From positions 34,361 through 98,360 of the IMG/VR virus record IMGVR_UViG_3300023174_000101: a stretch of 64,000 nt of DNA; one strand, 5' to 3'. Below the pieces are notes generated by a model, which was not told where the DNA came from, ran no database searches, and saw nothing but the letters and a program-made list of their open reading frames with translations. The translations under genes and the position numbers were made by a program. This DNA is from a virus. This document shows, in pieces, positions 1 to 64,000 of this stretch (the first letter of the stretch is position 1; each line of letters begins with the position of its first letter).

Positions 1-125
1 TGGACGGCATCGGCATAGCCGAGCAGCGCATTGAGCAGGTCCGGGGCGGCTTCCAGCAAGCGAGCATGATCCCGCAGTGCGCGCTCACCTACGGCTTGAT
101 CCTCGTTCCATTGTGCGTTGCTCAT
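1..125 (-). CDS. Small phage protein, AAPxLLxAL family (cut by window edge)
   Basis: The gene starts at 125 with MSNAQWNEDQ and is still open at base 1, so its C-terminus is outside the window. Residues 21-32 (ARLLEAAPDLLNAL) carry the LLxAAPxLLxAL helix seen in many short phage proteins of unknown function. The start ATG overlaps the stop of the upstream gene (ATGA), so translation is probably coupled. The next two upstream genes carry related helices, which suggests local duplication. Function is unknown. Confidence 0.7.
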   Translation of the reverse strand, partial: MSNAQWNEDQAVGERALRDHARLLEAAPDLLNALLGYADAV

Positions 126-364
126 ATCGCCGTCGCCTTATCTAGGGCCTTCTCTGCCCTTGCCTTGTCGTCATTAAAAGTGTGGCCACCGCAGCAGCCG
201 CAACCGCTAGAGTTCAACAGCGCCTCTAGCGCTGCCAGTAGTTCCGGTGCAGTCTCAAGCAGCGCGGCCTGCTTGTGGCTAGTGACTTGGATTGTATAAG
301 GCCGAAACCCATCCCTAGCCTTGGTCTTATCGGCACAGTTCGGGCATGTACAAAGGTTAGTCAT
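122..364 (-). CDS. Small cysteine-rich phage protein, AAPxLLxAL family
   Basis: This 80-residue protein starts at MTNLCTCPNC. It has an N-terminal C-x-C-x2-C cluster that may bind zinc, a central LLETAPELLAALEALL helix of the phage AAPxLLxAL type, and a second cluster GCGCCGG. Its stop overlaps the start of the partial gene at the left edge. An upstream extension to 463 is possible but would run into the preceding gene. Function is unknown. Confidence 0.7.
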   Translation of the reverse strand: MTNLCTCPNCADKTKARDGFRPYTIQVTSHKQAALLETAPELLAALEALLNSSGCGCCGGHTFNDDKARAEKALDKATAI

Positions 365-599
365 GCTTATCTCCTCTTGCTTTCTTAATTGCGTGCCATG
401 CGTTGCACTCTGAACACGAGTCACAGTCGCAGAATCTCTCGCCACTACCGACAATGTTATCAAGCGCTTCTAAGAGTAGTGGTGCAGCTGCAATCAGAGC
501 TGCGTCTTCGTCTTTAACTACGTCAGCGACAATTACGTTGTTCACGGTCTTGACCGTGTTGCCCCATTCAACATGCCACGGGCCAGGAGTGTGGTTCAT
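357..599 (-). CDS. HTPGPW-type small phage protein
   Basis: This 80-residue protein begins MNHTPGPWHVEWGN, an opening (HTPGPW) that recurs in short phage proteins of unknown function. It contains DAALIAAAPLLLEALDNI, the same amphipathic helix type as its two downstream neighbours, and a Cys cluster FCDCDSCSEC. It overlaps both neighbours by a few bases. The role is unknown; accessory host-takeover genes of this size are common in phages. Confidence 0.75.
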   Translation of the reverse strand: MNHTPGPWHVEWGNTVKTVNNVIVADVVKDEDAALIAAAPLLLEALDNIVGSGERFCDCDSCSECNAWHAIKKARGDKHD

Positions 600-919
600 G
601 ATCTATCCCTAATTGCCTTTATAGCAGCTTCTTTGGCTTCTTCAATGGAGCTTGCCTTGCCCTCTTTGTAATATGCAGTCTGAGGGAATGCTTGCCACGT
701 TATGCCGATTGGCGTGTTGCCAACCACTATGTAATATCCATCTGCAATGGCGGTGTGGTTCTTAGTGGTGCGACCATTTGGTACAGTCCACTTAATCTCA
801 GGTTCTGCAAGTGCCGCATCAATACGGTCAACGAGACCAGGCACGCTTCTGTCATAATCCTCGCTTATGACGCCTCGAGCTTCCTTGAGCAGTGCGCGCA
901 GCTTTTCATTCTCAGTCAT
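596..919 (-). CDS. Hypothetical protein, paralogue of the gene at 1880-2230
   Basis: A 107-residue protein. The N-terminal coiled segment (NEKLRALLKEARGVI ... LVDRIDAALAE) is followed by a compact domain with NHTAIADGYYIVVG and a basic helical end. The protein at 1880-2230 has the same order of elements (EKLRELLTEAREVL, DRIEEALAE, KHTAMVNGYYIVV), so the two are diverged duplicates in one cassette. Its stop overlaps the next start (ATGA). Function unknown. Confidence 0.75.
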   Translation of the reverse strand: MTENEKLRALLKEARGVISEDYDRSVPGLVDRIDAALAEPEIKWTVPNGRTTKNHTAIADGYYIVVGNTPIGITWQAFPQTAYYKEGKASSIEEAKEAAIKAIRDRS

Positions 920-1173
920 GGTGCGTACTCTTCAATCCTATGTATAAAGTCACGGATGAGCTTTGTGTGGCCATGCCCACGGCATTCGCAGTGTGTGTCC
1001 TCACATGGGGACCAGTGTTCGTAATCATACTTGCGCCACACTACTCTGAACGACCTGCCTCCCGGTGGTGCTGGCCATTCACGCACAATATCACCGTCCT
1101 TTGGGAGAACTCCTGGATCACTACTGTGTGCGGTCTTGTCGTCACAATGTGGGCAGGCCAGACTAGAATCCAT
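916..1173 (-). CDS. Small Cys/His-rich protein
   Basis: An 85-residue protein starting MDSSLACPHC; the ATG lies within the last codons of the upstream gene. CPHC near the N-terminus and CEDTHCECRGHGH in the middle could bind one or two metals. A longer frame reaches 1302 but has low-complexity basic sequence that overlaps the real upstream gene, so the internal start is preferred. No family recognised. Confidence 0.65.
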   Translation of the reverse strand: MDSSLACPHCDDKTAHSSDPGVLPKDGDIVREWPAPPGGRSFRVVWRKYDYEHWSPCEDTHCECRGHGHTKLIRDFIHRIEEYAP

Positions 1174-1390
1174 AATCTGGGTCCGGAATGTTGTTTTTAT
1201 CCTCGAACAGGACTTCTGCGGCGATACGCCCAACTTTCTTGGCCGTCCTGCAGTAGTTACGGAGCCTCTCGTCTGCGTCTTTTTCAAATTCATACAACGC
1301 ATAGGCGCCTAGGGCGTGGCGGTTCATGATTTCTGCATAAATGGTCTGCGCGTACGCTTGGACCATTTTCTTTCTTTCTTCGTCGCTCAT
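1163..1390 (-). CDS. Small helical hypothetical protein
   Basis: This 75-residue, highly charged, helical protein (MSDEERKKMVQAY...) has no recognised motif. It overlaps the downstream start by 11 bases and its own start overlaps the upstream stop by 4. It belongs to the tightly coupled cassette of tiny genes at the left of the window. Confidence 0.65.
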   Translation of the reverse strand: MSDEERKKMVQAYAQTIYAEIMNRHALGAYALYEFEKDADERLRNYCRTAKKVGRIAAEVLFEDKNNIPDPDYGF

Positions 1391-1557
1391 GAGCGCTCCT
1401 CAACGAACAGTATAATGCACAGTGCGGTCATCATTGCAAGTCCTGATGCCCAAGCTTTTGCCTCGTCGTCCCATCGTATGTCTAGTATCGCACAGAAGAC
1501 TCGGACATATAAACCCGCAGCCATAGGAGCAACCACACCAAGAATCCATCGCTTCAC
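1387..1557 (-). CDS. Small two-helix membrane protein, GTG start
   Basis: A 56-residue protein with two hydrophobic stretches (WILGVVAPMAAGLYVRVFCAIL and AWASGLAMMTALCIILFV) joined by a charged loop. It probably spans the inner membrane twice. The GTG start at 1557 overlaps the TGA of the upstream gene (GTGA), which fits the coupling pattern of this cassette better than the longer frame starting at 1680. The size is holin-like, but there is no lysis context, so no function is assigned. Confidence 0.6.
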   Translation of the reverse strand: MKRWILGVVAPMAAGLYVRVFCAILDIRWDDEAKAWASGLAMMTALCIILFVEERS

Positions 1558-1883
1558 GGCGTCCCTCCACCCACGGCGCAGGCGCACTCCACGCGCACAG
1601 GGGAGTTCGCGAACGGGTAGCGACTTGGCCGACAGGCAGTTACCGCGAGCGGTGTGCAGGACGCGACACACTTGGCGCACGTCTCATCTGGAGTGTGGTC
1701 AGACATCACCCAGTTCACCCCATGGGCGAGTGCGACGGAGCCAACAAGCAGAGCAACAGCGATTAGCGGCGGAATGACAACATCCTTCACGCCCCCGGTT
1801 GTGACATCTTTCACCTTTCGGGTTACGGCTTGTCCTTTGGACCGGAAAAGTTGAATGACATTATCCTTCACGTCCCAGTTCAT
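1554..1883 (-). CDS. Single-pass membrane protein with Cys-rich tail
   Basis: A 109-residue protein starting MNWDVKDNVIQLF. A basic N-terminal region is followed by one transmembrane helix (VVIPPLIAVALLVGSVALAHGV, about residues 35-56) and a tail with six cysteines (CAKCVASC, C, CAC). The topology suggests an anchored protein with the Cys-rich part on the far side, perhaps disulphide-bonded. The start overlaps the upstream stop (ATGA). Function unknown. Confidence 0.6.
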   Translation of the reverse strand: MNWDVKDNVIQLFRSKGQAVTRKVKDVTTGGVKDVVIPPLIAVALLVGSVALAHGVNWVMSDHTPDETCAKCVASCTPLAVTACRPSRYPFANSPVRVECACAVGGGTP

Positions 1884-2230
1884 GGCTTCCTCCATCCAAC
1901 TGCAGTGAGTGCTGCTTCCTTGGCTTCTTCCAGCGTCTTCTTGGACAAGAACTCCCCCTTGTGCGACTGGTGCTGCGGGTACGCCGCCCACGATACGCCC
2001 GTCGTCGAAGGCTCGACGACGATGTAGTAGCCGTTGACCATCGCCGTGTGCTTCTTGCTGCCGGTGAACTCCGGGGCGTCCCACCGCACGTCGGACTCCG
2101 CGAGCGCCTCCTCGATGCGGTCGATGAGGTCGCCTACGTTCTGGCTCGCCATGTCGTTCGGCACGCTGTACGGAAACAACACCTCTCGCGCCTCTGTGAG
2201 CAGTTCTCGCAGCTTTTCGATTTCACTCAT
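1880..2230 (-). CDS. Hypothetical protein, paralogue of the gene at 596-919
   Basis: This 116-residue protein has an N-terminal coiled segment (IEKLRELLTEAREVLF), DRIEEALAESDVRW, a KHTAMVNGYYIVVEPSTTG core and a helical C-terminus. Each element aligns with the 107-residue protein at 596-919. The LR.LL.EA..L...DRIDAA motif is also at the C-terminus of the protein at 4951-5298. Function is unknown; repeated copies in one phage suggest a dosage or diversification role. Confidence 0.75.
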   Translation of the reverse strand: MSEIEKLRELLTEAREVLFPYSVPNDMASQNVGDLIDRIEEALAESDVRWDAPEFTGSKKHTAMVNGYYIVVEPSTTGVSWAAYPQHQSHKGEFLSKKTLEEAKEAALTAVGWRKP

Positions 2231-2406
2231 TTATCCTCCTTGAATAGACCATCGCCAAGCTTGTGTCCGAGTTGGTGGGCTCGGTAGCCACGCATGTATC
2301 CGTACGCATGGGCGCTTATAGCCTTCCTCTCGTAGTAGTCATAAGTCCAAATTAGGCTACACGCCACACCCAGCAGCCACCCACCGATGAAGACTAAGTA
2401 TATCAT
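2227..2406 (-). CDS. Small membrane protein (59 aa)
   Basis: The protein MIYLVFIGGWLLGVACSLIW... has one N-terminal transmembrane helix (residues 2-20) followed by a soluble, Tyr/His-rich tail. Both ends overlap the neighbours by 4 bases (ATGA on the upstream side, a TGA inside the downstream start region). No family recognised. Confidence 0.65.
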   Translation of the reverse strand: MIYLVFIGGWLLGVACSLIWTYDYYERKAISAHAYGYMRGYRAHQLGHKLGDGLFKEDK

Positions 2407-3386
2407 TCATTGTCCGTAACTAGTGGGGCCTGGAGCATTTCGTCTGCACCTACCCATGTGGCAGTTGCCTTCTTCTCTTGGAGCTTTTTGTGCAAAAATC
2501 GTGCCGATTCTTCCCGCTGACGAGTCGCAATGTTCACCAGGGACTCGCGGTGTGTAGCCCATGTTGGGCCCTCAGCATAAGCTTGAACACGTCTAAGCTC
2601 TCGCTGTGCCTCATCCCGTTCACGTACCAGCTGTTGCCACATACCGTCTAGTCGTGCGAATTCTGTTTCCACGGGTCGCTCTTTCATGGCCTTGAGTGCT
2701 GCTTCTGCCTCATCAGCACGTTTGACCATTCGGTCCGCATGCTGCACTTCGGCCTCCCACATCTGTGCAGCCTTGGCACGCTCCGCGCGCTCGTGGTCTA
2801 GCATCCACTTCAACGAGCTTATTTCACTCTTAAGTATGTCAACTTCTATTAAGTGGCCAGCCCGCATGTTCTCTTTTAGGAAATCTGCACCAGTCTGTTC
2901 GGACACCATGTTGCTTGCTGTACCCTCGATTTGTTCCTTGAGAAGCCGCTGGGCAGCATCCCGCTGCCACCGCGCATCGTCCCGCTCTTTCACCATACGG
3001 TCACGTAGCACCCATGCCTGTGCGGTTTCGCCAGCAAGCTTATTACATTCCGCTTGCAGGCGATCCGCCCTTGCACGGGCTTCGTCAGTACGCTCCCAGG
3101 CCCTGGAAAGGTGGTCGCGCAACGTCTCACGCTGTTCTTTCAGTACCTCGATGGTGTCCTTCGCTTGGTCTGCTACCGCCCGCGCCTCGTTGCGCTCGCG
3201 CAGGGCTTCGTTGCGCTCATGGATGCATTGGGCGTCGGTGACGATGAACAGGGGCTCCGCATCTACTTGCGACCAATCATGCCCACACGCCGCACAGCCG
3301 TAGATGGGGGTCAGCGGATTCGTCATGAGACTGCCGATACGCTGCGCTTTGGACTTATTACACTTCGGACAGGGGATGTTGCTCAT
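2403..3386 (-). CDS. Zinc-ribbon coiled-coil protein
   Basis: A 327-residue protein starting MSNIPCPKCNKSKAQ. Residues 6-32 form a four-Cys ribbon (CPKC...CAAC). The rest is a long coiled coil rich in R/E/A heptads from about residue 48 to 310. The extreme C-terminus ends QAPLVTDNE, a tail resembling TPLVTERDK at 3692-4222 and TPLVTELDP at 49581-49847. The internal start follows an AAGGAGAAC Shine-Dalgarno-like stretch; the frame is open to 3434 through a tandem repeat. Function unknown; structural or scaffolding roles are possible. Confidence 0.7.
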   Translation of the reverse strand: MSNIPCPKCNKSKAQRIGSLMTNPLTPIYGCAACGHDWSQVDAEPLFIVTDAQCIHERNEALRERNEARAVADQAKDTIEVLKEQRETLRDHLSRAWERTDEARARADRLQAECNKLAGETAQAWVLRDRMVKERDDARWQRDAAQRLLKEQIEGTASNMVSEQTGADFLKENMRAGHLIEVDILKSEISSLKWMLDHERAERAKAAQMWEAEVQHADRMVKRADEAEAALKAMKERPVETEFARLDGMWQQLVRERDEAQRELRRVQAYAEGPTWATHRESLVNIATRQREESARFLHKKLQEKKATATWVGADEMLQAPLVTDNE

Positions 3387-3396
3387 CACTTGTTCT

Positions 3397-3430
3397 CCTT
3401 GGGTTGAACTTCCTTGGGTTGAACTTCCTT
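3397..3430. repeat. 15-bp tandem repeat over a ribosome-binding region
   Basis: Two perfect copies of CCTTGGGTTGAACTT plus the first four bases of a third lie just before the start of the coiled-coil gene. On the coding strand this repeats AAGG-type Shine-Dalgarno cores, so copy number could alter translation or just reflect replication slippage. Confidence 0.75.
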
Positions 3431-3452
3431 GCAAGTACGACCTTGGGTGGCG

Positions 3453-3695
3453 TCACGCCAACACCCTCGCCCAGTGGCGCAGCAGCGCTTGTGCCTGCTT
3501 CACCACTTCACTGCGCGTCTTGCCGCGCACCAGCGGAAACAGCCCCGGCACCGGCTCCCAGCGTGCCCCAGAGAGATACGCACGGTATTGCTCAAGGTGC
3601 GCCTCGTACTCGGAGGCGGGTTCGCTTGCCGCGCCGTCGAAAGCGACGGGCTGCACTTCGTGGACTTGAACGCGCAACCACCGTTCCGTGCTCAC
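3453..3695 (-). CDS. Hypothetical protein, GTG start
   Basis: An 80-residue protein starting at a GTG (STERWLRVQVHEV...) that overlaps the upstream TGA. The C-terminal half is a basic amphipathic helix (RSEVVKQAQALLRHWARVL). An upstream extension to 3779 would overlap the preceding gene by 88 bases and is not favoured. No family recognised. Confidence 0.6.
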   Translation of the reverse strand: MSTERWLRVQVHEVQPVAFDGAASEPASEYEAHLEQYRAYLSGARWEPVPGLFPLVRGKTRSEVVKQAQALLRHWARVLA

Positions 3696-4222
3696 TTGTC
3701 CCTCTCCGTCACCAGCGGCGTGGCGCGGACGGTATCCGCGTAAGTGCTTGGAGCGTGCCGGTACATATGCGCCGCGCACGCCTCACGCTGTTTCTCCGCC
3801 GCGTCCTTGGCCATTGCCCGCCCATATCCTTCACGCAAGCACTTTTGGCATGTAGCCTGGGGCACGCATCGCTTTGGAGCGCGGGAGCAATCATATCCCC
3901 AATCGATGATGCTCTGCCATGCCTTCAATAGCTCATTCTCCTCCTTGAGCTTCTTGTTCTCTTCCTCAAGCAGCCTGTGTAGCTCGAACTTGGCAACACG
4001 TTCCTCGTACCGCTTGTTCTCCTGCTCAAATACGGCCTGAGCCCGTGCCTCCATAATTTCCTTAGGTGGGCGTTCCGGCACGGGCTCGTCATTCAGCTTA
4101 TGGTACATACATAGGCTACTATCCGAGCATCCGCATTCATCTGTCCAAGGCGTAGTATGAACACTTGGAAAGAACGGTGCACGCCTGGTCATGCCGCATA
4201 CTGGACATTCAGCGCTTTTCAT
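3692..4222 (-). CDS. Zinc-binding coiled-coil protein with TPLVTE tail
   Basis: A 176-residue protein starting MKSAECPVCGM. CPVC and CGC...C pairs sit in the first 40 residues, a coiled coil (EERVAKFELHRLLEEENKKLKEEN) is central, and a second Cys set follows (C...CVPQATCQKC). The end, QREACAAHMYRH...TPLVTERDK, resembles QREACVKQYV...TPLVTELDP of the 88-residue protein at 49581-49847. This shared tail marks a phage-specific paralogue group of unknown function. The start overlaps the upstream stop. Confidence 0.7.
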   Translation of the reverse strand: MKSAECPVCGMTRRAPFFPSVHTTPWTDECGCSDSSLCMYHKLNDEPVPERPPKEIMEARAQAVFEQENKRYEERVAKFELHRLLEEENKKLKEENELLKAWQSIIDWGYDCSRAPKRCVPQATCQKCLREGYGRAMAKDAAEKQREACAAHMYRHAPSTYADTVRATPLVTERDK

Positions 4223-4523
4223 TCTTGTCTCCAGGCTCTGCGAACACCTTAGGGATGTCGTATACGTGCTTGCCACCGGAGAAGCTAGCTTTCCAGCACA
4301 GGCCGTGTAGCACCAAATTCTTCTCTATAGCCGCAATTACGTCCTCGTTGCCGCTCCAGCCGCCAGTGATGAAGGTATACTTGCGCCCGTATCTGCGTGC
4401 CATACCTGGGTATAACCACAAACTGCGTGCATACTCAAGTGCGCCACGAAGGTCTGAACTGTTCCAAGTTGCAAGCTTACGGAGTTCTGCCCTGGAGGGA
4501 TATTGGCTTAGTGTCACGTTCAT
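4209..4523 (-). CDS. Hypothetical protein (104 aa)
   Basis: MNVTLSQYPSRAELRKLATWNSSDL... is a mixed alpha/beta protein with an aromatic-rich middle (RSLWLYPGMARRYGRKYTFITGGWSG). No catalytic motif is visible. It overlaps both neighbours and is part of the small-gene operon. Confidence 0.65.
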   Translation of the reverse strand: MNVTLSQYPSRAELRKLATWNSSDLRGALEYARSLWLYPGMARRYGRKYTFITGGWSGNEDVIAAIEKNLVLHGLCWKASFSGGKHVYDIPKVFAEPGDKNEKR

Positions 4524-4954
4524 TTCTTCTTCCCTGTCATGGTGTCTACAATTTCAACTAGACGCTCAAATGTACTACCAGATGCAGCACTTTCCCTGTG
4601 GCTTTGGATGAATTCAACTAGGATTTCTAGTTTATCCGCGTCTGATTGCATCCACGCCATTTCTTGTGCAAAATTCATGCCCATGCCGCCTGTGTCTTCA
4701 TGCGGGTTAATGCCGCGCTCGCACAGTGAGCGATCCCACGAATTCCGCATCTGCTCAGGCTTTGCCCCAAGTATAATGGCTAGGTTCCGGTAGTAGCAGA
4801 CTGCATCCACCCGCATCTGGTCGAGGTCTAGTCTGGACTCGAGCCGTTTGAATTCGTCCCTGAGTCTCTGATTCTCTACACGCAACTCCTTGCACCTGAG
4901 GCGTAGCCCGTGCTCACTAAGCTCGTCGTCGTCGTACGGGGCAATCTCACTCAT
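4520..4954 (-). CDS. Acidic helical protein (144 aa)
   Basis: The N-terminal half is a charged coiled coil (LRCKELRVENQRLRDEFKRLESRLD). The C-terminal half is helical and ends in a Lys tail (DTMTGKKK). A 4-base overlap links it to both neighbours. No family recognised. Confidence 0.65.
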   Translation of the reverse strand: MSEIAPYDDDELSEHGLRLRCKELRVENQRLRDEFKRLESRLDLDQMRVDAVCYYRNLAIILGAKPEQMRNSWDRSLCERGINPHEDTGGMGMNFAQEMAWMQSDADKLEILVEFIQSHRESAASGSTFERLVEIVDTMTGKKK

Positions 4955-5298
4955 TCTTCACCCTTCTTAATGGCGGCATCGATACGGCGCAGGAGCAGAA
5001 TAAGTCCATCGGTCTCGGAGTCTACATTTGGATGGAGCGTTAGTGCGTCCAATGTGGACAGCTCTGTGTGCGCCTCCTTAAGTAGGACACGGAGCTGTTT
5101 TATCTCCGACCCAAGACCGCCAACCCTCTCCTGCTCCTTGTAGATTTTCTTCACTGTGCGTCGGAGGTCATTACGTACGCGGCAGCACACACACCTTTGC
5201 CACTCAGGTGGACAATCGCAGTCGCTATCTTCAATCAGTGTCTCGATTGCGCCCTCAATGTCGGCCTCAATCTCCTGGAGCGGCGTCTTGTCACTCAT
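4951..5298 (-). CDS. Cys-rich protein with LLxEA/RIDAA tail
   Basis: A 115-residue protein starting MSDKTPLQEIEAD. It has a CDCPPEW...CVCC cysteine cluster around residues 27-40 and a C-terminal segment IKQLRVLLKEAHTEL ... LLRRIDAAIKKGEE. That segment resembles the N-terminal element of the paralogues at 596-919 and 1880-2230. Function unknown. The start is inside the last codons of the upstream gene. Confidence 0.65.
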   Translation of the reverse strand: MSDKTPLQEIEADIEGAIETLIEDSDCDCPPEWQRCVCCRVRNDLRRTVKKIYKEQERVGGLGSEIKQLRVLLKEAHTELSTLDALTLHPNVDSETDGLILLLRRIDAAIKKGEE

Positions 5299-5527
5299 CG
5301 TCGGAGCTCTCGTATTGGCTGACTTCGACCTCATTCAACGGCGCATGGAGTACGTTGCCCTCCGTTAGCGCATCGAAGAATTCCCACTCAACGTCACCCG
5401 CATCAGGGCCGTCGTCATTTATACGCTCCCATGCAAGGTGGCGAGCCTCACTTTCAGACTTTGCCTTGACTTGGATGTGGATCGCACCGGCAATTGGAAC
5501 AGACACTACGTACGTGTGCTTTTTCAT
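5291..5527 (-). CDS. Hypothetical protein (78 aa)
   Basis: MKKHTYVVSVPIAGAIHIQVKAKSESEARHLAWERI... is a short beta-rich domain followed by a helix and an acidic tail (YESSDDE). The pattern of one beta hairpin plus an EAxxxAxE helix is common in small phage proteins with ferredoxin-like folds. Function unknown. Confidence 0.65.
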   Translation of the reverse strand: MKKHTYVVSVPIAGAIHIQVKAKSESEARHLAWERINDDGPDAGDVEWEFFDALTEGNVLHAPLNEVEVSQYESSDDE

Positions 5528-5536
5528 GGCCTATCC

Positions 5537-5740
5537 TTATTTGGTCGGCGTACAATAACAACGCTTGCATCCATGACCAGCGGAGAAGAACGCTGCATTT
5601 GGTATCCACACGCGGTTTTTAGTCCTAGCAGGATTCGACGTAAACTTTAGTCCGCAAATCGTACGGCGCGTTATAGGGTTTAATAAATGATTCGTAGTAA
5701 ACCCAGTATTTACGCAGGTAAGGAGCGATTTTATGTTCAT
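5537..5740 (-). CDS. Small protein with CxxC and several Cys (67 aa)
   Basis: Begins MNIKSLLTCVNTG and contains RRTICGLKF and a C-terminal CKRCYCTPTK. The start overlaps the upstream stop (ATGA). It may bind a metal through the C-terminal cysteines. No family recognised. Confidence 0.55.
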   Translation of the reverse strand: MNIKSLLTCVNTGFTTNHLLNPITRRTICGLKFTSNPARTKNRVWIPNAAFFSAGHGCKRCYCTPTK

Positions 5741-6228
5741 GGCTGGTCCTTGTCCTCTTCGTATCTCTCTAGGCAATCGGTGAACTTCATGTCCTGATGC
5801 TGCGGACAGTGGGAGTCATCCTCATATGGGGGTGTGTGCAGGAATGCGCTGATACGCTTACGCAGCGCATCTACAGCATCGATTACGTAGAACCCACCAC
5901 GGGTGGGAGGAGGATACCAAGCCTTTAGCGCCCCAACATGGTCGGTCTCGTCGCGTATGGTGTCAAGCATCCGGTACGATTCGTTCAGTAGTGTTGTTGC
6001 CTGGCGCACTTGGGCCTTTGCGTGGAGGAAGTCTGCATAGTCTAGGCCGTCAAGCAGGCCGTCCTCAGAGTACGCCTTAATGTTCTGGAGCGCGGCCTGC
6101 GTGGCCTCAAGCTGGGACTTTAGTGCACGGTTCTCCTTCTGCACGTCCTCAAGCTTGTCCTGCAGGCGGCGGCGCTCTTCCTGCGAATACATCAGTGCAT
6201 CTCGACTACCTTTCTCTTCGGTCGTCAT
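5737..6228 (-). CDS. Coiled-coil protein (163 aa)
   Basis: Residues 15-60 form a strong coiled coil (EERRRLQDKLEDVQKENRALKSQLEATQAAL). The C-terminal third is globular and ends with CPQHQDMKFTDC, a possible metal site. It is coupled by overlaps to both neighbours. Function unknown. Confidence 0.65.
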   Translation of the reverse strand: MTTEEKGSRDALMYSQEERRRLQDKLEDVQKENRALKSQLEATQAALQNIKAYSEDGLLDGLDYADFLHAKAQVRQATTLLNESYRMLDTIRDETDHVGALKAWYPPPTRGGFYVIDAVDALRKRISAFLHTPPYEDDSHCPQHQDMKFTDCLERYEEDKDQP

Positions 6229-6410
6229 GCGCCCTCCTCTGGGGCCTCGACCACCTTCTGCAGGAACACGATCTGCCGCACACAGTCAGCCACCGCCATG
6301 ACCATGGCGACCATGCCTTCCTGCGTCTTGTCCGATGGGTTGAATTCGAACGTGATGGTTACGCGCTCGCTCGTGTCTGTCTTACGGTCACTCTCAAGTA
6401 GAACTCTCAT
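6225..6410 (-). CDS. Small protein coupled to the primase-helicase (61 aa)
   Basis: Starts MRVLLESDRKTDTSERVTITFEFN; the ATG overlaps the stop of the primase-helicase gene, so the two should be co-translated. It has two beta strands and a long helix (GMVAMVMAVADCVRQIVFLQKVV). It might be a replication accessory factor by position only. Confidence 0.6.
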   Translation of the reverse strand: MRVLLESDRKTDTSERVTITFEFNPSDKTQEGMVAMVMAVADCVRQIVFLQKVVEAPEEGA

Positions 6411-9115
6411 ACCTTTAACCCCTTTGCAAGGCCCATTAACTGCTCTGGTGTGATGCACTCCGTCCAACGTAGGCTGGTCGTACGGCTGGTGTCCAGGTCC
6501 AAGTCGAACTTAATATCGGACGTACCGCCACGGCGCTTATCCAGGAATGCGATACGGTTGCCCTTGTCCTTGGCCTCGGCCATCTGGTCGGGCGTCTTCT
6601 CTTGGAGCAATAGTACATCGTCTGCGTCCTGTGCAATCTGGTACGAGCCGCCGATGTTCTCAATCTTGCCGGTCTCGCCCGCCACGTAGTTAGACCGGTT
6701 CTGCTGGGCGATACACACGGAGCATATGCCCATGCCCTCTGCGATCTGGTTCTTCATCACCTTGGATGCGCGGCCAATTACCTGCTCACGTGAAGCGCCT
6801 TTATCCTCAGGTCCCGGTGATACCAACTGGATATAGTCCACAAATACGGCCTGAATCCCGTACTTGAAGTGGTATTCGTCTACGATTGCGAAGATTTCGT
6901 CAATGGAGCCAATCTTCGGCTTCTTGATGTAGAACTGCGACGATGCGATGCGTTCCATCGCGAGCTTTACCTTCAAGTACTGCTCGTCGTTGAGTAGACC
7001 TGCCTGTAGCTTCGTGTTGTCGATGCCCGACAGCATCGAAATCTGGCGGAACGAGGTCTCAATCTCGTTCATTTCGAGGGGAATCCAGAGCGTGGGAATC
7101 TGGTCCTGGGGCTGTGGGGAGATAGAAATCGCCGTCGCCATTTGCAGTGCTAGCAGGGACTTACCTACGCCTGAATACGCGGAGATTACGACTTGGTGCC
7201 CCTTCTGCAGTCCGGACAGGCCCAGGGTTAGTCCAGTCAGACACACATTCATCTGGCCGTCCACGTCCCGGAGGGTGGAGAAGTCGAACCCCACGACCGC
7301 GCTCTTGCGGGCCATACGCTCCTCAAGGTCCACGCGTACGCAGTCCATGAGGGAGATTGGATTGCTCTTGTCGTCGCGGCGTATCTCCATGCTGGAGACC
7401 ATTTCACGCCGATACTTGGACAGGATGTCGTTCGTGGGCTTCTTGAGGTCGCCAAGTGTGGCCTGCAGTACACGGGACTGGTCAATGCCCATGCGCCGCC
7501 TGTAGAGGTCTACGATGCGGTGCAGTGCGTCTTGGAACTGATACTTGGCCTCCGCCACAAGCAGCATGTCGATGTACTTGTGGAGGTCTGGGAACTGAGG
7601 GTATGCAATCTTTAGCTGGTCGCGTACCACCTGTACGGTGACCGAATCAGCTAGCCCGTCTTCGCGTGCCCTGCGGTGCACATGCTCAATCGCATTATAT
7701 ACGTACTGATGCCCACCTACCGTGAACACTTTATTGTCGGTGATGGACTGCCGAATGGTAGACCAGGACTTTTGGTTCAGCAGTGCGTGCTGGAGTACTA
7801 CCTGCTCCGCGTCCCGGTTCATCAGGCCCGTGTCGCCAAGTTTAGTCTCCACCACGTACGACTTGATGCTGAGTGGCTCTACCCCGATTGCGCGGGACAA
7901 GTACTCGGCAGTCAGGTCCAGCTGTACGTCCGGGAGCCGAATTAGGTGCTCCTTGAGGTCCTTGACCAGGGAGAACTTATTCTCCGTAGTAAGATTGCCG
8001 TGCGCGTCCCGGCGCATGTCCACATAGAACTGGACTGGGAGTACAGCCGTGGCAAAGATGGTGTCTAGTGCCTCCTTGCCGAACTCGCGCACGATACCAT
8101 CGGGCTGCTTTCCCTCGGGCATCTTTGTGATGAGCACATTGATGTCATGGAACTCATTGATGTAATCCATGAGTCGCACGGAGGCTGCGCGGCCAGCATT
8201 GTCGCCGTCGAATGCGACACGCACTTCCTTGACACCGTACTCACGCAGGAGCTGAATCTGCTCCTCGTGAATCTGCGTACCCATGACCGCCACGCCGCCA
8301 GAGGCAATCGCCGCCTTCTGGCCTTCGCAGATACGCATAACGTACCCGTTCTTACGGAGGTCCTTGCGGGCAACGTTGAATCCGAACAGGAGCTTGTGGC
8401 TGAACAGTGGGTGGCGGTTGCTCGTGCCCACATACTTGCCGCCGAAATCGGGTGGTGGATTCAGCGGCTTATTGTAGAAGCGTGCCACCCGTCCGTTCTG
8501 GTCACGGATTGGGTAGACTAGGGCGTCGCTCCACGCGAGCCGGTTGGTAAACTCGAGCTTGTCGATATCATCCTGGCTGATGCCGGGGAACTTGGCATGC
8601 AGGTGCTGGATTATCTGGTCCGTGGAGATGCAGTACCCAACATCGTACGTCACAATCTGGTCAATGTCGAATCCAGTATCCTGGATGTACCACTCGAGCA
8701 TCTGCTTGTTCGCGAACAGGGCGTTGGTGCAGTACTTCGCCGCCTCTTCGCAGATGTCTTGATATCTGGCCCGCTCAATCTCCTCCGCTGTTGGCGGGCG
8801 GTGATATGCACTGATATCGATGTGATACGTGGCCGCGAGGCGATTAATAGCCTCGGTTACGGTGATACTATGGAAGTTCTGTGCCCAAGCTACTACATCG
8901 CCACCCGCCTGGCACCCGAAGCACTTGTAGAACTGTAACTGGGTGTGAACACCGAATGACGCGCCCTTAGACTCCGAGTGAAACGGGCAGAACCAGAACT
9001 TGTCGTTTCCCGTTTCCTTAGCCGGTGCACCAAGGTCATCCGATACGACTTGGATAATATTCAGCCTTTTACGTAGCTCTGTCCGTGCTGACTTTACGTC
9101 AGTGATATACATCAT
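6407..9115 (-). CDS. Fused DnaG-type primase / DnaB-type helicase
   Basis: A 902-residue bifunctional replication protein. It should make RNA primers and unwind DNA at the phage fork. Residues 43-68 form a CHC2 zinc finger (C43, H46, C65, C68). A primase TOPRIM core follows, with acidic residues at E264 (ICEGQKAA) and D303/D305 (FDGDNAG). From about residue 435 there is a DnaB-like N-terminal region and then a RecA-fold helicase. The helicase has Walker A SGVGKS near 648-653, Walker B VFVDYIQL ending near 764, and the DnaB motif IAQQNRS. The order matches DnaG plus DnaB joined end to end, longer than T7 gp4. It lies downstream of two replication-linked genes and upstream of a coupled small gene. 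Start could be either of two adjacent Met codons. Confidence 0.93.
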   Translation of the reverse strand: MMYITDVKSARTELRKRLNIIQVVSDDLGAPAKETGNDKFWFCPFHSESKGASFGVHTQLQFYKCFGCQAGGDVVAWAQNFHSITVTEAINRLAATYHIDISAYHRPPTAEEIERARYQDICEEAAKYCTNALFANKQMLEWYIQDTGFDIDQIVTYDVGYCISTDQIIQHLHAKFPGISQDDIDKLEFTNRLAWSDALVYPIRDQNGRVARFYNKPLNPPPDFGGKYVGTSNRHPLFSHKLLFGFNVARKDLRKNGYVMRICEGQKAAIASGGVAVMGTQIHEEQIQLLREYGVKEVRVAFDGDNAGRAASVRLMDYINEFHDINVLITKMPEGKQPDGIVREFGKEALDTIFATAVLPVQFYVDMRRDAHGNLTTENKFSLVKDLKEHLIRLPDVQLDLTAEYLSRAIGVEPLSIKSYVVETKLGDTGLMNRDAEQVVLQHALLNQKSWSTIRQSITDNKVFTVGGHQYVYNAIEHVHRRAREDGLADSVTVQVVRDQLKIAYPQFPDLHKYIDMLLVAEAKYQFQDALHRIVDLYRRRMGIDQSRVLQATLGDLKKPTNDILSKYRREMVSSMEIRRDDKSNPISLMDCVRVDLEERMARKSAVVGFDFSTLRDVDGQMNVCLTGLTLGLSGLQKGHQVVISAYSGVGKSLLALQMATAISISPQPQDQIPTLWIPLEMNEIETSFRQISMLSGIDNTKLQAGLLNDEQYLKVKLAMERIASSQFYIKKPKIGSIDEIFAIVDEYHFKYGIQAVFVDYIQLVSPGPEDKGASREQVIGRASKVMKNQIAEGMGICSVCIAQQNRSNYVAGETGKIENIGGSYQIAQDADDVLLLQEKTPDQMAEAKDKGNRIAFLDKRRGGTSDIKFDLDLDTSRTTSLRWTECITPEQLMGLAKGLKV

Positions 9116-9157
9116 TTGGTGTTATATCCTTTCGGATACTTGTTATAGTGTTGGCGT

Positions 9158-9949
9158 TTATTCGATTGAGAACTCGCGGCTAAGCTGTGCAAACTGCCGC
9201 TCGCGTTCCCACTTCTCTTTGGTGTCCGCATCGAACTGATGAGGCTTCTTTTCCACGGACTCTGCAGCAAGTGCTCCTAGGGTGGCGAGCTTGTCCACAT
9301 TCAGTCTGTCCGTGATTGAATTCCTATACTGCATGATTTCGTCCCTCGAAGCTACACTGCGGACGATTGCGTACAGGTACGGGACGCTACGCTTTTCCGG
9401 GTCTAGTACTTGAGCGGCCTCACGCCTGATCGCATCGTGTTTGGCGGACCTGCCCATTTCAGCGATTTTATTTAGGTCGTAAATCGAAAAGTCATTAGAC
9501 AGGTAATTATCTACGAGCCAGTTATATACATCCTGCACTTGCAAGATGTCGGCATTGCGGTTACGCCTAGGTATTGGATTTTCATGGACCCACTGGCCAT
9601 CGAGCAGCCTGTCCATCCACATAATGGACAGGACTTCGTGCTTAGTCTTTGGCTTGAGCCCTGGCTTACCCTTTACCCCTGGGACACCGCATACGATTTT
9701 CATGAACTCCACAGTGTCGTATGCCTGCTCCGCAGCCTCGTACTTTACTTGCGTGAATCCGGCAGTGAACTCTGTCATCAGCTGCTTCGGGCTCGTGCCG
9801 AACAGCGGCGTAAACTTCGTGGACCACTCGAGCATGCGCGACAGCGTGTCACGTGCGCCGTTTGACATGGGGCGCTTGAACGTGCCCTGGTCTGGCGCAG
9901 ACATGACCATGGTTAGTGCTTGGCCAGAAAATAATTTGGTTTGGTTCAC
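9158..9949 (-). CDS. Putative replication accessory protein, GTG start
   Basis: A 263-residue helical protein starting at a GTG that overlaps the upstream TGA (NQTKLFSGQALTMVMSAPDQG). The middle segment VYNWLVDNYLSNDFSIYDLNKIAEM and RRNRNADI have the look of a DNA- or helicase-binding protein, but no named domain is certain. Its position directly before the primase-helicase suggests a helicase loader or replisome organiser; this rests on context only. Confidence 0.7.
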   Translation of the reverse strand: MNQTKLFSGQALTMVMSAPDQGTFKRPMSNGARDTLSRMLEWSTKFTPLFGTSPKQLMTEFTAGFTQVKYEAAEQAYDTVEFMKIVCGVPGVKGKPGLKPKTKHEVLSIMWMDRLLDGQWVHENPIPRRNRNADILQVQDVYNWLVDNYLSNDFSIYDLNKIAEMGRSAKHDAIRREAAQVLDPEKRSVPYLYAIVRSVASRDEIMQYRNSITDRLNVDKLATLGALAAESVEKKPHQFDADTKEKWERERQFAQLSREFSIE

Positions 9950-10485
9950 TTTATCTCTACGTCGTAGCTTGGGTAGTAAGGTTCGTCTAGTACCCTGACC
10001 TTCTGTATCTTTCGAAGATCGAATGAATTGACTCGTCCGCAGATTGAGCATTTGCCGTAAAACATTTCCTTCATGCCTAGGACAACACGTCTCTTGCCAT
10101 CCATAGTAAAATCTTCCATCATTTTGTAACTGTATGCGTCTACTTTTCTAGGAATGCCATTATACTGTAGTTCCAACCTAAGTAAATTGCGGGCCGCATA
10201 TCCTATTACTTGTTTCTTCTTCTCATTATTTTGAGAGTCTGACGTCTCCCTAAGTGGGCCGTCCGTGTCTTGCTGCTCTTGCTCTCTCGGTTCTGCGTCC
10301 TGCCTCTGCATTAGTGTCGGCTGGTCCGACACTGGAGCCTGAGTCGTTGGGGATGGAGGTAGGAATGGCTGTTGCTGTACGGTTGGGACTGTACGCTCCA
10401 TGTTCTGAAGTTGTTGGCGTATGCGCTTATTCTCCTGTGCTGGAGCGTATACGTTCCTCATTATGTCCCAGAAATTCTTAGGCAT
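9946..10485 (-). CDS. Hypothetical protein with C-terminal Cys domain
   Basis: A 179-residue protein starting MPKNFWDIMRNV. Residues 30-95 are a low-complexity Gln/Pro linker. The C-terminal 75 residues form a compact beta-rich domain (KVDAYSYKMMEDF ... GKCSICGRVNSFDLRKIQKV) with a CxxC pair. It is the first gene after a sigma-54-like promoter at 10519-10533 and is coupled to the probable replication accessory gene. A basic, nucleic-acid-binding role is plausible but unproven. Confidence 0.65.
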   Translation of the reverse strand: MPKNFWDIMRNVYAPAQENKRIRQQLQNMERTVPTVQQQPFLPPSPTTQAPVSDQPTLMQRQDAEPREQEQQDTDGPLRETSDSQNNEKKKQVIGYAARNLLRLELQYNGIPRKVDAYSYKMMEDFTMDGKRRVVLGMKEMFYGKCSICGRVNSFDLRKIQKVRVLDEPYYPSYDVEIK

Positions 10486-10504
10486 CGCAACTCCCCACAA
10501 TACG

Positions 10505-10545
10505 CCGCCGCCAGTGGTGCAATACGCATGCCACACTGGCGGCGG
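10505..10545. repeat. 12-bp perfect inverted repeat around a promoter
   Basis: CCGCCGCCAGTG at 10505-10516 pairs exactly with CACTGGCGGCGG at 10534-10545; the sigma-54-like element lies between the arms. It can form a strong hairpin at the end of the upstream transcript or act as a protein-binding palindrome. No U-tract follows. Confidence 0.8.
10519..10533 (-). promoter_or_regulatory. Sigma-54-like promoter P1
   Basis: The minus strand reads TGGCATGCGTATTGC, with GG-N10-GC spacing. The predicted start, about 12 bases after the GC, is near 10507. That is about 22 bases before the ATG at 10485. Confidence 0.65.
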
Positions 10546-10560
10546 TACACTGCTTAAATA

Positions 10561-10842
10561 CTAAATACTGGCTACGCTCTTGGCAGCATTGCGAAGGTAC
10601 TCGTTGCCAGCAAGTTCAATGGCGTCGTCATGCGCCTGACGCTCTGCCGTCTTGACGGCCTCAAGTGCGGCGAGCATCTTCTTCTTATTCTCCTTGATAA
10701 CCTCGTTGGTTGAGGCCACATACTCCTTCTTCTGGTCATCCAGGTCTACGTTCTGCTTCACAATGTCCACGATGACCTTGCGGAGCTGCTCCTGGGTTAG
10801 CTTTCCGAATCCATACGGGTCTTGGTTTGCAGGGTTATTCAT
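10561..10842 (-). CDS. Helical hypothetical protein (93 aa)
   Basis: MNNPANQDPYGFGKLTQEQLRKVIVDIVKQ... is almost wholly helical, with a coiled-coil middle (EVIKENKKKMLAALEAVKTAERQAHD). It lies between the UvsW-like helicase and the P1 promoter. It could be a small replication or recombination cofactor; no family recognised. Confidence 0.65.
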   Translation of the reverse strand: MNNPANQDPYGFGKLTQEQLRKVIVDIVKQNVDLDDQKKEYVASTNEVIKENKKKMLAALEAVKTAERQAHDDAIELAGNEYLRNAAKSVASI

Positions 10843-10850
10843 ATTGTCTC

Positions 10851-12320
10851 CTATCCTAATACTAAGTGTCCGTCGTTGTCGTACTGGCTTTTACGTGAAT
10901 CGAAGTGCTTAGATAAAAATTGGGTGTTGGTGTGAAAATCGATCAATAGTCCGTACTCCTTGGTCGCATTTGGGGATTTATCTGCACGCTCTACCCGTCC
11001 TTTGAGCTGCCGGATATCCTGCAAGTCTGATGCCAACATGATTGCATTTAGGGATGGTATATCCAGCCCAGTGCCACCTACATCGCTCACCAGTACTAGT
11101 AGATCCTTCCTCCGCATCGCATCGTAGATTTCTCTTCGTCGGAGGCGAGGAGTCTTACCATTAACCAGCATTGAACCTGGAATGCGCTGCTGAATGGATT
11201 CACCGAATTCAATAGAGTGAGCAGCGTGAATGAACACAGAATTACCTGTTGATGCCATTTTAGATGCGTAAGCAGCAACTTCCTCATGATACTGGTCATT
11301 CTTGAGGATTTCATTCTCTAAGCACTCTCTGTAATTGGCCGTATAATCGGGCTCAGTCTTGCCACCCTTGAAGCGGTTCTTCTTGAAGTGGATGTTATAA
11401 TCCTTCTTAACCGGCGCGCGATTCTGGACCTGGACGTAAATGGGCACTTTAAGGCCAAGCTCTACGAAGTTATTCTTCCGCGTGTCGAATACGACCGTAC
11501 CAAAGTGCTGCTCAAGCTCCAGGTTCTCACGCTTCTCACGGTCCCCATCCCATCCGTACGGGGTGGCAGAGAAGCCTATGAACCTATCCGCGTTAGGGAA
11601 TAGGTCCATAATGTTGAGGATGGAAGCCGTGTCGCTCAGGTGGACTTCATCCGAGATTACGGCACCCACCTTGTTTGTGAATGCAATCAGGTCCTTGCGC
11701 TTGTCTGCAGCCGCAATTGACTTTGCTTTCTTGATTGTGTTGAGTGACTGGACGGTTGATACGGTGATGTTTTGTATGTCGAATTCCCCGTCCCCTATTA
11801 TCCCGATGGGTTGATTATATGCGCGTTGTAAAGACTGCTGCATCTGGTCAAGCAGTACCACGTCCGTAACGAGAACGATGGTGTACCGCTTGAGATTATT
11901 CAGCAACATCGCAATCTGCACGCTCTTACCGGTGCCCGTGGGGGACACAATAATCCCACTGGACGTCTCAGTTGCGGCCTCCACCGCCTTGCTCTGGAAC
12001 TCGTACGGGCGGAAGATGTCCTTATGTATGTAGTGGTCCACACGGGGTGGCTCGCGCCCTGTGTATTTGGTGGTTACGTTATGACCAGCGTCTTTAAGAG
12101 CAGCGACCACACGGCTCAGAAGGCCACGCCTGAACGTGTTGTCCTTTATGTTGAATAGGTAATTATATCCATCCCACGTGCCGCTCTTGAAGCTGTACAC
12201 ATGCCTGTATCCATCCGGCCTATAGCGCAGGATGGAACACAGATACCTAAGTATGTCGTCAGGAAGGACAGAGGGCTCAATACGTGCAACTAGATTGTCG
12301 TACTCTATGCTTAGGTTCAT
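10851..12320 (-). CDS. uvsW: UvsW-like SF2 DNA helicase
   Basis: A 489-residue superfamily 2 helicase/ATPase of the UvsW/RecG-like phage type. It likely acts on branched DNA in recombination-dependent replication and fork restart. Walker A is SPTGTGKS (residues 126-133), the box is DEVH (224-227) and motif III is FSATP. The C-terminal helicase half ends with the motif VI-like QLKGRVERADK. The start MNLSIEYDN overlaps the upstream stop (ATGA); a longer frame to 12659 gives Pro/Arg-rich junk. It sits with RuvC-like, UvsX-like and primase-helicase genes. The exact orthology to T4 UvsW is inferred. Confidence 0.88.
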   Translation of the reverse strand: MNLSIEYDNLVARIEPSVLPDDILRYLCSILRYRPDGYRHVYSFKSGTWDGYNYLFNIKDNTFRRGLLSRVVAALKDAGHNVTTKYTGREPPRVDHYIHKDIFRPYEFQSKAVEAATETSSGIIVSPTGTGKSVQIAMLLNNLKRYTIVLVTDVVLLDQMQQSLQRAYNQPIGIIGDGEFDIQNITVSTVQSLNTIKKAKSIAAADKRKDLIAFTNKVGAVISDEVHLSDTASILNIMDLFPNADRFIGFSATPYGWDGDREKRENLELEQHFGTVVFDTRKNNFVELGLKVPIYVQVQNRAPVKKDYNIHFKKNRFKGGKTEPDYTANYRECLENEILKNDQYHEEVAAYASKMASTGNSVFIHAAHSIEFGESIQQRIPGSMLVNGKTPRLRRREIYDAMRRKDLLVLVSDVGGTGLDIPSLNAIMLASDLQDIRQLKGRVERADKSPNATKEYGLLIDFHTNTQFLSKHFDSRKSQYDNDGHLVLG

Positions 12321-12766
12321 GTGCCGTAGCGGTACATCTTGTCCAAGCTGTTCGCGCCAGTGATTAGGCGGCTTGCCGACTCGCGCTGAGACTCTAGGGT
12401 CTGAATTGCACGATACAGGCAGTCCATATGCGAATTCAGCACCGCAAGTGCGTCCTCCGCTGCCTCCTTGGTATCCGGGTTCTTCTTCGCCTTTGTCCAC
12501 CCAGGCTTGGCCCCGGCGCACTGAACATACAGCTCCGTGGCAAAGGAGATGCGGTTGGCGATTGCGGGCAGAATAGGCAGGATTTCGCCCTGCAGATTGA
12601 GCGTGTGGTTCGGCCCTGGGATTGGGAGACGCAGATTGAGCAGGCGTGTGGCTACCCACTTTGCCAGGTCTGCGGGGTCAGTCGCGAGGATGTTGGTGAT
12701 GTTTACGTCGGGTATGCTTGCACCGTAGCTTGGCTGGTGAATACCACTTACTGTATCAATGTCCAT
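12317..12766 (-). CDS. Hypothetical protein between RuvC-like and helicase genes
   Basis: A 149-residue protein starting MDIDTVSGIHQPSYG; its ATG lies 11 bases inside the RuvC-like gene. It is mostly helical, with a hydrophobic centre (QGEILPILPAIANRISFATELYVQC) and a helical C-terminus. No family recognised; the context suggests a recombination or replication accessory factor. Confidence 0.65.
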   Translation of the reverse strand: MDIDTVSGIHQPSYGASIPDVNITNILATDPADLAKWVATRLLNLRLPIPGPNHTLNLQGEILPILPAIANRISFATELYVQCAGAKPGWTKAKKNPDTKEAAEDALAVLNSHMDCLYRAIQTLESQRESASRLITGANSLDKMYRYGT

Positions 12767-13361
12767 CGCAGATTGCCACTCCTCTGGTGTATGCGAGCGC
12801 CATGCAGATTGCGTCTGCGATGTCGTCGTCTTTGGGTCTGAGTTCAAGGTTGAATTCTGCATTTGCCACCCTTATCGCTACGTGTTTCTTCGTGATTTTG
12901 CCGCGAATCCCAAGTTCCTTCTTGTCCAACGCTACGCCATTCTTCTTGGCCTTAGTCTTCGCCTTCGACAACAGGGTGTTCTGCTTCTTCTCGTCCACAT
13001 TCAGTTGTGCACCTACCATCCTGCGCCAGTCGGATGTATTTACATACTTCACACGGTCCATGTACTTATCCTGCGCCAGTAAGGTTAGGATAGACAGATG
13101 CATGAACTCCAGGGCCTTCTGTGTGTATCTATTCTTGCCCTTGTTCGTCTCCTCAATTACAACTACATCCGGGTCTGTCGCCAGTACCTTTTTATACATG
13201 GCCTGTGCCATGTATTCCGCCATCTTGGTGTAGCTGTACGGATACGTGCCGTATTCGTCTATCTTCTTCTTGGATTTAATCGTACCGGCACAAACGAGTA
13301 CGCCGTCACGAAGGACGGCGTACCCTGCGCTAGTAGAGATATCAAGCGCTAGAACGACCAC
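12756..13361 (-). CDS. RuvC-like Holliday-junction nuclease
   Basis: A 201-residue RNase H-fold nuclease of the RuvC type, expected to cut four-way or branched DNA during phage recombination and packaging. Acidic residues fit the family: D7 in LALDIST, E70/E71 in VVIEETN, and the C-terminal DDDIADAICMA cluster. It starts with GTG immediately after the stop of the upstream gene. The central region is Lys-rich (DEKKQNTLLSKAKTKAKKNG), as expected for DNA contact. The neighbouring UvsW-like and UvsX-like genes support the role. Confidence 0.85.
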   Translation of the reverse strand: MVVLALDISTSAGYAVLRDGVLVCAGTIKSKKKIDEYGTYPYSYTKMAEYMAQAMYKKVLATDPDVVVIEETNKGKNRYTQKALEFMHLSILTLLAQDKYMDRVKYVNTSDWRRMVGAQLNVDEKKQNTLLSKAKTKAKKNGVALDKKELGIRGKITKKHVAIRVANAEFNLELRPKDDDIADAICMALAYTRGVAICDGH

Positions 13362-13955
13362 TTACGGCCACCGGTTGTCCGAATGCTGCATCATCCAGGT
13401 GCCGCCACGAGTCTCCCCGTGAGGCACAGGCTTGTTGCACACATCCTTAAACACTGGCTGGTCGGTCTGCCACGTAGAATCTACGCCCACATAGATGGAA
13501 TTATCTGCGGGGTCTTGAACTACGCAGTACAGCTTGGAAACGGAAACATGGCGATAGCCCTCGTGTCCGTCCACGGTGGTACGCCAACTCCAGGTGCCAC
13601 GCTGGGACTCGTGCAGGTATGGGCGTGAGCTTACTTTTACGTAAACTACGTCCTTAATATTGCCCTTGTACGCAGCGCCCTGCTCGATTACGTTCCACTT
13701 AGCCGGGGCCTCTACCCTCTGCTCTGGCTCCTCGTCGGTGGAACGCACACGGCGCTCGGCTTCTCGCACCATGTCATTCGCCAAATCAAGTAGTCGCTTC
13801 CCTGCCTTGATGTATTCCGCCTTCTGCTCCTCGTTTAGCCTCTGCTTGCCCTTCACCATCACGAGGGTGTCCATCATGTCCGTGGTCGCGTAATTCATCA
13901 CGGCACGGACCTTCTGCTCAAGTACGAACTTCGCCTGCTCTTTGCCGCTATCCAT
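13362..13955 (-). CDS. Hypothetical protein (197 aa)
   Basis: The N-terminal half is helical (QKVRAVMNYATTDMMDTLVMVKGKQRLNEEQ). The C-terminal half is beta-rich with many Trp/Tyr (SRPYLHESQRGTWSWRTTV, DSTWQTDQPVF). It follows a tRNA-like minihelix and directly precedes the RuvC-like gene. No family recognised. Confidence 0.65.
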   Translation of the reverse strand: MDSGKEQAKFVLEQKVRAVMNYATTDMMDTLVMVKGKQRLNEEQKAEYIKAGKRLLDLANDMVREAERRVRSTDEEPEQRVEAPAKWNVIEQGAAYKGNIKDVVYVKVSSRPYLHESQRGTWSWRTTVDGHEGYRHVSVSKLYCVVQDPADNSIYVGVDSTWQTDQPVFKDVCNKPVPHGETRGGTWMMQHSDNRWP

Positions 13956-13998
13956 TTGTGCTACTCCTTTGTGGTTAGTGTACTACTTGGGTACTGCA

Positions 13999-14049
13999 TT
14001 GGCGCCTAGGGAGTCGAACCCTAGCTAACGGTACAAATACAGCCCGCCA
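13999..14049 (-). ncRNA. tRNA-like minihelix (acceptor stem + T-arm), element 1
   Basis: A perfect T-arm (TAGGG-TTCGACT-CCCTA) is followed by GGCGCCA, which pairs over five bases with TGGCG about 21 bases upstream. There is room for neither D-arm nor anticodon arm. It is the weakest of the minihelix set because the last two acceptor pairs mismatch. It lies between the UvsX-like gene and the next gene. Confidence 0.5.
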
Positions 14050-14061
14050 CGCCCACCTACT

Positions 14062-15186
14062 TTACTGCTGAGCCTTGCCCTTCAATACTTCGTCACGAAT
14101 CTTCTGTAGGATTGCCTTGTCTGCAGCACGCAGGGCTGCAATGAAGGCATCCTCACCGTTCGCCTTGATGGTGTCGTACGTATACCAGGATGAAGACTTG
14201 CCAATGACGCCAAGCGCCAGGGCGGTCTGCACTACGTCCTTATACACGTCTACGCCAGCATAGTAGACCTGGCCAGAGTCGTCCGTCACGTTCTCGAAGT
14301 AGATATCGTACTGGATTGGCGTTACAGGGATGGCTGCAGTCTTATTCTTGTGCAGCTTCGCCTCTACCGTTACGCCGATACGACGCTCTTCGAACTGGCC
14401 GGTGATGCTGGGCACCTTCTTGATAATGTCGCCCCGCTTCTTAACCTCTATGGAGTAAGTCTCATAGAACTTAAGTGCATTACCGCCAGTGTGTTCCTCG
14501 GGGCTGCCGAACATAACCATGGGCTTTGCACGCTTCTGGTTAATCATCCACACAACCGACCGCTTGAACCCGTTGAGTAGTGCGGTAAGCTGTTGCAGAC
14601 CCTCGGACATCATCACCGATGAAGTCGCCTTCTGTCCCTGGCCAATCGTAGCTGTCATACGAGAGGAGGGGATAAGCGCGGGGATTGAGTCCACGATGAT
14701 GAATTCGATACCGTTCTGTACGAGAATCTTCATGATATCGAAGTAGTCCTCGCCAGACAGAATCTTCTCCGGTGAACTCTGGAACAGGAGGAGCTTGTCC
14801 GTGTCGATGCCTACGGACTTGGCCATTGCGGGTGAATACGTACCCTCTGCGTCGAGGAACGCCACCCGACCCTCTCCATCCGTGTTGCCCACGCATGGGG
14901 TGAACTTTGAGCGCTGGATGTTCGCGGCCACCGTCAGTGCGGTGAGTGTCTTACCAGTGCCCTCCCATCCCCATGCGTTTACTACGCGACCACCAAGGAG
15001 ACCACCCACACCCAAGTACCTATCCATGGACAGAATCCCGGATGGATACAGGTATGTAATGTCCTGTGTCTCTGAAAGGGACGAAGCCACGGAGGCTACA
15101 TCTGCTTTCAGATGCTTGTTAATCGCCGTAGCAAGGGCAACTAAGTCCTTGCCTTTTGGCGTATCCTTAAAACGATCGTCAGCCAT
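14062..15186 (-). CDS. uvsX: UvsX/RecA-family recombinase
   Basis: A 374-residue RecA-fold strand-exchange protein, expected to coat ssDNA and pair homologous DNA in phage recombination-dependent replication. Walker A is GWEGTGKT (73-80), Walker B lies in FIIVDSIPAL, and HTGGNALKFY is a conserved RecA/UvsX element. The length is close to T4 UvsX (about 390). It is separated by three bases from the probable ssDNA-binding protein gene upstream, an arrangement expected for partner proteins. High confidence in family; assignment to UvsX rather than RecA follows the phage context. Confidence 0.93.
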   Translation of the reverse strand: MADDRFKDTPKGKDLVALATAINKHLKADVASVASSLSETQDITYLYPSGILSMDRYLGVGGLLGGRVVNAWGWEGTGKTLTALTVAANIQRSKFTPCVGNTDGEGRVAFLDAEGTYSPAMAKSVGIDTDKLLLFQSSPEKILSGEDYFDIMKILVQNGIEFIIVDSIPALIPSSRMTATIGQGQKATSSVMMSEGLQQLTALLNGFKRSVVWMINQKRAKPMVMFGSPEEHTGGNALKFYETYSIEVKKRGDIIKKVPSITGQFEERRIGVTVEAKLHKNKTAAIPVTPIQYDIYFENVTDDSGQVYYAGVDVYKDVVQTALALGVIGKSSSWYTYDTIKANGEDAFIAALRAADKAILQKIRDEVLKGKAQQ

Positions 15187-15189
15187 GGG

Positions 15190-16293
15190 TTAGCCCCGTG
15201 CGCCGCGCATTTCACCGAGCTTAGACTCAAGAGCCATGCGGAGGGTCTCAAGCTGATGCTCGGACAGCTTGTAGTACTCCGCGTGACCTACCTCCTTCTT
15301 GAGGATAGGGAGCAGAGTCTGAATCATTCCCATGCCCTGGAACTCGGGCTGAGAGTTCAGCCATGAGCTGAACGCATCGACCACGTTCTTGGACGCCTGG
15401 TCGCCATTTACGGCCTTAACCTCAACGTTCGGGGTGGCCGCGTTGACGATCGGCAGCTTAGGAGCAGCCACCGGGGTGGGGGCAGCTGCAGCTACCGGTG
15501 CAGTCATGGGGGCTCCAGCCACCGCGTTAGCGATGACGTTGGCGATGCCAGCTGCGCCGTTCATAAAGACTGCAGGATTGTTGGATTGTCGCAGCTGGAA
15601 CTGGGCCTGTCCAGCAGGGAGCCCGTACTGTGCCTGTGTGTTGCCCTCTGGCAGTGCGGTGGAGCCATCGCCGCCACGGATTGCAGCCACGAGCTTGGGC
15701 GTGTCCGTGGGCGCACGGTCCCGCATTGCGACCGTCAGCACGGACTTTGCCTGGTCCTCAAGCTCTGGCGTCACGTCGAACGCAGAGGCATCGAGGCGCA
15801 GGGAGTTATAGCGCGTCATCTTGCGCTCGCCAGTCTTCCACACACGCCAGTCACAGCGGCGGAGGTCCTGCCCGCGAGTGTCCTGTGTGTCGAACCACTT
15901 GTCCATTTCCTGGAAGATCTGGTTACCGCCCTTGAGCACCTCCACCTGCGTGGTGCTGTGGTTGTACACAGGCAGCATGTGGATGGGGGTCTTGGGGAAG
16001 TCAACCCGCTTGCCCTGCCGGTTCGTCTGCTCCTCGCCTGAGAGCATTGACCAGAGGGGGTCGGGAGTGCTGCACAGATAGCAACCTGCGCCGGAACGGT
16101 TAGTCGCAGTGCAGGTCTCGTAAGCGAACTTACGCACCGTCTGCGGCTGGCCGTTAGGCCCAGCAGTCTTTACCTCCTGAATCTTGTGGACCCAGACGGT
16201 CTGCGGCTTTGCGGACAGGGGGCGAAGGGTAACAGGCTCGCCCTTGACTTCAACATAAACGGACTGCTTCGTAGAATCAGCTAGAAAACCCAT
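15190..16293 (-). CDS. Probable ssDNA-binding protein
   Basis: A 367-residue protein located directly upstream of the UvsX-like gene. The N-terminal 200 residues look like a phage ssDNA-binding core with a metal-site candidate (CTATNRSGAGCYLC) and aromatic residues, including WKTGERKMTRYNSLRL. An Ala/Pro-rich linker (about 235-285) leads to a C-terminal helical domain, unlike the acidic tail of T4 gp32. It would protect ssDNA and load recombination proteins. The assignment rests on order and composition, so it is moderate. Confidence 0.65.
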   Translation of the reverse strand: MGFLADSTKQSVYVEVKGEPVTLRPLSAKPQTVWVHKIQEVKTAGPNGQPQTVRKFAYETCTATNRSGAGCYLCSTPDPLWSMLSGEEQTNRQGKRVDFPKTPIHMLPVYNHSTTQVEVLKGGNQIFQEMDKWFDTQDTRGQDLRRCDWRVWKTGERKMTRYNSLRLDASAFDVTPELEDQAKSVLTVAMRDRAPTDTPKLVAAIRGGDGSTALPEGNTQAQYGLPAGQAQFQLRQSNNPAVFMNGAAGIANVIANAVAGAPMTAPVAAAAPTPVAAPKLPIVNAATPNVEVKAVNGDQASKNVVDAFSSWLNSQPEFQGMGMIQTLLPILKKEVGHAEYYKLSEHQLETLRMALESKLGEMRGARG

Positions 16294-16309
16294 GGTAGTG
16301 TATATCCTT

Positions 16310-16459
16310 TTACTTAGAGAAATGAATTGTGAGAATGTCGCCGTCTTTAACTTCGATTGATTTGTCCAGCTCTAGGTTAAACTTTGTACCGTCCATACAG
16401 ACGATCAAAGCCTTTCCTTTAGCTGCTTTAATGACTTGTACTTTATCGCCGTTTTTCAT
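16310..16459 (-). CDS. Small beta-rich protein (49 aa) coupled to purZ
   Basis: MKNGDKVQVIKAAKGKALIVCMDGTKF... reads as a single five-strand beta barrel of SH3/OB size. The ATG overlaps the purZ stop codon, so its translation should be coupled to PurZ. The tight link could mean a PurZ- or SSB-related accessory, but nothing in the sequence proves it. Confidence 0.6.
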   Translation of the reverse strand: MKNGDKVQVIKAAKGKALIVCMDGTKFNLELDKSIEVKDGDILTIHFSK

Positions 16460-17637
16460 TAATTGACTGTATCACTGTGATTATCTGGATTATAGTATCT
16501 GCCTTCTGAATCAAATGGTAGCGCCATTTGGCCCCCAGCCGCACGAATGGTTTCACCGTTACGAGTAACGATTTCACCGTTCTTTGCGCCCGTTCCGACT
16601 AGCGTTACCGGTACACCTCCCACTTCTTCTACCCTACGAATGAAGTTCTTGCTCTTCTCTGTCAGCGTGGAAAAATCACCCTTCTTGCAATTGTCGTGCC
16701 AGTCGATATACTGGATGAAATTCACTGCAATTTGTGTAGGACCACACACGTTCACGAAGTTACGGAATAGAGCATCCGACCACGTAAACACACGACGCAC
16801 TCGCTTAGTCACAGTAGTCCTCTCGTACAACTCCATTGGACCACCACACTCTGACATTACGTCTGCCCAGGTGACCTCCTTGGCGTCAAAGGGCACTGGA
16901 CCTGACCACCCTACAGTACCGTCTTCGGCTACGAAGTTACCCACCCGGATGGGCCAGGTGCGTACGATACCGATTACCTCGCCCACCGCCTTGGGAGGCA
17001 CACCCATACCGCCTAAGAAGGAACTGGTGTTGGTACCGCCAGACGTGCAGTATGGGAAGTCGATGCCGTGGGAGATATCCAGGCCGAACCCCTGGTGGCC
17101 CTCATGCAGGAAGGTCTCGCCTGCAATAAGTCTGCTGTGAATTAGGTGGGTGGTGTTGCAGGTGAATGGCTTGAGCCACTCAATGTCCTTGGAGAGGCGT
17201 ACACCCTCCTCGCGACGAATACGACGGGCCTTAGCAGCGCCCACACCCTGCATTGTACCACCGATGCGGCCTAGGTGCTGCTTCTCCCACAGGACGTCCT
17301 CTTCCTCTACAACCACTGCACGGTCGGATACGAACAGACGCTCTGGGGTGAGCTTAAACTGCTCAATCTCCTTCTTGAGGATGTCGAGCGAGAGCGTGGA
17401 CTCTGGCCCGATGATGAGCTTGGTTGATGGATTTAGGACACCGGTCGGAATCTGCTTGACGAGAATCTCCGTGCCGTCGTCTAGTACAGTAACGTGGCCC
17501 GCGTTCGCACTGAACGAACAGGTGGCCCACTCAGGCTTGTCCTCTAGTACGATGTACGCAAGCATCTTGCCCTTGCCGCAGGAGCCCACGCCAGCATCTA
17601 AACCAATATTGAACTTGCCCTTCTGTAAGTATCGCAC
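16459..17637 (-). CDS. purZ: PurZ, aminoadenine-forming adenylosuccinate synthetase homologue
   Basis: A 392-residue PurA-superfamily enzyme. PurZ joins dGMP and aspartate to give N6-succino-2-amino-dAMP, the first committed step to 2-aminoadenine (Z) DNA. The P-loop is GSCGKGK (18-24): the PurA catalytic Asp13 is Ser19 here, as known for PurZ. The catalytic His of NAGH is kept (His48). Other landmarks are GTMQGVGAAKARR (127-139), EGHQGFGLDISHG (179-191), RTWPIRVG (226-233) and TTVTKRVRRVF (274-284), close to the phage PurZ pattern. The GTG start follows AAAGGC. It sits with ribonucleotide reductase and a thioredoxin-fold gene, as expected for nucleotide supply. DatZ, MazZ and DpoZ are not in the window. 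An ordinary PurA is unlikely because of the Asp-to-Ser change. Confidence 0.88.
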   Translation of the reverse strand: MRYLQKGKFNIGLDAGVGSCGKGKMLAYIVLEDKPEWATCSFSANAGHVTVLDDGTEILVKQIPTGVLNPSTKLIIGPESTLSLDILKKEIEQFKLTPERLFVSDRAVVVEEEDVLWEKQHLGRIGGTMQGVGAAKARRIRREEGVRLSKDIEWLKPFTCNTTHLIHSRLIAGETFLHEGHQGFGLDISHGIDFPYCTSGGTNTSSFLGGMGVPPKAVGEVIGIVRTWPIRVGNFVAEDGTVGWSGPVPFDAKEVTWADVMSECGGPMELYERTTVTKRVRRVFTWSDALFRNFVNVCGPTQIAVNFIQYIDWHDNCKKGDFSTLTEKSKNFIRRVEEVGGVPVTLVGTGAKNGEIVTRNGETIRAAGGQMALPFDSEGRYYNPDNHSDTVN

Positions 17638-17658
17638 TTGTATTGCCTTTCGGTTAGA

Positions 17659-17943
17659 CTACTTTATAAAGGACGACATGGCGTTCTGCAGTATCTCTAC
17701 CATGTCGTCATTCTTTGGTGGATTTACTATTCTGCCTACTACTTTGCTGCCAGACAGTATTAGGAAAGTCGGCACAGGCAATACTCTGTGCTTAGCCACG
17801 ACAGCCAGATCGTCCAGGTCTTGAGTATAAAAGTCAATCATTCTGCCGTCTGGTACTAGCTTTAGCAGATCTTCGAACTCTTTGTTGCGTGGACAATCTG
17901 GTGTCGTTATGCAGACAACTTCAATCGTGCTTTTTCTTGCCAT
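17659..17943 (-). CDS. Thioredoxin-fold protein with a single active-site Cys
   Basis: A 94-residue thioredoxin/glutaredoxin-fold protein coupled to the ribonucleotide reductase gene. The active-site loop is TTPDCPRN, with one Cys instead of CxxC, and the cis-proline loop is VLPVPTFLIL. The usual job would be reducing the reductase. A monothiol version might instead act by mixed disulphides or be structural. The missing second Cys is a real oddity. The start overlaps the nrd stop. Confidence 0.75.
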   Translation of the reverse strand: MARKSTIEVVCITTPDCPRNKEFEDLLKLVPDGRMIDFYTQDLDDLAVVAKHRVLPVPTFLILSGSKVVGRIVNPPKNDDMVEILQNAMSSFIK

Positions 17944-20900
17944 TAAGATATGTGGCAGACGCTAAACCCACATGACTTGCAGGACTCACAGCCGCCACCC
18001 ATTTCTAGAGTGTTTTGATTGCACTCTGGGCATAGCTGTCCTCCTGCATCAGAATAATTAGCCACGATATTCTCTTCCACAGGCGCAACCTCTGCAGCGG
18101 CGGGCACTTCATTGGTCTGCGGCTGTGTGTCGGCTTTCTTCTGGGTGGATAGAGCCTGGTGGGACCTGCACCCGTCACGATACACAGTGATTCCCTTACA
18201 ACCGTTCTGCCAGGCAAGTATGTATGCGTGGCGCACGTCGTCCTCGGTCGCGGAGTTCGGGAGGTTGATGGTCTTCGAGATTGAGTTATCGATGTGCTTC
18301 TGCCATACAGCCTGCATCAGGACGTGGTCCTTGTGCTGGACATCATTAGCCTGCGCAAATAAGAGCTGAATATCCTCAGGGACATCCAGGCAACCCATAA
18401 GGCTATTGTGAGCAAAATAATACTCATATACGCTGTTTCTCTTAGACTCAGAGAGACTGTTGAGCCAGCTTTCGAAGAGCGGATGAGACTCATACATAAT
18501 CATGCCAGCCTGCTCACGGCGTAGCAACAAGCCGAATACGGGCTCAATGCTTGTAGAGCAACCTGCAATCATCGCAGTCGTACCAGTAGGAGCGACTGTT
18601 GTACGGCAAGCGTTACGCATTGCGGACCATCCCTCCTTCTGTACCTCTGAGCCCTCAAAGGACCCGAATGAGCCACGCTCCTTGCCGAGCTTGAACGAGG
18701 CCAAGTCTGCATGCTTACGGTGGAATGATGCGATCTTCTCAGCAGCAACGCGTGCCTTCTCTGATGCATACGGAATGCCAAGCATGATTAGCATGTCAGC
18801 AAAGCCCATGACGCCAAGGCCAATCTTACGATTGGTGTCGCGGTGCATCTTCTCAATCTCTGCAGTTGCGTAATGATTGAGTTCGATCACGTTATCTAGG
18901 AAGCGCACACCCCAGTAAATGTCCTCCTCGTACTGCCTCCAGTCAAAGCGATCTTCCCAATTGGGGGACACAACATCGGTCTTCACGTACATGGCCAGGT
19001 TGTGATGACCAAGAGTACATGCCTCATTTGGGAGTAGCCACTGCTCGCCGCAGTTGGAGATAGTGATACCATTGGCGCACATACGGTGTGTGGGCTCAAT
19101 GGTGAGGCAGAATGTCTCCTCCTCACCGTCGAAGTCGATGGACACAATTTCGTCTAGGCGGCTAGTCTCACGGAGTTTGTGGTTTATTAGAATATTATTC
19201 AGCTTCTCAGTCTTGTAATCCTGGGTGAATCCGATTTCGCTAGCGAAATATCCGACTGCAGACCCAGTTATGCTAAGCTCATAACACCTGCCGTCAGAGC
19301 CATACTTCTGCACTGAACCATCAGGCAGTGTGTGCTTGAATAACTCCTCACGCGGCTCACGTGACCGGTCATACTTGGTGCAGTAGATACCGAACCTAGA
19401 CAGTAGCACCTGTGCGCCACTGATAAGAGCTTCACTCTTGGATGTTAGACGTACACCGTAGTTACCCTTATGAGAGTCGTAGACTACATGGCCGTCCGCA
19501 GAGAATAGACCACGTAGGAATCCTGCCGCCACATCCATGCTGGCATTGTTCACGCATGCGGGCACTTCCTTCTCACCCGCCTTGTGTGGGATGATACCTA
19601 GATCCTTCACAGCCCACGTCCAGATGCGTGACGATAGCAGCTGCGTGGTGTTGAACTGCTCACGCACGTGGGCTGTAGCTGGGACTCCAACGTGCTTTGC
19701 AATTAAGCCGTTAATATGCTCTACGTACGCAAAGTCAGGACCGCCAACTACAATGCCTGCCATCCTAGACTTGGACTCCATGTGGCTAAGGTAGCCGTCG
19801 CCAATGAGCCAACCGACTAACTCGCCAAAGCTGAAATTATCCTGATTGACAGGCTCTCTGTGCATCTTTGGCTGTAGCGTAACTACATCGCCAATGACTA
19901 AGTCACGGGTCTCCTTAACTCCAGCCTCAGTTGGCCACCTGTGATTGTCTGTGGCGCGGACTGAATACCCTCTACGAGTGGTAACCTTATATACCTTCTT
20001 TACCCCGGAGTCAATGTACTGGGTGATATCCTCAAGCTCGCCAGATGGGGATAGCGCCTTCTTTGCAGCATTCTTGCGAACGATATCCACAATTGGCTGT
20101 AGACCATTCTCCGTGGCGATTAAAGTCTCACCCGTCACGCATGGGTTAGTTGCACTTAGGTGGCCCACGTGTGGTGTCGGGTTTGCGCGGTTTGCGGCGT
20201 CGATAAACAGTAGTCCTGGGTCGCCCGTGCTCCAGGCACTCTTCACCAGATGGTTAAATAACTGACGGGCCTTAATGGTCTTTACGGTCTTGCCATCTGC
20301 GCGTGACTTTAGATTCCAATCTAAGTCATTCAGTACTGCATTCATGAACTTGTCAGTTGCGGCTACGGACACGTTGAACGATGCGCATGAACCGTCCTGG
20401 TGCTTGAACGTGATGAACTCCTCGATGTCTGGATGATCGTCCGGTAGAACGCCCATGTTTGCACCATTGCGGATGCCACCTTGGGTGATGAACTCGGACA
20501 TCATGTAGTTCATCAACTTAATGATTGGGATTGGACCCGCTGCGTTATGTCCGGTGGACTTGACGAGAGCGCCGCGTTCGCGGATGTTGCCGAAGTTAAA
20601 TCCAGTGCCGCCGCCTGACTTCTGAACTAATGCCTGATTCTTAAGGGCATCCATGATGCCCTCCATAGAGTCCTGAATCGGCAACACGTAGCAGGCTGCA
20701 AGCTGCCCACGGTCACGACCCGAATTTGCAAGCGTAGGAGTGTTGGGCATCCAACGCAGGGAGCGCATCATTTCATACGCTCGGTCATGCATCTCCTGTG
20801 ACTTCTCGTGCGTGCCGAATTTGAACTCAGCACGCGAGTTAAATATGGCCACACGCTCGAACAGCTCTTCTGGTGTTGACTCTATAAACGAGCCATCTGG

Positions 20901-20972
20901 ATTCTTCCAGTAGTACCGCTTCTGTAGGACCTTCTTTGCGTTTGTGTTGATCTCAGGAAACTTTGAAGACAT
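17943..20972 (-). CDS. nrdJ: Class II (B12-type) ribonucleotide reductase with intein
   Basis: A 1009-residue precursor; the mature enzyme is about 646 residues. It reduces ribonucleotides to deoxyribonucleotides, feeding DNA and, with PurZ, Z synthesis. The N-terminal Cys is C94 (LAACYVLP). Finger-loop-like segments include GGGTGFNFGNIRERG and GGIRNGANMG. The active-site NPCGEQ carries the thiyl-radical Cys at C641, and C652 follows. The NPCGEQ form plus a C-terminal CPECNQ...CESCKSC cluster fits class II, so the host must supply cobalamin. The intein (278-640) splits N-P from C641. No separate small subunit is seen, which agrees with class II. Confidence 0.9.
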   Translation of the reverse strand: MSSKFPEINTNAKKVLQKRYYWKNPDGSFIESTPEELFERVAIFNSRAEFKFGTHEKSQEMHDRAYEMMRSLRWMPNTPTLANSGRDRGQLAACYVLPIQDSMEGIMDALKNQALVQKSGGGTGFNFGNIRERGALVKSTGHNAAGPIPIIKLMNYMMSEFITQGGIRNGANMGVLPDDHPDIEEFITFKHQDGSCASFNVSVAATDKFMNAVLNDLDWNLKSRADGKTVKTIKARQLFNHLVKSAWSTGDPGLLFIDAANRANPTPHVGHLSATNPCVTGETLIATENGLQPIVDIVRKNAAKKALSPSGELEDITQYIDSGVKKVYKVTTRRGYSVRATDNHRWPTEAGVKETRDLVIGDVVTLQPKMHREPVNQDNFSFGELVGWLIGDGYLSHMESKSRMAGIVVGGPDFAYVEHINGLIAKHVGVPATAHVREQFNTTQLLSSRIWTWAVKDLGIIPHKAGEKEVPACVNNASMDVAAGFLRGLFSADGHVVYDSHKGNYGVRLTSKSEALISGAQVLLSRFGIYCTKYDRSREPREELFKHTLPDGSVQKYGSDGRCYELSITGSAVGYFASEIGFTQDYKTEKLNNILINHKLRETSRLDEIVSIDFDGEEETFCLTIEPTHRMCANGITISNCGEQWLLPNEACTLGHHNLAMYVKTDVVSPNWEDRFDWRQYEEDIYWGVRFLDNVIELNHYATAEIEKMHRDTNRKIGLGVMGFADMLIMLGIPYASEKARVAAEKIASFHRKHADLASFKLGKERGSFGSFEGSEVQKEGWSAMRNACRTTVAPTGTTAMIAGCSTSIEPVFGLLLRREQAGMIMYESHPLFESWLNSLSESKRNSVYEYYFAHNSLMGCLDVPEDIQLLFAQANDVQHKDHVLMQAVWQKHIDNSISKTINLPNSATEDDVRHAYILAWQNGCKGITVYRDGCRSHQALSTQKKADTQPQTNEVPAAAEVAPVEENIVANYSDAGGQLCPECNQNTLEMGGGCESCKSCGFSVCHIS
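19053..20141 (-). mobile_element. LAGLIDADG intein in the reductase active site
   Basis: 363 residues (278-640 of the precursor). It starts CVTGETLIATENG and ends GITISN, followed by +1 Cys. Block B TDNH is present. Two LAGLIDADG motifs are visible: LVGWLIGDGYL (about 385-395) and AAGFLRGLFSADG (482-494), so it should encode an active homing endonuclease. The residue before the terminal Asn is Ser rather than the usual His, which could slow splicing. The insertion point is directly before the radical Cys, a common intein site in reductases. Confidence 0.92.
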
Positions 20973-21202
20973 GACGGTTGCGTTCTCCGGAAGAGGTAAT
21001 ATACTACTTAAGCATGCTGTCTGGATTGTTCTACTGTTTGTCTGTCGAACTTATGGCAGGAGGATTGAGGTGTTTGTATGTTTCACAAAGAGGTCTCATG
21101 TTTCTCTCCTGACTCAAGTCGCAAGGACAATTATAGGATGACCCGTTCCTTCCAGAAACCCATTCGCGTGTGTGTGCACTGATATATTGCCAGAAACATT
21201 AC
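20973..21202 (-). promoter_or_regulatory. 230-bp gap before nrd with possible sigma-70 -10 element
   Basis: No convincing gene is present; two frames of 22 codons exist, one (MRPLCETYKHL, starting near 21091) with a good Shine-Dalgarno sequence. The minus strand contains TATAAT near 21135, preceded by no clear -35 box. This is the only sizeable gap in the nrd-purZ-ssb-uvsX operon, so it probably carries that operon's promoter and leader. Confidence 0.4.
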
Positions 21203-21433
21203 TTATGTGCTTTCCTGGCGCGTCCTTCGTGCTCTCTTTGCTCTTGACTGCAGGCGGGCTTCACGCGCATGAACTTTACAGTGACGCACTTGAGTGCGAT
21301 CCTGTGGCTTAATGTAGCGTATCTGTGTGCACGACACGTGCTCGCACACAATCTTAAGCGAGTAGATGTTAGTATCGACCCTTTCATTCTCGCCGCGTTC
21401 GTTCACTTGTGTTGCGAGCTTTGGTTCCGTCAT
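21203..21433 (-). CDS. Small basic zinc-binding protein (76 aa)
   Basis: Starts MTEPKLATQVNERGEN; the ATG overlaps the stop of the sigma-like gene. It contains CEHVSC ... RHCKVHA, a possible zinc site, and a very basic C-terminus (REARLQSRAKRARRTRQ). A nucleic-acid-binding role is plausible. No family recognised. Confidence 0.65.
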   Translation of the reverse strand: MTEPKLATQVNERGENERVDTNIYSLKIVCEHVSCTQIRYIKPQDRTQVRHCKVHAREARLQSRAKRARRTRQEST

Positions 21434-22668
21434 ACATTCATTTTCTTTAACAGCGCGGCGGCTGCGGCGCAATCTTCTTCTTCTGAATGTTCTTCTATGT
21501 AGCGTTTCACGTATTCACGTACTTTCTTAACCCTACGTGCAGCGAGCGATGCGCTACAATTGTGGTGCTCGCCAATCTTCTTAGAGAAGTTCACACATTT
21601 GCCAATTAAGAAATGATCAGCACCGCACGTATCTGCAGGGTCAAGTGTTTTCTCGTGGCCACACTTGCCCTGGGTCTTAAATAACTTGCACCGCTCTGTG
21701 CAGATGGTGCTTGCGGATGCCACGCACTTCTTGCACATTTCAGCAGATGCTTCTGACTTTACAAGGATATCAAACACTTCCTTGGTCTTAGACACAGCTG
21801 TAGGATCACGCGGGTCGAGCGGCAAGTAGTTGTACAGTTTAGTTATGAGCCCGTCTATGAGTAGATCTTCCTCAAGTTCGGATAATGTAGTTTCCGTGTC
21901 CGCGCCGCTCGAAGTCTGTGCTAGCAGATCATCACCGCCATGAGCGCGTGCGTCTATGCGCACATTCTGCGATTCACAGTGAATACACTTACGGTTAAAC
22001 TGACGCTGCCAGGTATGGCCGCACGTTTTACACATGCGGAATTTCTTAGACCTATACGACGAATTGCCCGTTGGCCAATACTTGCACGTATCGGTGGAAT
22101 TGCATTTTGCACACGCGGACGAGTCCTCCTTGGTAGAGACACTAGACCCACCGCCACAGTCATCACACACCATCATGATGTTGCGCCTGTATGCTTTATT
22201 TAGCATATTGCGCACACCCATTATCCCCATATTCCTCAAGTAGTGAACTGGGTTGCAGTTGGTGTTGCGGTGCGCAAATGTGAGACCGCTCGTAGACTTC
22301 TCGTCGTCAGGGTCGTCCGTGTGTTGACCGTCAACCACGCGAACAGACACGATTTCGCCAGTCATGCTTGCCCTTGGGAGATACTTAAATACCGCCTCCC
22401 AAAAGGTAGACACAACATCTGACATGTCGGTGCCGAAGCTGGCCGAATTGCCAGCCTTACCACCGTTGTGCTTATAGCGTTCGTGTTCGAACGTCTTACG
22501 AATGATGCCTTGCCTGTTTACGTCCCAAATATTATATCCTTCAACTCCGGATATAAGATCCATAGTCGTCTGTAAGGCGTCTTTGTCTACTTCATTCGTG
22601 GCGACTGAGTGTTGCAACTTGGCTACGACTTGATTCGCAGTCTCGTTTTGTACCCACTTTGTACTCAT
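21430..22668 (-). CDS. Putative sigma-like transcription protein with zinc ribbons
   Basis: A 412-residue protein. Residues 88-165 (FWEAVFKYLPRAS ... VHYLRNMGIMGVRNMLNKAYRRN) resemble sigma region 2-like helices of phage sigma-type proteins. Two zinc ribbons follow (CDDC...CAKC and CKTC...CIHC). Further Cys clusters come next, then a C-terminal helix-turn-helix-like end (NFSKKIGEHHNCSASLAARRVKKVREYVKRYI) similar in layout to sigma region 4. It may direct RNA polymerase to phage promoters. It shows no RpoN features, so it is not an obvious reader of the -24/-12 sites. The assignment is by pattern only. Confidence 0.55.
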   Translation of the reverse strand: MSTKWVQNETANQVVAKLQHSVATNEVDKDALQTTMDLISGVEGYNIWDVNRQGIIRKTFEHERYKHNGGKAGNSASFGTDMSDVVSTFWEAVFKYLPRASMTGEIVSVRVVDGQHTDDPDDEKSTSGLTFAHRNTNCNPVHYLRNMGIMGVRNMLNKAYRRNIMMVCDDCGGGSSVSTKEDSSACAKCNSTDTCKYWPTGNSSYRSKKFRMCKTCGHTWQRQFNRKCIHCESQNVRIDARAHGGDDLLAQTSSGADTETTLSELEEDLLIDGLITKLYNYLPLDPRDPTAVSKTKEVFDILVKSEASAEMCKKCVASASTICTERCKLFKTQGKCGHEKTLDPADTCGADHFLIGKCVNFSKKIGEHHNCSASLAARRVKKVREYVKRYIEEHSEEEDCAAAAALLKKMNV

Positions 22669-22674
22669 GCGCTC

Positions 22675-23346
22675 CTACTTGCTTAGTCTACAGACACTGC
22701 ATAGCTTGACTTGAAAGCAGTCAGCCAGATGGATCGTCCTAGTGCTCAAGCAACCTGGGCCTGACTTTTGACATTTAATATCAAGAATGGTGCCGCCTGG
22801 CTTGTCCGGGTCTGCACGGAACGTGCCAGCGATTGCCCATGAGTACTTTTTTACCACAGCGTCCTGCGACTGTGAATCACTGTATACTGGCACCTTTTGT
22901 TTCTTGGGCTGGCCCGCATGCTTAGGTGGCTGTCCTGACGCCATGCGGGCGACTTCGTTCTTCGTCTTCTCGCGCTCGCGCTTGGCCTTGTTAATCTCCT
23001 TAAGCTTTTCCTTTACGTCTTCTGGCATTGGCGGAGCGTCACTGTCTAGAGGCTTAATTTTGCCTTTAGCCCACGAGCCCAAGTAGTGCTGCTCGAACTT
23101 CTGCCGCGCCTTCTCTAAATACTCTGCTTTCTTTTCTGCGTTGGCCTCAAGTGACGCCAGAAATAAATGCTTCATAGCATAATCTGGAATTTCAAGCTTG
23201 TATGGCTCCAAATACTCAGAATACAACCGTTTCATTTCCTGCACTACATCGTCAGGCATCTCTACATCTACATACGGTGTAAGATCAGTGGTTGGCAGGA
23301 CGTGTGGCACGCTTGCGCTTTGTGTCTTTTTTATGTGCTTTTTCAT
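22675..23346 (-). CDS. Hypothetical protein with Cys-rich C-terminus
   Basis: A 223-residue protein starting MKKHIKKTQSASV, within the 3' end of the upstream membrane-protein gene (62-base overlap). The N-terminal half is helical, the middle is Lys/Glu-rich, and the C-terminal domain has DIKCQKSGPGCL ... DCFQVKLCSVC. These cysteines could bind zinc. No family recognised. Confidence 0.65.
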   Translation of the reverse strand: MKKHIKKTQSASVPHVLPTTDLTPYVDVEMPDDVVQEMKRLYSEYLEPYKLEIPDYAMKHLFLASLEANAEKKAEYLEKARQKFEQHYLGSWAKGKIKPLDSDAPPMPEDVKEKLKEINKAKREREKTKNEVARMASGQPPKHAGQPKKQKVPVYSDSQSQDAVVKKYSWAIAGTFRADPDKPGGTILDIKCQKSGPGCLSTRTIHLADCFQVKLCSVCRLSK

Positions 23347-23626
23347 CTTCTTGACTCTCAAATGCATATGCTGGTGAGTTTGGATCTTCGTAAACGCCGC
23401 CAGTGCCAGCCAGCACGGACAGTGGTGTGCATCCGAATATGCTATACACGTGTGGCGAGCATATAATACCCCACGCGAGCGCAACTACAGTTAGCCATTT
23501 TGTGAAGTGTAAGGCACCTATAAACAACTTAAACGCAGATTTGATTATGAATATCCAACCCCTTGCTGGTAGGGTCAAATAGACTATCATTCCACCAAGG
23601 ATCAGAATAGTCCATGGGTATCTCAT
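23285..23626 (-). CDS. Membrane protein with two transmembrane helices
   Basis: A 113-residue protein. The first helix is WTILILGGMIVYLTLPARGW and a second spans about residues 40-60 (WLTVVALAWGIICS). The C-terminal half is soluble and charged (FESQEDEKAHKKDTKRKRA). It lies between the GHKL ATPase gene and a cytosolic protein and is probably an inner-membrane protein. Function unknown. Confidence 0.65.
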   Translation of the reverse strand: MRYPWTILILGGMIVYLTLPARGWIFIIKSAFKLFIGALHFTKWLTVVALAWGIICSPHVYSIFGCTPLSVLAGTGGVYEDPNSPAYAFESQEDEKAHKKDTKRKRATRPANH

Positions 23627-23630
23627 ATGT

Positions 23631-25079
23631 TTAGATACAAGCCATAATCGCGTCGTGGTCTTCGTGCATCATGTGTGCCACTTCTGCGGCAATTTCAAGC
23701 GTGAGGTCAGTTGCATTTGTCTTGTCTCCCTTGCAGACTTTGTATGCTACCAGGGCCTGGATTAGAGCGCGGAGGAACGTACTGGACGTTGGAGCTACTC
23801 CATCGAACGCTGCCGAGTTTAGAACAACTACACCACCATCAAGGATCGAAATATGATCACGCTTGAAGACTAGCGTCGGCTTGTACTTGCGGAACTCAAC
23901 CCTTGGCTCGAATCCGGCCAGCCTATTCACAGCAAACGTCAGGAAAGCTGTGATCTGCGCGTTTGGGTCTGCGTTATGCCATTCTATCTCTTCGCCAGCA
24001 TCGGAACGTTCGACTTCCTTGGCAATGGTCTCTGCGTCCGATACCACGCTCTTCACCGCGTCCACTACGGACCTGGCCATATTGTCGGTGTCAATTACCG
24101 TATAGCCGTTGGCAGACAGGGAAGCGTTCGCATCCCGGTTCGTGCTCTTTACTGCGGCCTTGCTTACATCACCGAACATGACCTCTACGTACTTCTTCCG
24201 GCACGAGTGGCTCGCATAGATGAGCGCCTCCTCTACCCACTTGTCCTTGAGGTCCTTCTTGGACCACGTGTTCACGGCCTCCTCAAGGCAGAGTGCGAGC
24301 AGGCAGCGGGTGTAATACCCAGACACGGAGGTACGGTCGTCGGACAGCGGAATGCGCTGCTCTACATTGATGTGGAATGGCGTGTCGATGTTCGTGACCG
24401 GCACTCCCATTTCATACAGGAATGCAGTCTCGTTGGGCTTTGTGTAGTACAACTCCACGTCAGCTGTACGATACTCAGTCGTCTGCACGCCATCCTTAAT
24501 AACCACAGTTTCAAGGTGGGCCCTAGTAGTCATGTTCGGCTTACGGCTACGCACGCGCTTGCCGCTAACCACCAGCGCCTTGCCGTGCTCTACTATAAAA
24601 CCATTGAGATGCTGCTCAATGTCTATGATGTCACGCTCTGTCCAGCCGTCCACTTCGGCGGTCAGCCGCGTGCCCTTTTTGCGGTTGTTCCTCACGACCG
24701 TGCGGCCTTCCTCAAACTGGACCGTGAACCCAATGGTCTCAATCGAAGCCACGCGGGCAGCTGCAATAAGCTCCTTTACGCCACGACCCTTGCGGCCACG
24801 GGACGTGGGGCTGTCCTCCTTACTGGTCATGAACACCGTGGTCACATGTTCAGGACTCTGCACGCCCGTTGGCGAGTTGTCCTCGACCTGCACCCGAACA
24901 CCAGTGTCTGTGCGTTCGAGCTTCACGTTGATTACGTTCGCATCGGCTTGGTCTAGTGCATTGGAGATAGCCTCGCGGACCAAGTGCTTTGGGCCACGAC
25001 CGGCGTTCATCCTGCGCCAGCCTTCATTGGAGAGTTCGAAGCGATTGGAGCTGGTGGACAGTACTAGTTCGTTTGACAT
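23631..25079 (-). CDS. GHKL ATPase, rIIA/HSP90-like
   Basis: A 482-residue protein with an N-terminal GHKL (Bergerat) ATP-binding fold. The N-box is REAISNALDQADAN (35-48), the G1 box is VEDNSPTG, and RGRKGRGVKEL is the lid/G2 region. Phage relatives include rIIA-like membrane-integrity proteins; MORC- and topoisomerase-type members also exist. The C-terminal part has AAEVAHMMHEDHD, a His-rich segment that resembles a metal site. It is the first gene after sigma-54-like promoter P2. The exact role cannot be fixed from the sequence. Confidence 0.75.
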   Translation of the reverse strand: MSNELVLSTSSNRFELSNEGWRRMNAGRGPKHLVREAISNALDQADANVINVKLERTDTGVRVQVEDNSPTGVQSPEHVTTVFMTSKEDSPTSRGRKGRGVKELIAAARVASIETIGFTVQFEEGRTVVRNNRKKGTRLTAEVDGWTERDIIDIEQHLNGFIVEHGKALVVSGKRVRSRKPNMTTRAHLETVVIKDGVQTTEYRTADVELYYTKPNETAFLYEMGVPVTNIDTPFHINVEQRIPLSDDRTSVSGYYTRCLLALCLEEAVNTWSKKDLKDKWVEEALIYASHSCRKKYVEVMFGDVSKAAVKSTNRDANASLSANGYTVIDTDNMARSVVDAVKSVVSDAETIAKEVERSDAGEEIEWHNADPNAQITAFLTFAVNRLAGFEPRVEFRKYKPTLVFKRDHISILDGGVVVLNSAAFDGVAPTSSTFLRALIQALVAYKVCKGDKTNATDLTLEIAAEVAHMMHEDHDAIMACI

Positions 25080-25137
25080 AGTGGTTTAGTGTTCCGCCTT
25101 TGGGGTCCCGCGCCGCGCCGCGCGCACACGAATATCT

Positions 25138-25152
25138 GCAATGGCCGTGCCA
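25138..25152 (-). promoter_or_regulatory. Sigma-54-like promoter P2
   Basis: The minus strand reads TGGCACGGCCATTGC followed by AGATATTC. This is a full match to TGGCACG-N4-TTGC. The predicted start near 25126 is about 47 bases before the GHKL ATPase start. Confidence 0.75.
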
Positions 25153-25165
25153 GGCCGGGCTCAAC

Positions 25166-25387
25166 TTACAGTACTACGTTATGACCGGAAATCCACTCAG
25201 ACACCACACCGGACACGCTCGCCAGGTCTGCAGCCTCATCCTTTGTGATGTCCGTCTTTACACCAGTTTTGTGGTCTACTATCTGGAACGAACCTACTTG
25301 CGTAACAATAAGTGAAAACCGGCCAATTGTACATATTAACCAGCCGGTCTCACCTAAATTACCTACATTGAAATTACGCTTTTCCAT
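25166..25387 (-). CDS. Small beta-rich hypothetical protein (73 aa)
   Basis: Starts MEKRNFNVGNLGETGWLIC inside the last codons of the upstream gene. It has four short beta strands and a C-terminal helix. No motif recognised. Confidence 0.6.
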   Translation of the reverse strand: MEKRNFNVGNLGETGWLICTIGRFSLIVTQVGSFQIVDHKTGVKTDITKDEAADLASVSGVVSEWISGHNVVL

Positions 25388-25829
25388 CGTCGTAATTAAT
25401 TGGTGGGTTGAACTTGATGTAGTCTCTGATGTTGCGAGTTGCAGCTCTTGTGAGACGTGCATCCTCCATCTCCTGTTCAACCTTTGGATTCGGCACGATT
25501 CCGAATCCTTCTTTGTTAAAATGACCAACTAGTATCTTACAAGGAAACGCGCAAATCTTGTATCCGTCTATATCAGTAAATGGAGTAGCGTACACATTGC
25601 TTGTTCCATTCTCTATCTCTTCTTCGTATTCTACTTCATCTGATATTATGGTAACGGATGGAGAGTAGAAGCGAGCCATCAGCAGAGAACTCGCATTAGA
25701 AGGATTGTACTCCACCAACAGATCCGAATAAATGTTACGTACGTACAATACCGCATCGAGTAGCTTCTGTTTGTCTTTTACGTCAACTGTTAAATACGCT
25801 ATTGCAGCGTCAGCTTTTAGTATCCCCAT
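25374..25829 (-). CDS. Hypothetical protein (151 aa)
   Basis: An alpha/beta protein (MGILKADAAIAYLTVDVKDKQ...) with an acidic segment in the middle (SDEVEYEEEIENG) and a C-terminal helix ARLTRAATRNIRDYIKFNPP. No family recognised. A short gap with a TATGAT-like element lies upstream. Confidence 0.6.
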   Translation of the reverse strand: MGILKADAAIAYLTVDVKDKQKLLDAVLYVRNIYSDLLVEYNPSNASSLLMARFYSPSVTIISDEVEYEEEIENGTSNVYATPFTDIDGYKICAFPCKILVGHFNKEGFGIVPNPKVEQEMEDARLTRAATRNIRDYIKFNPPINYDDGKA

Positions 25830-25903
25830 ACCTTAGCCTTATGAAATTGGCCACACAAAAGTGACATCAAAATCATAGGATCATGAGGCATGGTGGAACT
25901 AAC

Positions 25904-26314
25904 TTATGAATTTTTACTCTGCTTTATGGAGTCGATTTCGGCACGCAGATCTGCATTCTCGGCCTCAAGTTCGAGTGTCCTGGCCTTAAAATGCATGCTT
26001 ACGTTCGCGTGCAGAGCAACTTGGTCATTGGCCTGTCGTACAATTTTCGACATGTGTTGACACCACTGGCACATATCGTTGTGCCTGTGTATGTCCCAAG
26101 CGGTTTGTATGTTAGTCCAGAATTCCTGTGTCGTGCCCAACACAACAGCCAATTTAGATGCTATCTCATCTGTGACTGGCTGAACACCACACATTATTCT
26201 ATGCACTGTGTCTATAGACAAGCCCGCTAGCCTAGCTAGCTTAGACGCATTCATGTCCATGTTCATGAACTTATGAACTAGTATCGAGCCTGGAGACTGT
26301 GTATCTCTACTCAT
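25904..26314 (-). CDS. HigA-like XRE regulator with coiled-coil tail
   Basis: A 136-residue protein. Residues 7-75 match the HigA-type XRE fold (PGSILVHKFMNMDMNASKLARLAGL ... GTTQEFWTNIQTAWD), including the helix-turn-helix and the HigA-typical FW segment. The rest has CQWC and a coiled coil (ARTLELEAENADLRAEID). HigA proteins are antitoxins and repressors, but no HigB toxin is next to it. It may have been recruited as a regulator or as an anti-toxin decoy; that is an inference. Confidence 0.75.
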   Translation of the reverse strand: MSRDTQSPGSILVHKFMNMDMNASKLARLAGLSIDTVHRIMCGVQPVTDEIASKLAVVLGTTQEFWTNIQTAWDIHRHNDMCQWCQHMSKIVRQANDQVALHANVSMHFKARTLELEAENADLRAEIDSIKQSKNS

Positions 26315-26687
26315 ACTTGGCGTCTTCTGCTTTGCACTTCGCTATGTGCTTCTTGCCGCATGGTTGACATAATGTAATATACCAATTGGCATACCATGCG
26401 CGGTTGTTGCCTTCAGCACCGCATTCTTCGCACGTGCGTGCAGAAGCGCCTTCTGCCTTACGTATGAGTTCATACATCTCATCAGATGCGGATCCAACGT
26501 AGAACCTCAGAGTGCCATACTTTTCTTTTACTTGCTCTAACTGCTTATCCCATCCGGCAGCAATGAGGTCTTCGATTAGTTTTTCTACGATGTGCGTCCA
26601 TCCAGGACCGAACCATGCTCCGCACCTTGGATAATGTATACCGTATTTAGCTAGAAGTGCTTCTGCATTGTCATTGCGGTCTGGCAT
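26307..26687 (-). CDS. Phage zinc-finger protein of the EKYGTLRFYV type
   Basis: A 126-residue protein. WDKQLEQVKEKYGTLRFYVGSAS followed by CEECGAEG ... WYANWYITLCQPCGKKH is a layout found in many phage proteins of unknown function. Four cysteines should bind one zinc. It overlaps the HigA-like gene by 8 bases. Confidence 0.8.
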   Translation of the reverse strand: MPDRNDNAEALLAKYGIHYPRCGAWFGPGWTHIVEKLIEDLIAAGWDKQLEQVKEKYGTLRFYVGSASDEMYELIRKAEGASARTCEECGAEGNNRAWYANWYITLCQPCGKKHIAKCKAEDAKYE

Positions 26688-26689
26688 GT

Positions 26690-27025
26690 CTACACGTCCT
26701 TAACTGTGTCGCGCTCGTATTTTTCCACAGCAAGCCCAATCGCGTCCATAATCTTATCAGAGAACGAACCGCTACGATCCCACAGTTCGTCTATTAAGTT
26801 CATAGCTACATCGTATTCGTCCTGGGACCCGATATCTGGTATGACGATTGGTTTAGATGTATGCACATCGGACACGCTTTTAATGCGCCACTTATATCTG
26901 GACCTGTTTGCCTCGTACGGAAAGAACTCCGCCTGTGACTTTAAATCGCTTACGCAGATAGACATGGACGCGTCGTCTTCCACATCTACTTCGTATATTA
27001 GTGTCACGTAAACATTAGTCTTCAT
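26690..27025 (-). CDS. Hypothetical protein (111 aa)
   Basis: An alpha/beta protein starting MKTNVYVTLIYEVDVEDDAS, with a C-terminal helical half (AMNLIDELWDRSGSFSDKIMDAIG). It overlaps the upstream gene by 11 bases. No motif recognised. Confidence 0.65.
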   Translation of the reverse strand: MKTNVYVTLIYEVDVEDDASMSICVSDLKSQAEFFPYEANRSRYKWRIKSVSDVHTSKPIVIPDIGSQDEYDVAMNLIDELWDRSGSFSDKIMDAIGLAVEKYERDTVKDV

Positions 27026-27290
27026 TGGTTAGCGCCTTGCGTGCAATGTCAGAACAAACCACAGTTCCAGGTGCCCCGCAATGGGATGCTATACGCATGA
27101 GAGCCGCACGCAGACGTGTATTTTCTGCCTGCAGCTCGAGCATTGTCTCAGTGACCCTGCTGTTTGCATTTGCTTGAATTGCTAGTCTGCGAATTTCAGA
27201 TCTGCTGTTAACGGGCATGTTCAGTCCTTCCACATCACAAAAGCAGTCAGCCCTATCCCAGCTATAGCACTTCAAGCATAAATTGTACAT
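27015..27290 (-). CDS. Small Cys-rich helical protein (91 aa)
   Basis: The N-terminus CLKCYSWDRADCFC has four cysteines, probably one metal site. The centre is a coiled coil (TETMLELQAENTRLRAALMRI). It overlaps both neighbours. No family recognised. Confidence 0.65.
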   Translation of the reverse strand: MYNLCLKCYSWDRADCFCDVEGLNMPVNSRSEIRRLAIQANANSRVTETMLELQAENTRLRAALMRIASHCGAPGTVVCSDIARKALTNED

Positions 27291-27826
27291 TACTTCGCCC
27301 AGAGTTTCTCTAGCTGGTAGTTGATACTGTGCATCTCAGTGGCGACCTCATGCAGCATGTCGGAGAAATCAAGCATCGCAGTGGCCAAACTCTCAATGCT
27401 GTCTGCGTCTTCAATGTCAGTAAGCGAACAGTCAGCCTCAGCTGTGCCTGTGATGATTGATACCTTGGCGGCAAGTTCGTCTAGTCGCTTCTCTAGCTTG
27501 GCAGTGATTTGCTTCTTGTTAGGCTTGGGTACCTTCTTTGCTGTCTTAGTGTTTGGCTTCTTCTCTACCTTCTTAGTCTTCTTGCTCATTTTATCCTCCA
27601 GTTTGTATTCGTACTCGTATCCATGCTGTTCAAACGCACGATTCAGTGCATCTAAAGTCAGCTGATTGAACGCTTCGTCCGTCCACTCATCCCATCCCAA
27701 TGCAGCAACAAGCTTATCCTTGAAGTCGTCAGGCACATCAAAAATAATGGTGCACGTGCCGTCTTCGTTGTCTTTAACTTCTACGACCTTAATGCTGCCT
27801 ATGTCTTTGATGTCGCCAGATGACAT
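27290..27826 (-). CDS. Two-part acidic/basic protein (178 aa)
   Basis: Residues 1-75 are an acidic alpha/beta domain (IIFDVPDDFKDKLVAALGWDEW). A Lys-rich linker follows (SKKTKKVEKKPNTKTAKKV), then a helical domain with a coiled coil. An internal Met at the linker could give a shorter product. No family recognised. Confidence 0.65.
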   Translation of the reverse strand: MSSGDIKDIGSIKVVEVKDNEDGTCTIIFDVPDDFKDKLVAALGWDEWTDEAFNQLTLDALNRAFEQHGYEYEYKLEDKMSKKTKKVEKKPNTKTAKKVPKPNKKQITAKLEKRLDELAAKVSIITGTAEADCSLTDIEDADSIESLATAMLDFSDMLHEVATEMHSINYQLEKLWAK

Positions 27827-28036
27827 TTACTTTACCCTCATGAGTCTTACTACTGCATGAACCCTGGATTTCGCATCTTCTAGGCTTGAAGCAGGACCAC
27901 GAGCAATTACCGCACCTGCAGCCCTACTAACCTGCCAATAATAGTACACAGGTCCACTCGGTGAATCAGTCTCCCTGATTGACCATGAGTACCTACCATC
28001 AAGGCCCCAATGTCTACCGTCAACTATGGTCTTCAT
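27827..28036 (-). CDS. Small hypothetical protein (69 aa)
   Basis: MKTIVDGRHWGLDGRYSWSIRE... is a beta-rich domain with YYYWQVSR and a C-terminal helix. The start overlaps the upstream stop (ATGA). No family recognised. Confidence 0.65.
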   Translation of the reverse strand: MKTIVDGRHWGLDGRYSWSIRETDSPSGPVYYYWQVSRAAGAVIARGPASSLEDAKSRVHAVVRLMRVK

Positions 28037-28203
28037 TTCGGCTCCGGGGTTGGGATTGAACGTACACGTTGCGCATATTCTGCGCCAACAGTAGTCTTAG
28101 CATTGTACGTGGGTGAAATTTCTACAGTTTGTGCGGCAAGCTCGCGCATAAGCTCCGCCCCACGCTTGAACGCCTCAATCTGTGCCTTGCTCATTTTGCG
28201 CAT
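28033..28203 (-). CDS. Small helical protein (56 aa)
   Basis: MRKMSKAQIEAFKRGAELMRELAAQTVE... is a single amphipathic helix with a basic tail ending PTPEPK. A 4-base overlap joins it to the next gene. The gene is short but fills its space exactly and fits the coupling pattern. Confidence 0.6.
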   Translation of the reverse strand: MRKMSKAQIEAFKRGAELMRELAAQTVEISPTYNAKTTVGAEYAQRVRSIPTPEPK

Positions 28204-28206
28204 AAT

Positions 28207-28341
28207 TTACCTATACTCATCACATTCACACTTGGTGCATCCGGTAAGCGGCAGGTGGTATACGATAGAGTGTGTGCAACGGTCACAGTCACCGAATGCG
28301 TTAGTGCACACGTGCGCAGGCTTCTTGTCGTTCTCTTTCAT
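28207..28341 (-). CDS. Tiny zinc-ribbon-like protein (44 aa)
   Basis: MKENDKKPAHVCTNAFGDCDRCTHSIVY... has C12, C19, C22 and a later GCTKCEC set, which could bind one or two metals. Start and stop both sit in the overlap pattern of this gene string (ATGA upstream). Confidence 0.6.
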   Translation of the reverse strand: MKENDKKPAHVCTNAFGDCDRCTHSIVYHLPLTGCTKCECDEYR

Positions 28342-28568
28342 GTCTGATCTCCTGGATCTTTGGGCTGGTCGTTTAGTACAATTGCTGCATATGTCTTAAG
28401 CTCTGACGAATCCGGTAGATGCTTAATTGCCTCGGCAAGTAAACTTGCGAGTAACTTGTTACGCACGTTTAACTGGTCAATCTTGTCGTTACACTTCTTG
28501 GCGAGATCGCACATCAGGCACGGCTTCTTGCCTGGAGAATCATCCTTACACTTTACGCAGTCGCCCAT
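28338..28568 (-). CDS. Small Cys-rich helical protein (76 aa)
   Basis: The N-terminal 27 residues hold CVKC, CLMC and C (a zinc-ribbon pattern). The rest is helical (KIDQLNVRNKLLASLLAEAIKHL). The start overlaps the upstream stop by one base. No family recognised. Confidence 0.65.
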   Translation of the reverse strand: MGDCVKCKDDSPGKKPCLMCDLAKKCNDKIDQLNVRNKLLASLLAEAIKHLPDSSELKTYAAIVLNDQPKDPGDQT

Positions 28569-29128
28569 TATTTAGACTTCGCCTCCGGTGGATAACCGCC
28601 AAGGATACGGTCAATATACCACTTCGCCTTCTGCAGGTCCTCAGTCCCGCCCTTCCGCTTCCAGCGCCACAGGTACTTGATAGCATTGCCCGTACAGAAA
28701 GCCTCGATGCCGTCCAGGCTCTCGGTCGCGGCCTCAATGGCGTCAATACACTCAATCTTTCCGCCGTAATGTGCCGGATGGTCCACATTCTCAAATAGTT
28801 CACGAATTTCTTCAGACGTATACTCATTAGCAGGTTCAGATTTTAGCTTGTTATATGCAGCCATAGCCTCCTCCCTTGCAGCTTCAAGTCCACGCACAGT
28901 GCTGCCAGTAGCATGCAACAATTGGCCTTCAACGGTGACCCATGCGTTCCAGATTATCGGATCTAGTTCATTCCCGTATGTGTCAATATCTACATCTACA
29001 GTAAGACTGCTAGCATCATCCGGTGTCATGATCCATCGGGAGTGATTTGCATCAAAATCTACATGCTCTTCCCACTTCGGTCCATCGCTTGTCTTCTTAC
29101 GCTTCGCAGGTGCATTCTTGGTCTTCAT
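28568..29128 (-). CDS. DUF3310-type protein
   Basis: A 186-residue protein. The C-terminal 75 residues (VDHPAHYGGKIECIDAIEA ... GNAIKYLWRWKRKGGTEDLQKAKWYIDRIL) are a clear DUF3310 domain, common in phages near nucleotide-metabolism genes; its function is not settled. The N-terminal half is phage-specific. The start MKTKNAPAKRKK lies 32 bases inside the upstream gene and follows GAGGG. Confidence 0.82.
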   Translation of the reverse strand: MKTKNAPAKRKKTSDGPKWEEHVDFDANHSRWIMTPDDASSLTVDVDIDTYGNELDPIIWNAWVTVEGQLLHATGSTVRGLEAAREEAMAAYNKLKSEPANEYTSEEIRELFENVDHPAHYGGKIECIDAIEAATESLDGIEAFCTGNAIKYLWRWKRKGGTEDLQKAKWYIDRILGGYPPEAKSK

Positions 29129-29675
29129 ATCCGCCCTCGCATTTTGCGCAGTTATACCACTTAGTGCTGTTAAGTGCTTCGCGTAGCTGCTGCCTAACAT
29201 TAGGGTTCTTGTTGAGTGCACGTACAAGCTGGGCAAGCAGTTGCTCGTCTGCCCAATCCTCTACATTCTCTGCATCATTCAGATTAAGTTCACTCTGCTT
29301 CTTGAACTTTGCACTGCCCTTCGGCATAAACCATGATGCCCCACATGGCTCACACTTTACACCAACTTGGTCTGCAAGCCTAGGATTAAACTGGTAAAAC
29401 TGTACAACACCACCGTATGCACGGCAGTGTGGACATGTCATATCTACAAATTCAGGCTCAGGTGCGTATATGTGCAGCTTATCATTACTAATGGTCATGC
29501 CTTGCAAGGTTATACTGTCATTATTCGCCAGCATCGTATTGTCAGATACGGTAATGTTGTACTGATGCGATACTGCGCCAGGTGCACCTGCAGGTGTAAT
29601 ATGCACAGGCGAATTGCAGAAGCATACCGACGAGTACGGCGCACAGTATTTACATGAATTTACTGCAGTTGTCAT
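29097..29675 (-). CDS. Cysteine-rich zinc-ribbon protein (192 aa)
   Basis: Four CxxC-type clusters are visible: CKYC...CFC near the N-terminus, CPHC...CEPC in the middle (residues 80-112), and CAKC...CTC at the end. The first 60 residues also include a Gly/Asn-rich beta stretch. It may be a multi-zinc scaffold or nucleic-acid-binding protein. A sigma-54-like element ends 14 bases before the ATG, so a near-leaderless transcript is possible. Confidence 0.7.
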   Translation of the reverse strand: MTTAVNSCKYCAPYSSVCFCNSPVHITPAGAPGAVSHQYNITVSDNTMLANNDSITLQGMTISNDKLHIYAPEPEFVDMTCPHCRAYGGVVQFYQFNPRLADQVGVKCEPCGASWFMPKGSAKFKKQSELNLNDAENVEDWADEQLLAQLVRALNKNPNVRQQLREALNSTKWYNCAKCEGGYEDQECTCEA

Positions 29676-29875
29676 AACTTATCCTCAAGCACACGGCGTG
29701 CCGCCTCTGTATCCCTTTGATGCCAGCCGGGACACGTACATGCTTCATCTACGCATTCATACTTCTCGCATACCTTCAACGCACGCTTCAAATGGATCTC
29801 CATGGCCAACATACGCACACCCAACCTGCGTATCTCAGCCATGGCGTCCTTTAACGTAGTTATGGCTTGTGTCAC
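29672..29875 (-). CDS. Small Cys-containing protein, GTG start (67 aa)
   Basis: The GTG at 29875 overlaps the upstream TGA. The helical N-terminal part (AITTLKDAMAEIRRLGVRMLAMEIHLKRAL) is followed by CEKYECVDEACTCPGWHQRD, with four cysteines. The stop overlaps the next start. No family recognised. Confidence 0.6.
   Translation of the reverse strand: MTQAITTLKDAMAEIRRLGVRMLAMEIHLKRALKVCEKYECVDEACTCPGWHQRDTEAARRVLEDKL
29689..29703 (-). promoter_or_regulatory. Sigma-54-like element overlapping a gene end
   Basis: The minus strand reads CGGCACGCCGTGTGC, with GG-N10-GC spacing, identical to P5 from the GG onward. It lies inside the C-terminus of the 67-residue gene; the predicted start is about 2 bases before the ATG at 29675. 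It is less certain than the intergenic sites. Confidence 0.4.
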
Positions 29876-30024
29876 TCGAGCCCCATTAATTGTGGCTCAA
29901 TTAGTTTCGCCTTTGCTGCTGCAACAGCCCGCTTATGGATAGTGTCTTTACACTTGCCACAAATCATGCCCTTTTCGAGTACGTTGCCGCCGTCGCATGC
30001 GACTTGCGAACTACATACTTCCAT
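29872..30024 (-). CDS. Tiny Cys protein (50 aa)
   Basis: MEVCSSQVACDGGNVLEKGMICGKCKDTIHKRAV... has C4, C10, C22 and C25, a zinc-ribbon pattern, followed by a basic helix. Overlaps with both neighbours support a real gene. Confidence 0.55.
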   Translation of the reverse strand: MEVCSSQVACDGGNVLEKGMICGKCKDTIHKRAVAAAKAKLIEPQLMGLE

Positions 30025-30250
30025 CAGCTTCTTTGGTTTGTGCGCCATTGAGCTTTGACTCCAATTCTGCTACCTTCGCGTTCAGCCTGCGTACTTCATT
30101 GACCAACCTCTGCGCGTCGGCAATGGTTGGCCAATCAAATATGACATCCAACTGCTCGTCACTGATTGGTGTTACTCTTATAGCTGTGGGCCCCACAGGA
30201 GCACGCGTGCCAATCAAGAAACCAACCGCAGCCTTTAATGTGCTTAGCAT
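30011..30250 (-). CDS. Small coiled-coil protein (start uncertain)
   Basis: The C-terminal part (DAQRLVNEVRRLNAKVAELESKLNG) is a convincing coiled coil. The start at 30250 gives 79 residues but overlaps a different-frame gene at 30159-30359 by 92 bases. A later start such as the TTG in DEQLDVIF is possible and would remove most of the overlap. Confidence 0.5.
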   Translation of the reverse strand: MLSTLKAAVGFLIGTRAPVGPTAIRVTPISDEQLDVIFDWPTIADAQRLVNEVRRLNAKVAELESKLNGAQTKEADGSM

Positions 30251-30359
30251 GCTCCACGTCCTTAGAGCTCACTGCGCTGCTGAACACAGCGCAGGAGCAT
30301 TGGGTCCAGTCACGATGCCAGTGACATGCGGCATCGTGTCTTACATCTTGTCTATCCAC
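30159..30359 (-). CDS. Double zinc-knuckle protein, GTG start (66 aa)
   Basis: The GTG overlaps the TAG of the DUF932 gene. Two similar segments are visible, HDAACHWHRDWTQCSC and HIKGCGWFLDWHACSC, each H-x3-C-x-W-x2-DW-x2-CSC. This internal repeat cannot arise by chance, so the frame is real although it overlaps the coiled-coil frame. Each unit likely binds one zinc. Function unknown. Confidence 0.65.
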   Translation of the reverse strand: MDRQDVRHDAACHWHRDWTQCSCAVFSSAVSSKDVEHAKHIKGCGWFLDWHACSCGAHSYKSNTNQ

Positions 30360-31440
30360 GCAGTAGCCTCCATCCGTTTTTGATGATAACGCCCGCCGCG
30401 CGCTGCAGGGTCTCGCCAGTCTCGATATCAAGGTCGTTGGCAACCGTAGAGATCGCAGCCGCCAAACCAGCACGATTAGGCTGGCCCATAGCCTCGAACG
30501 TCTTGCGGATATCGCCCATGCGAGCGTCGGATAGGTCGAAGGCAGAGGAAATACGCTTCATAAGCTCGTTAAACTCGTCCTCAGTGGAGGGCGTGGGGTC
30601 GTTCTTCGCATCGTTCAGCTTCTCGATGAACGGCGCGGTCTCCTCGGCGGTGCGGAGCAGCGCGTTGGAGAGGCGAGTAGAAGCTTCACCAACATGCCTA
30701 ATCATCACTTCGGTGTCGTTGACGGGGACGATCATGGAGTAGCCTTCGGCCATGTGCACGAGCGGCTCCATCCGGATGGAAGAGACGCCAGTCTCGGAGT
30801 TAACCAGATGCACGGCCACGTTCACGGGGTCGCTCGCATCGATTTTGCCATTTGCGTTCGGCCAGACGATGGTATAGCGAGACTTGAGGTCTCCACGGGC
30901 AACGCGCATACGGGAGCCACCAGGCACCAAGGAGGCGATGCGGTTCATGATGGGAAGGTCGTCCACCGGTACGTAGGTAGTGGAAACCACGCCGCGAATC
31001 ATAGGCGAATTGTCATCGTCCTCGCGGATGCGCATGACGGCCTTATTCTGTCGGTCGTTCACATCTGCCCCGGCGAACTTGGCCTCATGCCAGTAGTTAA
31101 AATTCAGGGAACGAAGCTCAGGCGGGCAGGCGGCAAGGTATCCACCCATGCCGATTACGCCCTGAGGCTTGATGCGGGCTACCATCTGGTTGAGCGCATG
31201 GCGGGTGTACTTGTAGCTGGTGCCACCGTACATCACAAACGAATCGTCGTCCATGGACAGGCTCGGGAGCGCAACCTGCACATCCTGAGGGCTCTCGCGC
31301 TTGATCTGCTCAACCAGTTCGGCCAGGGCATCATTGAACTCTGGGAGCTTTGCAATGTCGCCAAGCTTCGCATTGATGCGGGCCTCGGCATCCTGAGAGA
31401 GTGCAACGCGCTGCAGGGGAATAACGTTCGTAGCGTTCAT
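30352..31440 (-). CDS. DUF932-like phage/plasmid protein
   Basis: A 362-residue protein. The central region (IRGVVSTTYVPVDDLPIMNRI) and the C-terminal helical part match the layout of DUF932 proteins, which occur on phages and plasmids. Their biochemical role is unknown; an association with DNA replication or silencing has been suggested. It follows sigma-54-like promoter P3, with a leader of about 59 bases. Family assignment is moderate. Confidence 0.7.
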   Translation of the reverse strand: MNATNVIPLQRVALSQDAEARINAKLGDIAKLPEFNDALAELVEQIKRESPQDVQVALPSLSMDDDSFVMYGGTSYKYTRHALNQMVARIKPQGVIGMGGYLAACPPELRSLNFNYWHEAKFAGADVNDRQNKAVMRIREDDDNSPMIRGVVSTTYVPVDDLPIMNRIASLVPGGSRMRVARGDLKSRYTIVWPNANGKIDASDPVNVAVHLVNSETGVSSIRMEPLVHMAEGYSMIVPVNDTEVMIRHVGEASTRLSNALLRTAEETAPFIEKLNDAKNDPTPSTEDEFNELMKRISSAFDLSDARMGDIRKTFEAMGQPNRAGLAAAISTVANDLDIETGETLQRAAGVIIKNGWRLLRG

Positions 31441-31510
31441 ATTCGGACCTTCTTGGAGTTGGAGTTAAAGTGCTTGGGCGCCCATGCGCCCGCGCACGAC
31501 AGAGAATACT

Positions 31511-31525
31511 GCACCGGTCGTGCCA
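31511..31525 (-). promoter_or_regulatory. Sigma-54-like promoter P3
   Basis: The minus strand reads TGGCACGACCGGTGC followed by AGTATTC, a tail shared with P7. GG-N10-GC spacing. The predicted start near 31499 lies about 59 bases before the DUF932-like gene. Confidence 0.7.
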
Positions 31526-31543
31526 CGGGCGCTTTGGCTAAGA

Positions 31544-31822
31544 CTACTGGCGGCTGTAAAGTACAGTGTACTCTACGCCCGTACCCCAACCAGTCTTGGG
31601 GTCCCAGTAGTCAGCAACAAGGGGCTTGGTTGGTGTGGCCACGATTGCGGCTGTGGCCTTATCCATGTCCTCGCTGTAGAATACCACCTTCCACTTGGCG
31701 GGGTCGGTGCTAGACCCAGAGACGTAGTCAGGCTCGAACTCAGACAGGTGCTTGGATGCGGCCTTAGCCTCTGACTCTGAGTTAAAGAATAAACGGAATG
31801 CAAACGGCTGTGATAGGGCCAT
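31544..31822 (-). CDS. Hypothetical protein (92 aa)
   Basis: MALSQPFAFRLFFNSESEAKAASKHLSEF... looks like a ferredoxin-like alpha/beta fold. A beta-alpha-beta start (FRLFF, EAKAASKHL) and a second strand-helix unit (WKVVFYSEDMDKATAAIVA) are visible. No family recognised. The P3 promoter lies just downstream of its stop. Confidence 0.65.
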   Translation of the reverse strand: MALSQPFAFRLFFNSESEAKAASKHLSEFEPDYVSGSSTDPAKWKVVFYSEDMDKATAAIVATPTKPLVADYWDPKTGWGTGVEYTVLYSRQ

Positions 31823-31832
31823 ACTTTACTCC

Positions 31833-32045
31833 TTAATTGGTTCTAACTACTTCAACGTCGCCTGGGTATACATTACACATTGCTCCACTAAACCAACGAA
31901 CCATGGGGCCCGCCTTGTCCTTGTATGCGTTAGTCTCCTCAAAAACCACGCCAAGGGTGCCCTTCTGAACATTCGCGCCGATTGGATCCAGGCATTGGCG
32001 CTCACACATCACGAGAGTTCCACGCTTGAGAGACATGACATCCAT
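31833..32045 (-). CDS. Small beta-rich protein (70 aa)
   Basis: MDVMSLKRGTLVMCERQCLDPIGANVQKG... has an SH3-like pattern (LKRGTLVMC, KGTLGVVFEE, VRWFSG, DVEVV). A KOW- or carbon-storage-type small barrel is possible. No family named. Confidence 0.6.
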   Translation of the reverse strand: MDVMSLKRGTLVMCERQCLDPIGANVQKGTLGVVFEETNAYKDKAGPMVRWFSGAMCNVYPGDVEVVRTN

Positions 32046-32055
32046 GTTTTACCTT

Positions 32056-32439
32056 TCATGCTACTTTGTTCCAGAGTATCGTACGATACTTGATACTCAT
32101 TGCTGTAGGTTCTGTTGACTTGGGCAACTTCATAGTCTGGAAATTGCCTTCATTGTCAGTATATACTACTTTACGTACGCCTGCTTGAATCATTCGGTCT
32201 ATGCACATCTGGCAGGGCTTAGAGAGACCAATGGTGCCAGAACGTTTTACCCGAATCACGAACATCGTCGCACCCTCAGTGCCGCTGCGCCAGGCCCTAT
32301 TTAGGGCGGCGTGCTCTGCGTGGACGTGACTATGATTGTGGGCTATGGCTATAATCTTGCCGCCCCTGACTAGGATTGCGGCAAGCTGGTGGTGATGCCT
32401 AGCTTTGGCCGCTTCCTTTATGGCCATTTTCAAATACAT
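32056..32439 (-). CDS. Zinc-dependent cytidine/deoxycytidylate deaminase-like protein
   Basis: A 127-residue member of the cytidine deaminase fold. The zinc and catalytic residues are present: H40-A-E42 (HVHAEHAAL) and C76/C79 (KPCQMC). In phages such enzymes usually make dUMP from dCMP for dTMP supply; tRNA- and free-base deaminases share the motifs. It is short for a dCMP deaminase (usually 150-190), so the substrate is open. It fits with the phage's reductase and PurZ. Confidence 0.78.
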   Translation of the reverse strand: MYLKMAIKEAAKARHHHQLAAILVRGGKIIAIAHNHSHVHAEHAALNRAWRSGTEGATMFVIRVKRSGTIGLSKPCQMCIDRMIQAGVRKVVYTDNEGNFQTMKLPKSTEPTAMSIKYRTILWNKVA

Positions 32440-32858
32440 TAGTTAATGTATGTCTTGTCATCTGGCCTGGCCACTTCTGGTGCTGATGTTGGTGGTAGTG
32501 ATGGAGCTAGACCACGCTCGTAATTCTCGGCTGGGCTTGCCAGGATGTGCTTCGCTGCCATTAGGGCAAGCAGCGCAGACGCATCCTTAACGGTACGAGC
32601 AGCAGCCCCATTGATGAAGTTGTATGCATTATCACCGGTAGATGATACGTACATATTGGTTACGCACACCTGCAGGACCTGGTCCTTGTCAACTGATACG
32701 TTAAACCCGAGCAGCATGTTGAGCTTAATGGTTGGGTCCACTTCAGGGCCTACTAGTCTTACATTCTTAGGGAATTCAAGTACGGAGTCATCCCCAGCAA
32801 ATTTAATGGCAGCACGCAGTACTAGCCTACGCAGTCGAGTCATCATTTTGTTAATCAT
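32439..32858 (-). CDS. Hypothetical protein (139 aa)
   Basis: A basic helical N-terminus (INKMMTRLRRLVLRAAIKF) is followed by a beta-rich domain and a Pro-rich tail. Its stop overlaps the deaminase start by one base. It is transcribed divergently from the plus-strand gene at 32897. No family recognised. Confidence 0.6.
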   Translation of the reverse strand: MINKMMTRLRRLVLRAAIKFAGDDSVLEFPKNVRLVGPEVDPTIKLNMLLGFNVSVDKDQVLQVCVTNMYVSSTGDNAYNFINGAAARTVKDASALLALMAAKHILASPAENYERGLAPSLPPTSAPEVARPDDKTYIN

Positions 32859-32896
32859 GGCATTCCCATAGCTACTGGTAAGGTTACAATTAATAA

Positions 32897-33169
32897 GTGA
32901 TTAAGCTATCTAAAAAGTGTTGGCGGTGCCCGCCAGAGAAGTCAGAGCAACCCCTAGAGAATTTCTGTAGAGGGGGTAAGGATTCTGTATGCAAAGCATG
33001 CAGGTATCAACTTAACTCCGAGTGGGCGAAGACCAACCGTGATAAGCTACGGCCAAAGCGTGCGCAGTATATGAAGGACTACCGCGCAGCGAAGAAGAGG
33101 GAAAAAGAGGCTCTGGCAGCGAAATCATCCGAAGAAAATAAGCCACCAGAGCCTGGAAGTAGCAATTAA
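32897..33169 (+). CDS. Zinc-binding protein, the only plus-strand gene
   Basis: A 90-residue protein with a GTG start. KCWRCPPEKSEQPLENFCRGGKDSVCKACRYQLNSEWAKTN shows the CxxC ... FxxxxxxxxxCKxC ... W layout of the zinc domain linked to phage HNH/endonuclease VII-type proteins. The C-terminal part is a basic helix (KRAQYMKDYRAAKKREKEA). The downstream nuclease part is absent, so this may be a stand-alone zinc protein or a remnant of a mobile nuclease. Its stop overlaps the convergent gene by 4 bases. Confidence 0.65.
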   Translation: MIKLSKKCWRCPPEKSEQPLENFCRGGKDSVCKACRYQLNSEWAKTNRDKLRPKRAQYMKDYRAAKKREKEALAAKSSEENKPPEPGSSN

Positions 33170-34005
33170 TTACCTGTCTGCTTATCTGTGCCCATCTTAG
33201 CCAAATATTCAGACAGACTCAGACCAGCAAATCCGGGGTGCTTCTCGAACTGCTGAATCGCCTCGTTCACCCATGGCTGAACCCAATAGGTGTACTCCTT
33301 TGGGCGTGGCTGTGCACCTACGTTCGCCTTAATGACCGACCCTAGGTGCTTGTGAATAATGAGCTCTTCATACCCAGAATCACGTACATCACGGCTAGCC
33401 GTGTCAACTAGGCACTGCTGCCCTGCCATATGTCGTGTGATGGAGATTGCCTTAGTATCTTTGCCACAGTTCGGGCACTTATAAAGTACCGACAACTTGC
33501 TGACGTTGAATCCGTCCTCCGAGAACTCGAACAGCATTCGGTCGGTCTTGAGAGTCGGTACGCCCTTGTCGGACTGTAGCTGACGGATTACGTCCGCGTG
33601 GTGCTTCATAATGTCGGCCAGGTCTTCGGTAAACGTCATGAAGTACTCGGGCGAAATCTCGCCTACCGAGTTGTTCGCGCGCTGCTCGGGAAACTTTACT
33701 TTCATCAGTCTTGAGTACGAGCTACGACCCACGCCTGAGTATGCGTTGCGTGTGAGCACAGCAGTCGTGTAGCCTTGGCTCGCGCCATGGATGTTAACGA
33801 CGGCGTATGCCTCCAAGCCACCATTTTGGTCGTTCGTGTACTTCTCTATTGCGTCAATGTTATACTTGATGACGCGCTCCATCTCGCTAACTGACTTGCT
33901 AAAAATATGTGCAAGCTCGTCGGCTGTTGTCTCCCTAACTTCGTGGTCGCCGTTGTCTGAGTTATAATCGTTAATCAAATACTTCGGCGTGAGGTCTGCC
34001 GTCAT
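33166..34005 (-). CDS. GGFAG-tail family protein with C2HC finger (279 aa)
   Basis: Residues about 180-201 form a C2HC finger (CPNCGKDTKAISITRHMAGQQC). The C-terminus (YWVQPWVNEAIQQFEKHPGFAGLSLSEYLAKM) is the shared GGFAG module. The middle and C-terminal regions resemble the proteins at 34248-35168 and 55151-56122 (for example the RDVRDSGYEELIIHKHLG stretch aligns with KDVREAGYVNITHIRGIG). It follows sigma-54-like promoter P4. No known homologue is recognised; binding of nucleic acid or partners via the finger is possible. Confidence 0.75.
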   Translation of the reverse strand: MTADLTPKYLINDYNSDNGDHEVRETTADELAHIFSKSVSEMERVIKYNIDAIEKYTNDQNGGLEAYAVVNIHGASQGYTTAVLTRNAYSGVGRSSYSRLMKVKFPEQRANNSVGEISPEYFMTFTEDLADIMKHHADVIRQLQSDKGVPTLKTDRMLFEFSEDGFNVSKLSVLYKCPNCGKDTKAISITRHMAGQQCLVDTASRDVRDSGYEELIIHKHLGSVIKANVGAQPRPKEYTYWVQPWVNEAIQQFEKHPGFAGLSLSEYLAKMGTDKQTGN

Positions 34006-34084
34006 TCTTGGCCTGTCCTAGGGTATGGTTTGGGGAGGATTCGCGGTGCTAAGGCGGCGTTTCGCGTGTTGCACGCCGGACTGT

Positions 34085-34099
34085 GCAATGCGCGTGCCA
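34085..34099 (-). promoter_or_regulatory. Sigma-54-like promoter P4
   Basis: The minus strand reads TGGCACGCGCATTGC followed by ACAGTC. Exact GG-N10-GC spacing. The predicted start near 34073 is about 68 bases before the GGFAG-tail gene at 34005. It sits just downstream of tRNA-Leu. Confidence 0.75.
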
Positions 34100-34115
34100 C
34101 TATAGTTATACTAAT

Positions 34116-34199
34116 TGGCCAAGGAGGGACTTGAACCCTCATGCCCGTGAAGGCGGCGGATTTTGAGTCCGCTGCGTATACCGATTTCGCCACTCGGCC
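34116..34199 (-). tRNA. tRNA-Leu (CAA)
   Basis: 84 bases, class II with a long variable arm. The acceptor GGCCGAG pairs with CTTGGCC, the anticodon loop is CTCAAAA and the T-arm is GAGGG-TTCAAGT-CCCTC. CCA is not encoded. Confidence 0.93.
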
Positions 34200-34247
34200 C
34201 TAAGTATATCCTATGATAGCAACTGATCGTCACTGGATTAACTGCTT

Positions 34248-35168
34248 CTAGCGTGGATCTCTCTTATGGCGATACATGTGCACATTTACGGTAGGCGCTC
34301 GGCTATTGTCAGACTCAGGTCTCATCTTCTGCAAATAATCATACAAAGACAGACCGGCGAAGCCGCCGTTCTTATTCCATACTTGATATGCACTGTAAAT
34401 CCACTTTGGAACGTATGCGTCATACTTGTACGCTACAAGTTCGGTGTCAATTAGACCGTCGTGACAAAGGTTGTATAGTTCTTTGTTAGAGCGATAGTCA
34501 ACGCGCTCATTGTCGCCGCTGTGAATAACATTGTACATACGGTAGTTAATACACCTGGCAGTCTTCATGTGGCTGGGCAGCTGCTTGGTATTTACTACCG
34601 TACGACAATGTGGACATTCAGACTGGAACGGCACACGGAACGCAGTCAGCTCGATAGCTGGCCAGCTACTATCCGAGCCATCCTGAGACCAATCGCGTAT
34701 TGGCTCTGATGCCATAAAATATGTAGACTTACTGGTGAGCTTGTCATGCTTCGCCTGGAGTAGGAACTTCGCATTATTCTGTCTAAGTTCGTCTATGTAG
34801 CCAATAAACTCTGGCACGGACTCGCGTACGACCTTCTTCGGGGCATATGCAGACCTCCACGAAGAGTTGCCATTCTTGGCCCAGTTTGACATGAAAATTG
34901 TGCCAGTTCCGCACTCCATGGCCATCTTTACAATGTCAGCGTTCTCCTTCATGTACGTAGCCGAATACAACACGTGTATTGGCATGGTGCCACCACCGAA
35001 CATGCTGTAATTGTCGGCCACGCTGGCCGCTAACTTGTCGCGCACATCTGCTAGCCTTTTGTTGGCGATGTCGATGTGTAACTCAATCTCGTCGATCGTA
35101 GGATTAAAAACCACTACGTTACGCCAATTGTCGGTGCCAGCCTGAAGCTCAATTTTTCTTTCGCTCAT
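34248..35168 (-). CDS. GGFAG-tail family protein with C2HC finger (306 aa)
   Basis: It resembles the neighbouring 279-residue protein. A C2HC finger (CPHCRTVVNTKQLPSHMKTARC, about 195-216) is followed by the shared module YVPKWIYSAYQVWNKNGGFAGLSLYDYLQKM and a basic extension of about 25 residues (HMYRHKRDPR). The N-terminal 190 residues are phage-specific. Function unknown. Confidence 0.75.
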   Translation of the reverse strand: MSERKIELQAGTDNWRNVVVFNPTIDEIELHIDIANKRLADVRDKLAASVADNYSMFGGGTMPIHVLYSATYMKENADIVKMAMECGTGTIFMSNWAKNGNSSWRSAYAPKKVVRESVPEFIGYIDELRQNNAKFLLQAKHDKLTSKSTYFMASEPIRDWSQDGSDSSWPAIELTAFRVPFQSECPHCRTVVNTKQLPSHMKTARCINYRMYNVIHSGDNERVDYRSNKELYNLCHDGLIDTELVAYKYDAYVPKWIYSAYQVWNKNGGFAGLSLYDYLQKMRPESDNSRAPTVNVHMYRHKRDPR

Positions 35169-35280
35169 TTTTATCCAGCCTGCATCCGCAAATATGGTAG
35201 TGTTCGACCTTTACTTCACAATCCTTAGTGCCAGTACATGATACCCACTTGGAGTCGTTACATTTCTTGCATTTTGACAT
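35149..35280 (-). CDS. Tiny zinc-binding protein (43 aa)
   Basis: MSKCKKCNDSKWVSCTGTKDCEVKVEHYHICGCRL... contains CxxC, C, C and CxC plus His, enough for one or two zinc sites. It overlaps the upstream and downstream genes by about 20 bases. A longer start exists but adds unlikely sequence. Confidence 0.6.
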   Translation of the reverse strand: MSKCKKCNDSKWVSCTGTKDCEVKVEHYHICGCRLDKNERKKN

Positions 35281-35491
35281 GTTCAAAGTCCACCGATGAG
35301 AATAGTGCGGCAGATAGAATAGAGTGTTGCTCATTCTCCCGCCGTACATTTAGTTTATACGAGTATAACCCCGGCTCTACATCGGTGACTATATATCTTG
35401 CACCAACAGTGGGCTTAAGCTGCTTGGCGAACACGCCCTTACGGCTCACGCAGCGGACTAAATCCCCAACTTTAAACTCTGTAGCGGCCAT
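35258..35491 (-). CDS. Small KOW/SH3-like protein (77 aa)
   Basis: MAATEFKVGDLVRCVSRKGVFAKQLKPTVGARYIV... has the GDLVRC opening of a small barrel and continues with beta strands. The start is only about 7 bases after the predicted transcription start of promoter P5, so the message would be almost leaderless. No family recognised. Confidence 0.65.
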   Translation of the reverse strand: MAATEFKVGDLVRCVSRKGVFAKQLKPTVGARYIVTDVEPGLYSYKLNVRRENEQHSILSAALFSSVDFEHVKMQEM

Positions 35492-35509
35492 TGTACTGCA
35501 GTACAACTG

Positions 35510-35524
35510 CACACGGCGTGCCAC
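35510..35524 (-). promoter_or_regulatory. Sigma-54-like promoter P5
   Basis: The minus strand reads TGGCACGCCGTGTGC followed by AGTTG. GG-N10-GC spacing. The predicted start near 35498 leaves only about 7 bases before the ATG at 35491. Confidence 0.7.
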
Positions 35525-35561
35525 GGGCCCCTCGTCGGAGCCCGTGGTCGCCAGATGTCAG

Positions 35562-35861
35562 CTACTTGCGAGCGCCGATGGTGCTATCTTGCTCGCGCCC
35601 GCCGAAGTCTCCGGTCTTGGATCGAAGCCCACGTGCGTACTTCTGCACACGTGGGTGTTCAGTGTCCAGACCCTGAGACTCTGCATATCTACGCACCGCG
35701 TCTTCGAACTTGCGGGAGTCTTCATCAATTGGCCTACCCCGCTCATCCGTCATGTGCCCACCCGTTTCGTCCGCGTACTTCTTCACGCGTGGGTCGTCGA
35801 GGGTGAAACCAAGAGACTCTGCCCACTTAATAACGGCCTCAGAATACTGTTTTTCCGGCAT
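35562..35861 (-). CDS. YAxSxGLxxxxPRVxKYA repeat protein (99 aa)
   Basis: Two copies of a ~25-residue repeat are visible: AVIKWAESLGFTLDDPRVKKYADE and AVRRYAESQGLDTEHPRVQKYARG. The same unit appears several times in the 200-residue protein at 43471-44073. It looks like a short helical peptide-binding or assembly repeat. The C-terminus is GDFGGREQD. Function unknown. Confidence 0.7.
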   Translation of the reverse strand: MPEKQYSEAVIKWAESLGFTLDDPRVKKYADETGGHMTDERGRPIDEDSRKFEDAVRRYAESQGLDTEHPRVQKYARGLRSKTGDFGGREQDSTIGARK

Positions 35862-35949
35862 GTTACCCTCTTTGGTTAAGGCGCGCGGCACCACGCCACC
35901 CGCCACAAAAAAGGTAATCACGCCTTCTCGCCGCGACAACTGGTATATC

Positions 35950-36324
35950 TTATCCGTATAATAGAGTCCAACAGACACAGCAGCGCATTTCAATCTTGTC
36001 GTCTTCCGCGTCTACCATGGTTGTATTATGGTGGTCACATATCGACGCGAGGGTAGACTGTAGGTCTTGAATTTTCTTGTCTAGTACGCCGCGTTGACGT
36101 TCCAAGCGGTCAATCTGCTTCACAAGAGAGTTGATCTTGTTCTGTGCCTTGCTCTTGTTAGCCTTCTCGGCTTTGCGTTTGTGCTGGGGTGTCTTTGCTT
36201 TCTCTGCCTCAAGCTCGGCATCCTTGTCAAGATACCCCTGCGCCTCTTCTGGCCTGGCCACTTTGCTTTCTGCAATGGCCTTACCAGACAAGATGTCTGC
36301 CCTGGAGAAACGACCGACAGTCAT
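35950..36324 (-). CDS. Coiled-coil protein with C-terminal Cys pair (124 aa)
   Basis: The ATG at 36324 overlaps the TGA of a 30-residue membrane peptide (ATGA), so this start is preferred over 36393. The centre is a coiled coil (KSKAQNKINSLVKQIDRLERQRGVLDKKIQDLQ). The C-terminal CDHH and CCVC could bind metal. No family recognised. Confidence 0.65.
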   Translation of the reverse strand: MTVGRFSRADILSGKAIAESKVARPEEAQGYLDKDAELEAEKAKTPQHKRKAEKANKSKAQNKINSLVKQIDRLERQRGVLDKKIQDLQSTLASICDHHNTTMVDAEDDKIEMRCCVCWTLLYG

Positions 36325-36413
36325 CTGTGCAGCAGTTCTCTGACGCATATGTACAACTCTAGCGTAAAGAACGCTCCTAAAGCTATGTACCATGCAGCAG
36401 GTAACTTGTCCAC
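36321..36413 (-). CDS. Tiny single-pass membrane peptide (30 aa), GTG start
   Basis: VDKLPAAWYIALGAFFTLELYICVRELLHR is one hydrophobic helix with a basic end. The GTG follows the upstream stop directly and the TGA overlaps the next ATG. This exact packing supports a real gene. Confidence 0.5.
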   Translation of the reverse strand: MDKLPAAWYIALGAFFTLELYICVRELLHR

Positions 36414-36704
36414 TTAGATCAGTCCTTCGCCCCTTAGGTATGCGAATAATAGAGCTGCAAGTGCTGTATAGGTACCCTCTGTACCAGCATAGTGCTTATC
36501 GAACATCGTACTGAATACATCGTGAAGGACTACACGGGTAGTTTTTATATCCTTCATCTCGTCTATGCGGTACATAGCTGCCTCAATCTCAGACACATAC
36601 TCATCGGGAGGCGCACCCATCTTAATAAGGCCCAGTGGGTCTGCCTCGTTGAAGATGTCGTACAAGTCTGAGAGAAGCTTAGGATTTTGGCGTACGTTTA
36701 TCAT
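36414..36704 (-). CDS. DUF1871-like protein
   Basis: A 96-residue helical protein. DLYDIFNEADPLGLIKMGAPPDEYVSEIEAAMYRI resembles the DPLGLI-GAPPDEY-SEI pattern of DUF1871 proteins found in phages and bacteria. Function unknown. Confidence 0.7.
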   Translation of the reverse strand: MINVRQNPKLLSDLYDIFNEADPLGLIKMGAPPDEYVSEIEAAMYRIDEMKDIKTTRVVLHDVFSTMFDKHYAGTEGTYTALAALLFAYLRGEGLI

Positions 36705-36708
36705 AGAC

Positions 36709-37223
36709 TCACTTCACATCAAGACCAGACAGTCTGCATCTAGCTTTATATTCTCTAATTCTGGTGTTGTGTGCGGTTTTGCATACTGTACACTTACACT
36801 TGTGGTATCTATACCCAACTGATGTGCCATGTGGTATTTGGTCGTCAGTAAGGGTTGGCCGTAGCTGTCCGCCATTGCTACACTCTTTGGAGCAGAACAG
36901 TCTTCCGGACTTGTTCCTGCTAGAACGCGTTTTAGCCTTGCTTGGCACTAGGCTAAACTGTGTGTTGCAGCGCGCACACGTAAGTTCTAGCCGCTCAGCG
37001 GTACTGTGATGTGAAGCGTGCGCACCTGCAGCCAACATCGAGAGGTTTTCAATCCGATTGCCAGTCTTGTCTTCGTTGACATGATGGACAACGTGCCATC
37101 TGGCACAATCTGCCCAGTGGCTTGCCACCATACTATATGGTGTTCATATGCATAGCGGCCACGGTATAACTTACCAGGGTAGCCAGTTGGAGCCACAACT
37201 AATATGTATGGTCCGTTTCTCAT
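36709..37223 (-). pseudogene. HNH homing endonuclease, frameshifted
   Basis: The N-terminal half (YPGKLYRGRYAYEHHIVWWQATGQIVPDG) and the HNH core (WHVVHHVNEDKTGNRIENL plus HASHH) lie in two frames that meet near 37095. Inserting one base there would restore a protein of about 175 residues. The C-terminal half has CARC...CSKEC and CKCTVC zinc pairs. This is either a decayed homing endonuclease or a sequencing error; no slippery heptamer is visible. It lies next to a tRNA cluster, a usual place for such elements. Confidence 0.8.
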
Positions 37224-37237
37224 GTTTATCAACTAAG

Positions 37238-37313
37238 CTCCTTGAGCTGGATTCGAACCAGCGACATCCGAATTAACAGTTCGGCGCTCTACCTAGATCT
37301 GAGCTATCAAGGA
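37238..37313 (-). tRNA. tRNA-Asn (GTT)
   Basis: 76 bases. The acceptor TCCTTGA pairs with TCAAGGA, the anticodon loop is CTGTTAA and the T-arm is normal. CCA is not encoded. Confidence 0.93.
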
Positions 37314-37327
37314 ATATAATTGTTGCA

Positions 37328-37398
37328 TGGAGCTAGACAGAATCGAACTGTCAATCTCGCCTTGCAAAGGCGATGTTATCCCGTTTAACTATAGCCCC
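37328..37398 (-). tRNA. tRNA-Ala (TGC)
   Basis: 71 bases. The acceptor GGGGCTA pairs with TAGCTCC, the anticodon loop is TTTGCAA and the T-arm is GACAG-TTCGATT-CTGTC. The D-loop is short. Confidence 0.9.
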
Positions 37399-37436
37399 TT
37401 GCATTAATAATGCTTACTCATTGCTGCTGGATATAC

Positions 37437-37823
37437 TTAGGAGAAGTAGCCCATACAAAATGCATGGCCCTCTGCATCAATCCAGGAGCGATCATCCTTC
37501 CAAGGCTGCCTAGGTCCACCCGTAGTCTCGGTATGATGATTCTTGCCCTGCTTCTTCTCGTCTACCATCTCCCAGAACTTTTTGGCAGAGATTGGACGTT
37601 TGTACTCGCTCATAATCCTGACCCTTTTGCCATTAATCTTCATGGACATAGCATCGCGCCAATCCTTGGCAGAGTTAATCGGTGCGCCCGTTGGCGACTC
37701 GTACCCTTTGAGCGCCTGAAATGTGAACGACCATCCCATGCTGCTCTTGCCGATGTGATACTGGTTCTCTGGATGCTTGCACGTAGGGCATACGTTTACC
37801 ATCAGATAGTAGTTAGTTCCCAT
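37437..37823 (-). CDS. HIGKSS-type phage protein (128 aa)
   Basis: The opening MGTNYYLMVNVCPTCKHPENQYHIGKSSMGWSFTF is typical of a phage family (MGTNYY.. C.xC ..HIGKSS.GW) of unknown function. CPTC and the His may bind zinc. It shares 11 bases with the upstream gene. Confidence 0.8.
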   Translation of the reverse strand: MGTNYYLMVNVCPTCKHPENQYHIGKSSMGWSFTFQALKGYESPTGAPINSAKDWRDAMSMKINGKRVRIMSEYKRPISAKKFWEMVDEKKQGKNHHTETTGGPRQPWKDDRSWIDAEGHAFCMGYFS

Positions 37824-38127
37824 TCTTGCACCTGTCGCTTACATAAAGAACACGGTCCGCTGGTGAAGTTTCAATCTTCAAGATGCAGTGGTCGAGGATG
37901 CCCTCTCCACCAAACGAGCGCGAGGTCTTGATAAGAAGCGGAATCTTCGTTGGCCCCATGGACCTATTGACCGGGCCGCACATAGGAAGGTCTGGCCAGA
38001 TGTCGCCTGTCTTACTGTCACCGTAATAAATGCGGATTCGCTTGCCGGAAGCGCGAGCGTCTTCAAGGATATTAATCACTGCCTTCGGGGTAGAGTCGTG
38101 GTAAGTCGTGCCGTTCACGATGGGCAT
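37813..38127 (-). CDS. Hypothetical phage protein (104 aa)
   Basis: MPIVNGTTYHDSTPKAVINILEDARASGKRIRIYYGDSKTG... has the TxYHD..P..V...LE..R layout seen in other phage proteins, with a GGEGILDHCI tail. Function unknown. Confidence 0.7.
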   Translation of the reverse strand: MPIVNGTTYHDSTPKAVINILEDARASGKRIRIYYGDSKTGDIWPDLPMCGPVNRSMGPTKIPLLIKTSRSFGGEGILDHCILKIETSPADRVLYVSDRCKNGN

Positions 38128-38214
38128 ACAATTGTCCTTGATAAAATGCCACCAGAGGTAAGGTAGTGGCACACTAAATAGCCCCTTACGACTGCATCGG
38201 GAATCTACCCGATG

Positions 38215-38709
38215 CTAGACAGACGCCTCGGTCTCAGCCTTGGTCGGAGACTCGACGCCAGCGCGCGCGCGCGCCTCAGCCAGGCGGGCCTGCAGCTTGG
38301 CACGAATGCTCTCCGCATTGGCAATTACCTGCTCGGGGCTGGGCGTAACCTCAGGCACATCAATTACCTGTGCAGTAGCCTTCTTGGCGGCAGGCTTACG
38401 ACCCGAACCCTTCTTCATTTCTGGGGAGACCGCGCACTGGTGCCAATCGGACTGCTCACGGATGTGGTTCGGACCGCCCTTGATACAGGTCAGCTCCGCA
38501 CGGAGCTTGCCCTTCTCGGAGCGCTCGGAGAGGATGACACCCTTGGAGCCCAACGGCGTGGTAAACTTCATGCCAGCGAGGCCAAGCTTCTTGGCTGCCT
38601 CCATGGTGTAGTGGCCATCCGCATCTGGAGTGAACCCATGCTTGGTGGCTGCGGTCAGGATTGCGGAATCTGCAGAATCAGTAATGGTGGTGTTGGTGTC
38701 GGTGCTCAT
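38215..38709 (-). CDS. KFTTP/DWHQC paralogue A (164 aa)
   Basis: KFTTPLGSKGVIL ... ELTCIKGGPNHIREQSDWHQC is shared with the 197-residue protein at 59695-60288; both end in long Ala/Lys/Glu helices. The Cys/His pattern (C...H...DWHQC) could bind zinc. The gene follows two sigma-54-like promoters (P6, P7), as does its paralogue. The role is unknown; the matched promoters suggest shared expression. Confidence 0.75.
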   Translation of the reverse strand: MSTDTNTTITDSADSAILTAATKHGFTPDADGHYTMEAAKKLGLAGMKFTTPLGSKGVILSERSEKGKLRAELTCIKGGPNHIREQSDWHQCAVSPEMKKGSGRKPAAKKATAQVIDVPEVTPSPEQVIANAESIRAKLQARLAEARARAGVESPTKAETEASV

Positions 38710-38730
38710 TGTTTGCCTCTGAGGGTTAAA

Positions 38731-38751
38731 TGCTCAGCGCCACGCTGAGCA
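38731..38751 (-). repeat. 9-bp hairpin at a transcript 5' end
   Basis: TGCTCAGCG and CGCTGAGCA flank a three-base loop. Promoter P6 predicts a start near 38752, so the RNA would begin with this stem-loop, which could protect the message or fold the leader. Confidence 0.75.
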
Positions 38752-38763
38752 CTACTACTATAT

Positions 38764-38778
38764 GCGAACGGCGTGCCA
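38764..38778 (-). promoter_or_regulatory. Sigma-54-like promoter P6
   Basis: The minus strand reads TGGCACGCCGTTCGC. GG-N10-GC spacing, with CGC rather than TGC. The predicted start near 38752 is 43 bases before the gene at 38709. It is the downstream member of a tandem pair with P7. Confidence 0.6.
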
Positions 38779-38820
38779 GAGGTCTTACCTCTCACACGCC
38801 GCCGCACGACAAAGAATACT

Positions 38821-38835
38821 GCACTGGCCGTGCCA
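38821..38835 (-). promoter_or_regulatory. Sigma-54-like promoter P7
   Basis: The minus strand reads TGGCACGGCCAGTGC followed by AGTATTC, as in P3. It begins three bases after the stop of the 54-residue gene. It is the upstream member of a tandem pair. Confidence 0.7.
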
Positions 38836-38838
38836 GTA

Positions 38839-39003
38839 CTATCTATATACAGGGTCTCGGTGAGCGCCGCAGTGGAGGCACTGGCCAGAGCCGCCGAAAA
38901 GATGCTCGGTCCCATTGCAGGCTTGCACTGTTGCCTTAATTAGTGGATTGATGATGAGGTACATGTTCTGTAGGACGTCACGCTGTTCGGATTGCTTGTT
39001 CAC
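38839..39003 (-). CDS. Tiny zinc-binding protein, GTG start (54 aa)
   Basis: A GTG start eight bases after AGGG begins NKQSEQRDVLQNMYLI. The C-terminus has CNGTEHLFGGSGQCLHCGAHRD, a C...H...CxxCGAH zinc pattern seen in small phage proteins. It fills the gap between tRNA-Ile and promoter P7. Confidence 0.65.
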   Translation of the reverse strand: MNKQSEQRDVLQNMYLIINPLIKATVQACNGTEHLFGGSGQCLHCGAHRDPVYR

Positions 39004-39028
39004 GTTTATTTACCCTGCATTTTAAGAG

Positions 39029-39100
39029 TGGACCGGGGTGGAATTGAACCACCGTCACGCACTTATAAGGTGCGGGCCTTAACCATTAGGCGACCAGTCC
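39029..39100 (-). tRNA. tRNA-Ile (TAT)
   Basis: 72 bases. The acceptor GGACTGG pairs with CCGGTCC, the anticodon loop is CTTATAA (reads AUA) and the T-arm is GGTGG-TTCAATT-CCACC. CCA is not encoded. Confidence 0.92.
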
Positions 39101-39107
39101 TTAATTT

Positions 39108-40427
39108 TTATCGCGGCATTGTCTGTAGTGCTAAGTCGAAAACCTCATCCATGTGTCGAATGTAAAAGCTGTCGTCGAAGCACGATTTAATCTCGTCGCC
39201 AGAAAGTATAGCAGCGATGCTGCCGTGATTAATTGCTGCTGTATACAGTCCAATGTCCGGATTGCCACGTACTTTATTAGATGCTGCCTGCACGAGTGCG
39301 TATGCATCCTGCCTGAGCAGACCCTTGCGTACGAGCATGAGCATAAGGCGCTGACTATAAATCAGGCCACGGGTCTTGAGCATATTGCCTGCCATGGTGT
39401 TCTTGTCGACGGCCAGGTTCTCAATCACGCCGCACATCCTACGTAGCATGTAATCCGCTATACACATGGAGTCTGGGATTATAACCCTCTCTACGGATGA
39501 ATGTGAAATGTCGCGCTCGTGCCATAGCGCCATGTTGTCCATGGCAGTAGACGCATACCCACGCAGCAGACGTGCAAGGCCAGATATGTTCTCAGACGAG
39601 ATTGGATTACGCTTGTGTGGCATTGCAGAGCTGCCCTTTTGGTCAGGCCCGAAGCTTTCAGCGACTTCGCCTACTTCGGTACGGCTCAGATGCCGGATTT
39701 CAATTGCTATGCTCTCAAGGCATCCACCCAGGATGGCAAGCGACGTGATAACCTCTGCATGGATGTCACGCTGCATGACTTGGTTTGACACAATAGACGG
39801 CCTGAGGCCAAGCGTACTTGCTGCATAATGCTCAACGTCTAGGTTCGTGTGTGCAAACGTACCAACTGCACCGGACAGCTTAGCTACGCCTGCACGTAAT
39901 AACGCGTTGACAACACGCGATTCGCAGCGTTCAAGCTCCTTCGCAAATACAAGAATCTTGTGGCCGAATGAGGTCGGCTCTGCGTGGATGCCGTGCGTAC
40001 GTCCGGTGATGTACGTATACTTGTGTTCGTTGGCAAGCTTGAGCATCGCACGCTGCAGGGCGTTGATTTGGTCTACAATAATGCTCAAACTTTTAACTAC
40101 GCCCATGGATAGAGCTGTATCTACAATGTCGGATGAAGTCAGGCCATAGTGCAAGTACCTGGCTGAATCACCGATACGGTTCTCCATAAACGTGATAAAT
40201 GCAATGACGTCATGCTTGGCAAAAGCCTCGATAAGTTCTATCTCTTTAATGTCATCATCTGTGAAGTCGCCTGCTCGAGCCTTGCACTCGTCAGCTGCCT
40301 CTTGCGGTACGAACCCGAATTGGGCCAGGGCGTCTATGACGGCAAGCTCTACGTCACGCCAGCGTCGATACTTCTCGACGTCCGACCAGATGTGTGCCAT
40401 TTCTTCACTGCTATACCTGTTTAGCAT
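39108..40427 (-). CDS. purB: Adenylosuccinate lyase (PurB)
   Basis: A 439-residue fumarase/aspartase-superfamily enzyme. PurB splits adenylosuccinate to AMP and fumarate; in Z synthesis it should release fumarate from the PurZ product to give dZMP. The signature GSSAMPHKRNP (265-275) carries the catalytic Ser loop. TGRTHGIHAEPT (141-152) holds the catalytic His, and HYGLTSSDIVDTA (93-105) is the substrate loop. Length and motifs are complete, so it should be active. Most described Z phages rely on host PurB, which makes this gene notable. It lies just after tRNA-Ile, 22 kb from purZ, and its stop region overlaps no other enzyme of the pathway. Confidence 0.93.
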   Translation of the reverse strand: MLNRYSSEEMAHIWSDVEKYRRWRDVELAVIDALAQFGFVPQEAADECKARAGDFTDDDIKEIELIEAFAKHDVIAFITFMENRIGDSARYLHYGLTSSDIVDTALSMGVVKSLSIIVDQINALQRAMLKLANEHKYTYITGRTHGIHAEPTSFGHKILVFAKELERCESRVVNALLRAGVAKLSGAVGTFAHTNLDVEHYAASTLGLRPSIVSNQVMQRDIHAEVITSLAILGGCLESIAIEIRHLSRTEVGEVAESFGPDQKGSSAMPHKRNPISSENISGLARLLRGYASTAMDNMALWHERDISHSSVERVIIPDSMCIADYMLRRMCGVIENLAVDKNTMAGNMLKTRGLIYSQRLMLMLVRKGLLRQDAYALVQAASNKVRGNPDIGLYTAAINHGSIAAILSGDEIKSCFDDSFYIRHMDEVFDLALQTMPR

Positions 40428-40890
40428 TTAACTCTCGCAAGAACTGCCTGCGCAGCTTACGCGCACGCTTTTTGGACTTTGTCTTATAGAAGCCACGTTT
40501 ACCAAGTGCAGCAAGTGAGTCGGCAAGGTCGTTCATTAGGTGACCGCTATGACCGCGCACCCAGACAAGTTTAACACCAAGACTATTTAACAAAGCCTTG
40601 AATTTATACGCAATCTCTTTATTCTTTTTGGGTGTATACGTGCCATCAGCGATACCTATTGCGTACTGAGAATCAGATACAAGGGTGATACCGTCTGGGT
40701 CTACTATATTCGCAGACAATATCCACTCTACGCCCTTCGTTGCGCCTTCAAGTTCCATTATATTATTTGTAGTGATAGGAGAAGCACCGAATCCCGCTCG
40801 GATTACTTCGTCGCCACTACACACAATCCAACCATAGCCGCCAGGACCAAATCCACCCGACGCAGATCCGTCTGAATATACGTATAGCAT
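40411..40890 (-). CDS. rnhA: RNase HI
   Basis: A 159-residue RNase H fold enzyme that removes RNA from RNA-DNA hybrids such as primers. Catalytic residues are D7 (YSDGSA), E46 (IMELEGA), D73 (VSDSQY) and D121/D124 (MNDLADS), with H114 in the RGHSGH loop. The ATG at 40890 follows the upstream stop; a TTG five codons earlier is also possible. The C-terminus is basic (KSKKRARKLRRQ). Its last bases overlap the purB start. Confidence 0.9.
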   Translation of the reverse strand: MLYVYSDGSASGGFGPGGYGWIVCSGDEVIRAGFGASPITTNNIMELEGATKGVEWILSANIVDPDGITLVSDSQYAIGIADGTYTPKKNKEIAYKFKALLNSLGVKLVWVRGHSGHLMNDLADSLAALGKRGFYKTKSKKRARKLRRQFLRELNAKQV

Positions 40891-40891
40891 A

Positions 40892-41203
40892 TCACCTGCT
40901 GCCAAAACCAGCGACCATCATGCCAGACATGACCAACATTATGCCCACTGCCTGAGTTCCATTTATCTTGGTGCCATGAAGCATAACGCCAACATACCAT
41001 GAAGTACAGTATAGACCGTCGAATAAAATTGCTGCCATTACTGGACTAAACCTTTGCTTAGTCATGAATGACCACGCTAAAACCGTTACCTGTCCGGACA
41101 AGATAGGCCATACCATGCTACCGCCGCCAAAAGACTTCATGGAAGAGTAACTGCCTAACAAGCCAGCGAATACTATCAATAGGATGGGTGGTATAATGTC
41201 CAT
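40892..41203 (-). CDS. Small multi-pass membrane protein
   Basis: A 103-residue hydrophobic protein with three to four transmembrane helices (PPILLIVFAGLLGSY, WPILSGQVTVLAWSF, MAAILFDGLYCTSWYVGVML, AVGIMLVMSGMMVAGFG). The layout resembles small DMT/SMR-type transporters, but no substrate residues can be named. Inner-membrane location is likely. Confidence 0.65.
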   Translation of the reverse strand: MDIIPPILLIVFAGLLGSYSSMKSFGGGSMVWPILSGQVTVLAWSFMTKQRFSPVMAAILFDGLYCTSWYVGVMLHGTKINGTQAVGIMLVMSGMMVAGFGSR

Positions 41204-41222
41204 CCTACAATAATAATTATAA

Positions 41223-41294
41223 CACCGCTGGAGGGAATCGAACCCCCGTGGAACGGATTAGAAATCCGCTGCCTGTCCTCTAGGCTACAGCGGC
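41223..41294 (-). tRNA. tRNA-Arg (TCT)
   Basis: 72 bases. The acceptor GCCGCTG pairs with CAGCGGT, the anticodon loop is TTTCTAA and the T-arm is GGGGG-TTCGATT-CCCTC. CCA is not encoded. Confidence 0.92.
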
Positions 41295-41564
41295 TTAATT
41301 ATAATCGAAATCTTCAGGATTGGGCTGGACCAGAGGCGAATGCGTCTGCTGAAGCATTTCGGACGTCAAGTCCAAACCAAGAGCATCAACCATTTTAACT
41401 GACTCAAGGACAAGGGCCATAGCGCCGTCCCTGTCGTCATTTCGATACTTAGTAGCAGCCGTGGCCATAAGGTCTATGACCTTAACCATCTTCTTTTCCA
41501 CGTCACCGACAGGTGCAGCCAATGCTACTGCGCCCTTAATCTGGTTGAGCTTTTGCCAATTCAT
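41295..41564 (-). CDS. Helical hypothetical protein (89 aa)
   Basis: MNWQKLNQIKGAVALAAPVGDVEKKMVKVIDLMATAATKY... is wholly helical with an acidic tail (PNPEDFDYN). Its last base touches tRNA-Arg. It shares an overlap with the upstream gene. No family recognised. Confidence 0.6.
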   Translation of the reverse strand: MNWQKLNQIKGAVALAAPVGDVEKKMVKVIDLMATAATKYRNDDRDGAMALVLESVKMVDALGLDLTSEMLQQTHSPLVQPNPEDFDYN

Positions 41565-41755
41565 GACGTTAGCTTAGAGTCGCGTACCTTTTGAAGAGCC
41601 GTAAAGCAATCACGAAGATCGCCAAGGGTGATTGTCGTGCCGTCGCACTCCAATATGTCCGTATCGTCTGGTGTGTCATCTGACACACCAGACCAGCTTA
41701 CTAGGAGTGAAAGAACGGACTCAACCTTATCTAACTCTTCAACGCTAACCGCCAT
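41561..41755 (-). CDS. Small acidic protein (64 aa)
   Basis: Starts MAVSVEELDKVESVLSLLVSWSG. It has a helix, an acidic stretch (DDTPDDTDILECD) and a C-terminal helix (LGDLRDCFTALQKV). Coupled to the downstream gene by a 4-base overlap. No family recognised. Confidence 0.6.
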   Translation of the reverse strand: MAVSVEELDKVESVLSLLVSWSGVSDDTPDDTDILECDGTTITLGDLRDCFTALQKVRDSKLTS

Positions 41756-41823
41756 GATTCGACATGTCCTTTGTTTGGAGGGTTCGCAGATTTTATGACG
41801 CGAGCCCACATCCGGTCAACTTA

Positions 41824-42090
41824 TTAGAATGTATGCTGCGGCTCGTCTGTCTTCTCGTCAGCAACACGGTCCAGGTATTCTGCAGGGCTCATGCCTGCAA
41901 ACCCACCGTTGTCATTGTATGTCTTTAGGGCCTCATTCACCCATTGTGGTACGATATACTCACCTGTAATAGCGGAGATACCCCACTTGACCTTCTCAGT
42001 GTTAAGCATAATTGCGATTGTGTCTTCGTGCGTGAGGCGGGTCCAACCATTTGCAGCGGTATACCAAAGCTTAGGGAGTGGAGTGGTCAT
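41824..42090 (-). CDS. GGFAG-tail family protein (88 aa)
   Basis: Starts MTTPLPKLWYTAANGW inside the ligase 3' end. The last 50 residues carry the shared module EYIVPQWVNEALKTYNDNGGFAGMSPAEYLDRV, followed by ADEKTDEPQHTF. It lacks the C2HC finger of the long family members. Function unknown. Confidence 0.7.
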   Translation of the reverse strand: MTTPLPKLWYTAANGWTRLTHEDTIAIMLNTEKVKWGISAITGEYIVPQWVNEALKTYNDNGGFAGMSPAEYLDRVADEKTDEPQHTF

Positions 42091-43378
42091 AGTCGTTGGG
42101 ATGCCTAATTGCACGGAAAGTAGGGAGGACAGGTACACCATCATCTGAGAGTCTCTGATACTTGAAGTTAACAGTAGATCCAATTAGCTGCTTGTCGTCC
42201 CACAGCTCTTGCCGCAGGTCCTTGGTCAGGCCCTCGCCCGTGCCTATTTCGAACACGACGCCTGACGGCATCTTGCAAACCATCGTACCAAGCGAGCCCT
42301 CGAGCCAGCCCTTGCCTTCAACCTTGTCGATGACTGTTGCCTCAGCGTCCTCGAATGGCTTTACCTTGGTGATGTCGCTTGTGCGCTTGTTCTTGGGCAC
42401 GGAATCTGCGCGGCGCATGATAAGGCCGTCGCACCCTTGCTCAGCCACGTACTTTACCGCCAGGTCATTAAGCATCTGCTCGGTGGGGTCTTGCACACGC
42501 TCGTACTTTACCAGTTCAAGGTATTTAAGACCCTCTGCAAACGCATTCATCGTAATCATTGCGTTGAGCAGCCGGTCGTCATAGTTAGTCTTAGGCTCGT
42601 CGTACTCTGTACCACGAGCCATGTCGAAGATTACATACTTGAGGTCGCCCTCCGGAGCACGCCCATCCTGGGCGAAGAACAGACGCTGCATGGCCTGGAA
42701 ATCCATGCGCCCATTCTTGTAAACCACAATCTCGCCGTCGAAGTTAATATCGTCGGTCGTGCCCATGCGACCGTAAAGCGTGGCGATCTCGTCTTTGATC
42801 TCTTGGAAGCCCTTCCACTCTTTGCCAGTACGGGAGAGTAGAGTAACTTTGCCGCCCACAATGCGTGCCACGCATCTGCCACCATCAAGCTTAGGCTGTA
42901 AGTACCAATTACCTAGCCTGGACTTTAGCTTTTTGTACTGCTCGGCCAGTGGCACGGCGAACAGAGGAATTGTAGAAGGACCGAAAAGCTTATTGATCTC
43001 TTTAGCACCAACATTCAGCCGTGTGTCACGCAAAAGCATGCGGGATGCCCACTTGTACTGTAGTGGCCCACACCTAGATAGCAGCGTTGATACTGCACGC
43101 TTGGCCGAGTTGCCAGCCATAACACGGTCGCCGTACTCATCCTTGGACAGACAGTAAGCAAGCTCGTTGAGCGCAGACCACCACTCATCATCGTTCCTAT
43201 ACGAAGATGGTGCGTCTGGGTCCGGGTCCACCTTGCGGATGCCAAACGTGACGTCCGGGGAGAGTGCCCAATAGAAGTACTGCTTAAGCTCTTTGGACTC
43301 GTTGTTGCGGATTGATGCGAGCCGGTCATTACCCAGGCTCGCGGACTCGATAAGTTCGAGGCTACGGATTAGACTCAT
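42071..43378 (-). CDS. ATP-dependent DNA ligase
   Basis: A 435-residue ligase that seals nicks, for example between Okazaki fragments. The adenylated lysine is K163 in QPKLDGGR (motif I KxDGxR). Motif III is FDGEIVV, motif IV is CDGLIMRR, and TKVKPF is motif V. The N-terminal 130 residues form a helical DNA-binding-type domain and the C-terminal 100 an OB fold. The size fits T4-like phage ligases. The 3' end overlaps the next gene by 20 bases. Confidence 0.92.
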   Translation of the reverse strand: MSLIRSLELIESASLGNDRLASIRNNESKELKQYFYWALSPDVTFGIRKVDPDPDAPSSYRNDDEWWSALNELAYCLSKDEYGDRVMAGNSAKRAVSTLLSRCGPLQYKWASRMLLRDTRLNVGAKEINKLFGPSTIPLFAVPLAEQYKKLKSRLGNWYLQPKLDGGRCVARIVGGKVTLLSRTGKEWKGFQEIKDEIATLYGRMGTTDDINFDGEIVVYKNGRMDFQAMQRLFFAQDGRAPEGDLKYVIFDMARGTEYDEPKTNYDDRLLNAMITMNAFAEGLKYLELVKYERVQDPTEQMLNDLAVKYVAEQGCDGLIMRRADSVPKNKRTSDITKVKPFEDAEATVIDKVEGKGWLEGSLGTMVCKMPSGVVFEIGTGEGLTKDLRQELWDDKQLIGSTVNFKYQRLSDDGVPVLPTFRAIRHPNDYDHSTP

Positions 43379-43414
43379 GGTATTAATTGTGGTTGATTTG
43401 TGGAGAACCACAGG

Positions 43415-43441
43415 GGGGAGGGAGCCCAATGCTCCCTCCCC
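43415..43441 (-). terminator. Strong intergenic hairpin, terminator-like
   Basis: GGGGAGGGAGC and GCTCCCTCCCC form an 11-bp perfect stem with a five-base loop, between the repeat-protein stop and the ligase start. No U-tract follows on the coding strand, so it may stabilise RNA ends or act with Rho rather than terminate alone. Confidence 0.6.
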
Positions 43442-43470
43442 ACCTTGTGGCGTCGTAGGCGGGATGGGGA

Positions 43471-44073
43471 TTACGCCTGCGACTTTGCCGCTTCAAGCAA
43501 ATGCTTAAACGGGCCTGCTCTCATCTTGCTTTCATAACGTACGATGCGATGGTCATAAACTGGTAGTCCGACACCCATTGCATACTTCTCTACTGCGACC
43601 TTGATTTTACGTTCAACTTCATCTACTGCAACTACCTCTGCGCGTCGTTCGACTGAAAAATCGCCGCTAGGCTTGAGTAGCCCCTTAGCATACTTAACTA
43701 CACGACTGTCGTCTACGTCAAGACCTAGCGACTGTGCGTAGTGAAGTACGGCGCACTTGAACTTGTTGTTGTCCACGCTTGCATCAATCGAAACCGAGTC
43801 TACGTCTTCTGGTGCTGTGGCAGACTGTGCGTACTTCCTTACCACCGGGTCTTGCACACTGAGGTTCAGTGATTCGGCGTAGTGTCTGACTGCCTCAGTA
43901 TTGTCTACCTTCGTGTTGTCAACTGCCGTTGCGTCAACATCATCCTCTGTGAGGCCCTGCGATGCTGCGTACCGGACAGCTCTGGGTGAGTCAATCGTAA
44001 TACCCTGGCTTGCTGCATACCTGCGAAGACGCGCCAGTGCTTCGATTTTGGAGACACCAGACCCGCTCAACAT
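43471..44073 (-). CDS. YAxSxGLxxxxPRVxKYA repeat protein (200 aa)
   Basis: At least four copies of the repeat are visible: RRYAASQGITIDSPRAVRYA, VRHYAESLNLSVQDPVVRKYA, VLHYAQSLGLDVDDSRVVKYA and VEKYAMGVGLPVYDHRIVRYE. Acidic linkers separate them (DDVDATAVDNTKVDN). The same unit occurs in the 99-residue protein at 35562-35861. GDFSVERRAE recalls GDFGGREQD there. It follows sigma-54-like promoter P8. No homologue recognised; a scaffold or multivalent binding role is possible. Confidence 0.72.
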   Translation of the reverse strand: MLSGSGVSKIEALARLRRYAASQGITIDSPRAVRYAASQGLTEDDVDATAVDNTKVDNTEAVRHYAESLNLSVQDPVVRKYAQSATAPEDVDSVSIDASVDNNKFKCAVLHYAQSLGLDVDDSRVVKYAKGLLKPSGDFSVERRAEVVAVDEVERKIKVAVEKYAMGVGLPVYDHRIVRYESKMRAGPFKHLLEAAKSQA

Positions 44074-44149
44074 TTTAGTTCAGCTCCAGCGTTCGAACTG
44101 CGGTTTGACTGCAATGCGCCCACCCCCCGTGGCCGCATCACAACTAACT

Positions 44150-44164
44150 GCACAGCGCGTGCCA
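44150..44164 (-). promoter_or_regulatory. Sigma-54-like promoter P8
   Basis: The minus strand reads TGGCACGCGCTGTGC followed by AGTTAG, with AGCGCC just upstream, as at P15. GG-N10-GC spacing. The predicted start near 44138 lies 65 bases before the repeat-protein gene. Confidence 0.7.
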
Positions 44165-44168
44165 GGCG

Positions 44169-44462
44169 CTACTTGGCTTTGGCCTTATGTTCCCCCCACA
44201 TTCGGTTAAGGTATTCACTCAACTGCATGTCACCAAATCCTTCATTTGCGACGAAGGTACGGACCGCATCGCCCACGAACTCGGGCACCACCACCTGACT
44301 GCGTGACGACATCATGGGGTCTTGCTGTACACCGGACCTACGAATGTGATCGATAGCACGGTGGTCGCCTACAATAGTGACCCACTTCTTGCCAAACCTT
44401 ACGATTGGCTTGCCAACAGAGATCTGCTTGAGGATTGCGGCATCTATATCTTGTGTGATCAT
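44169..44462 (-). CDS. GGFAG-tail family protein (97 aa)
   Basis: The C-terminus VVVPEFVGDAVRTFVANEGFGDMQLSEYLNRM is a diverged copy of the shared module (GF without the second Gly). The N-terminal half contains GKKWVTIVGDHRAIDHIRRSG. The end is basic (GEHKAKAK). Function unknown. Confidence 0.65.
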   Translation of the reverse strand: MITQDIDAAILKQISVGKPIVRFGKKWVTIVGDHRAIDHIRRSGVQQDPMMSSRSQVVVPEFVGDAVRTFVANEGFGDMQLSEYLNRMWGEHKAKAK

Positions 44463-44944
44463 GGCGTGTACATATTAGGGTATGGCCACCAGTCAGGTGG
44501 CTGTGATGGTGGAGTCCAGCAGCCAAAGTAATACTTGTCTGCAATGTAGTACGTCTGATATGCAATAACAGGGTCTGGGTACTTGTACGCAATTGGCATT
44601 GCCTGGGCAAAAGGCGTTAATGCTTGCTGGGGGAAGGCAAGCTTGTATGCATTATCTGCACACCACTCGATTGTAGACTCGCACGCGTGCCTTTTACCGA
44701 ACCGAATGGTGTACTCTGTTGCAAGTGCAATACCATGCATCAACAGCCACTCGTAATTTTCAAACGAGGCCCGCGTCCACTTAGCACACGGATGGTTGTA
44801 ATGCGTACGCCCATACGGAGCCGTGCCTGGGTCATAGACCGCACATAGTAGCTGTGCAGTCTCAAGCACCATTTTACGTACATGCTTATCGTTCTGCTGC
44901 TTGGCAGCAGATACGGGATCCGTAGAGAGTACGAAGATATTCAT
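44459..44944 (-). CDS. Conserved phage protein with DKHVxKMxxExAQLL motif
   Basis: A 161-residue protein. NIFVLSTDPVSAAKQQNDKHVRKMVLETAQLLCAV, then THYNHPCAKWTRASFENYEWLL, match a phage family with conserved D/H/N residues and no proven activity. The layout suggests a small enzyme, perhaps acting on nucleic acids. It overlaps the downstream GGFAG gene by 4 bases. Confidence 0.78.
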   Translation of the reverse strand: MNIFVLSTDPVSAAKQQNDKHVRKMVLETAQLLCAVYDPGTAPYGRTHYNHPCAKWTRASFENYEWLLMHGIALATEYTIRFGKRHACESTIEWCADNAYKLAFPQQALTPFAQAMPIAYKYPDPVIAYQTYYIADKYYFGCWTPPSQPPDWWPYPNMYTP

Positions 44945-45189
44945 CAGTTAAAGTGGTCGCCGTGGAAGTAGTGATTGACACGAACCTTGGTGTCAATCGT
45001 AGACAGCGTGGCGATGCGGTTCATAATGGACGCCACTTCGGTCTCATGCCTGTCAAATACCTCTGACAGCTGCGACGAGAACGTAGTCATTAGGATTTTC
45101 TTTTGGCGGTTGATCTTGCGTTTGTAGTAGTAAGACGTTGCAAACGCAGATAGAATGCCAGACGCCACCGCTACTAGTACATGAGTCAT
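44944..45189 (-). CDS. Single-pass membrane protein with coiled stalk (81 aa)
   Basis: One N-terminal transmembrane helix (VLVAVASGILSAFATSYYY) and a basic stop (KRKINRQKK) are followed by a helical stalk with HETEVASIMNRIATL. Overlaps link it to both neighbours. No family recognised. Confidence 0.65.
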   Translation of the reverse strand: MTHVLVAVASGILSAFATSYYYKRKINRQKKILMTTFSSQLSEVFDRHETEVASIMNRIATLSTIDTKVRVNHYFHGDHFN

Positions 45190-45521
45190 TATACCATCCT
45201 TGCTAAATACTCTTCGATTGTTAGATCTGCGAACCCGCCATCCATCTTGCTGTATTGCTCAATTGCTTCAATTATCCACCTAGGGACTATACAGATGTCG
45301 TAGTCGCCCCATGCGTTCTGCCTGTGTGAAAGTTCGAGACCAACCCTGTCGCACAGCTTCACGACTTCATCTGGCGAAATAAGGAGCGCGTAGTCGTCCT
45401 TGTCACTGAACATCCGACCAATGCGCTCACTTTCCTGGTCGGACATCTCTTTGAGGACGCGTTTGATGTGGAAGATTCTAAACCCAGGCGCATCGCGTGG
45501 AAGTGAATCCACAAGTGCCAT
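45189..45521 (-). CDS. GGFAG-tail family protein (110 aa)
   Basis: Starts MALVDSLPRDAPGF; a longer frame would run through tRNA-Lys. The N-terminal region (VLKEMSDQESERIGRMFSDKDDYALLISPDEVVKLC) is helical. The last 35 residues (IVPRWIIEAIEQYSKMDGGFADLTIEEYLARM) are the shared module. Function unknown. Confidence 0.68.
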   Translation of the reverse strand: MALVDSLPRDAPGFRIFHIKRVLKEMSDQESERIGRMFSDKDDYALLISPDEVVKLCDRVGLELSHRQNAWGDYDICIVPRWIIEAIEQYSKMDGGFADLTIEEYLARMV

Positions 45522-45556
45522 ATTAGTGTGGTCCTTATTGGTGGTTTGGTGTAGAG

Positions 45557-45629
45557 TGGGACCGGTGGGGATCGAACCCACGACCATAGGATTAAAAGTC
45601 CTGTGCTCTACCAACTGAGCTACGGTCCC
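45557..45629 (-). tRNA. tRNA-Lys (TTT)
   Basis: 73 bases. The acceptor GGGACCG pairs with CGGTCCC, the anticodon loop is CTTTTAA and the T-arm is normal. CCA is not encoded. Confidence 0.94.
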
Positions 45630-45637
45630 TGGGCTGC

Positions 45638-46288
45638 TTACTGCTTAATCTCAATTACGACCTTAACGCTGTCGTTGTCGTATCCTACGAGCATCGTCTT
45701 GTCGCCGTTAGGGAAGTCGATAACGTTCAGCACGTTTCCGTAGTTGTGCGCTCCCCTAATTGACGCCCCGTGCTTGGCAAGCTCTTTGTCGATTTGGTCT
45801 ACAATGTAGTTATTGTAATGCGCCAGACCTTTTGGCACTGAGATGGATAGAGCTGCACTGCCGCTTGACGGGGCGGGGATTGCGACTTCAACGTTGAACG
45901 TAACGGTCTGAGGCAGATTGACTGTGTTCGGGTTAACGCCAGCCGCCTGCTGCGTGGGCTGCTGTGCCTGTGCCTGCTGGGCTTGGGGTTGCTGCTGGGC
46001 CGCAATCTTAGCTGCACGCCCGTTAGCCTCGTCCTCAGTGAGAACGGAGGGAGACTGTGCCATGAACTTACCGACCGGGGTCTCAAACCAGTCGCCGTCC
46101 TTGATGCGGTTATCCTCGGAGCGTAGTCCGTGTAGCGCCTTCTTCATGGCGTCTGCAGCGCTGGGGTCGGTCTGCGGACAGCCGATGTCAATCATCACGG
46201 CGCTGTTGAGCAGCGGGACCTTAAGGCCCTGGACCTCATACCAGCCGTCGTTCGCACCTGCGTACAATTCAGATACAGTGTAGTTCAT
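45638..46288 (-). CDS. Hypothetical protein with Gln/Pro-rich linker (216 aa)
   Basis: The N-terminal domain (about 1-85) is alpha/beta. Residues 90-120 are a Gln/Pro/Ala linker. The C-terminal domain is beta-rich (VTFNVEVAIPAPSSGSAALSISVP ... VLNVIDFPNGDKTMLVGYD). The gene starts about 23 bases after the predicted P9 start. No family recognised. Confidence 0.62.
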   Translation of the reverse strand: MNYTVSELYAGANDGWYEVQGLKVPLLNSAVMIDIGCPQTDPSAADAMKKALHGLRSEDNRIKDGDWFETPVGKFMAQSPSVLTEDEANGRAAKIAAQQQPQAQQAQAQQPTQQAAGVNPNTVNLPQTVTFNVEVAIPAPSSGSAALSISVPKGLAHYNNYIVDQIDKELAKHGASIRGAHNYGNVLNVIDFPNGDKTMLVGYDNDSVKVVIEIKQ

Positions 46289-46322
46289 TTCACTCTCATT
46301 GGGGATTGCGCGTGTTGTAACT

Positions 46323-46337
46323 GCATACGGCGTGCCG
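46323..46337 (-). promoter_or_regulatory. Sigma-54-like promoter P9
   Basis: The minus strand reads CGGCACGCCGTATGC followed by AGTTAC. GG-N10-GC spacing. The predicted start near 46311 is about 23 bases before the ATG at 46288. Confidence 0.65.
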
Positions 46338-46344
46338 GCGGCCT

Positions 46345-46731
46345 CTACGGCGAGACCGCAGCCACACCAGCTTCCATATACTTGACGTTGGGTAGGAGCT
46401 TTGCCCCTGTTACTTCGTGTTCAACTACACCCTTCATGTCCGATACCAGCTTATTGATGCACAAGATTGCGTTATTAATGCTTGAATCTGCACCCATCTG
46501 TACGTGTGCTGTGCAAAGCAGGTCGTACTTGTCAGCCCGTACACCGTACGTACTTGAGCTTGGGGTGAAACGTACGCCAACCAAGCCCGACTTTGGCCTA
46601 AAGCAGGCTTTCATGTCGTTAGCGGCTGTAATATAAACGTCTTTCAGCTGCGGCGACACTATGTTGATGCCATACAGCTGGGCGTCGGCCATGACTGATC
46701 GCTCTACTTTAAAATCTACTTCGTATAGCAT
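46345..46731 (-). CDS. Hypothetical protein (128 aa)
   Basis: A beta-rich N-terminus (MLYEVDFKVERSVMADAQLYG) is followed by a mixed domain with NNAILCINKLVSDMKG. No motif recognised. It lies upstream of P9. Confidence 0.6.
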   Translation of the reverse strand: MLYEVDFKVERSVMADAQLYGINIVSPQLKDVYITAANDMKACFRPKSGLVGVRFTPSSSTYGVRADKYDLLCTAHVQMGADSSINNAILCINKLVSDMKGVVEHEVTGAKLLPNVKYMEAGVAAVSP

Positions 46732-46739
46732 ATAGTCAC

Positions 46740-46970
46740 CTAGTAAATTGAAATGTCGCCGCCACCATCAAGGCCACTGACTGCACCCCAATCGCCCCAC
46801 TCTGGAATCATGCCCATGCAATCGCCATGGTGCTTTATACGAGCAAGAATGGTTAGATTCTTTTCGGAGCGAAGGTGTCCCTCTTCGCCCTTGTATTCTT
46901 TGTAGTACGTGTCTAAGTAAACTACGTTCTTGTCCTTCGTCCTCTGCTTCTTTTTGGGCCAACCAGACAT
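46740..46970 (-). CDS. Small basic/acidic hypothetical protein (76 aa)
   Basis: Starts MSGWPKKKQRTKDKNVVYLDTYYKEYKGEEG. The end is Gly-rich (DWGAVSGLDGGGDISIY). The longer frame would read through tRNA-Met. No family recognised. Confidence 0.58.
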   Translation of the reverse strand: MSGWPKKKQRTKDKNVVYLDTYYKEYKGEEGHLRSEKNLTILARIKHHGDCMGMIPEWGDWGAVSGLDGGGDISIY

Positions 46971-46999
46971 TGTACACTCACTTGCTTGGGGTTTAAAAG

Positions 47000-47071
47000 T
47001 GGGCCGTGCAGGATTCGAACCTGCAACCAATCAGTTATGAGCTGACCGCTCGACCATTGAGCTAACGGCCC
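47000..47071 (-). tRNA. tRNA-Met or tRNA-Ile2 (CAT)
   Basis: 72 bases. The acceptor GGGCCGT pairs with ACGGCCC, the anticodon loop is CTCATAA and the T-arm is GCAGG-TTCGAAT-CCTGC. G1 and C72 pair, so it is not an initiator. Met elongator or lysidine-modified Ile2 cannot be told apart here. Confidence 0.92.
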
Positions 47072-47133
47072 AATCGACCATCACGCACGCCAGGGAGGTG
47101 GAACATGCGTGATGGAAGGGTCACCAGTGAATC

Positions 47134-47415
47134 TTACTTCACGAGACCGTACTGCATACAATACTCTTCAAACTTGCTGCGATATTCTTGCTCAGTTGCC
47201 TGGCTCTTGTCAAGCTGCTCGGTCACACGCTCAATTTCTGCAGCGTTGCCAGACTCGATCGCACGCTGGGCCTTGAATAAGAGCTGCTCGATCTTCGCAG
47301 ACTCCTTCTTCATCAAGCTGTGATAAAATTCAAGATTGTAAACTGCCGCCTCAGTGCCACTCATTGGCCTGAGCCCGCTCGTCCGTTGCCGGTTCAGTTC
47401 GTTCATGTCACCCAT
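47134..47415 (-). CDS. Helical hypothetical protein (93 aa)
   Basis: The centre is a strong helix (AAVYNLEFYHSLMKKESAKIEQLLFKAQRAIESG) ending in a short coil. AGGGG eight bases before the ATG supports the start at 47415; a Met three codons on is also possible. No family recognised. Confidence 0.62.
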   Translation of the reverse strand: MGDMNELNRQRTSGLRPMSGTEAAVYNLEFYHSLMKKESAKIEQLLFKAQRAIESGNAAEIERVTEQLDKSQATEQEYRSKFEEYCMQYGLVK

Positions 47416-47426
47416 GTAATTATCCC

Positions 47427-48035
47427 CTAGTACTCACGCGCCATCTTGCGGATCGCATTCCTGACGAACTCGGTAATCTTCTCTTCGATCAGAGTGTCCG
47501 CATCTTCGTGTGTGCTCTTCCCGATAATTGCCTCGGCAACATCGTCCATGCTGATGCTCTCGGCCACCTTCGCCGCCAAGTCATCCAGATCGACTTCACG
47601 TGCGATGTCGCCCACCTCAATGTTGTTTGCAACCTCATTGACGTCCACTTCGCGTGCGATCTTTTCGTGGTCAATGTAGAGACTAAACTCAGTATTGCCC
47701 ATCTGTTGCTTGACTTCGGTCTCAACAGCGAGCACAATCGAGGAGTCGATAGTCTCAGCAACACTGGACATAATCTTGTCTGTGGCGATCTCCTCCAAAT
47801 TGCCATCACTGTTGGTCTTGAGCTTGGTCAGCAGAACGTTGAAAACGCTGTTGATCTGGTGCAACGAGTCCTCGATCGAAGACAGTCGCTGGTCGATGTT
47901 GCGCACCTTCACGGTGAGTGCATCGGGCTGCGTGTCCTTCGACAGAACGATCTGGCCCGCGTCCTGCTTGGTTGCCTCAAGGATAGGCTTGATGCTGTTG
48001 AGGTAGTCGATGATCTGATTGATGTTCACGTCCAT
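47427..48035 (-). CDS. Long helical protein with repeated acidic segments (202 aa)
   Basis: The N-terminal coiled coil (DQRLSSIEDSLHQINSVFNVLLTKL) is followed by tandem segments VDVNEVANNIEVGDIAREVDLDDLAAKVAE, an internal ~14-residue repeat with V-D-x2-x-VA-x2. The end is basic. It may be an assembly or tether protein. No family recognised. Confidence 0.65.
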   Translation of the reverse strand: MDVNINQIIDYLNSIKPILEATKQDAGQIVLSKDTQPDALTVKVRNIDQRLSSIEDSLHQINSVFNVLLTKLKTNSDGNLEEIATDKIMSSVAETIDSSIVLAVETEVKQQMGNTEFSLYIDHEKIAREVDVNEVANNIEVGDIAREVDLDDLAAKVAESISMDDVAEAIIGKSTHEDADTLIEEKITEFVRNAIRKMAREY

Positions 48036-48050
48036 TTTGGTGTTCTCCTC

Positions 48051-48251
48051 TTAAGGTTCAATCACAACAGCATTCACTACGTCGTCGCCAACTTCGATTT
48101 CCTCGACCTGCACTTCTGATTCAATGCTCAAATCAACTACTGTATCCTTATTCTTGCCAATGTAGACCGGCATGTCAAGGTCAAAATCGGCAAGCTTAAG
48201 AAGCAAATCCCTTACGATCATTGGCTTAGTCGTCTTCATCGTCGTACTCAT
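48051..48251 (-). CDS. Small acidic protein (66 aa)
   Basis: AGGAG seven bases before the ATG at 48251 supports this start, within the upstream gene's 3' end (26-base overlap). It is a beta-rich acidic protein (VYIGKNKDTVVDLSIESEVQVEEIEVGDDVV). No family recognised. Confidence 0.6.
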   Translation of the reverse strand: MSTTMKTTKPMIVRDLLLKLADFDLDMPVYIGKNKDTVVDLSIESEVQVEEIEVGDDVVNAVVIEP

Positions 48252-48492
48252 CGCGTAACTCCTGCAGCACTAAAGAGTGCAGCTCTTGGATAAAGAGTGA
48301 CGCGAGTTCCTCCATCGTCACCCTGTTTACGAACCCAGGGTTCACGTAGGCGTGGCCTTTGCTGAACATCAAAGTAGGCACGCGGCTGTTCAGCACTAGG
48401 TTGCATCTGCCCGATGATCCATCCCTAATTAGACCAAGGGAAGCGGGGAAAGTGTCGCTCAAAAGAATAACTACGGCCTCTAGCCTCTCCAT
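48226..48492 (-). CDS. Hypothetical protein (88 aa) behind promoter P10
   Basis: Starts MERLEAVVILLSDTF; an earlier ATG at 48522 or 48516 lies inside or upstream of the P10 core and would be lost from a P10 transcript. A GTG at 48498 is also possible. It is an alpha/beta protein with a C-terminal helix and acidic tail (RDEYDDEDD). No family recognised. Confidence 0.58.
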   Translation of the reverse strand: MERLEAVVILLSDTFPASLGLIRDGSSGRCNLVLNSRVPTLMFSKGHAYVNPGFVNRVTMEELASLFIQELHSLVLQELRDEYDDEDD

Positions 48493-48518
48493 CGCCACTT
48501 GTTCCGCCGCATCCATAT

Positions 48519-48533
48519 GCAATTCCCGTGCCA
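48519..48533 (-). promoter_or_regulatory. Sigma-54-like promoter P10
   Basis: The minus strand reads TGGCACGGGAATTGC followed by ATATG; the match to TGGCACG-N4-TTGC is complete. A GGCGCC palindrome lies just upstream. The predicted start near 48507 is 15 bases before the ATG at 48492. Confidence 0.7.
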
Positions 48534-48543
48534 GGCGCCTTGG

Positions 48544-48801
48544 CTATTTAACTAGCCGAAGTCCATTCAAGAAGCGAACGTTCTCCGCCCACTTCGTAAT
48601 CTGGGTCGTGCATGTATAGCACGAACCATACTTCTTGAAGCGAGAACTTTCCTTCAAGGTCGTATAATCCATTCGTTCACCTTCGCATCCTTCTTTACCA
48701 CAGCTGCCACCAATATCATCTATGCGGAGTGTGTGCTTTTCCTTGTCCGGGTCATTGCTAAAGTTGAACTCAATCTCCATCCCGACTCTTGGCTGAATCA
48801 T
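48544..48801 (-). CDS. Small Cys protein (85 aa)
   Basis: GSCGKEGCEGE and YGSCYTCTTQI supply four cysteines, probably a zinc site. The N-terminus is beta-rich and acidic. It overlaps the upstream gene by 32 bases. No family recognised. Confidence 0.6.
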   Translation of the reverse strand: MIQPRVGMEIEFNFSNDPDKEKHTLRIDDIGGSCGKEGCEGERMDYTTLKESSRFKKYGSCYTCTTQITKWAENVRFLNGLRLVK

Positions 48802-49000
48802 TATCTTTCCTTTCTATGATACGCGGTGGTAGTCCCCACCAATTCCTGCTATCAAGCAGACGGTGAAGTTCGGCTTGAGCCGTTTCAAATTTGTGGAGTA
48901 CCGCCATGGACCTGTATCCATGGCGGCTCCACTTCTGTACTTCGTACTTCCCACTAACGTCTTTTGGCGACGTCTGTGACGAACAGTGACACTGCTCCAT
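48770..49000 (-). CDS. Hypothetical protein (76 aa)
   Basis: The core KYEVQKWSRHGYRSMAVLHKFETAQAELHRLLDS is a strand-helix unit. AAGGTG just before the ATG at 49000 supports the start, giving a 47-base overlap with the upstream gene. No family recognised. Confidence 0.55.
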   Translation of the reverse strand: MEQCHCSSQTSPKDVSGKYEVQKWSRHGYRSMAVLHKFETAQAELHRLLDSRNWWGLPPRIIERKDNDSAKSRDGD

Positions 49001-49271
49001 TCTTCACCTTAGGTGCGTTCTGCGACATGGCATAACGAATTCCTGCGGAAGGTGAACAGGCAAGCATGTACTGTGTGAGGCGCGGGTCCCGGTTAATCTG
49101 AATAGAACCCGCAGTCTTATGTCCGTACACCATGACGCCGGTCAACCGAGCCGGTTCGTCTGATGCACAGTCGATGCATTCATTTACTTTACCAAAATTC
49201 CTGCCCTCAAGCTTCGACTGCTCGGCTTTCTGCTTGGGGCTGAATTCAACGCCGCAGTGTATGCATTCCAT
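48954..49271 (-). CDS. Zinc-binding hypothetical protein (105 aa)
   Basis: MECIHCGVEFSPKQKAEQ ... NECIDCAS forms a four-Cys ribbon in the first 37 residues. The rest is alpha/beta with GVMVYGHKTAG and QYMLACSPSAG. Function unknown. Confidence 0.62.
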   Translation of the reverse strand: MECIHCGVEFSPKQKAEQSKLEGRNFGKVNECIDCASDEPARLTGVMVYGHKTAGSIQINRDPRLTQYMLACSPSAGIRYAMSQNAPKVKNGAVSLFVTDVAKRR

Positions 49272-49584
49272 TTTCCACCCACGATGGGTTTACCCAAGAT
49301 AGGACTTCGCACGCCTTCTTCAACGACATTCCCTTCTGCTCCGCCTCGTGTAGACGGTTCAACATCGTGTGGCTCAGCTTGACGAGCAGCTCGGAGGACG
49401 TGGTGGCGGGGAGTTCGGTGCAGTATGAACCATCGTCCACGACTTCCCACCCTTCAAATCCAGCACGATAAACGTCAAACCGGATGAGTTCCTTATCGTG
49501 TACATCGTATGGGTCGTATTCTCCATTATATACCTCGCCAAGCGCCACCCAATCAATCATGAACTTGCCAAGTGCGACTCTCAT
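49246..49584 (-). CDS. Hypothetical protein (112 aa)
   Basis: A mixed alpha/beta protein (MRVALGKFMIDWVALGEVYNG...) with a C-terminal helix (SHTMLNRLHEAEQKGMSLKKACEVL). It overlaps both neighbours. No family recognised. Confidence 0.6.
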   Translation of the reverse strand: MRVALGKFMIDWVALGEVYNGEYDPYDVHDKELIRFDVYRAGFEGWEVVDDGSYCTELPATTSSELLVKLSHTMLNRLHEAEQKGMSLKKACEVLSWVNPSWVENGMHTLRR

Positions 49585-49847
49585 GGGTCAAGCTCCGTGA
49601 CCAGCGGCGTGCCCTTAATCACCTGCACCCAGTCCTCGTCCCCCATCTTGAACGCCATGGCGAGCACGTACTGCTTAACACACGCCTCTCGCTGCATGAT
49701 GGCCACGGCCTTGAGGAGCTCCTCCTTCTTGGCGATCTCCTTATTGAGGGCTTCGACCTCCTTTTGGAGTCGCTCTGCCTCGTTCGAAAGGACAGTTGAG
49801 TACTTATCGTTGCACTGATGACACCTTACATGTTGGCATTCAACCAT
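49581..49847 (-). CDS. Zinc/coiled-coil protein with TPLVTE tail (88 aa)
   Basis: C4, C9 and C12 (CQHVRCHQC) are followed by a coiled coil (NEAERLQKEVEALNKEIAKKEELLKAV). The C-terminus QREACVKQYV ... KGTPLVTELDP matches the end of the protein at 3692-4222. This points to a duplicated zinc-coiled-coil family spread across the genome. Function unknown. Confidence 0.68.
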   Translation of the reverse strand: MVECQHVRCHQCNDKYSTVLSNEAERLQKEVEALNKEIAKKEELLKAVAIMQREACVKQYVLAMAFKMGDEDWVQVIKGTPLVTELDP

Positions 49848-49858
49848 GGTAGTTCCTC

Positions 49859-50095
49859 CTATCGGATCGTCAGATCAAACACGCTTGGGTAGAATTCCTG
49901 CTGCCAAACCCCATCGAGCTTTGAACAGCAAATCTTACGTGGGTGATGACAAGCCTCAAACACCCACTCCTCTCCACGGAAACAAACAATCTTGTCTCCA
50001 GGCTGGAGCAGCTCGCCGTCCTTATTGAACACCCCGTATACCGGCCTGGGACCGGTGTGCATCGAATTCTTGATGATAATCTTCTTGCTTCCCAT
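49859..50095 (-). CDS. Hypothetical protein (78 aa)
   Basis: Starts MGSKKIIIKNSMHTGPRPVYGVFNKDGELLQPGDKIVCFRG; it is beta-rich with ACHHPRKICC. No family recognised. The longer frame to 50152 adds unlikely sequence. Confidence 0.6.
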   Translation of the reverse strand: MGSKKIIIKNSMHTGPRPVYGVFNKDGELLQPGDKIVCFRGEEWVFEACHHPRKICCSKLDGVWQQEFYPSVFDLTIR

Positions 50096-50148
50096 TTGTG
50101 CTTCCTCCCTTTGCTGCAAGTACAACAACCACGGCCAATTGCTGCGCT

Positions 50149-50691
50149 TCACATCGCTTCCATCTTGTTGAGGTATTCCTCGATTGTGAGATCACCGAAC
50201 CCACCTTTCGAGAATATAGACATCGCGGACAGCACCCACTTGGGGACAACGTAGGCGCAAGTCCTCTGACAAAATTTGACCCTTATTCTCTTAGCCTGGA
50301 GCGCAGTCTTCATATGATGAGCGTCAGGGAGCGTGGTCCACACATCGCTGTGGAATTCGAACTCACTGAGGAGCTCGATGTTTGCGAGCCTCCGAGCCAT
50401 CGTATGAGCGGAACCAGAGTGCAAAAACCTCATGGTCTCAGACCCAGCCATTGTACCATAGATTCTTCCACCACCATCGAAGTGCCTGACGGTGTATTCC
50501 CTGCGTGCTCCACGCCTCTGTTCAGAGGTTACGAAGTACGTACTTCGTAACCTCGAGGTTACGAAGTACACGCCGCCAGTGCCCTCATAGACTTTGCTAT
50601 GGACACGGCTCTTGAACCAGCGCATGTGCTCTTTATCGAAGAACTTGCCGCCGAACTCTATGTGTCTCCTCTTGATGTCATCGATAGTCAT
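50149..50691 (-). CDS. GGFAG-tail family protein (180 aa) with palindromic insert
   Basis: The last 35 residues (YVVPKWVLSAMSIFSKGGFGDLTIEEYLNKM) are the shared module. The region before it (HHMKTALQAKRIRVKF) recalls the finger region of the longer members without the cysteines. Residues 42-58 (YFVTSRLRSTYFVTSEQ) are encoded by a triple 15-mer repeat and so contain YFVTS twice. Function unknown. Confidence 0.68.
   Translation of the reverse strand: MTIDDIKRRHIEFGGKFFDKEHMRWFKSRVHSKVYEGTGGVYFVTSRLRSTYFVTSEQRRGARREYTVRHFDGGGRIYGTMAGSETMRFLHSGSAHTMARRLANIELLSEFEFHSDVWTTLPDAHHMKTALQAKRIRVKFCQRTCAYVVPKWVLSAMSIFSKGGFGDLTIEEYLNKMEAM
50525..50569. repeat. Triple 15-mer: 30-bp perfect palindrome plus third copy
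   Basis: GAGGTTACGAAGTAC at 50525-50539, its exact inverse at 50540-50554, and the direct copy again at 50555-50569. All three are perfect and lie within a coding region without breaking the frame. Such a long perfect palindrome is unusual in phage DNA. Confidence 0.95.
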
Positions 50692-50759
50692 ACTGCCTCC
50701 CTTACAGTAAGATTGTGGCCTGCCTCGTCAGTTGGGGTGGGCCAGTTCCCCAAGATCAT
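50688..50759 (-). CDS. Possible 23-residue peptide upstream of the GGFAG gene
   Basis: MILGNWPTPTDEAGHNLTVREAV; its TGA overlaps the next ATG (ATGA), and GACGGGCG precedes it. It could be a coupled leader peptide. Support is limited to the overlap. Confidence 0.3.
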   Translation of the reverse strand: MILGNWPTPTDEAGHNLTVREAV

Positions 50760-50811
50760 GCGCCCGTCGCTACTATGCTTACGGCACGCATGATTTCGGC
50801 CAATCCTTGTG

Positions 50812-51387
50812 CTACTTCTTCAAGGACCAGCGGTAGATCGTCACACCCTTGCGATTCTTACCTGCAGGCTCCCTATCAATGAGACCGGAACGCTCGAGCA
50901 CCGTGATTCCACGGTTCACACAGATGGTATCGACGTTGAGCGCATCTGCGATCTCCACGGTCGTTGCAGGACCGGTCTCAAGGATGCCCTGCACCATGCG
51001 TCCCCAGCCTGGGCGAGGGCTTCCATTCTTGACTTCGAATCCAAGCTCCTTCAACTCGGCGCGGATTTCATCGACCGAAGTCCCGAACTTGCGGGCCAGG
51101 CCCAACTCCGTGATAGCCGAATTCTTCTTGAGCATCTTGAGGATACGCTCGCCAAGAACCGTCCTCGAGGTCGTACGGTTCGCAGTCTCGGTGGGAAGCA
51201 CCGCGCTGTTGTTGATGCTCGCAGGCGGCGACGCATTTGCCTCCTGTGCAGGAGCGACAACTTCCACCTGCTGCACCACGCTCTGCATGGCGGCTGCGAT
51301 CTCCGACGCACGGCCCAATTCCTCAACAGGAACGCCGTTGGGGTAAATGACGCGGAGAACGGACTGAATCTTATCGTTAGTGCTCAT
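50812..51387 (-). CDS. Winged-helix DNA-binding protein (191 aa)
   Basis: After an N-terminal region and a Pro/Ala linker, two helix-turn-helix-like units are visible. They are ERILKMLKKNSAITELGLARKFGTSVDEIRAEL (about 78-110) and GILETGPATTVEIADALNVDTICVNRGITVLERSGLIDRE (about 133-172), with a wing GKNRKGVTIYRWSL. It should bind DNA as a regulator. Whether it controls sigma-54-like promoters is unknown; it has no AAA domain, so it is not an enhancer-binding activator. Confidence 0.72.
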   Translation of the reverse strand: MSTNDKIQSVLRVIYPNGVPVEELGRASEIAAAMQSVVQQVEVVAPAQEANASPPASINNSAVLPTETANRTTSRTVLGERILKMLKKNSAITELGLARKFGTSVDEIRAELKELGFEVKNGSPRPGWGRMVQGILETGPATTVEIADALNVDTICVNRGITVLERSGLIDREPAGKNRKGVTIYRWSLKK

Positions 51388-51428
51388 ATTAGTGTATTCC
51401 TCCTTGGTGGTAAAACGGACTTCTTCTA

Positions 51429-51596
51429 CTACTTCTTAACCTTCGCCTTGTACGTTTCGATAATCTTGTTGCCTTCTTGGACTGTATTGACGGCCACCAT
51501 CATTCCGCCACCAACAACGTACAGGCCGTCGCTTCGGCGCTCAATATGCATTGGACCACTGGTGTTAAACTCCATGCCATCACTGAAACGCAGCAT
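51429..51596 (-). CDS. Small beta-rich protein (55 aa)
   Basis: MLRFSDGMEFNTSGPMHIERRSDGLYVVGGGMMVAVNTVQ... is a small beta sandwich with a basic helix (IIETYKAKVKK). It fills the gap between the winged-helix gene and the CxxC gene. No family recognised. Confidence 0.62.
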   Translation of the reverse strand: MLRFSDGMEFNTSGPMHIERRSDGLYVVGGGMMVAVNTVQEGNKIIETYKAKVKK

Positions 51597-51623
51597 TTCA
51601 CGTCCCTCCTTCTCTTTAGTGTG

Positions 51624-52010
51624 TTAAGCTCCCATCCTGCGCTCAGCTTCCTGCTCCATGCGGTAGTATTGCTCGTCATCCAAGTGCTTCTCGTACAGCC
51701 CCATCAAGTCACGTCCATCTTCGGTCTTGCCCCAGTCTGCCTTCCAATCCGGAGCCATGACAATCTTGTTGCCGTCGCACTCATCACACCGAACATCGAA
51801 CGCGCCAGACATGTACATCTCGCGCTCCTCGTAGTCCCAGTCCCGCTCCCATTCCTCGCCGGAGATTCCGTTGGAGAAAGCGGGGTTGTCATGCACGCCC
51901 TCACCGTCGCAGCGACTGCAGATCTCCTTCACGGAAGGAATCTCAACCGTCACTTCCTCTCCGTTCTCCAGCGTGTAAGTGAACTGAATCGGCTTAAGCT
52001 TGCTCTTCAT
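51624..52010 (-). CDS. DnaJ-type CxxCxGxG phage protein (128 aa)
   Basis: CSRCDGEGVHDNP and CDECDGNK form a DnaJ-like zinc pair. The N-terminus (MKSKLKPIQFTYTLENGEEVTVEI) is beta-rich and the C-terminus helical. Many phages carry such CxxCxGxG proteins with unknown targets. It follows tRNA-like minihelix element 2. Confidence 0.7.
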   Translation of the reverse strand: MKSKLKPIQFTYTLENGEEVTVEIPSVKEICSRCDGEGVHDNPAFSNGISGEEWERDWDYEEREMYMSGAFDVRCDECDGNKIVMAPDWKADWGKTEDGRDLMGLYEKHLDDEQYYRMEQEAERRMGA

Positions 52011-52052
52011 GGTGCTACCTCCCTGTAAAAGCTGTGCGGCATGCACAGCCAA

Positions 52053-52102
52053 GCGGTGCGTCCGGATTCGAACCGGACGTACAGACCTCCTCAGTCGCAC
52101 CT
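52053..52102 (-). ncRNA. tRNA-like minihelix, element 2
   Basis: The acceptor AGGTGCG pairs over six bases with CGCACC(G). There are 18 bases of linker, then the perfect T-arm TCCGG-TTCGAAT-CCGGA. No D-arm or anticodon arm. It lies between the metallopeptidase/VWA gene and the CxxCxGxG gene. Confidence 0.72.
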
Positions 52103-52110
52103 TGCTTCAA

Positions 52111-53253
52111 TTACTGGGTCTCACACGGGATGAACGTCGAGCCAGGCGGCGGCTTCGTGTGCGGGTCCCGTGTAAAGCCTCCTACAATCAGATGCCTGAC
52201 TGAACTTGGCACCTGAGGCCAGCCATCACCAAAGAACTCGCAGTCGGTGAAGTGAACCATCGAGTCGAACTTCCCCTGTTCCCCGATATCAAGGTAAGCG
52301 GGTAGTGGGTCGGTTCCACCACTGAACTGCGTGGCGTCTTCCACCTTGCCAGTCGTGCGGTCAGTAACCCAAGACTTGTAGACTACCTCGGAAGTGTGTG
52401 CGTTGAGATAGCACTTCGTTCCGGGGTACGTCTTGAGCAGGGCCTTCACTTCCGATACGATCTTCTCGACCCATTCCTTCGACATGGAGCCTGAGACGTC
52501 AATCGAAATCGCCACCTTCGGTTCGTGGCCGACCCAGCCGGGGAACTGTGGACCCTCGGCAGGCGACCTCCTAGACTTGCGGGCAAACGTCTGGGAGTCT
52601 CGACCGGGACGTGCTGCAGCCTGCTGGAATCCAGAGCGCAGCACCTTCTTCCAGTCAATCTTAGGAGCGCGTGGGGCAAGCAGCCCTGCGAACCCCGCAG
52701 TTCCCTTCCCCGCCTGCTGCGACATTGCACGCGCTTCAATCGCGGTCTGCCGCCAATCTACGTCCGTGCCGTCGTCCAGCGTGCCGCATCCACCACCTGG
52801 GAGCGGAATCCCCTGTGGCTTCTCTGGTACTTGGTCCGGATTCTTCATCAGCCAATCGTACAGATTCTCTGAGAATAGATCCCCCTTGTAATCCGGAGGA
52901 GGGAATAGACCTCCAGGCGGGAGCGAGATTCCGTCTGTGCGGAGAGCGTTGTTAATGCACATGTCATTCGCAACGTTCCACACCCACTGGTCTCTCCCCT
53001 GCTGTCGGTCGTGGTGGCTGAGGATAAGGTGCAGCATCTCGTGGGCTAACACCCCCTTGAGATGCTCCTTGTCCATGTTCATCACGAAATCCGAATTGAC
53101 GTGGATTCTGCCAGACTTCGCAATCGCCATTGTCGGCTGTGCGTTGTCTTCCACGTACAAATTCGAGATTTTAGCGTGAATCAGGATGAAGTGAGGATAC
53201 TGGAATCCAAGTACCATCACCGCGTTCTTGCATTTCTCAATCGCTTTGCTCAT
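52111..53253 (-). CDS. Metallopeptidase-like/VWA protein (DUF2201 type)
   Basis: A 380-residue protein. The N-terminal half has HEMLHLILSHHDR (71-83), a HExxH zinc motif. The C-terminal half has a VWA metal site, DVSGSM, near 252-257 (IDVSGSMSKEW), and a second acidic loop. This DUF2201-like pairing usually works with a MoxR AAA ATPase, which is encoded two genes upstream here. The pair may remodel a phage or host complex, as CbbQ/CbbO do in bacteria. It overlaps the HNH gene by 17 bases. Confidence 0.85.
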   Translation of the reverse strand: MSKAIEKCKNAVMVLGFQYPHFILIHAKISNLYVEDNAQPTMAIAKSGRIHVNSDFVMNMDKEHLKGVLAHEMLHLILSHHDRQQGRDQWVWNVANDMCINNALRTDGISLPPGGLFPPPDYKGDLFSENLYDWLMKNPDQVPEKPQGIPLPGGGCGTLDDGTDVDWRQTAIEARAMSQQAGKGTAGFAGLLAPRAPKIDWKKVLRSGFQQAAARPGRDSQTFARKSRRSPAEGPQFPGWVGHEPKVAISIDVSGSMSKEWVEKIVSEVKALLKTYPGTKCYLNAHTSEVVYKSWVTDRTTGKVEDATQFSGGTDPLPAYLDIGEQGKFDSMVHFTDCEFFGDGWPQVPSSVRHLIVGGFTRDPHTKPPPGSTFIPCETQ

Positions 53254-53794
53254 TCGGCCTCCCTGTTGTTTGTATCCTTACTACTTGATTGCGCTTCTTG
53301 AACTGACAATTCATACAAAGCACCTGCAGGGGAGGGTCGTTAGGATATCCGTTCTTTCTAAGCCATGCATAAAACTGCAAGCCAGCTGATATGCCCAACT
53401 TCCTCCTGTGAGCAGCACCATCATCGTTTACATGGTCGAGCGACAAGCACCTTAAATCTGCCTCGCCGCATGAATTACATCTTGCACCACCATATTGCTC
53501 GAGTACATGCGTCTTTGACCTAATTCTGATGTCTATGTCGCGTCTGCAAAGCTTATCAGCGCATGCGGTACACCTGACAATTCCATCCTCGCGCTTCGCC
53601 TTGCAGCAATCAACGCACAAGTCGTTGGCCTTTGCCTTCTCCATCAAGGCGGCTTTCCTCTTGTCAACCTTAATCGAACAGTCGACGCAGGTAAATGTGC
53701 CTTCGCGTGGCTCACGAACTCCACACTTAACACATTTACCTGCGTCCTTGCGCCTGTAATACCTATCCTTGAACCACTTGTTTTTGTCGAACAT
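53237..53794 (-). CDS. HNH-type endonuclease with zinc ribbons (185 aa)
   Basis: Multiple zinc pairs (CVKCG...C.DC, CVDCC...CTAC, CNSCG) precede an HNH core (LSLDHVNDDGAAHRR ... LCMNCQFKKRNQ). Placed between the MoxR ATPase and its VWA partner, it looks like a homing endonuclease that landed inside an operon. The frame is intact, so it may be active. Confidence 0.8.
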   Translation of the reverse strand: MFDKNKWFKDRYYRRKDAGKCVKCGVREPREGTFTCVDCSIKVDKRKAALMEKAKANDLCVDCCKAKREDGIVRCTACADKLCRRDIDIRIRSKTHVLEQYGGARCNSCGEADLRCLSLDHVNDDGAAHRRKLGISAGLQFYAWLRKNGYPNDPPLQVLCMNCQFKKRNQVVRIQTTGRPNEQSD

Positions 53795-53832
53795 GCCACG
53801 ACTATAGAAGTCGGGGATGCGACGTGAACGGG

Positions 53833-55011
53833 TCAGCTCCTCATCGCATTCCCAATTCCACGCAGAAGCTCGGTCTGCGCCTTATCGGCCTCCGCGTACC
53901 ACTTGCTCGACTTGTGCTTCTTGATCCCGAAGTCGGGGCGACCAAGCACGTTCAGTGCGGCGACCCGAATCTCACGGTCCTGAATGCGGTTGCTGTAGAC
54001 CCAGGCGGGGCAGGGGTCCTCAGCTGCTACCTGGCCGATGATTCCAAGCACCGCGATGCCGACGTTGATGTTCGCAGGGATCTTGGCCGTGTCGGGGGAG
54101 GCGATAATCTCTCGAACTCCCGGCAGCTGGTGTCGAATCTTGCGAATCGCCATGTAAGCTGCGGCGGGCTGGTCTCCCACGTTGCCTGCCAGACCCGCCA
54201 TGAACACGGGACTGGTGTCAGGCTCGCCAGAGAGGAGAGCCTCGGCAACGAATTCCACCGCACGCTGCCACGAGCGTGGCGCACCCCACGGCTTGCCCTC
54301 TGCCTGGGTGCCAGGCGGCGGCTCAAGCTGCAGCAGGTCGGGCGAGGACTCGAGCGTGGCTGCAAAGTCAATCGCAACCCGACGCTTCATCGCATCAGCC
54401 TGCATCTCGCGGTGGGCCTTCACGACCTCCGGATTCTGCTTATCCTCGTCGCTCAACTCGGGGACTTCACTCGGGTCGATGCCGAACCGATAGAAGTAAT
54501 CCTGAATCTCTGCTCGGGTGGGCATCATCTCAATGTGGGTCATGCGGCCAATCAGGGGAAGTGCCAATTCCCACCCACCCGCAGCTTGGTGACTGGGGTT
54601 GGATGCTGCTACGATGCGACTGCCGGGGTGGAGCTTCCTATCACCAGCCCGACGAGCGTAGATGAGCTGCATGCTCGCACCCTGCACCGCAGGAGGCGTG
54701 CAGGACAATTCATCCAGGAAGAGGAGCACGGGCTCGTTGCATGCCCGCTTGATGGCACCAAGCGGCAGGCGGTCGAGTCCTCCGTTCGACACGACAGGGA
54801 AACCGCCGATATCGGTCGGGTCACACTGCGAGAGGAGCAGAGTCTCAACCGGCATGCCGGTCTCCTCTCCGATTCCCTCAATGATGGCCGACTTGCCAAC
54901 TCCCGGAGGACCGACCAGGTGAATGGGCGTGTTCGACCGAAGTGAGTAGGACAGCGCCTTCTTGCAGTCCGTGAGAGAAAGGCGATTGATGGACAAAGAC
55001 GGATTGGACAT
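53833..55011 (-). CDS. MoxR-family AAA+ ATPase
   Basis: A 392-residue AAA+ protein. Walker A is GPPGVGKS (34-41), Walker B is LLFLDELS (D100, E101), and sensor-like Asn is in AASNPS. MoxR ATPases act as chaperones for VWA-domain partners, and the partner gene is just downstream. It is the first gene after the tandem sigma-54-like promoters P11 and P12. The target in the phage life cycle is unknown. Confidence 0.88.
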   Translation of the reverse strand: MSNPSLSINRLSLTDCKKALSYSLRSNTPIHLVGPPGVGKSAIIEGIGEETGMPVETLLLSQCDPTDIGGFPVVSNGGLDRLPLGAIKRACNEPVLLFLDELSCTPPAVQGASMQLIYARRAGDRKLHPGSRIVAASNPSHQAAGGWELALPLIGRMTHIEMMPTRAEIQDYFYRFGIDPSEVPELSDEDKQNPEVVKAHREMQADAMKRRVAIDFAATLESSPDLLQLEPPPGTQAEGKPWGAPRSWQRAVEFVAEALLSGEPDTSPVFMAGLAGNVGDQPAAAYMAIRKIRHQLPGVREIIASPDTAKIPANINVGIAVLGIIGQVAAEDPCPAWVYSNRIQDREIRVAALNVLGRPDFGIKKHKSSKWYAEADKAQTELLRGIGNAMRS

Positions 55012-55078
55012 AAATTCCTTGGTTTAGTGTGAGACTGCGGGGTTGGGGGTTTGACTGCGGGGACTGCCGCCAGAAAAA

Positions 55079-55093
55079 GCAAGGGCCGTGCCA
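55079..55093 (-). promoter_or_regulatory. Sigma-54-like promoter P11
   Basis: The minus strand reads TGGCACGGCCCTTGC followed by a T-run; the match to TGGCACG-N4-TTGC is complete. The predicted start near 55067 is 56 bases before the MoxR gene. It forms a tandem pair with P12; 9-bp arms GGGCCGTGC/GCACGGCCC link the two. Confidence 0.78.
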
Positions 55094-55127
55094 GCTCTAC
55101 TACACTCTCCCACCGTCTTCGGCGGGT

Positions 55128-55142
55128 GCACGGCCCGTGCCA
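55128..55142 (-). promoter_or_regulatory. Sigma-54-like promoter P12
   Basis: The minus strand reads TGGCACGGGCCGTGC followed by ACCCGCC. GG-N10-GC spacing. It lies just after the GGFAG gene and 49 bases upstream of P11. Confidence 0.65.
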
Positions 55143-55150
55143 GTCCAGGC

Positions 55151-56122
55151 TTACTCTTCACTGTTACCATCATACTCATCGTTCGGCAACTGCATCTGCT
55201 CTGCATCTGCGGGTCGCATCTTGTCGAGGTACTCGTCAAGGCTCATGCCCGCGAATCCTCCACCATCATTGTACTTCTTGATGGCTGCTGCAACCCAGTC
55301 TGGAGCCCAATACTCAATGGACTTCGGGCGGGCAACAACACCAACATCTGCTTTCAGAACCCTTCCAATTCCGCGAATATGCGTGATGTTGACGTAGCCT
55401 GCTTCCCGCACGTCCTTAGATGTGGATTCTGCCTGGCACGTGCGGCTCGATTTGTGGCGTGAGAGGCTGTGGTGCGGAATCCACCTTCCACACTTCTCAC
55501 ACATTGCATTCGACACGATACGCTCGAACTTGATCGCTCCATACGGTAGACTCTGCTCTCTCACGAACGTGGCGATGTATTCACTAATCTTGCCCGTTGT
55601 CTTGAGTGTCGACAGCGCGACCTCATTTATCTCGAGCGCTTGCGTGTACATGTCCGCGAGCGAGTAAAAGTACTCAATCGGAGAGCCAGGCGGATTGAAC
55701 GGTCGGCCCATGAACTTAGCGCCACCTTGATACATACTTGCCGCGCTCATGTCGAACATTAGCGCCTTGGATTTATGTGTCCTATACTCTGCATAAGCTA
55801 CGAACTGTACTGGCAGATGCTTCTTCAAGATTATGTGGATTGGCACTACTGCATACTTAATCCACGACCTTCGTCCAACCTCACCAAGTGGGAGCGACAA
55901 CTCAACGTTCTCATTGGAGAGGATTTGGCCGTAGCCTCCCCAATTGGATGCGTGAAGGAAATGGGTGTCAAACTCCGGTGTGTCACTGCCAAACGACTCC
56001 AAAGCGGAGACTGCCTCACCTGCTAGGCGTTCAATGTCTGTGGTATGATTCTCGATGAAACGCGCAACCTCGTCACGGTCGAACGTCTCATATCTGTCGT
56101 ACTCGTACTTGATTTTGCTCAT
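55151..56122 (-). CDS. GGFAG-tail family protein with C2HC finger (323 aa)
   Basis: The C2HC finger (CEKCGRWIPHHSLSRHKSSRTC, about 222-243) and the C-terminal module (YWAPDWVAAAIKKYNDGGGFAGMSLDEYLDKM) are as in the 279- and 306-residue members. An acidic tail follows (ADAEQMQLPNDEYDGNSEE). The N-terminal 200 residues include HASNWGGYG and FVAYAEYRTHKSKALMFDMSAAS. Function unknown; it is the longest member of the family. Confidence 0.75.
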   Translation of the reverse strand: MSKIKYEYDRYETFDRDEVARFIENHTTDIERLAGEAVSALESFGSDTPEFDTHFLHASNWGGYGQILSNENVELSLPLGEVGRRSWIKYAVVPIHIILKKHLPVQFVAYAEYRTHKSKALMFDMSAASMYQGGAKFMGRPFNPPGSPIEYFYSLADMYTQALEINEVALSTLKTTGKISEYIATFVREQSLPYGAIKFERIVSNAMCEKCGRWIPHHSLSRHKSSRTCQAESTSKDVREAGYVNITHIRGIGRVLKADVGVVARPKSIEYWAPDWVAAAIKKYNDGGGFAGMSLDEYLDKMRPADAEQMQLPNDEYDGNSEE

Positions 56123-56134
56123 GCTACCTCCCTG

Positions 56135-56485
56135 TTAGTACTTGTCGTATGGGTCCCACAGCCTATCACAAACGTCGTAATCCGGAGGGTCCTCGGCAGA
56201 GGTGTCATAATCGTCATCCCTGCTGCTTGCCGATTCATTGATTGCTTCGAGAACCTCGGCCTCAATCCAATTCATCTCTTTCTCGGTGATGTCCTTTAGA
56301 GCGGAGATGGTACGATCACCGTCCTCGTCCAGGTACCAAACCCCGGTGATTTCGAACTCGGGTCCCTCGCCGGGGTCGTCATCCTCCGGATACTTGCCAC
56401 GGCGGGCAGGATAACCGTAACTGTGAACCTTGTAATCAACGTCAACTTCAACTTCCGCATCACCGCGAACAATCATCGTCTTCAT
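56135..56485 (-). CDS. Very acidic protein (116 aa)
   Basis: MKTMIVRGDAEVEVDVDYKVHSYGYPARRGKYPEDDDPGEG... is a beta-rich acidic domain with a C-terminal DDDYDTSAEDPPDYD run. The ATG overlaps the upstream stop (TGATG) after AGGT. Such acidity suggests a DNA mimic or a regulator of a basic protein, as an inference only. Confidence 0.62.
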   Translation of the reverse strand: MKTMIVRGDAEVEVDVDYKVHSYGYPARRGKYPEDDDPGEGPEFEITGVWYLDEDGDRTISALKDITEKEMNWIEAEVLEAINESASSRDDDYDTSAEDPPDYDVCDRLWDPYDKY

Positions 56486-56988
56486 CACTTACCTCCCTTG
56501 TATGCGCCGCTTGAGCGCACGCGATTGTACTTCTGAGCGTACCAATCCAGGTCCACCAGCCTTGCAACCTCAACCAGAGTGGAGTCGAACGTGGCTTGAA
56601 CCGCCACGGCCCGTGCCTTCACTCTTTCCACAAAGCTCTTCTTGGCGTGCTCTGCATAATCGGAGTCATCATATGCAAGCAGAGCATCGAGCGTGACTTC
56701 GATGTCTCGCACACGAGAAACAGACAAGAGCCGCACGAAATTCCCGAACTGGCGAGTGACCGAGCCACGTTCGCTCTCTATACGAGCGACCGACTTCTCC
56801 TCAACGCCCAATAGCCTTGCCCATTCATACTGGGAGAATCCCAGTCCAAGGCGAAGTGTGCGAGATAGAGCCTTCATGTCTCGTGCCGTGAACGCAGGCT
56901 CGATGGCCTTGTCTCCGATTCTTTTCGCCCGAACCAAAACTGCTGGCTCGTCAATGACTAACTTCTTAGCCACAGGCTTCTCATTCAT
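56485..56988 (-). CDS. XRE-type transcription regulator (167 aa)
   Basis: Residues about 37-95 form an XRE helix-turn-helix (DMKALSRTLRLGLGFSQYEWARLLGVEEKSVARIESERGSV). The N-terminal arm is basic and the C-terminal part helical. It follows sigma-54-like promoter P13, with a leader of about 61 bases. It probably represses or tunes phage genes. Confidence 0.8.
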   Translation of the reverse strand: MNEKPVAKKLVIDEPAVLVRAKRIGDKAIEPAFTARDMKALSRTLRLGLGFSQYEWARLLGVEEKSVARIESERGSVTRQFGNFVRLLSVSRVRDIEVTLDALLAYDDSDYAEHAKKSFVERVKARAVAVQATFDSTLVEVARLVDLDWYAQKYNRVRSSGAYKGGK

Positions 56989-57060
56989 TGCTACCTCTTT
57001 GGGTTGGGGGTTGAGGGGTCCGGTGTGGGGGCCTTGCCCGCGCCACACACAGAAAAGGGT

Positions 57061-57075
57061 GCAAGCGGCGTGCCA
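57061..57075 (-). promoter_or_regulatory. Sigma-54-like promoter P13
   Basis: The minus strand reads TGGCACGCCGCTTGC followed by ACCC; the match to TGGCACG-N4-TTGC is complete. The predicted start is near 57049. An 8-bp inverted repeat GCAAGCGG/CCGCTTGC overlaps it. Confidence 0.78.
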
Positions 57076-57110
57076 CTTAGGGCTCCGCTTGCGGGGGACA
57101 ACGTTTGATT

Positions 57111-57347
57111 CTACTTCAACAGGCCGTTCGCCCTGAGCAGGGTTTCATACTGCTCGAGCAGCTTCTTCTTGTCCTTGACCGGTGCAATGCCTGCGTTCAT
57201 CAGCACGCCCTTAATCATCGGCACCACTGACCCGTGCTTTGAGTGCTTCATTCCGGTAAATGCCTCAAGCTTCAAGGCGGTGCGCATCACCAACAAATTC
57301 CACGCCGGAATCTGCTCAGCAGAGATTTCAATCATTTTGTCTTGCAT
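57111..57347 (-). CDS. Small helical phage protein (78 aa)
   Basis: MQDKMIEISAEQIPAWNLLVMRTALKLEAFTGMKHSKHGSVVPMIKG... has the R.ALKLE..TGMKHS..GSV.P.IK pattern of short phage proteins. GAGGA precedes the ATG at 57347; a TTG two codons earlier overlaps the upstream stop. Function unknown. Confidence 0.68.
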   Translation of the reverse strand: MQDKMIEISAEQIPAWNLLVMRTALKLEAFTGMKHSKHGSVVPMIKGVLMNAGIAPVKDKKKLLEQYETLLRANGLLK

Positions 57348-57349
57348 AG

Positions 57350-57445
57350 TCAAGTCCTCAAGATACCACGGATAAGAGTAACTGCCGCACCAAGGAACGG
57401 AACCGCCATCATCACCGCAACCACTTCATCCATACAGAAATGCAT
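57350..57445 (-). CDS. Tiny membrane peptide (31 aa)
   Basis: MHFCMDEVVAVMMAVPFLGAAVTLIRGILRT is one hydrophobic helix with a basic end. Its TGA overlaps the TTG/ATG start region of the next gene. The size and packing match the membrane peptide at 36321-36413. Confidence 0.45.
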   Translation of the reverse strand: MHFCMDEVVAVMMAVPFLGAAVTLIRGILRT

Positions 57446-57449
57446 GTCG

Positions 57450-57656
57450 CTACTCCATCACTTTCTTGGCTGTGGGAGCCACAGCCTTGACCAAAAGCTT
57501 CTTCTCGCATTCGACTCTGTGTCTGTTGCCCGCAGCGTACGCTTCATTCCATGTACCAAACTTCGCCCACTTTCCACTTGTTGGCTCATCCGGGACGACC
57601 CAGAATCCTCCATCTGATTGCATGATGCAATACCAATATGAGACGTCATCTATCAT
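57450..57656 (-). CDS. Hypothetical protein (68 aa)
   Basis: MIDDVSYWYCIMQSDGGFWVVPDEPTSGKWAKFGTWNEAYAAGNRHR... is a small beta-sheet domain with a WNEAYAAGNRHR helix. This unit is common in small phage proteins. Function unknown. Confidence 0.62.
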   Translation of the reverse strand: MIDDVSYWYCIMQSDGGFWVVPDEPTSGKWAKFGTWNEAYAAGNRHRVECEKKLLVKAVAPTAKKVME

Positions 57657-57665
57657 AGTTCCTCC

Positions 57666-57878
57666 TCAAGGCATTTCAACTACGATCATCACCTTGCCAA
57701 GCTGGATTTCGATGTATTCATCCTCGTCCAGCTTCGCCTCTTCCTCGTCAGTCAGTTCAACGTTGTACAGGCCGTCAAGCTCAGACACAACCTCATACTC
57801 CCTGTGCTGTGCAACGTTCACATCCATGTCTGCAACGACAGCAGGCACACCACCGACAAAACACTGTGCGTAGTACAT
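57666..57878 (-). CDS. Small acidic beta protein (70 aa)
   Basis: MYYAQCFVGGVPAVVADMDVNVAQHREYEVVSELDGLY... has short strands and an acidic loop (DEEEAKLDEDEY). No family recognised. Confidence 0.6.
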   Translation of the reverse strand: MYYAQCFVGGVPAVVADMDVNVAQHREYEVVSELDGLYNVELTDEEEAKLDEDEYIEIQLGKVMIVVEMP

Positions 57879-57902
57879 TGCGTACCTCCCTGTCTGCTGC
57901 GT

Positions 57903-58118
57903 TTAGAAAATCGTGGACTGAATCTCCCGGCGCTGCTCATCCAGGAGTCCCGCAATCTCTGCCATAACACCGATTGCTTGCTTCTCGTCCTTAGCGCCTT
58001 CACGCTCTAGAATCTTGGCGATCTCATCATCCTGCATTGCCTCCACCACGAAGTCCCATCCGCCCTCTTCGTAATGAGCAAGAGCGTGTGCCTTGACCTT
58101 CTCTACAAGCTCATTCAT
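57903..58118 (-). CDS. Small helical protein (71 aa)
   Basis: MNELVEKVKAHALAHYEEGGWDFVVEAMQDDEIAKIL... is helical; EEGGWDFVVEAMQDDEIAKIL is a compact unit that recurs in small phage proteins. It overlaps the upstream gene by 4 bases. Function unknown. Confidence 0.66.
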   Translation of the reverse strand: MNELVEKVKAHALAHYEEGGWDFVVEAMQDDEIAKILEREGAKDEKQAIGVMAEIAGLLDEQRREIQSTIF

Positions 58119-58399
58119 TGTTGCTCTCCTTTCCTCTTTGTGGGGAATGGCGACCAGTATTCCGGGTCGTTTTCGTCCATCTGCAGTACAAGCGTCTCAA
58201 CCGGCAAGCCCTTCTCCTTGGCGATCTGCAGAATCCGCTCCGAACGGAGATAGCTCGTCGGAACGAAGTGCTCGCACTTGCCCTCTTTGTCTGGGGCAAA
58301 GCTTGCGTACGACTGACGTTGAGACGGCGTGGCCTGGAATCTGTAGCAGTAGGTGCTGGCCTTGCACCCACTGTTCCTGCACATCGAAATGTCTGGCAT
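58115..58399 (-). CDS. Cys-rich phage protein (94 aa)
   Basis: MPDISMCRNSGCKASTYCYRFQATPSQRQSYASFAPDKEGKCEHF shows the C.N..C.....C.R....P....Q....F.....G.C.HF layout of a small phage family; the cysteines likely bind zinc. Function unknown. Confidence 0.74.
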   Translation of the reverse strand: MPDISMCRNSGCKASTYCYRFQATPSQRQSYASFAPDKEGKCEHFVPTSYLRSERILQIAKEKGLPVETLVLQMDENDPEYWSPFPTKRKGEQQ

Positions 58400-58401
58400 G
58401 T

Positions 58402-58608
58402 CTACTTCTTCCTTTCTGCCTCCAAAGCCTGGAGGTCTGGGTGAAGGGGCACCGGCTCGTGAGACAAGCTAGTGACCCGATGAAGCGAGTACTCCAAAAT
58501 TCCCTGCCAAAGGACCTTGGCAATTGAGCCCAGTGGCGAGTCCTCAACCGAGACTACAACACCTGGCCCCTTAAACAGGGGATGGAAAACTATTGAGCCT
58601 GCTTGCAT
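58402..58608 (-). CDS. Small beta-barrel protein (68 aa)
   Basis: MQAGSIVFHPLFKGPGVVVSVEDSPLGSIAKVLWQG... has the GSIVFHP.FG.G.VV.V..... pattern of a small SH3/KOW-like or CarD/Tudor-type barrel. A nucleic-acid or transcription link is possible. Function unknown. Confidence 0.62.
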   Translation of the reverse strand: MQAGSIVFHPLFKGPGVVVSVEDSPLGSIAKVLWQGILEYSLHRVTSLSHEPVPLHPDLQALEAERKK

Positions 58609-58664
58609 GACTACCTCCCTGTGGCGGGCACGAACCGGGATTGGCTCATGCACACTATACGAAG

Positions 58665-58689
58665 GGGGAGGATACGACGCCTCCTCCCC
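58665..58689 (-). terminator. Intergenic hairpin
   Basis: GGGGAGG and CCTCCCC form a 7-bp stem in the gap between 58609 and 58703. No U-tract follows, so it may mark an RNA end or a processing site. Confidence 0.4.
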
Positions 58690-58703
58690 TGGGCGTTACT
58701 GCA

Positions 58704-59165
58704 CTACAGGCGGTTCGGCTTCAGCAGGTTGTACTCAACTTCGGGGATGCAGGCCTTGACCTCAGCTTCAGTCAAGGCTCCGTTTGCAACGAGAATCTTG
58801 AGCGCTGCCTCGTTGACGCTGTACGAAATCTTCGGCGTCATGTACACGTTCAACTCCAGACCCTTCGACTCAAGTAGGGCCTGAACCAACTTGGCATCGG
58901 GCCCGAGCTTGCGGGGTCGAGCCAGGACTTCGAACTCGCCCACGTTCAGCTTCAGCGAGTTGCCGTCCTGTTCGCCGTCATTCTTGACCAACTCCATCAC
59001 CCGCTCACGGGCGACCTTCACCACCTCTCCGATTCCGCCCTCGACGACTTTCAGATTGTCGAATACTTCAACCAGCTCCTCGTTGGTCAAGCGCGGGTCC
59101 TGCAGGGTGCGGCTAGCAGAGGAAAGGTAGTCAGCTCCACTGTGAATCATTCCGATCAAACTCAT
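58704..59165 (-). CDS. Hypothetical protein (153 aa)
   Basis: AAGGAG precedes the ATG at 59165. A helical N-terminus (MSLIGMIHSGADYLSSAS) is followed by a mixed domain with ESKGLELNVYMTPKISYSV and a C-terminal helix (TEAEVKACIPEVEYNLLKPNRL). No family recognised. Confidence 0.64.
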   Translation of the reverse strand: MSLIGMIHSGADYLSSASRTLQDPRLTNEELVEVFDNLKVVEGGIGEVVKVARERVMELVKNDGEQDGNSLKLNVGEFEVLARPRKLGPDAKLVQALLESKGLELNVYMTPKISYSVNEAALKILVANGALTEAEVKACIPEVEYNLLKPNRL

Positions 59166-59191
59166 TTTCACTCCTTGGTGTTGGGGTTGTA

Positions 59192-59518
59192 CTACTTCGC
59201 TGCGAAAATCATGATGTTGCTTTCATCTACCACAATCTGCTCGCCGCAGATGTTTACCTTGCTCTCGCCCTCGCCAGGCGTGAGAACCAAGCGCACGGGC
59301 AGCGTGTATGTCTCTCCACGGTGCACCACGGTCAGCTTCTCCGGGTCTGACGACCCAGAGTAAAAGTCCTCAATCGGCACTTCCATGTCGATGGAGGAGA
59401 TGTCACCTTGGGAGAAAGACCAGCCAGTGTCGGTCTCCTCGTAGGAGAATTCCTTCACCCGCTTGCCGTCCACCCACAACTTCATACCACGGCCAACGAT
59501 GATTTCAATTAGATTCAT
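59192..59518 (-). CDS. Beta-sheet protein, paralogue of the gene at 62875-63228
   Basis: MNLIEIIVGRGMKLWVDGKRVKEFSYEETDTGWSF ... SDPEKLTVVHRG ... VNICGEQIVVDES aligns element by element with the 117-residue protein at 62875-63228 (VGRSIQVRVDGAPIQLGNVTEETNGWRF ... NPDELIIESNG ... VFLHGNQVTIGGDE). Two diverged copies of an all-beta domain. Function unknown. Confidence 0.68.
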   Translation of the reverse strand: MNLIEIIVGRGMKLWVDGKRVKEFSYEETDTGWSFSQGDISSIDMEVPIEDFYSGSSDPEKLTVVHRGETYTLPVRLVLTPGEGESKVNICGEQIVVDESNIMIFAAK

Positions 59519-59612
59519 GACTACCTCCCTGAGAGGGTGCCCGACATGAGTGCCGGGGAGACGCCTCCCCAATCAACACAAGTGCTTGAACTTGGATGCG
59601 GATTGGGGAGAC

Positions 59613-59636
59613 GTACAGCGGCCTAACCCGCTGTAC
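59613..59636 (-). repeat. 9-bp hairpin
   Basis: GTACAGCGG and CCGCTGTAC with a six-base loop, in the leader between two genes. A second hairpin (GGGGAG/CTCCCC, 59555-59570) and a third (59650-59681) lie nearby. Confidence 0.6.
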
Positions 59637-59649
59637 ACTCCCTACTACA

Positions 59650-59681
59650 GGAGGGGTGGTGGCCGAACCCACCACCCCTCC
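59650..59681 (-). terminator. 13-bp hairpin after the KFTTP paralogue B gene
   Basis: GGAGGGGTGGTGG pairs perfectly with CCACCACCCCTCC, 14 bases after the stop at 59695. The stem is long and stable but lacks a U-tract, so it may block exonucleases or stop transcription with a protein. Confidence 0.6.
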
Positions 59682-59694
59682 TCACCACACTGCA

Positions 59695-60288
59695 TCAGCC
59701 CTCGGCCTCAACCTCGGTCTTGGCCGAGACCTCGATGCCCTTCTCCGCCGCCACCTGGCGGATCTTGGCGAGGCGGGCCTTCAGCGCATCGGCTGCCTTG
59801 GCCTTGCGCTGCTCCTCGGCTGCGGCCTTCTGCGCCTCCTGCTGAGCCTTGCGGGCCTCAGCGGCCTGCGCCTTCTCCGCCTCCTTCTTGGCCTTCTCGG
59901 CCTCGCGCACCTTCAGCAGGACCTCGTTCGCCTCCTGCTTCATGGCGCGGACCTCGTCGCTGTCCGTGTCGAGGATCTTCATCAGACCCTGGACGGAGGA
60001 GCCGCCACCGGAGGAGGACTTGCTGCCTCCGCCAGACCCGCCCTTCTTCTTGGCGTGCGTGCGGCACTTGCCGCACTGGTGCCAATCCGAGACCTCACGG
60101 ACGTGGAGCTCGGTGCACCCAGGCTCGGTGCACGTCAGCTCCGCCTGGGGCTTGCCCCGGACGGAGGGCTCAGCGAGGACGACACCCAACGCGCCGGTCG
60201 GGGTGGTGAACTTCACGCCCGCCGCCTCGGTGAGGGACTTCTTCGCTGCGGCCTTGGCGTCGTTCATCTCAACGGTGTTGGTGTTCAT
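59695..60288 (-). CDS. KFTTP/DWHQC paralogue B (197 aa)
   Basis: KFTTPTGALGVVLAE ... ELTCTEPGCTELHVREVSDWHQCGKC resembles the 164-residue protein at 38215-38709, here with an extra CGKC that completes a zinc site. A Gly/Ser linker and a long Ala/Glu/Lys helix (EAEKAKKEAEKAQAAEARKA) follow. It is behind two tandem sigma-54-like promoters (P14, P15). Function unknown. Confidence 0.75.
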   Translation of the reverse strand: MNTNTVEMNDAKAAAKKSLTEAAGVKFTTPTGALGVVLAEPSVRGKPQAELTCTEPGCTELHVREVSDWHQCGKCRTHAKKKGGSGGGSKSSSGGGSSVQGLMKILDTDSDEVRAMKQEANEVLLKVREAEKAKKEAEKAQAAEARKAQQEAQKAAAEEQRKAKAADALKARLAKIRQVAAEKGIEVSAKTEVEAEG

Positions 60289-60437
60289 ATTGCTGTACTT
60301 CTCCTGCTAACCGGACGAAATTGTCCGGTTTCTCCCTGCCTCTTTGGGTCAGGGAAATCTTCGGCAGCACCGCTACTGCCTATTGAGGGCCAAGGACTCG
60401 AACCTTGCCGCGCGCCGCCTGACAAATTCTCTTTTCT

Positions 60438-60452
60438 GCAGAGCGCGTGCCA
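60438..60452 (-). promoter_or_regulatory. Sigma-54-like promoter P14
   Basis: The minus strand reads TGGCACGCGCTCTGC followed by AGAAAAG. GG-N10-GC spacing. The predicted start near 60426 leaves a leader of about 138 bases before 60288. Confidence 0.66.
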
Positions 60453-60497
60453 GAAACCCTCCACCCTTCATCGCCCGCCGCGCCGCCCGCGAGTGAA

Positions 60498-60512
60498 GCA
60501 AGCGGCGTGCCA
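60498..60512 (-). promoter_or_regulatory. Sigma-54-like promoter P15
   Basis: The minus strand reads TGGCACGCCGCTTGC followed by TTCAC; the match to TGGCACG-N4-TTGC is complete, preceded by an AGCGCC element as at P8. It lies 60 bases upstream of P14. Confidence 0.75.
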
Positions 60513-60524
60513 GGCGCTCAGCGC

Positions 60525-60764
60525 CTAGAAACCATAGACGTCTGAGTAGTCGTAATCCCCCTCCTCGATTGCACGCCTCTTCCATTCGGGGACACCATCA
60601 TCCGGCTCGATGTCCTCGTCTGCCTCGTAGCTGGGGTTGTTGAGGACCTCAGGCCGATACTTCGCCAGCTTCTCATCCTTGCAGTTCGAACAGACCCTAC
60701 AGAGCGGGATGCCCTTGGCGTCATGTACCCAGTACGAGTTCTGCTTCGTGTGCTCACAGCTCAT
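60525..60764 (-). CDS. Zinc-binding acidic protein (79 aa)
   Basis: MSCEHTKQNSYWVHDAKGIPLCRVCSNCKDEKLAKYRPEVL... has C3, H5 and C22/C25/C28 for zinc; the tail is acidic (DEDIEPDDGVPEW). HDAKGIPLCRVCSNCKDEKLAKYRPEVL resembles small phage zinc proteins. The start overlaps the upstream stop. Confidence 0.68.
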   Translation of the reverse strand: MSCEHTKQNSYWVHDAKGIPLCRVCSNCKDEKLAKYRPEVLNNPSYEADEDIEPDDGVPEWKRRAIEEGDYDYSDVYGF

Positions 60765-61138
60765 GCGTCCTCCTTCTCTGTGTCGAACTTCAACGTCTCA
60801 ACCAGCCCCTCATATGAGGGGCCTGTGTGCTTGTGGTTCCCGGTCCTGTCTTCCAGGAACTTCTTCCACTCGTGCTTCACGATGTTGCCACCCTCGGTGG
60901 TGAGGTACTCCAGCAGTTTCTCCGCAGTGTACGTGTTGACCCCAAGGTGGGCATCGATCCCACCACCGTGGAACACGTGCAGCACCCTCCACTCGTCCTG
61001 CTCGGTTGATGCAAGCACGATGCAGCCCTGCGATTTGTAGTCCGAATCGCCCGCACTGAACACCACGCGCCCATCATACTTCTTGCCGATCTCTTCAATC
61101 TGCCCCTTGCTGAGGAACGGAATCTCTCCCGAAATCAT
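60761..61138 (-). CDS. Hypothetical protein (125 aa)
   Basis: MISGEIPFLSKGQIEEIGKKYDGRVVFSAGDSDYKSQGCIVL... is alpha/beta, with HVFHGGGIDAHLG in the middle. No family recognised. Coupled by overlap to both neighbours. Confidence 0.62.
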   Translation of the reverse strand: MISGEIPFLSKGQIEEIGKKYDGRVVFSAGDSDYKSQGCIVLASTEQDEWRVLHVFHGGGIDAHLGVNTYTAEKLLEYLTTEGGNIVKHEWKKFLEDRTGNHKHTGPSYEGLVETLKFDTEKEDA

Positions 61139-61314
61139 TACTTCCCCTCCTGGTAAATGAAACGGTGCAGGCCCTTCGGGGTCTTGACGACCACCCCACC
61201 CTGCGGCAGGATGTCAACCCACTCCACCACCAGCCCATTCTTCTGGGCCAGCTCGTCCATGACGCCGTTGTTCAGCGCATTGAAGATGTGCAGCGACAGC
61301 TTGGACACGTCCAT
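61138..61314 (-). CDS. Small hypothetical protein (58 aa)
   Basis: Starts MDVSKLSLHIFNALNNGVMDELAQKNGLVVEWVDILPQGG; a helix then a beta hairpin. It follows tRNA-like minihelix element 3. A longer frame runs back through the minihelix and is not favoured. Confidence 0.58.
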   Translation of the reverse strand: MDVSKLSLHIFNALNNGVMDELAQKNGLVVEWVDILPQGGVVVKTPKGLHRFIYQEGK

Positions 61315-61342
61315 TGTATTACCTCCCTGTGGTTGAACTACA

Positions 61343-61392
61343 TGGGCGTGAGGGGAATCGAACCCCGTGCTCATCCTACATCTATCACGCCT
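61343..61392 (-). ncRNA. tRNA-like minihelix, element 3
   Basis: AGGCGTG pairs over six bases with CACGCC(C). Linker ATAGATGTAGGATGAGCA is 18 bases; then the T-arm GGGG-TTCGATT-CCCC. No D-arm or anticodon arm. The linker is nearly the same in element 4. Confidence 0.76.
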
Positions 61393-61434
61393 ACCCCTCA
61401 CTTCACCTCTATCACGCCTACCCCTCACTTCACC
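61381..61434. repeat. 27-bp tandem duplication
   Basis: Two perfect copies of 27 bases (61381-61407, 61408-61434). One copy holds the 5' acceptor strand of element 3; the other overlaps the stop codon of the gene at 61425-61736. Confidence 0.9.
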
Positions 61435-61736
61435 TCTTCACCGAACTTGTTCGGCTCGTACACAACCCACTCCTCACACCTCCAGAACGCCCACATGTCG
61501 AGGATGTTCCGGTGGCGGAACCAGACCAGCTTCCGGTTGTCTTGCTCCACGGGCTTGCCATCCAGCGGCACAATGAAGCGAACGCTTGTGGGGTCTTCGG
61601 GCCTGTCCGACACCAGCGCACCTCCCGCGTACGGGGCGGAGTAGACTTCACCACCGTAGCTCCTGCCCATGGTGGCGAATTCGTTCACCACGTCCCCCCA
61701 CTTGTACAGCTCCCTGTCCAGATTGAAGTAAAACAT
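61425..61736 (-). CDS. Hypothetical protein (103 aa)
   Basis: AAAGGAG six bases before the ATG supports the start at 61736. MFYFNLDRELYKWGDVVNEFATMGRSYGGEVYSAPYAGG... is beta-rich and aromatic-rich (KLVWFRHRNILDMWAFWRCEEWVVYE). The last codons are part of the 27-base duplication. No family recognised. Confidence 0.62.
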   Translation of the reverse strand: MFYFNLDRELYKWGDVVNEFATMGRSYGGEVYSAPYAGGALVSDRPEDPTSVRFIVPLDGKPVEQDNRKLVWFRHRNILDMWAFWRCEEWVVYEPNKFGEEVK

Positions 61737-61766
61737 GCACGCTCCTTTCATACCGGTTTAACTACA

Positions 61767-61817
61767 TGGGCACGAGGGGCATCGAACCCCGTACACATCC
61801 TACATCCTATCGTGCCT
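61767..61817 (-). ncRNA. tRNA-like minihelix, element 4
   Basis: AGGCACG pairs over six bases with CGTGCC(C). Linker of 19 bases (ATAGGATGTAGGATGTGTA) and T-arm GGGG-TTCGATG-CCCC. No D-arm or anticodon arm. It lies just after the kinase gene. Confidence 0.75.
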
Positions 61818-61824
61818 GCCTTCC

Positions 61825-62262
61825 CTACTGAGTCACCACACGGTGCTGCCACCAGGGCATCAGCTGTGCCTCAACCAGCCGCTTGTGCATCGCCAGCACC
61901 CCTCCCTCCGGCACCCCGTGGATGTTCCGCGCTGCCGCCACCTTCGGGTCGCACTCCAGCGTTACCACTTCCAGCTCACACCCAAACGCCAGGGCAATCG
62001 CCGCGTACGGGGCGATCTCCACCGCCGTAGTATTGGTGTTGTCCACCACCACGGTGTCGTCCAGGTATCCCAACATCACGTGCCCCATGTACTCCCTCAG
62101 GCATGCTGCGTGTGCGTTTGGGAGATTGGTCGGGTTAAACTTGTACTCCCCGTCCACCATGAAGAATTTATCCGCCGAGACAACCTTCGCCTCGGGCAGA
62201 TTCTTCGCCACATACGTGGACTTCCCAGAACCCGGAACACCGCGCAGAACCACAACGTTCAT
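61825..62262 (-). CDS. P-loop kinase, polynucleotide 5'-kinase-like
   Basis: A 145-residue single-domain kinase. Walker A is GVPGSGKST (8-16), then SADKFF, and a NTNTTAVEI / PKVAAARNIHG core seen in T4 polynucleotide kinase 5'-kinase domains and their phage relatives. It probably phosphorylates 5' ends of RNA or DNA, for example in tRNA or DNA repair. The 3' phosphatase domain of T4 Pnkp is absent. No RNA ligase is seen in the window. Confidence 0.78.
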   Translation of the reverse strand: MNVVVLRGVPGSGKSTYVAKNLPEAKVVSADKFFMVDGEYKFNPTNLPNAHAACLREYMGHVMLGYLDDTVVVDNTNTTAVEIAPYAAIALAFGCELEVVTLECDPKVAAARNIHGVPEGGVLAMHKRLVEAQLMPWWQHRVVTQ

Positions 62263-62500
62263 ACATCACCATCCTTGTGTATCGTGGGTGGCTTAATACC
62301 ACCTGAGGACCCTCAATCCTTACCTTGATGGAGTACCCTCAGCTGGCATCCAGCTCCCTATCCTACCTTCACGTACAACCTTCTCAAGATGGTCACGCCA
62401 GCAAGCCGGGGCCGGGACCCCTCAATACTCCTACATCTATCGGTCCAGACCCCCTCCCGCCTTGAAGCCCGCCTTATGTAGTATGCGGACTTTCATAGTA
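62263..62500 (-). other. Non-coding gap with hairpins
   Basis: No convincing gene; a 19-codon frame (MKVRILHKAGFKAGGG) starts in it. Short hairpins are visible (GGTGG/CCACC near 62290, AGCTGG/CCAGCT near 62350). GATAGATGTAGGA near 62430, as in minihelices 3 and 4, is followed by a degenerate T-arm (GGGG-TCCCGG-CCCC), a possible decayed minihelix. Confidence 0.4.
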
Positions 62501-62608
62501 TCACCAGCACCAACATCCTTCCTTCCACATGTTAATGATTGCTCGGAGGAGTACATTTTCCTTCCGGAGCCTTTCATTCTCACTCTTCAGCCGATCAATC
62601 TCTTCCAT
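62501..62608 (-). CDS. Leucine-zipper-like small protein (35 aa)
   Basis: GGAGG precedes the ATG at 62608. MEEIDRLKSENERLRKENVLLRAIINMWKEGCWCW is one coiled coil with a C-terminal CWCW. A DNA-binding or dimerising peptide is possible. Confidence 0.5.
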   Translation of the reverse strand: MEEIDRLKSENERLRKENVLLRAIINMWKEGCWCW

Positions 62609-62874
62609 GACTACCTCCATCTGTACTACGGGTTAAAGTCGTGTCCGGGGAGGCCAATCACCACAAAAAGGGGACCTCAACCCGCAAAAAGTTCAAGGCG
62701 AGCATGTATAGGGAATTCCCCATACGTATGCCATTCACGCCTGGTTAAGCTACCAAAACGATTCCGAACATCAAGGCGGACGCGGCCAGCACAGGAAATC
62801 CGCGACAATCTGCAAAAACCATGCTGGCCGTGCCTTAATCTTACCCCCTAACCTGGATTCCTAACCTGGGCCCA
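62609..62874. other. Non-coding gap
   Basis: No gene is seen. It has an imperfect palindrome around GGGAATTCCC (62706-62726) and a partial sigma-54-like core (AGGCACGGCCAGCATGG) that fails the GC spacing. Confidence 0.5.
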
Positions 62875-63228
62875 TTACCCTAGCTTGAGCTTATTATCTG
62901 GGCTACCCTGCCCATGGGCACTGATGAGGGTCTCATCCCCACCGATGGTCACTTGATTCCCATGTAGGAAAACACACACGGTCCCATTGGGGGAGAATAC
63001 CACGTCCACAACCAGGTGGTGTGTGCCCCCATTGGATTCGATTATCAACTCGTCGGGATTATCGCCCTCGAAGAACTCGAGGACGGTGAATGGTAGACAA
63101 ACATGAGAGACCGTGGGGTTGTCGAATCTCCATCCATTGGTCTCTTCGGTGACGTTACCTAGCTGGATGGGGGCTCCATCCACCCGTACTTGGATGGAAC
63201 GTCCTACAATCATTGCGAATGACTTCAT
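62875..63228 (-). CDS. Beta-sheet protein, paralogue of the gene at 59192-59518
   Basis: MKSFAMIVGRSIQVRVDGAPIQLGNVTEETNGWRF... is an all-beta domain that matches its paralogue along its whole length, including the C-terminal NQVTIGGDETLISA. Function unknown. Confidence 0.68.
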   Translation of the reverse strand: MKSFAMIVGRSIQVRVDGAPIQLGNVTEETNGWRFDNPTVSHVCLPFTVLEFFEGDNPDELIIESNGGTHHLVVDVVFSPNGTVCVFLHGNQVTIGGDETLISAHGQGSPDNKLKLG

Positions 63229-63255
63229 TTTGTATTACCTCCTTGCGATACAACA

Positions 63256-63313
63256 TGGGCACGCCGGGAGTCGAACCGGAATTCACTAGGGATGAAGCCC
63301 ACCTAGCGTGCCT
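63256..63313 (-). ncRNA. tRNA-like minihelix with an extra arm, element 5
   Basis: AGGCACG pairs over six bases with CGTGCC(C). The linker is 27 bases and can form a stem CTAGG/CCTAG around GGGCTTCATCCC, like an anticodon arm; the D-arm is absent. The T-loop is TTCGACT with a CCGG/CCGG stem. It resembles a D-armless tRNA. Confidence 0.65.
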
Positions 63314-63321
63314 AATACTAC

Positions 63322-63717
63322 TTACTTCGGGGGAACCACGTACAGGGAAACCCCATGTCCCTGGGGGTAAGCATCCCCTGGGTCTCGATGTAGGAGCTTG
63401 GGTGGCCTCCCATCGAATGCAACAACTACACCCTCGGGGTGCTCAACCTCCAGAAACCGGTACTTCTCCCCAAGCTCGATGGTCTTGTCCACCTCGAGCT
63501 GGATGGGCTGGTCACACACCGAGAGGGTCTTCTTGCCCTCGTAATGCGTGGACAATTCGTCCGGGTCCATGTCCACCACCCGCGCCCAGCCGTGGATGGC
63601 CTGGAGGAGGGTGGGGGCTCGGACGAGGACGATTCCGCCGTCCCCATTGGGGAACTGATGGAGGTCCTCAATCATCTGCACCTCACGGTCGAAGAACACC
63701 TTCAGATATTCTGCCAT
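63322..63717 (-). CDS. Hypothetical protein (131 aa)
   Basis: Starts MAEYLKVFFDREVQMIEDLHQFPNGDGGIVLVRAPTLLQAIHGWARVV; alpha/beta with a central HGWARVVDMDPDEL. No family recognised. The longer frame to 63780 would cross minihelix element 6. Confidence 0.6.
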   Translation of the reverse strand: MAEYLKVFFDREVQMIEDLHQFPNGDGGIVLVRAPTLLQAIHGWARVVDMDPDELSTHYEGKKTLSVCDQPIQLEVDKTIELGEKYRFLEVEHPEGVVVAFDGRPPKLLHRDPGDAYPQGHGVSLYVVPPK

Positions 63718-63754
63718 TCTTGCCTCTGTGTAACACCGGACGGGATGTCCGGAT

Positions 63755-63798
63755 TGGGCGGGTGGGGATTCGAACCCCAAACATCTCCAGACCCGCCT
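63755..63798 (-). ncRNA. tRNA-like minihelix, element 6
   Basis: AGGCGGG pairs over six bases with CCCGCC(C). The linker is only 12 bases (TCTGGAGATGTT); T-arm TGGGG-TTCGAAT-CCCCA. This is the most compact of the set. Confidence 0.74.
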
Positions 63799-63803
63799 AC
63801 CTA

Positions 63804-64000
63804 CTACTGGTCCAGCTCCACATCCCGCCCATCCGGGGTATACCCGGACAGACGGAAGTAGGTGATGCAGCCTACCCGCTTGACGCAGATTTTAGCGCCT
63901 CGGCGGGTAAGTCCCACCTCCTCCCACTTTGGCCACCTTCCACGGTACGCGCGGAGGATGTTCTCCCTCACGGCGTCGGGGTGGTTGGTGGTGGCCAGGG
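63804..64000 (-). CDS. Hypothetical protein (partial, C-terminal 65 aa)
   Basis: The frame is open to base 64000, so the N-terminus is outside the window. It ends ...GYTPDGRDVELDQ. Basic, aromatic-rich segments such as RAYRGRWPKWEEVGLTRRGAKICVKRVGC are visible. No family recognised. Confidence 0.6.
   Translation of the reverse strand, partial: LATTNHPDAVRENILRAYRGRWPKWEEVGLTRRGAKICVKRVGCITYFRLSGYTPDGRDVELDQ

Follow-up and report, generated by a model that had tools for sequence, protein, structure and literature searches.

Anticodon-less tRNA-like minihelices in the gene spacers of a bacterial virus and of actinophages as putative processing marks

At least five tRNA look-alikes that comprise the acceptor and T-arm half only (the main ones designated E1 to E5) occur in this bacterial virus, within the 64,000-nucleotide stretch of DNA that was analyzed (the window). 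E1 to E5 are located between genes and, as the genes are, on the minus strand, at 52053, 61343, 61767, 63256, and 63755, the sites listed in the initial annotation. We interpret the elements as mimics of tRNAs that lack an anticodon and mark, in cis, sites of processing within polycistronic phage messages, a reading to which we assign a probability of roughly two in three. In a pre-tRNA, RNase P and RNase Z measure the acceptor stacked on the T-arm, with a standard T-loop. The elements retain these features (the T-loop and approximately 12 stacked layers) and dispense with the anticodon.

Structure and placement of the elements in the window

The 5' strands of E1 to E5 (AGGTGCG, AGGCGTG, AGGCACG, AGGCACG, and AGGCGGG, respectively) are followed by a linker (12–26 nt) and, as originally described, by a standard T-arm and a 3' strand paired over 6 bp. 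The acceptor and T-arm together form a helix of 11 to 12 layers with a T-loop of the form TTCGANN (TTCGAAT, TTCGATT, TTCGATG, TTCGACT, and TTCGAAT). The A noted earlier opposite the last base is A1, which faces C72 in four of the elements and G72 in one. The D-arm is absent from all five and so is the anticodon arm, with the 63256 element as the possible exception that had been allowed for.

E1 (52053..52102, minus strand) combines the acceptor GGTGCG/CGCACC with an 18-nt linker and the T-arm TCCGG-TTCGAAT-CCGGA, scores 57.4 bits with a model (R1) built from E1 to E5 only, and is flanked by a stop codon 8 nt upstream and an ATG 42 nt downstream. E2 (61343..61392, minus strand) has the acceptor GGCGTG(A)/(T)CACGCC, an 18-nt linker, and the T-arm GGGG-TTCGATT-CCCC; a 27-nt tandem duplication of its 5' strand lies directly upstream. 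E3 (61767..61817, minus strand; acceptor GGCACG(A)/(T)CGTGCC, linker 19 nt, T-arm GGGG-TTCGATG-CCCC) is 88% identical to E2 across 52 nt. E4 (63256..63313, minus strand; acceptor GGCACG(C)/(G)CGTGCC) contains a single C.C mismatch within the T-stem, and its 26-nt linker includes a possible anticodon-like hairpin. E5 (63755..63798, minus strand) has the acceptor GGCGGG/CCCGCC, a 12-nt linker, and the T-arm TGGGG-TTCGAAT-CCCCA.

Three further sites were evaluated. The weaker element E6 (13999..14056, minus strand) possesses a perfect T-arm (TAGGG-TTCGACT-CCCTA) and a 5-bp acceptor with two possible registers. On the basis of its match to R1 (20.9 bits, E = 0.024), a sub-threshold resemblance to mascRNA, and its start 5 nt past a stop codon, the same spacer position as that of E1 to E5, it is probably a genuine element. 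A possible seventh element is E7 (60383..60465, minus strand), an uncertain case with the T-arm CAAGG-TTCGAGT-CCTTG, a 6-bp acceptor, and a long linker of 48 nt. A copy near 62429 (62400..62470, minus strand) has the E2 linker core GATAGATGTAGGA and lacks the T-loop and the 3' acceptor strand; it is likely dead.

A structural scan of the window outside its tRNAs recovered exactly E1 to E5 and no structure on the opposite strand, compared to a chance expectation of 0.05 structures per window (maximum of 1 in 200 dinucleotide shuffles). When E1 to E5 were aligned, 94.5% of the cells were paired, a value reached in none of 500 shuffles; both sides were changed in eight cells, and acceptor pairs 3–5 of the aligned helix covary. 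The folding energies of single sequences were only mildly better than those of shuffles (z of about −0.1 to −2) and were excluded from the evidence. All of E1 to E7 lie in gene spacers. E1 to E6 start 5–8 nt past a stop codon (in one case the stop codon precedes the tandem duplication), and their 3' ends are 27–43 nt from the next start codon. Three ordinary tRNAs of this phage lie 7, 0, and 8 nt past stop codons. Counting against a role as processing marks, most spacers of similar length in this phage contain no element. Hairpins lie just downstream of several elements: GGCTGTGC-atgcc-GCACAGCT (52030..52050, minus strand) begins 2 nt past E1, CCGGAC-atccc-GTCCGG (63736..63752, minus strand) begins 2 nt past E5, and another follows E7 (60380-60363, minus strand).

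E1 to E5 share with canonical tRNA (RF00005) the acceptor stem and the T-arm with its TTCRANN loop. ARAGORN and the Rfam tRNA model reported seven ordinary tRNAs in the window and detected none of the elements. The closest Rfam resemblance of E5, E6, and the copies in the actinophage VanLee was to mascRNA-menRNA (RF01684), with scores of 17.0 bits for E5, 14.6 for E6, and 26.8 for the best VanLee copy, all below the gathering threshold of 42.5 bits. Attachment-site fragments, which are 3' tRNA halves, were ruled out as a source because each of E1 to E5 also has the 5' acceptor strand that matches.

Elements of the same build in actinophages

Unannotated elements of the same build were found in well over 100 phage records, with Streptomyces, Mycobacterium, and Gordonia as hosts. 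In some of these actinophage stretches an element is present in nearly every gene spacer; for example, in one gene block of VanLee it occupies 15 of the 16 spacers of 60–200 nt. Laboratory phages rich in copies include Sujidade and Lika (host Streptomyces lividans), Konstantine and Papyrus (M. smegmatis mc2 155), and VanLee (Gordonia rubripertincta). Across six named phages, 51 matches fell in spacers, four in coding sequence, and none on the other strand. Confinement to sense-strand spacers recurs in several unrelated phages. A stop codon lies 2–15 nt upstream of 36 of these 51 spacer copies. In 40 of 58 actinophage copies, a hairpin starts no more than 8 nt past the 3' end, compared to 12% in shuffles. 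The near-ubiquity of the elements in the spacers of some stretches suggests that they serve the phages as cut marks, at which the tRNA-trimming enzymes of the host would split long messages.

Among 13 actinophage copies of equal length, 143 of 143 cells were paired and 35 cells showed changes on both sides, a result matched in none of 500 shuffles. Pair counts were restricted to equal-length copies because MAFFT misplaces the 5' strand when linkers differ in length. In a larger table of 35 copies, the paired acceptors partly reflect selection, pairing having been a criterion of the scan, and this counts against the processing reading. The 13 copies derive from the same scan, though most phages of this smaller set were first found by sequence similarity to one element. 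In the 35-copy table the loop is TTCRANN and a GG in the linker is near-constant, whereas the acceptor and the T-stem are free to vary in sequence. These linkers are reminiscent of a D-loop, and the near-invariant GG could form an elbow.

The window elements share with the actinophage family the 11–12-layer helix, the TTCRANN loop, the lack of an anticodon arm, and the sense-strand position in a spacer past a stop codon. R1 matches the phages Endor1 (E = 4e-4) and Konstantine (E = 0.003). A common origin of the two sets is unproven, as a model of the actinophage family (R2) matches the window copies over the T-arm part only and not over their full length. The covariation that the initial annotation had asked for was observed, but in the actinophages and between the paralogous copies within this 98-kb contig; a close relative of this phage was not found by nucleotide, primase-helicase, first-gene, RNR, or E2/E3-sequence searches. 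Rctr197k, a distantly related jumbo phage, has many tRNAs and no convincing element. A first pattern scan of IMG/VR yielded 65 stretches, most of which were discarded because they were chance matches or the 3' halves of genuine tRNAs; L040 was the convincing one, and L211:14779, likely a chance match, was omitted from the alignments.

Proposed processing and alternative explanations

Punctuation of mRNA, with RNase P and RNase Z as the processing enzymes, was the proposal of the initial annotation and remains the best-supported reading after independent tests, although the enzymatic step is one that we infer. According to this proposal, transcription would run across the spacers, host RNase Z would cut directly 3' of the acceptor, and host RNase P would cut directly 5' of it. 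Cleavage would free the upstream mRNA a few nucleotides beyond its stop codon, and the downstream mRNA would now begin about 27–50 nt ahead of its start codon, presumably to the benefit of the phage; in actinophages, a hairpin would usually cap this new 5' end. Since the excised piece lacks an anticodon and cannot decode, many marks could be placed without disturbing translation.

The A1 facing C72 or G72 in the window elements is a poor start for RNase P and counts against this reading. It is more readily accommodated if the minihelix is not excised and instead marks or protects the upstream mRNA at its 3' end, capping it in the manner of viral tRNA-like structures, with RNase Z cutting on the 3' side only or with no cut at all. 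The stop codons only 5–15 nt away in most cases fit such a role, and 3' cutting of the RNase Z type would by itself also account for the downstream hairpin. Most actinophage copies, however, keep G1-C72 and the elbow-like GG, features that are also favorable to RNase P, and we regard this explanation as rather unlikely.

The elements likely derive from tRNAs, and one could ask whether they are simply tRNA genes in decay, already without D- and anticodon arms and on the way to disappearing. tRNAs come and go in phages, the phage contigs L144 and L201 contain tRNA-like units with a D-arm and no anticodon arm, and both the copy near 62429 and the D-loop-like actinophage linkers are compatible with decay. 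In contrast, compensatory change preserves pairing across many copies, the copies have multiplied at fixed distances from stop codons, and the examined stretches of Konstantine, Papyrus, Sujidade, and MakoManhole contain no tRNA genes. Ongoing decay is therefore improbable, and the elements are not likely to be functionless. The tRNA-like shape without an anticodon and the several copies per genome might also suggest free, trans-acting small RNAs, such as decoys for host proteins that bind or cut tRNAs; these would need neither a copy in almost all spacers of a block nor a fixed distance to stops and starts, and the free variation of the acceptor and T-stem sequences also counts against them, making this possibility quite remote. 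A role in antitermination or another kind of transcription control, with the RNA loading onto RNA polymerase, is very improbable, for while a repeated intergenic minihelix plus hairpin resembles the layout of repeated antitermination sites, the tRNA likeness would be incidental and the TTCRANN loop, G53-C61, and 11–12-bp length, which are tRNA constraints, would go unexplained.

Returning to processing marks, we lean slightly toward a broader proposal in which a dedicated family of anticodon-less tRNA mimics, present in many tailed phages whose hosts differ, punctuates blocks of small genes by recruiting host RNase P and RNase Z to split messages, with a companion hairpin capping each new 5' end; such a family would have been overlooked because tRNA finders expect a full tRNA.

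Relation to known systems and significance

Mitochondria are known to split messages at tRNAs, and vertebrate lncRNAs provide a known case of a stripped tRNA mimic. The latter, mascRNA/menRNA, is a small mimic with an acceptor, a T-arm, a reduced D part, and two elbow Gs. RNase P and RNase Z release mascRNA from a longer transcript, it is not aminoacylated, and its elbow with the two Gs is read by both enzymes (PMC11693755); the linker GG and TTCRANN loop of the actinophage copies correspond to this elbow. It differs in being a single copy that ends a vertebrate noncoding RNA and has an anticodon-like arm, whereas the phage elements occur in many copies between protein genes, mostly without such an arm. 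The t-elements of plant mitochondria are tRNA-like units at mRNA ends whose cleavage defines where transcripts end, and they receive CCA and no amino acid (PMC11658184). With them and with mitochondrial tRNA punctuation the phage elements have in common that a tRNA-like unit lies between genes and in the sense orientation; t-elements are organellar with predicted typical tRNA-like structures, in contrast to the stripped minihelices of bacterial viruses known here from sequence.

Model hairpins that consist of an acceptor and a T-arm are cleaved by Escherichia coli RNase P at the correct position, with the 12-bp helix serving as ruler, and these substrates and external guide sequences have the same minimal architecture as the elements (PMC11143913). 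The model substrates are laboratory constructs with CCA, whereas the phage elements are natural, lack CCA, and contain a single-stranded linker. RNase P also cuts phage RNAs other than tRNA, namely M3 RNA and the C4 antisense RNA of P1/P7 (PMC11143913), which are single RNAs with their own function rather than a repeated intergenic family. An earlier description of a repeated, anticodon-less intergenic family in bacteria or their viruses was not found in an open-access collection that does not include most subscription papers.

If the reading is correct, these elements would constitute a bacterial-virus counterpart of mitochondrial tRNA punctuation and a concrete, previously unannotated RNA feature of the many sequenced phage records that contain them. 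They would explain the regular ∼95-nt spacers in blocks of small genes and would offer natural minimal substrates of RNase P and RNase Z.

Minihelices on the gene strand of the window

The window covers positions 34361-98360 of a virus record 98,360 bp long and contains five minus-strand elements, each with an acceptor stem and T-arm and no D-arm. As read on that strand, they are AGGTGCG-18 nt-TCCGG TTCGAAT CCGGA-CGCACCG (E1, at 52053), AGGCGTG-18 nt-(C)GGGG TTCGATT CCCC(T)-CACGCCC (E2, 61343), AGGCACG-19 nt-(C)GGGG TTCGATG CCCC(T)-CGTGCCC (E3, 61767), AGGCACG-26 nt-TCCGG TTCGACT CCCGG-CGTGCCC (E4, 63256), and AGGCGGG-12 nt-TGGGG TTCGAAT CCCCA-CCCGCCC (E5, 63755). Each has six acceptor pairs, with A1 facing C72 in E2-E5 and G72 in E1; with this 1.72 mismatch counted, the helix has 12 layers and equals the acceptor/T helix of a tRNA in length. 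Base 8 is able to pair with base 65 in E2-E5, giving an alternative helix of 7+4 pairs. Scanning by structure alone (T-arm, linker of 5-34, six acceptor pairs) yielded E1-E5 and nothing else, every one on the gene strand; 200 dinucleotide shuffles of the window averaged 0.05 such structures and never exceeded 1. Both sides changed across E1-E5 in three acceptor pairs and two T-stem pairs, and the overall pairing of 94.5% fell to 38-58% when the partner strand was slid by one to three columns. The scan count and the three covarying acceptor pairs bear out the initial annotation, which had described the family and suggested a covariance-model search of the rest of the genome. That search, run on the contig with a model built from E1-E5, recovered a sixth copy (E6, at 13999; 20.9 bits, E = 0.024) and no other convincing match. 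An uncertain element (E7, 60383-60465) has a T-arm, a 6-bp acceptor, and a 48-nt linker.

The record is from a tailed phage, with genes for a baseplate wedge, a DnaG/DnaB-type primase-helicase, a UvsX-like recombinase, and a ribonucleotide reductase. The contig proteins scanned include neither a terminase nor a capsid protein, and the contig is therefore probably incomplete; a search for a close relative found none. Almost all called window genes and all seven window tRNAs lie on the minus strand (our gene calls, made from codon usage and Shine-Dalgarno score, are approximate). The protein encoded at 16459-17637 (-) resembles adenylosuccinate synthetase, also matches PurZ (NF038379, E = 1.5e-54, below the curated cut-off), and is 31-38% identical to phage diaminopurine synthetases; a second window ORF matches adenylosuccinate lyase. 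The phage may synthesize 2-aminoadenine DNA. The class II (B12-dependent) ribonucleotide reductase at 17943-20972 (-) appears to have an intein, as intein-bearing proteins match approximately residues 260-550. On the upstream side of E1, a DUF2201 metallopeptidase/VWA-like protein gene and an ATPase gene (phrog_1297) lie side by side (52111-53253 and 53833-55011, both -).

Placement and turnover of the window copies

By our gene calls, E1-E6 each lie between genes, as initially annotated. The distance from stop codon to element is 8, 7, 8, 5, and 5 nt for E1, E3, E4, E5, and E6, respectively, and that from element end to the next ATG is 42, 28, 30, 27, 37, and 43 nt for E1-E6; three ordinary window tRNAs sit 7, 0, and 8 nt past stop codons. 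E2 starts 32 nt past its stop codon, 27 of which are a tandem duplication of its 5' strand (61378-61431, perfect but for one position), and its 3' strand could pair with either copy. Most spacers of this phage have no element. Over 52 nt, E2 and E3 share 88% identity. A further copy, at 62429, retains the E2 linker core GATAGATGTAGGA and has lost the T-loop and 3' strand; the family has therefore recently gained copies by duplication and lost others. This likely dead copy lies with other GC-rich hairpins in 612 nt without a called gene (62262-62875).

The same architecture in other phages

We searched beyond the window by architecture rather than sequence, using pattern scans of IMG/VR. An unrelated GC-rich phage (L040) has an element, again with A1.C72, 8 nt past a stop codon and ahead of the next gene's ribosome-binding site. 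A second contig (L088:6883-7230, -) carries three minihelix-like units in tandem, sharing a GACGGT-type linker, among GC-rich short repeats directly upstream of a gene. Through similarity to the latter we reached Gordonia phage MakoManhole, which has three spacer copies; by BLAST, a 42-mer from it matched Gordonia, Mycobacterium, and Streptomyces phages. The initial observation is confirmed and extends more widely than the window could reveal. Mycobacterium phage Konstantine has a second type of element, which by BLAST matched 159 phage records at 703 places, 141 of them across 80% or more of the query; 113 of the records come from Streptomyces phages and 28 from Mycobacterium phages. Among those listed, almost all near-full-length matches fall at unannotated places, and the lowest-ranked, half-length matches include true tRNAs.

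One 11-kb gene block of Gordonia phage VanLee has 16 spacers of 60-200 nt, and 15 of them hold a minihelix, one with a tandemly duplicated linker comparable to the E2 5' strand duplication. The corresponding fractions were 7/9 in Sujidade, 10/15 in Papyrus, 5/6 in Morgana, 7/15 in Konstantine, and 1/5 in MakoManhole. Across these six phages, there were 51 matches in 11.0 kb of spacer versus 4 in 89.8 kb of coding sequence, and none on the opposite strand; 36 of the 51 start 2-15 nt past a stop codon. The VanLee announcement, based on tRNAscan-SE and ARAGORN, gives one tRNA and no minihelix (PMC8320454), and no Rfam family covers these elements. Mycobacterium phage Papyrus, itself rich in minihelices, also encodes a GOLLD RNA (RF02032, 190 bits; L227:16838-17297, +). 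Two other phage contigs carry tRNA-like units with D-arm, acceptor, and T-arm and no space for an anticodon arm (L144:2907-2965, +; L201:3624-3682, -), which are possible intermediates between tRNA and minihelix.

For thirteen equal-length actinophage copies from eight loci, all 143 pair cells were formed (41-65% in slid controls), and 35 cells departed from the commonest pair at both bases, versus 9.0 in shuffles (0/500). T-stem pairing in 35 copies was 172/175, versus 117 when shuffled; near-constant in this set were a TTCRANN T-loop, a GG lying a few bases inside the linker, and the lack of pairing at position 7.66. A stem of at least 5 pairs begins within 8 nt of the element 3' end in 40 of 58 copies (12% shuffled) and is preserved although its sequence varies between copies. 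In the window, such a hairpin starts 2 nt past E1, E5, and E7 (3/7, versus 16% shuffled).

Processing and origin

Structure, covariation, placement, spacing, and companion hairpin are established for the minihelices; co-transcription, cleavage, enzyme identity, and benefit are what we infer for their proposed role as mRNA processing punctuation. Decay that depends on the 5' end (RNase E/J) is slowed by a hairpin a few nucleotides from a 5'-monophosphate end, and a cut at the element 3' end would place these hairpins at the start of the downstream mRNA. E. coli RNase P cleaves model hairpins built from acceptor and T-arm at the correct site, taking the 12-bp helix as a ruler (PMC11143913). mascRNA is a tRNA mimic whose D part is reduced and which lacks a conserved anticodon loop; RNase P and RNase Z cut it by way of an elbow formed by the T-loop and two conserved Gs (PMC11693755). 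The actinophage elements retain these parts, GG included. In plant mitochondria, tRNA-like t-elements at mRNA ends serve end formation without aminoacylation (PMC11658184). Because of these precedents and the parts kept in the actinophage elements, cis-acting punctuation is the simplest account. RNase Z is the safer half of the proposal because the elements encode no CCA; RNase P cutting of G1-C72 actinophage copies is plausible, and that of the A1.C72 window copies is less sure.

The window and actinophage elements have architecture and position in common, but not a demonstrable ancestry. A covariance model of the actinophage copies matched the window copies at the T-arm alone, and the window model found Endor1 and Konstantine weakly; the two sets are as likely to have converged from the tRNA genes of different phages as to share an origin. 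We found no earlier description in the open-access literature, and one may exist outside it. The best description of the minihelices is that of a new form of tRNA-mimic processing punctuation, widespread in phages, in which we infer the processing step.
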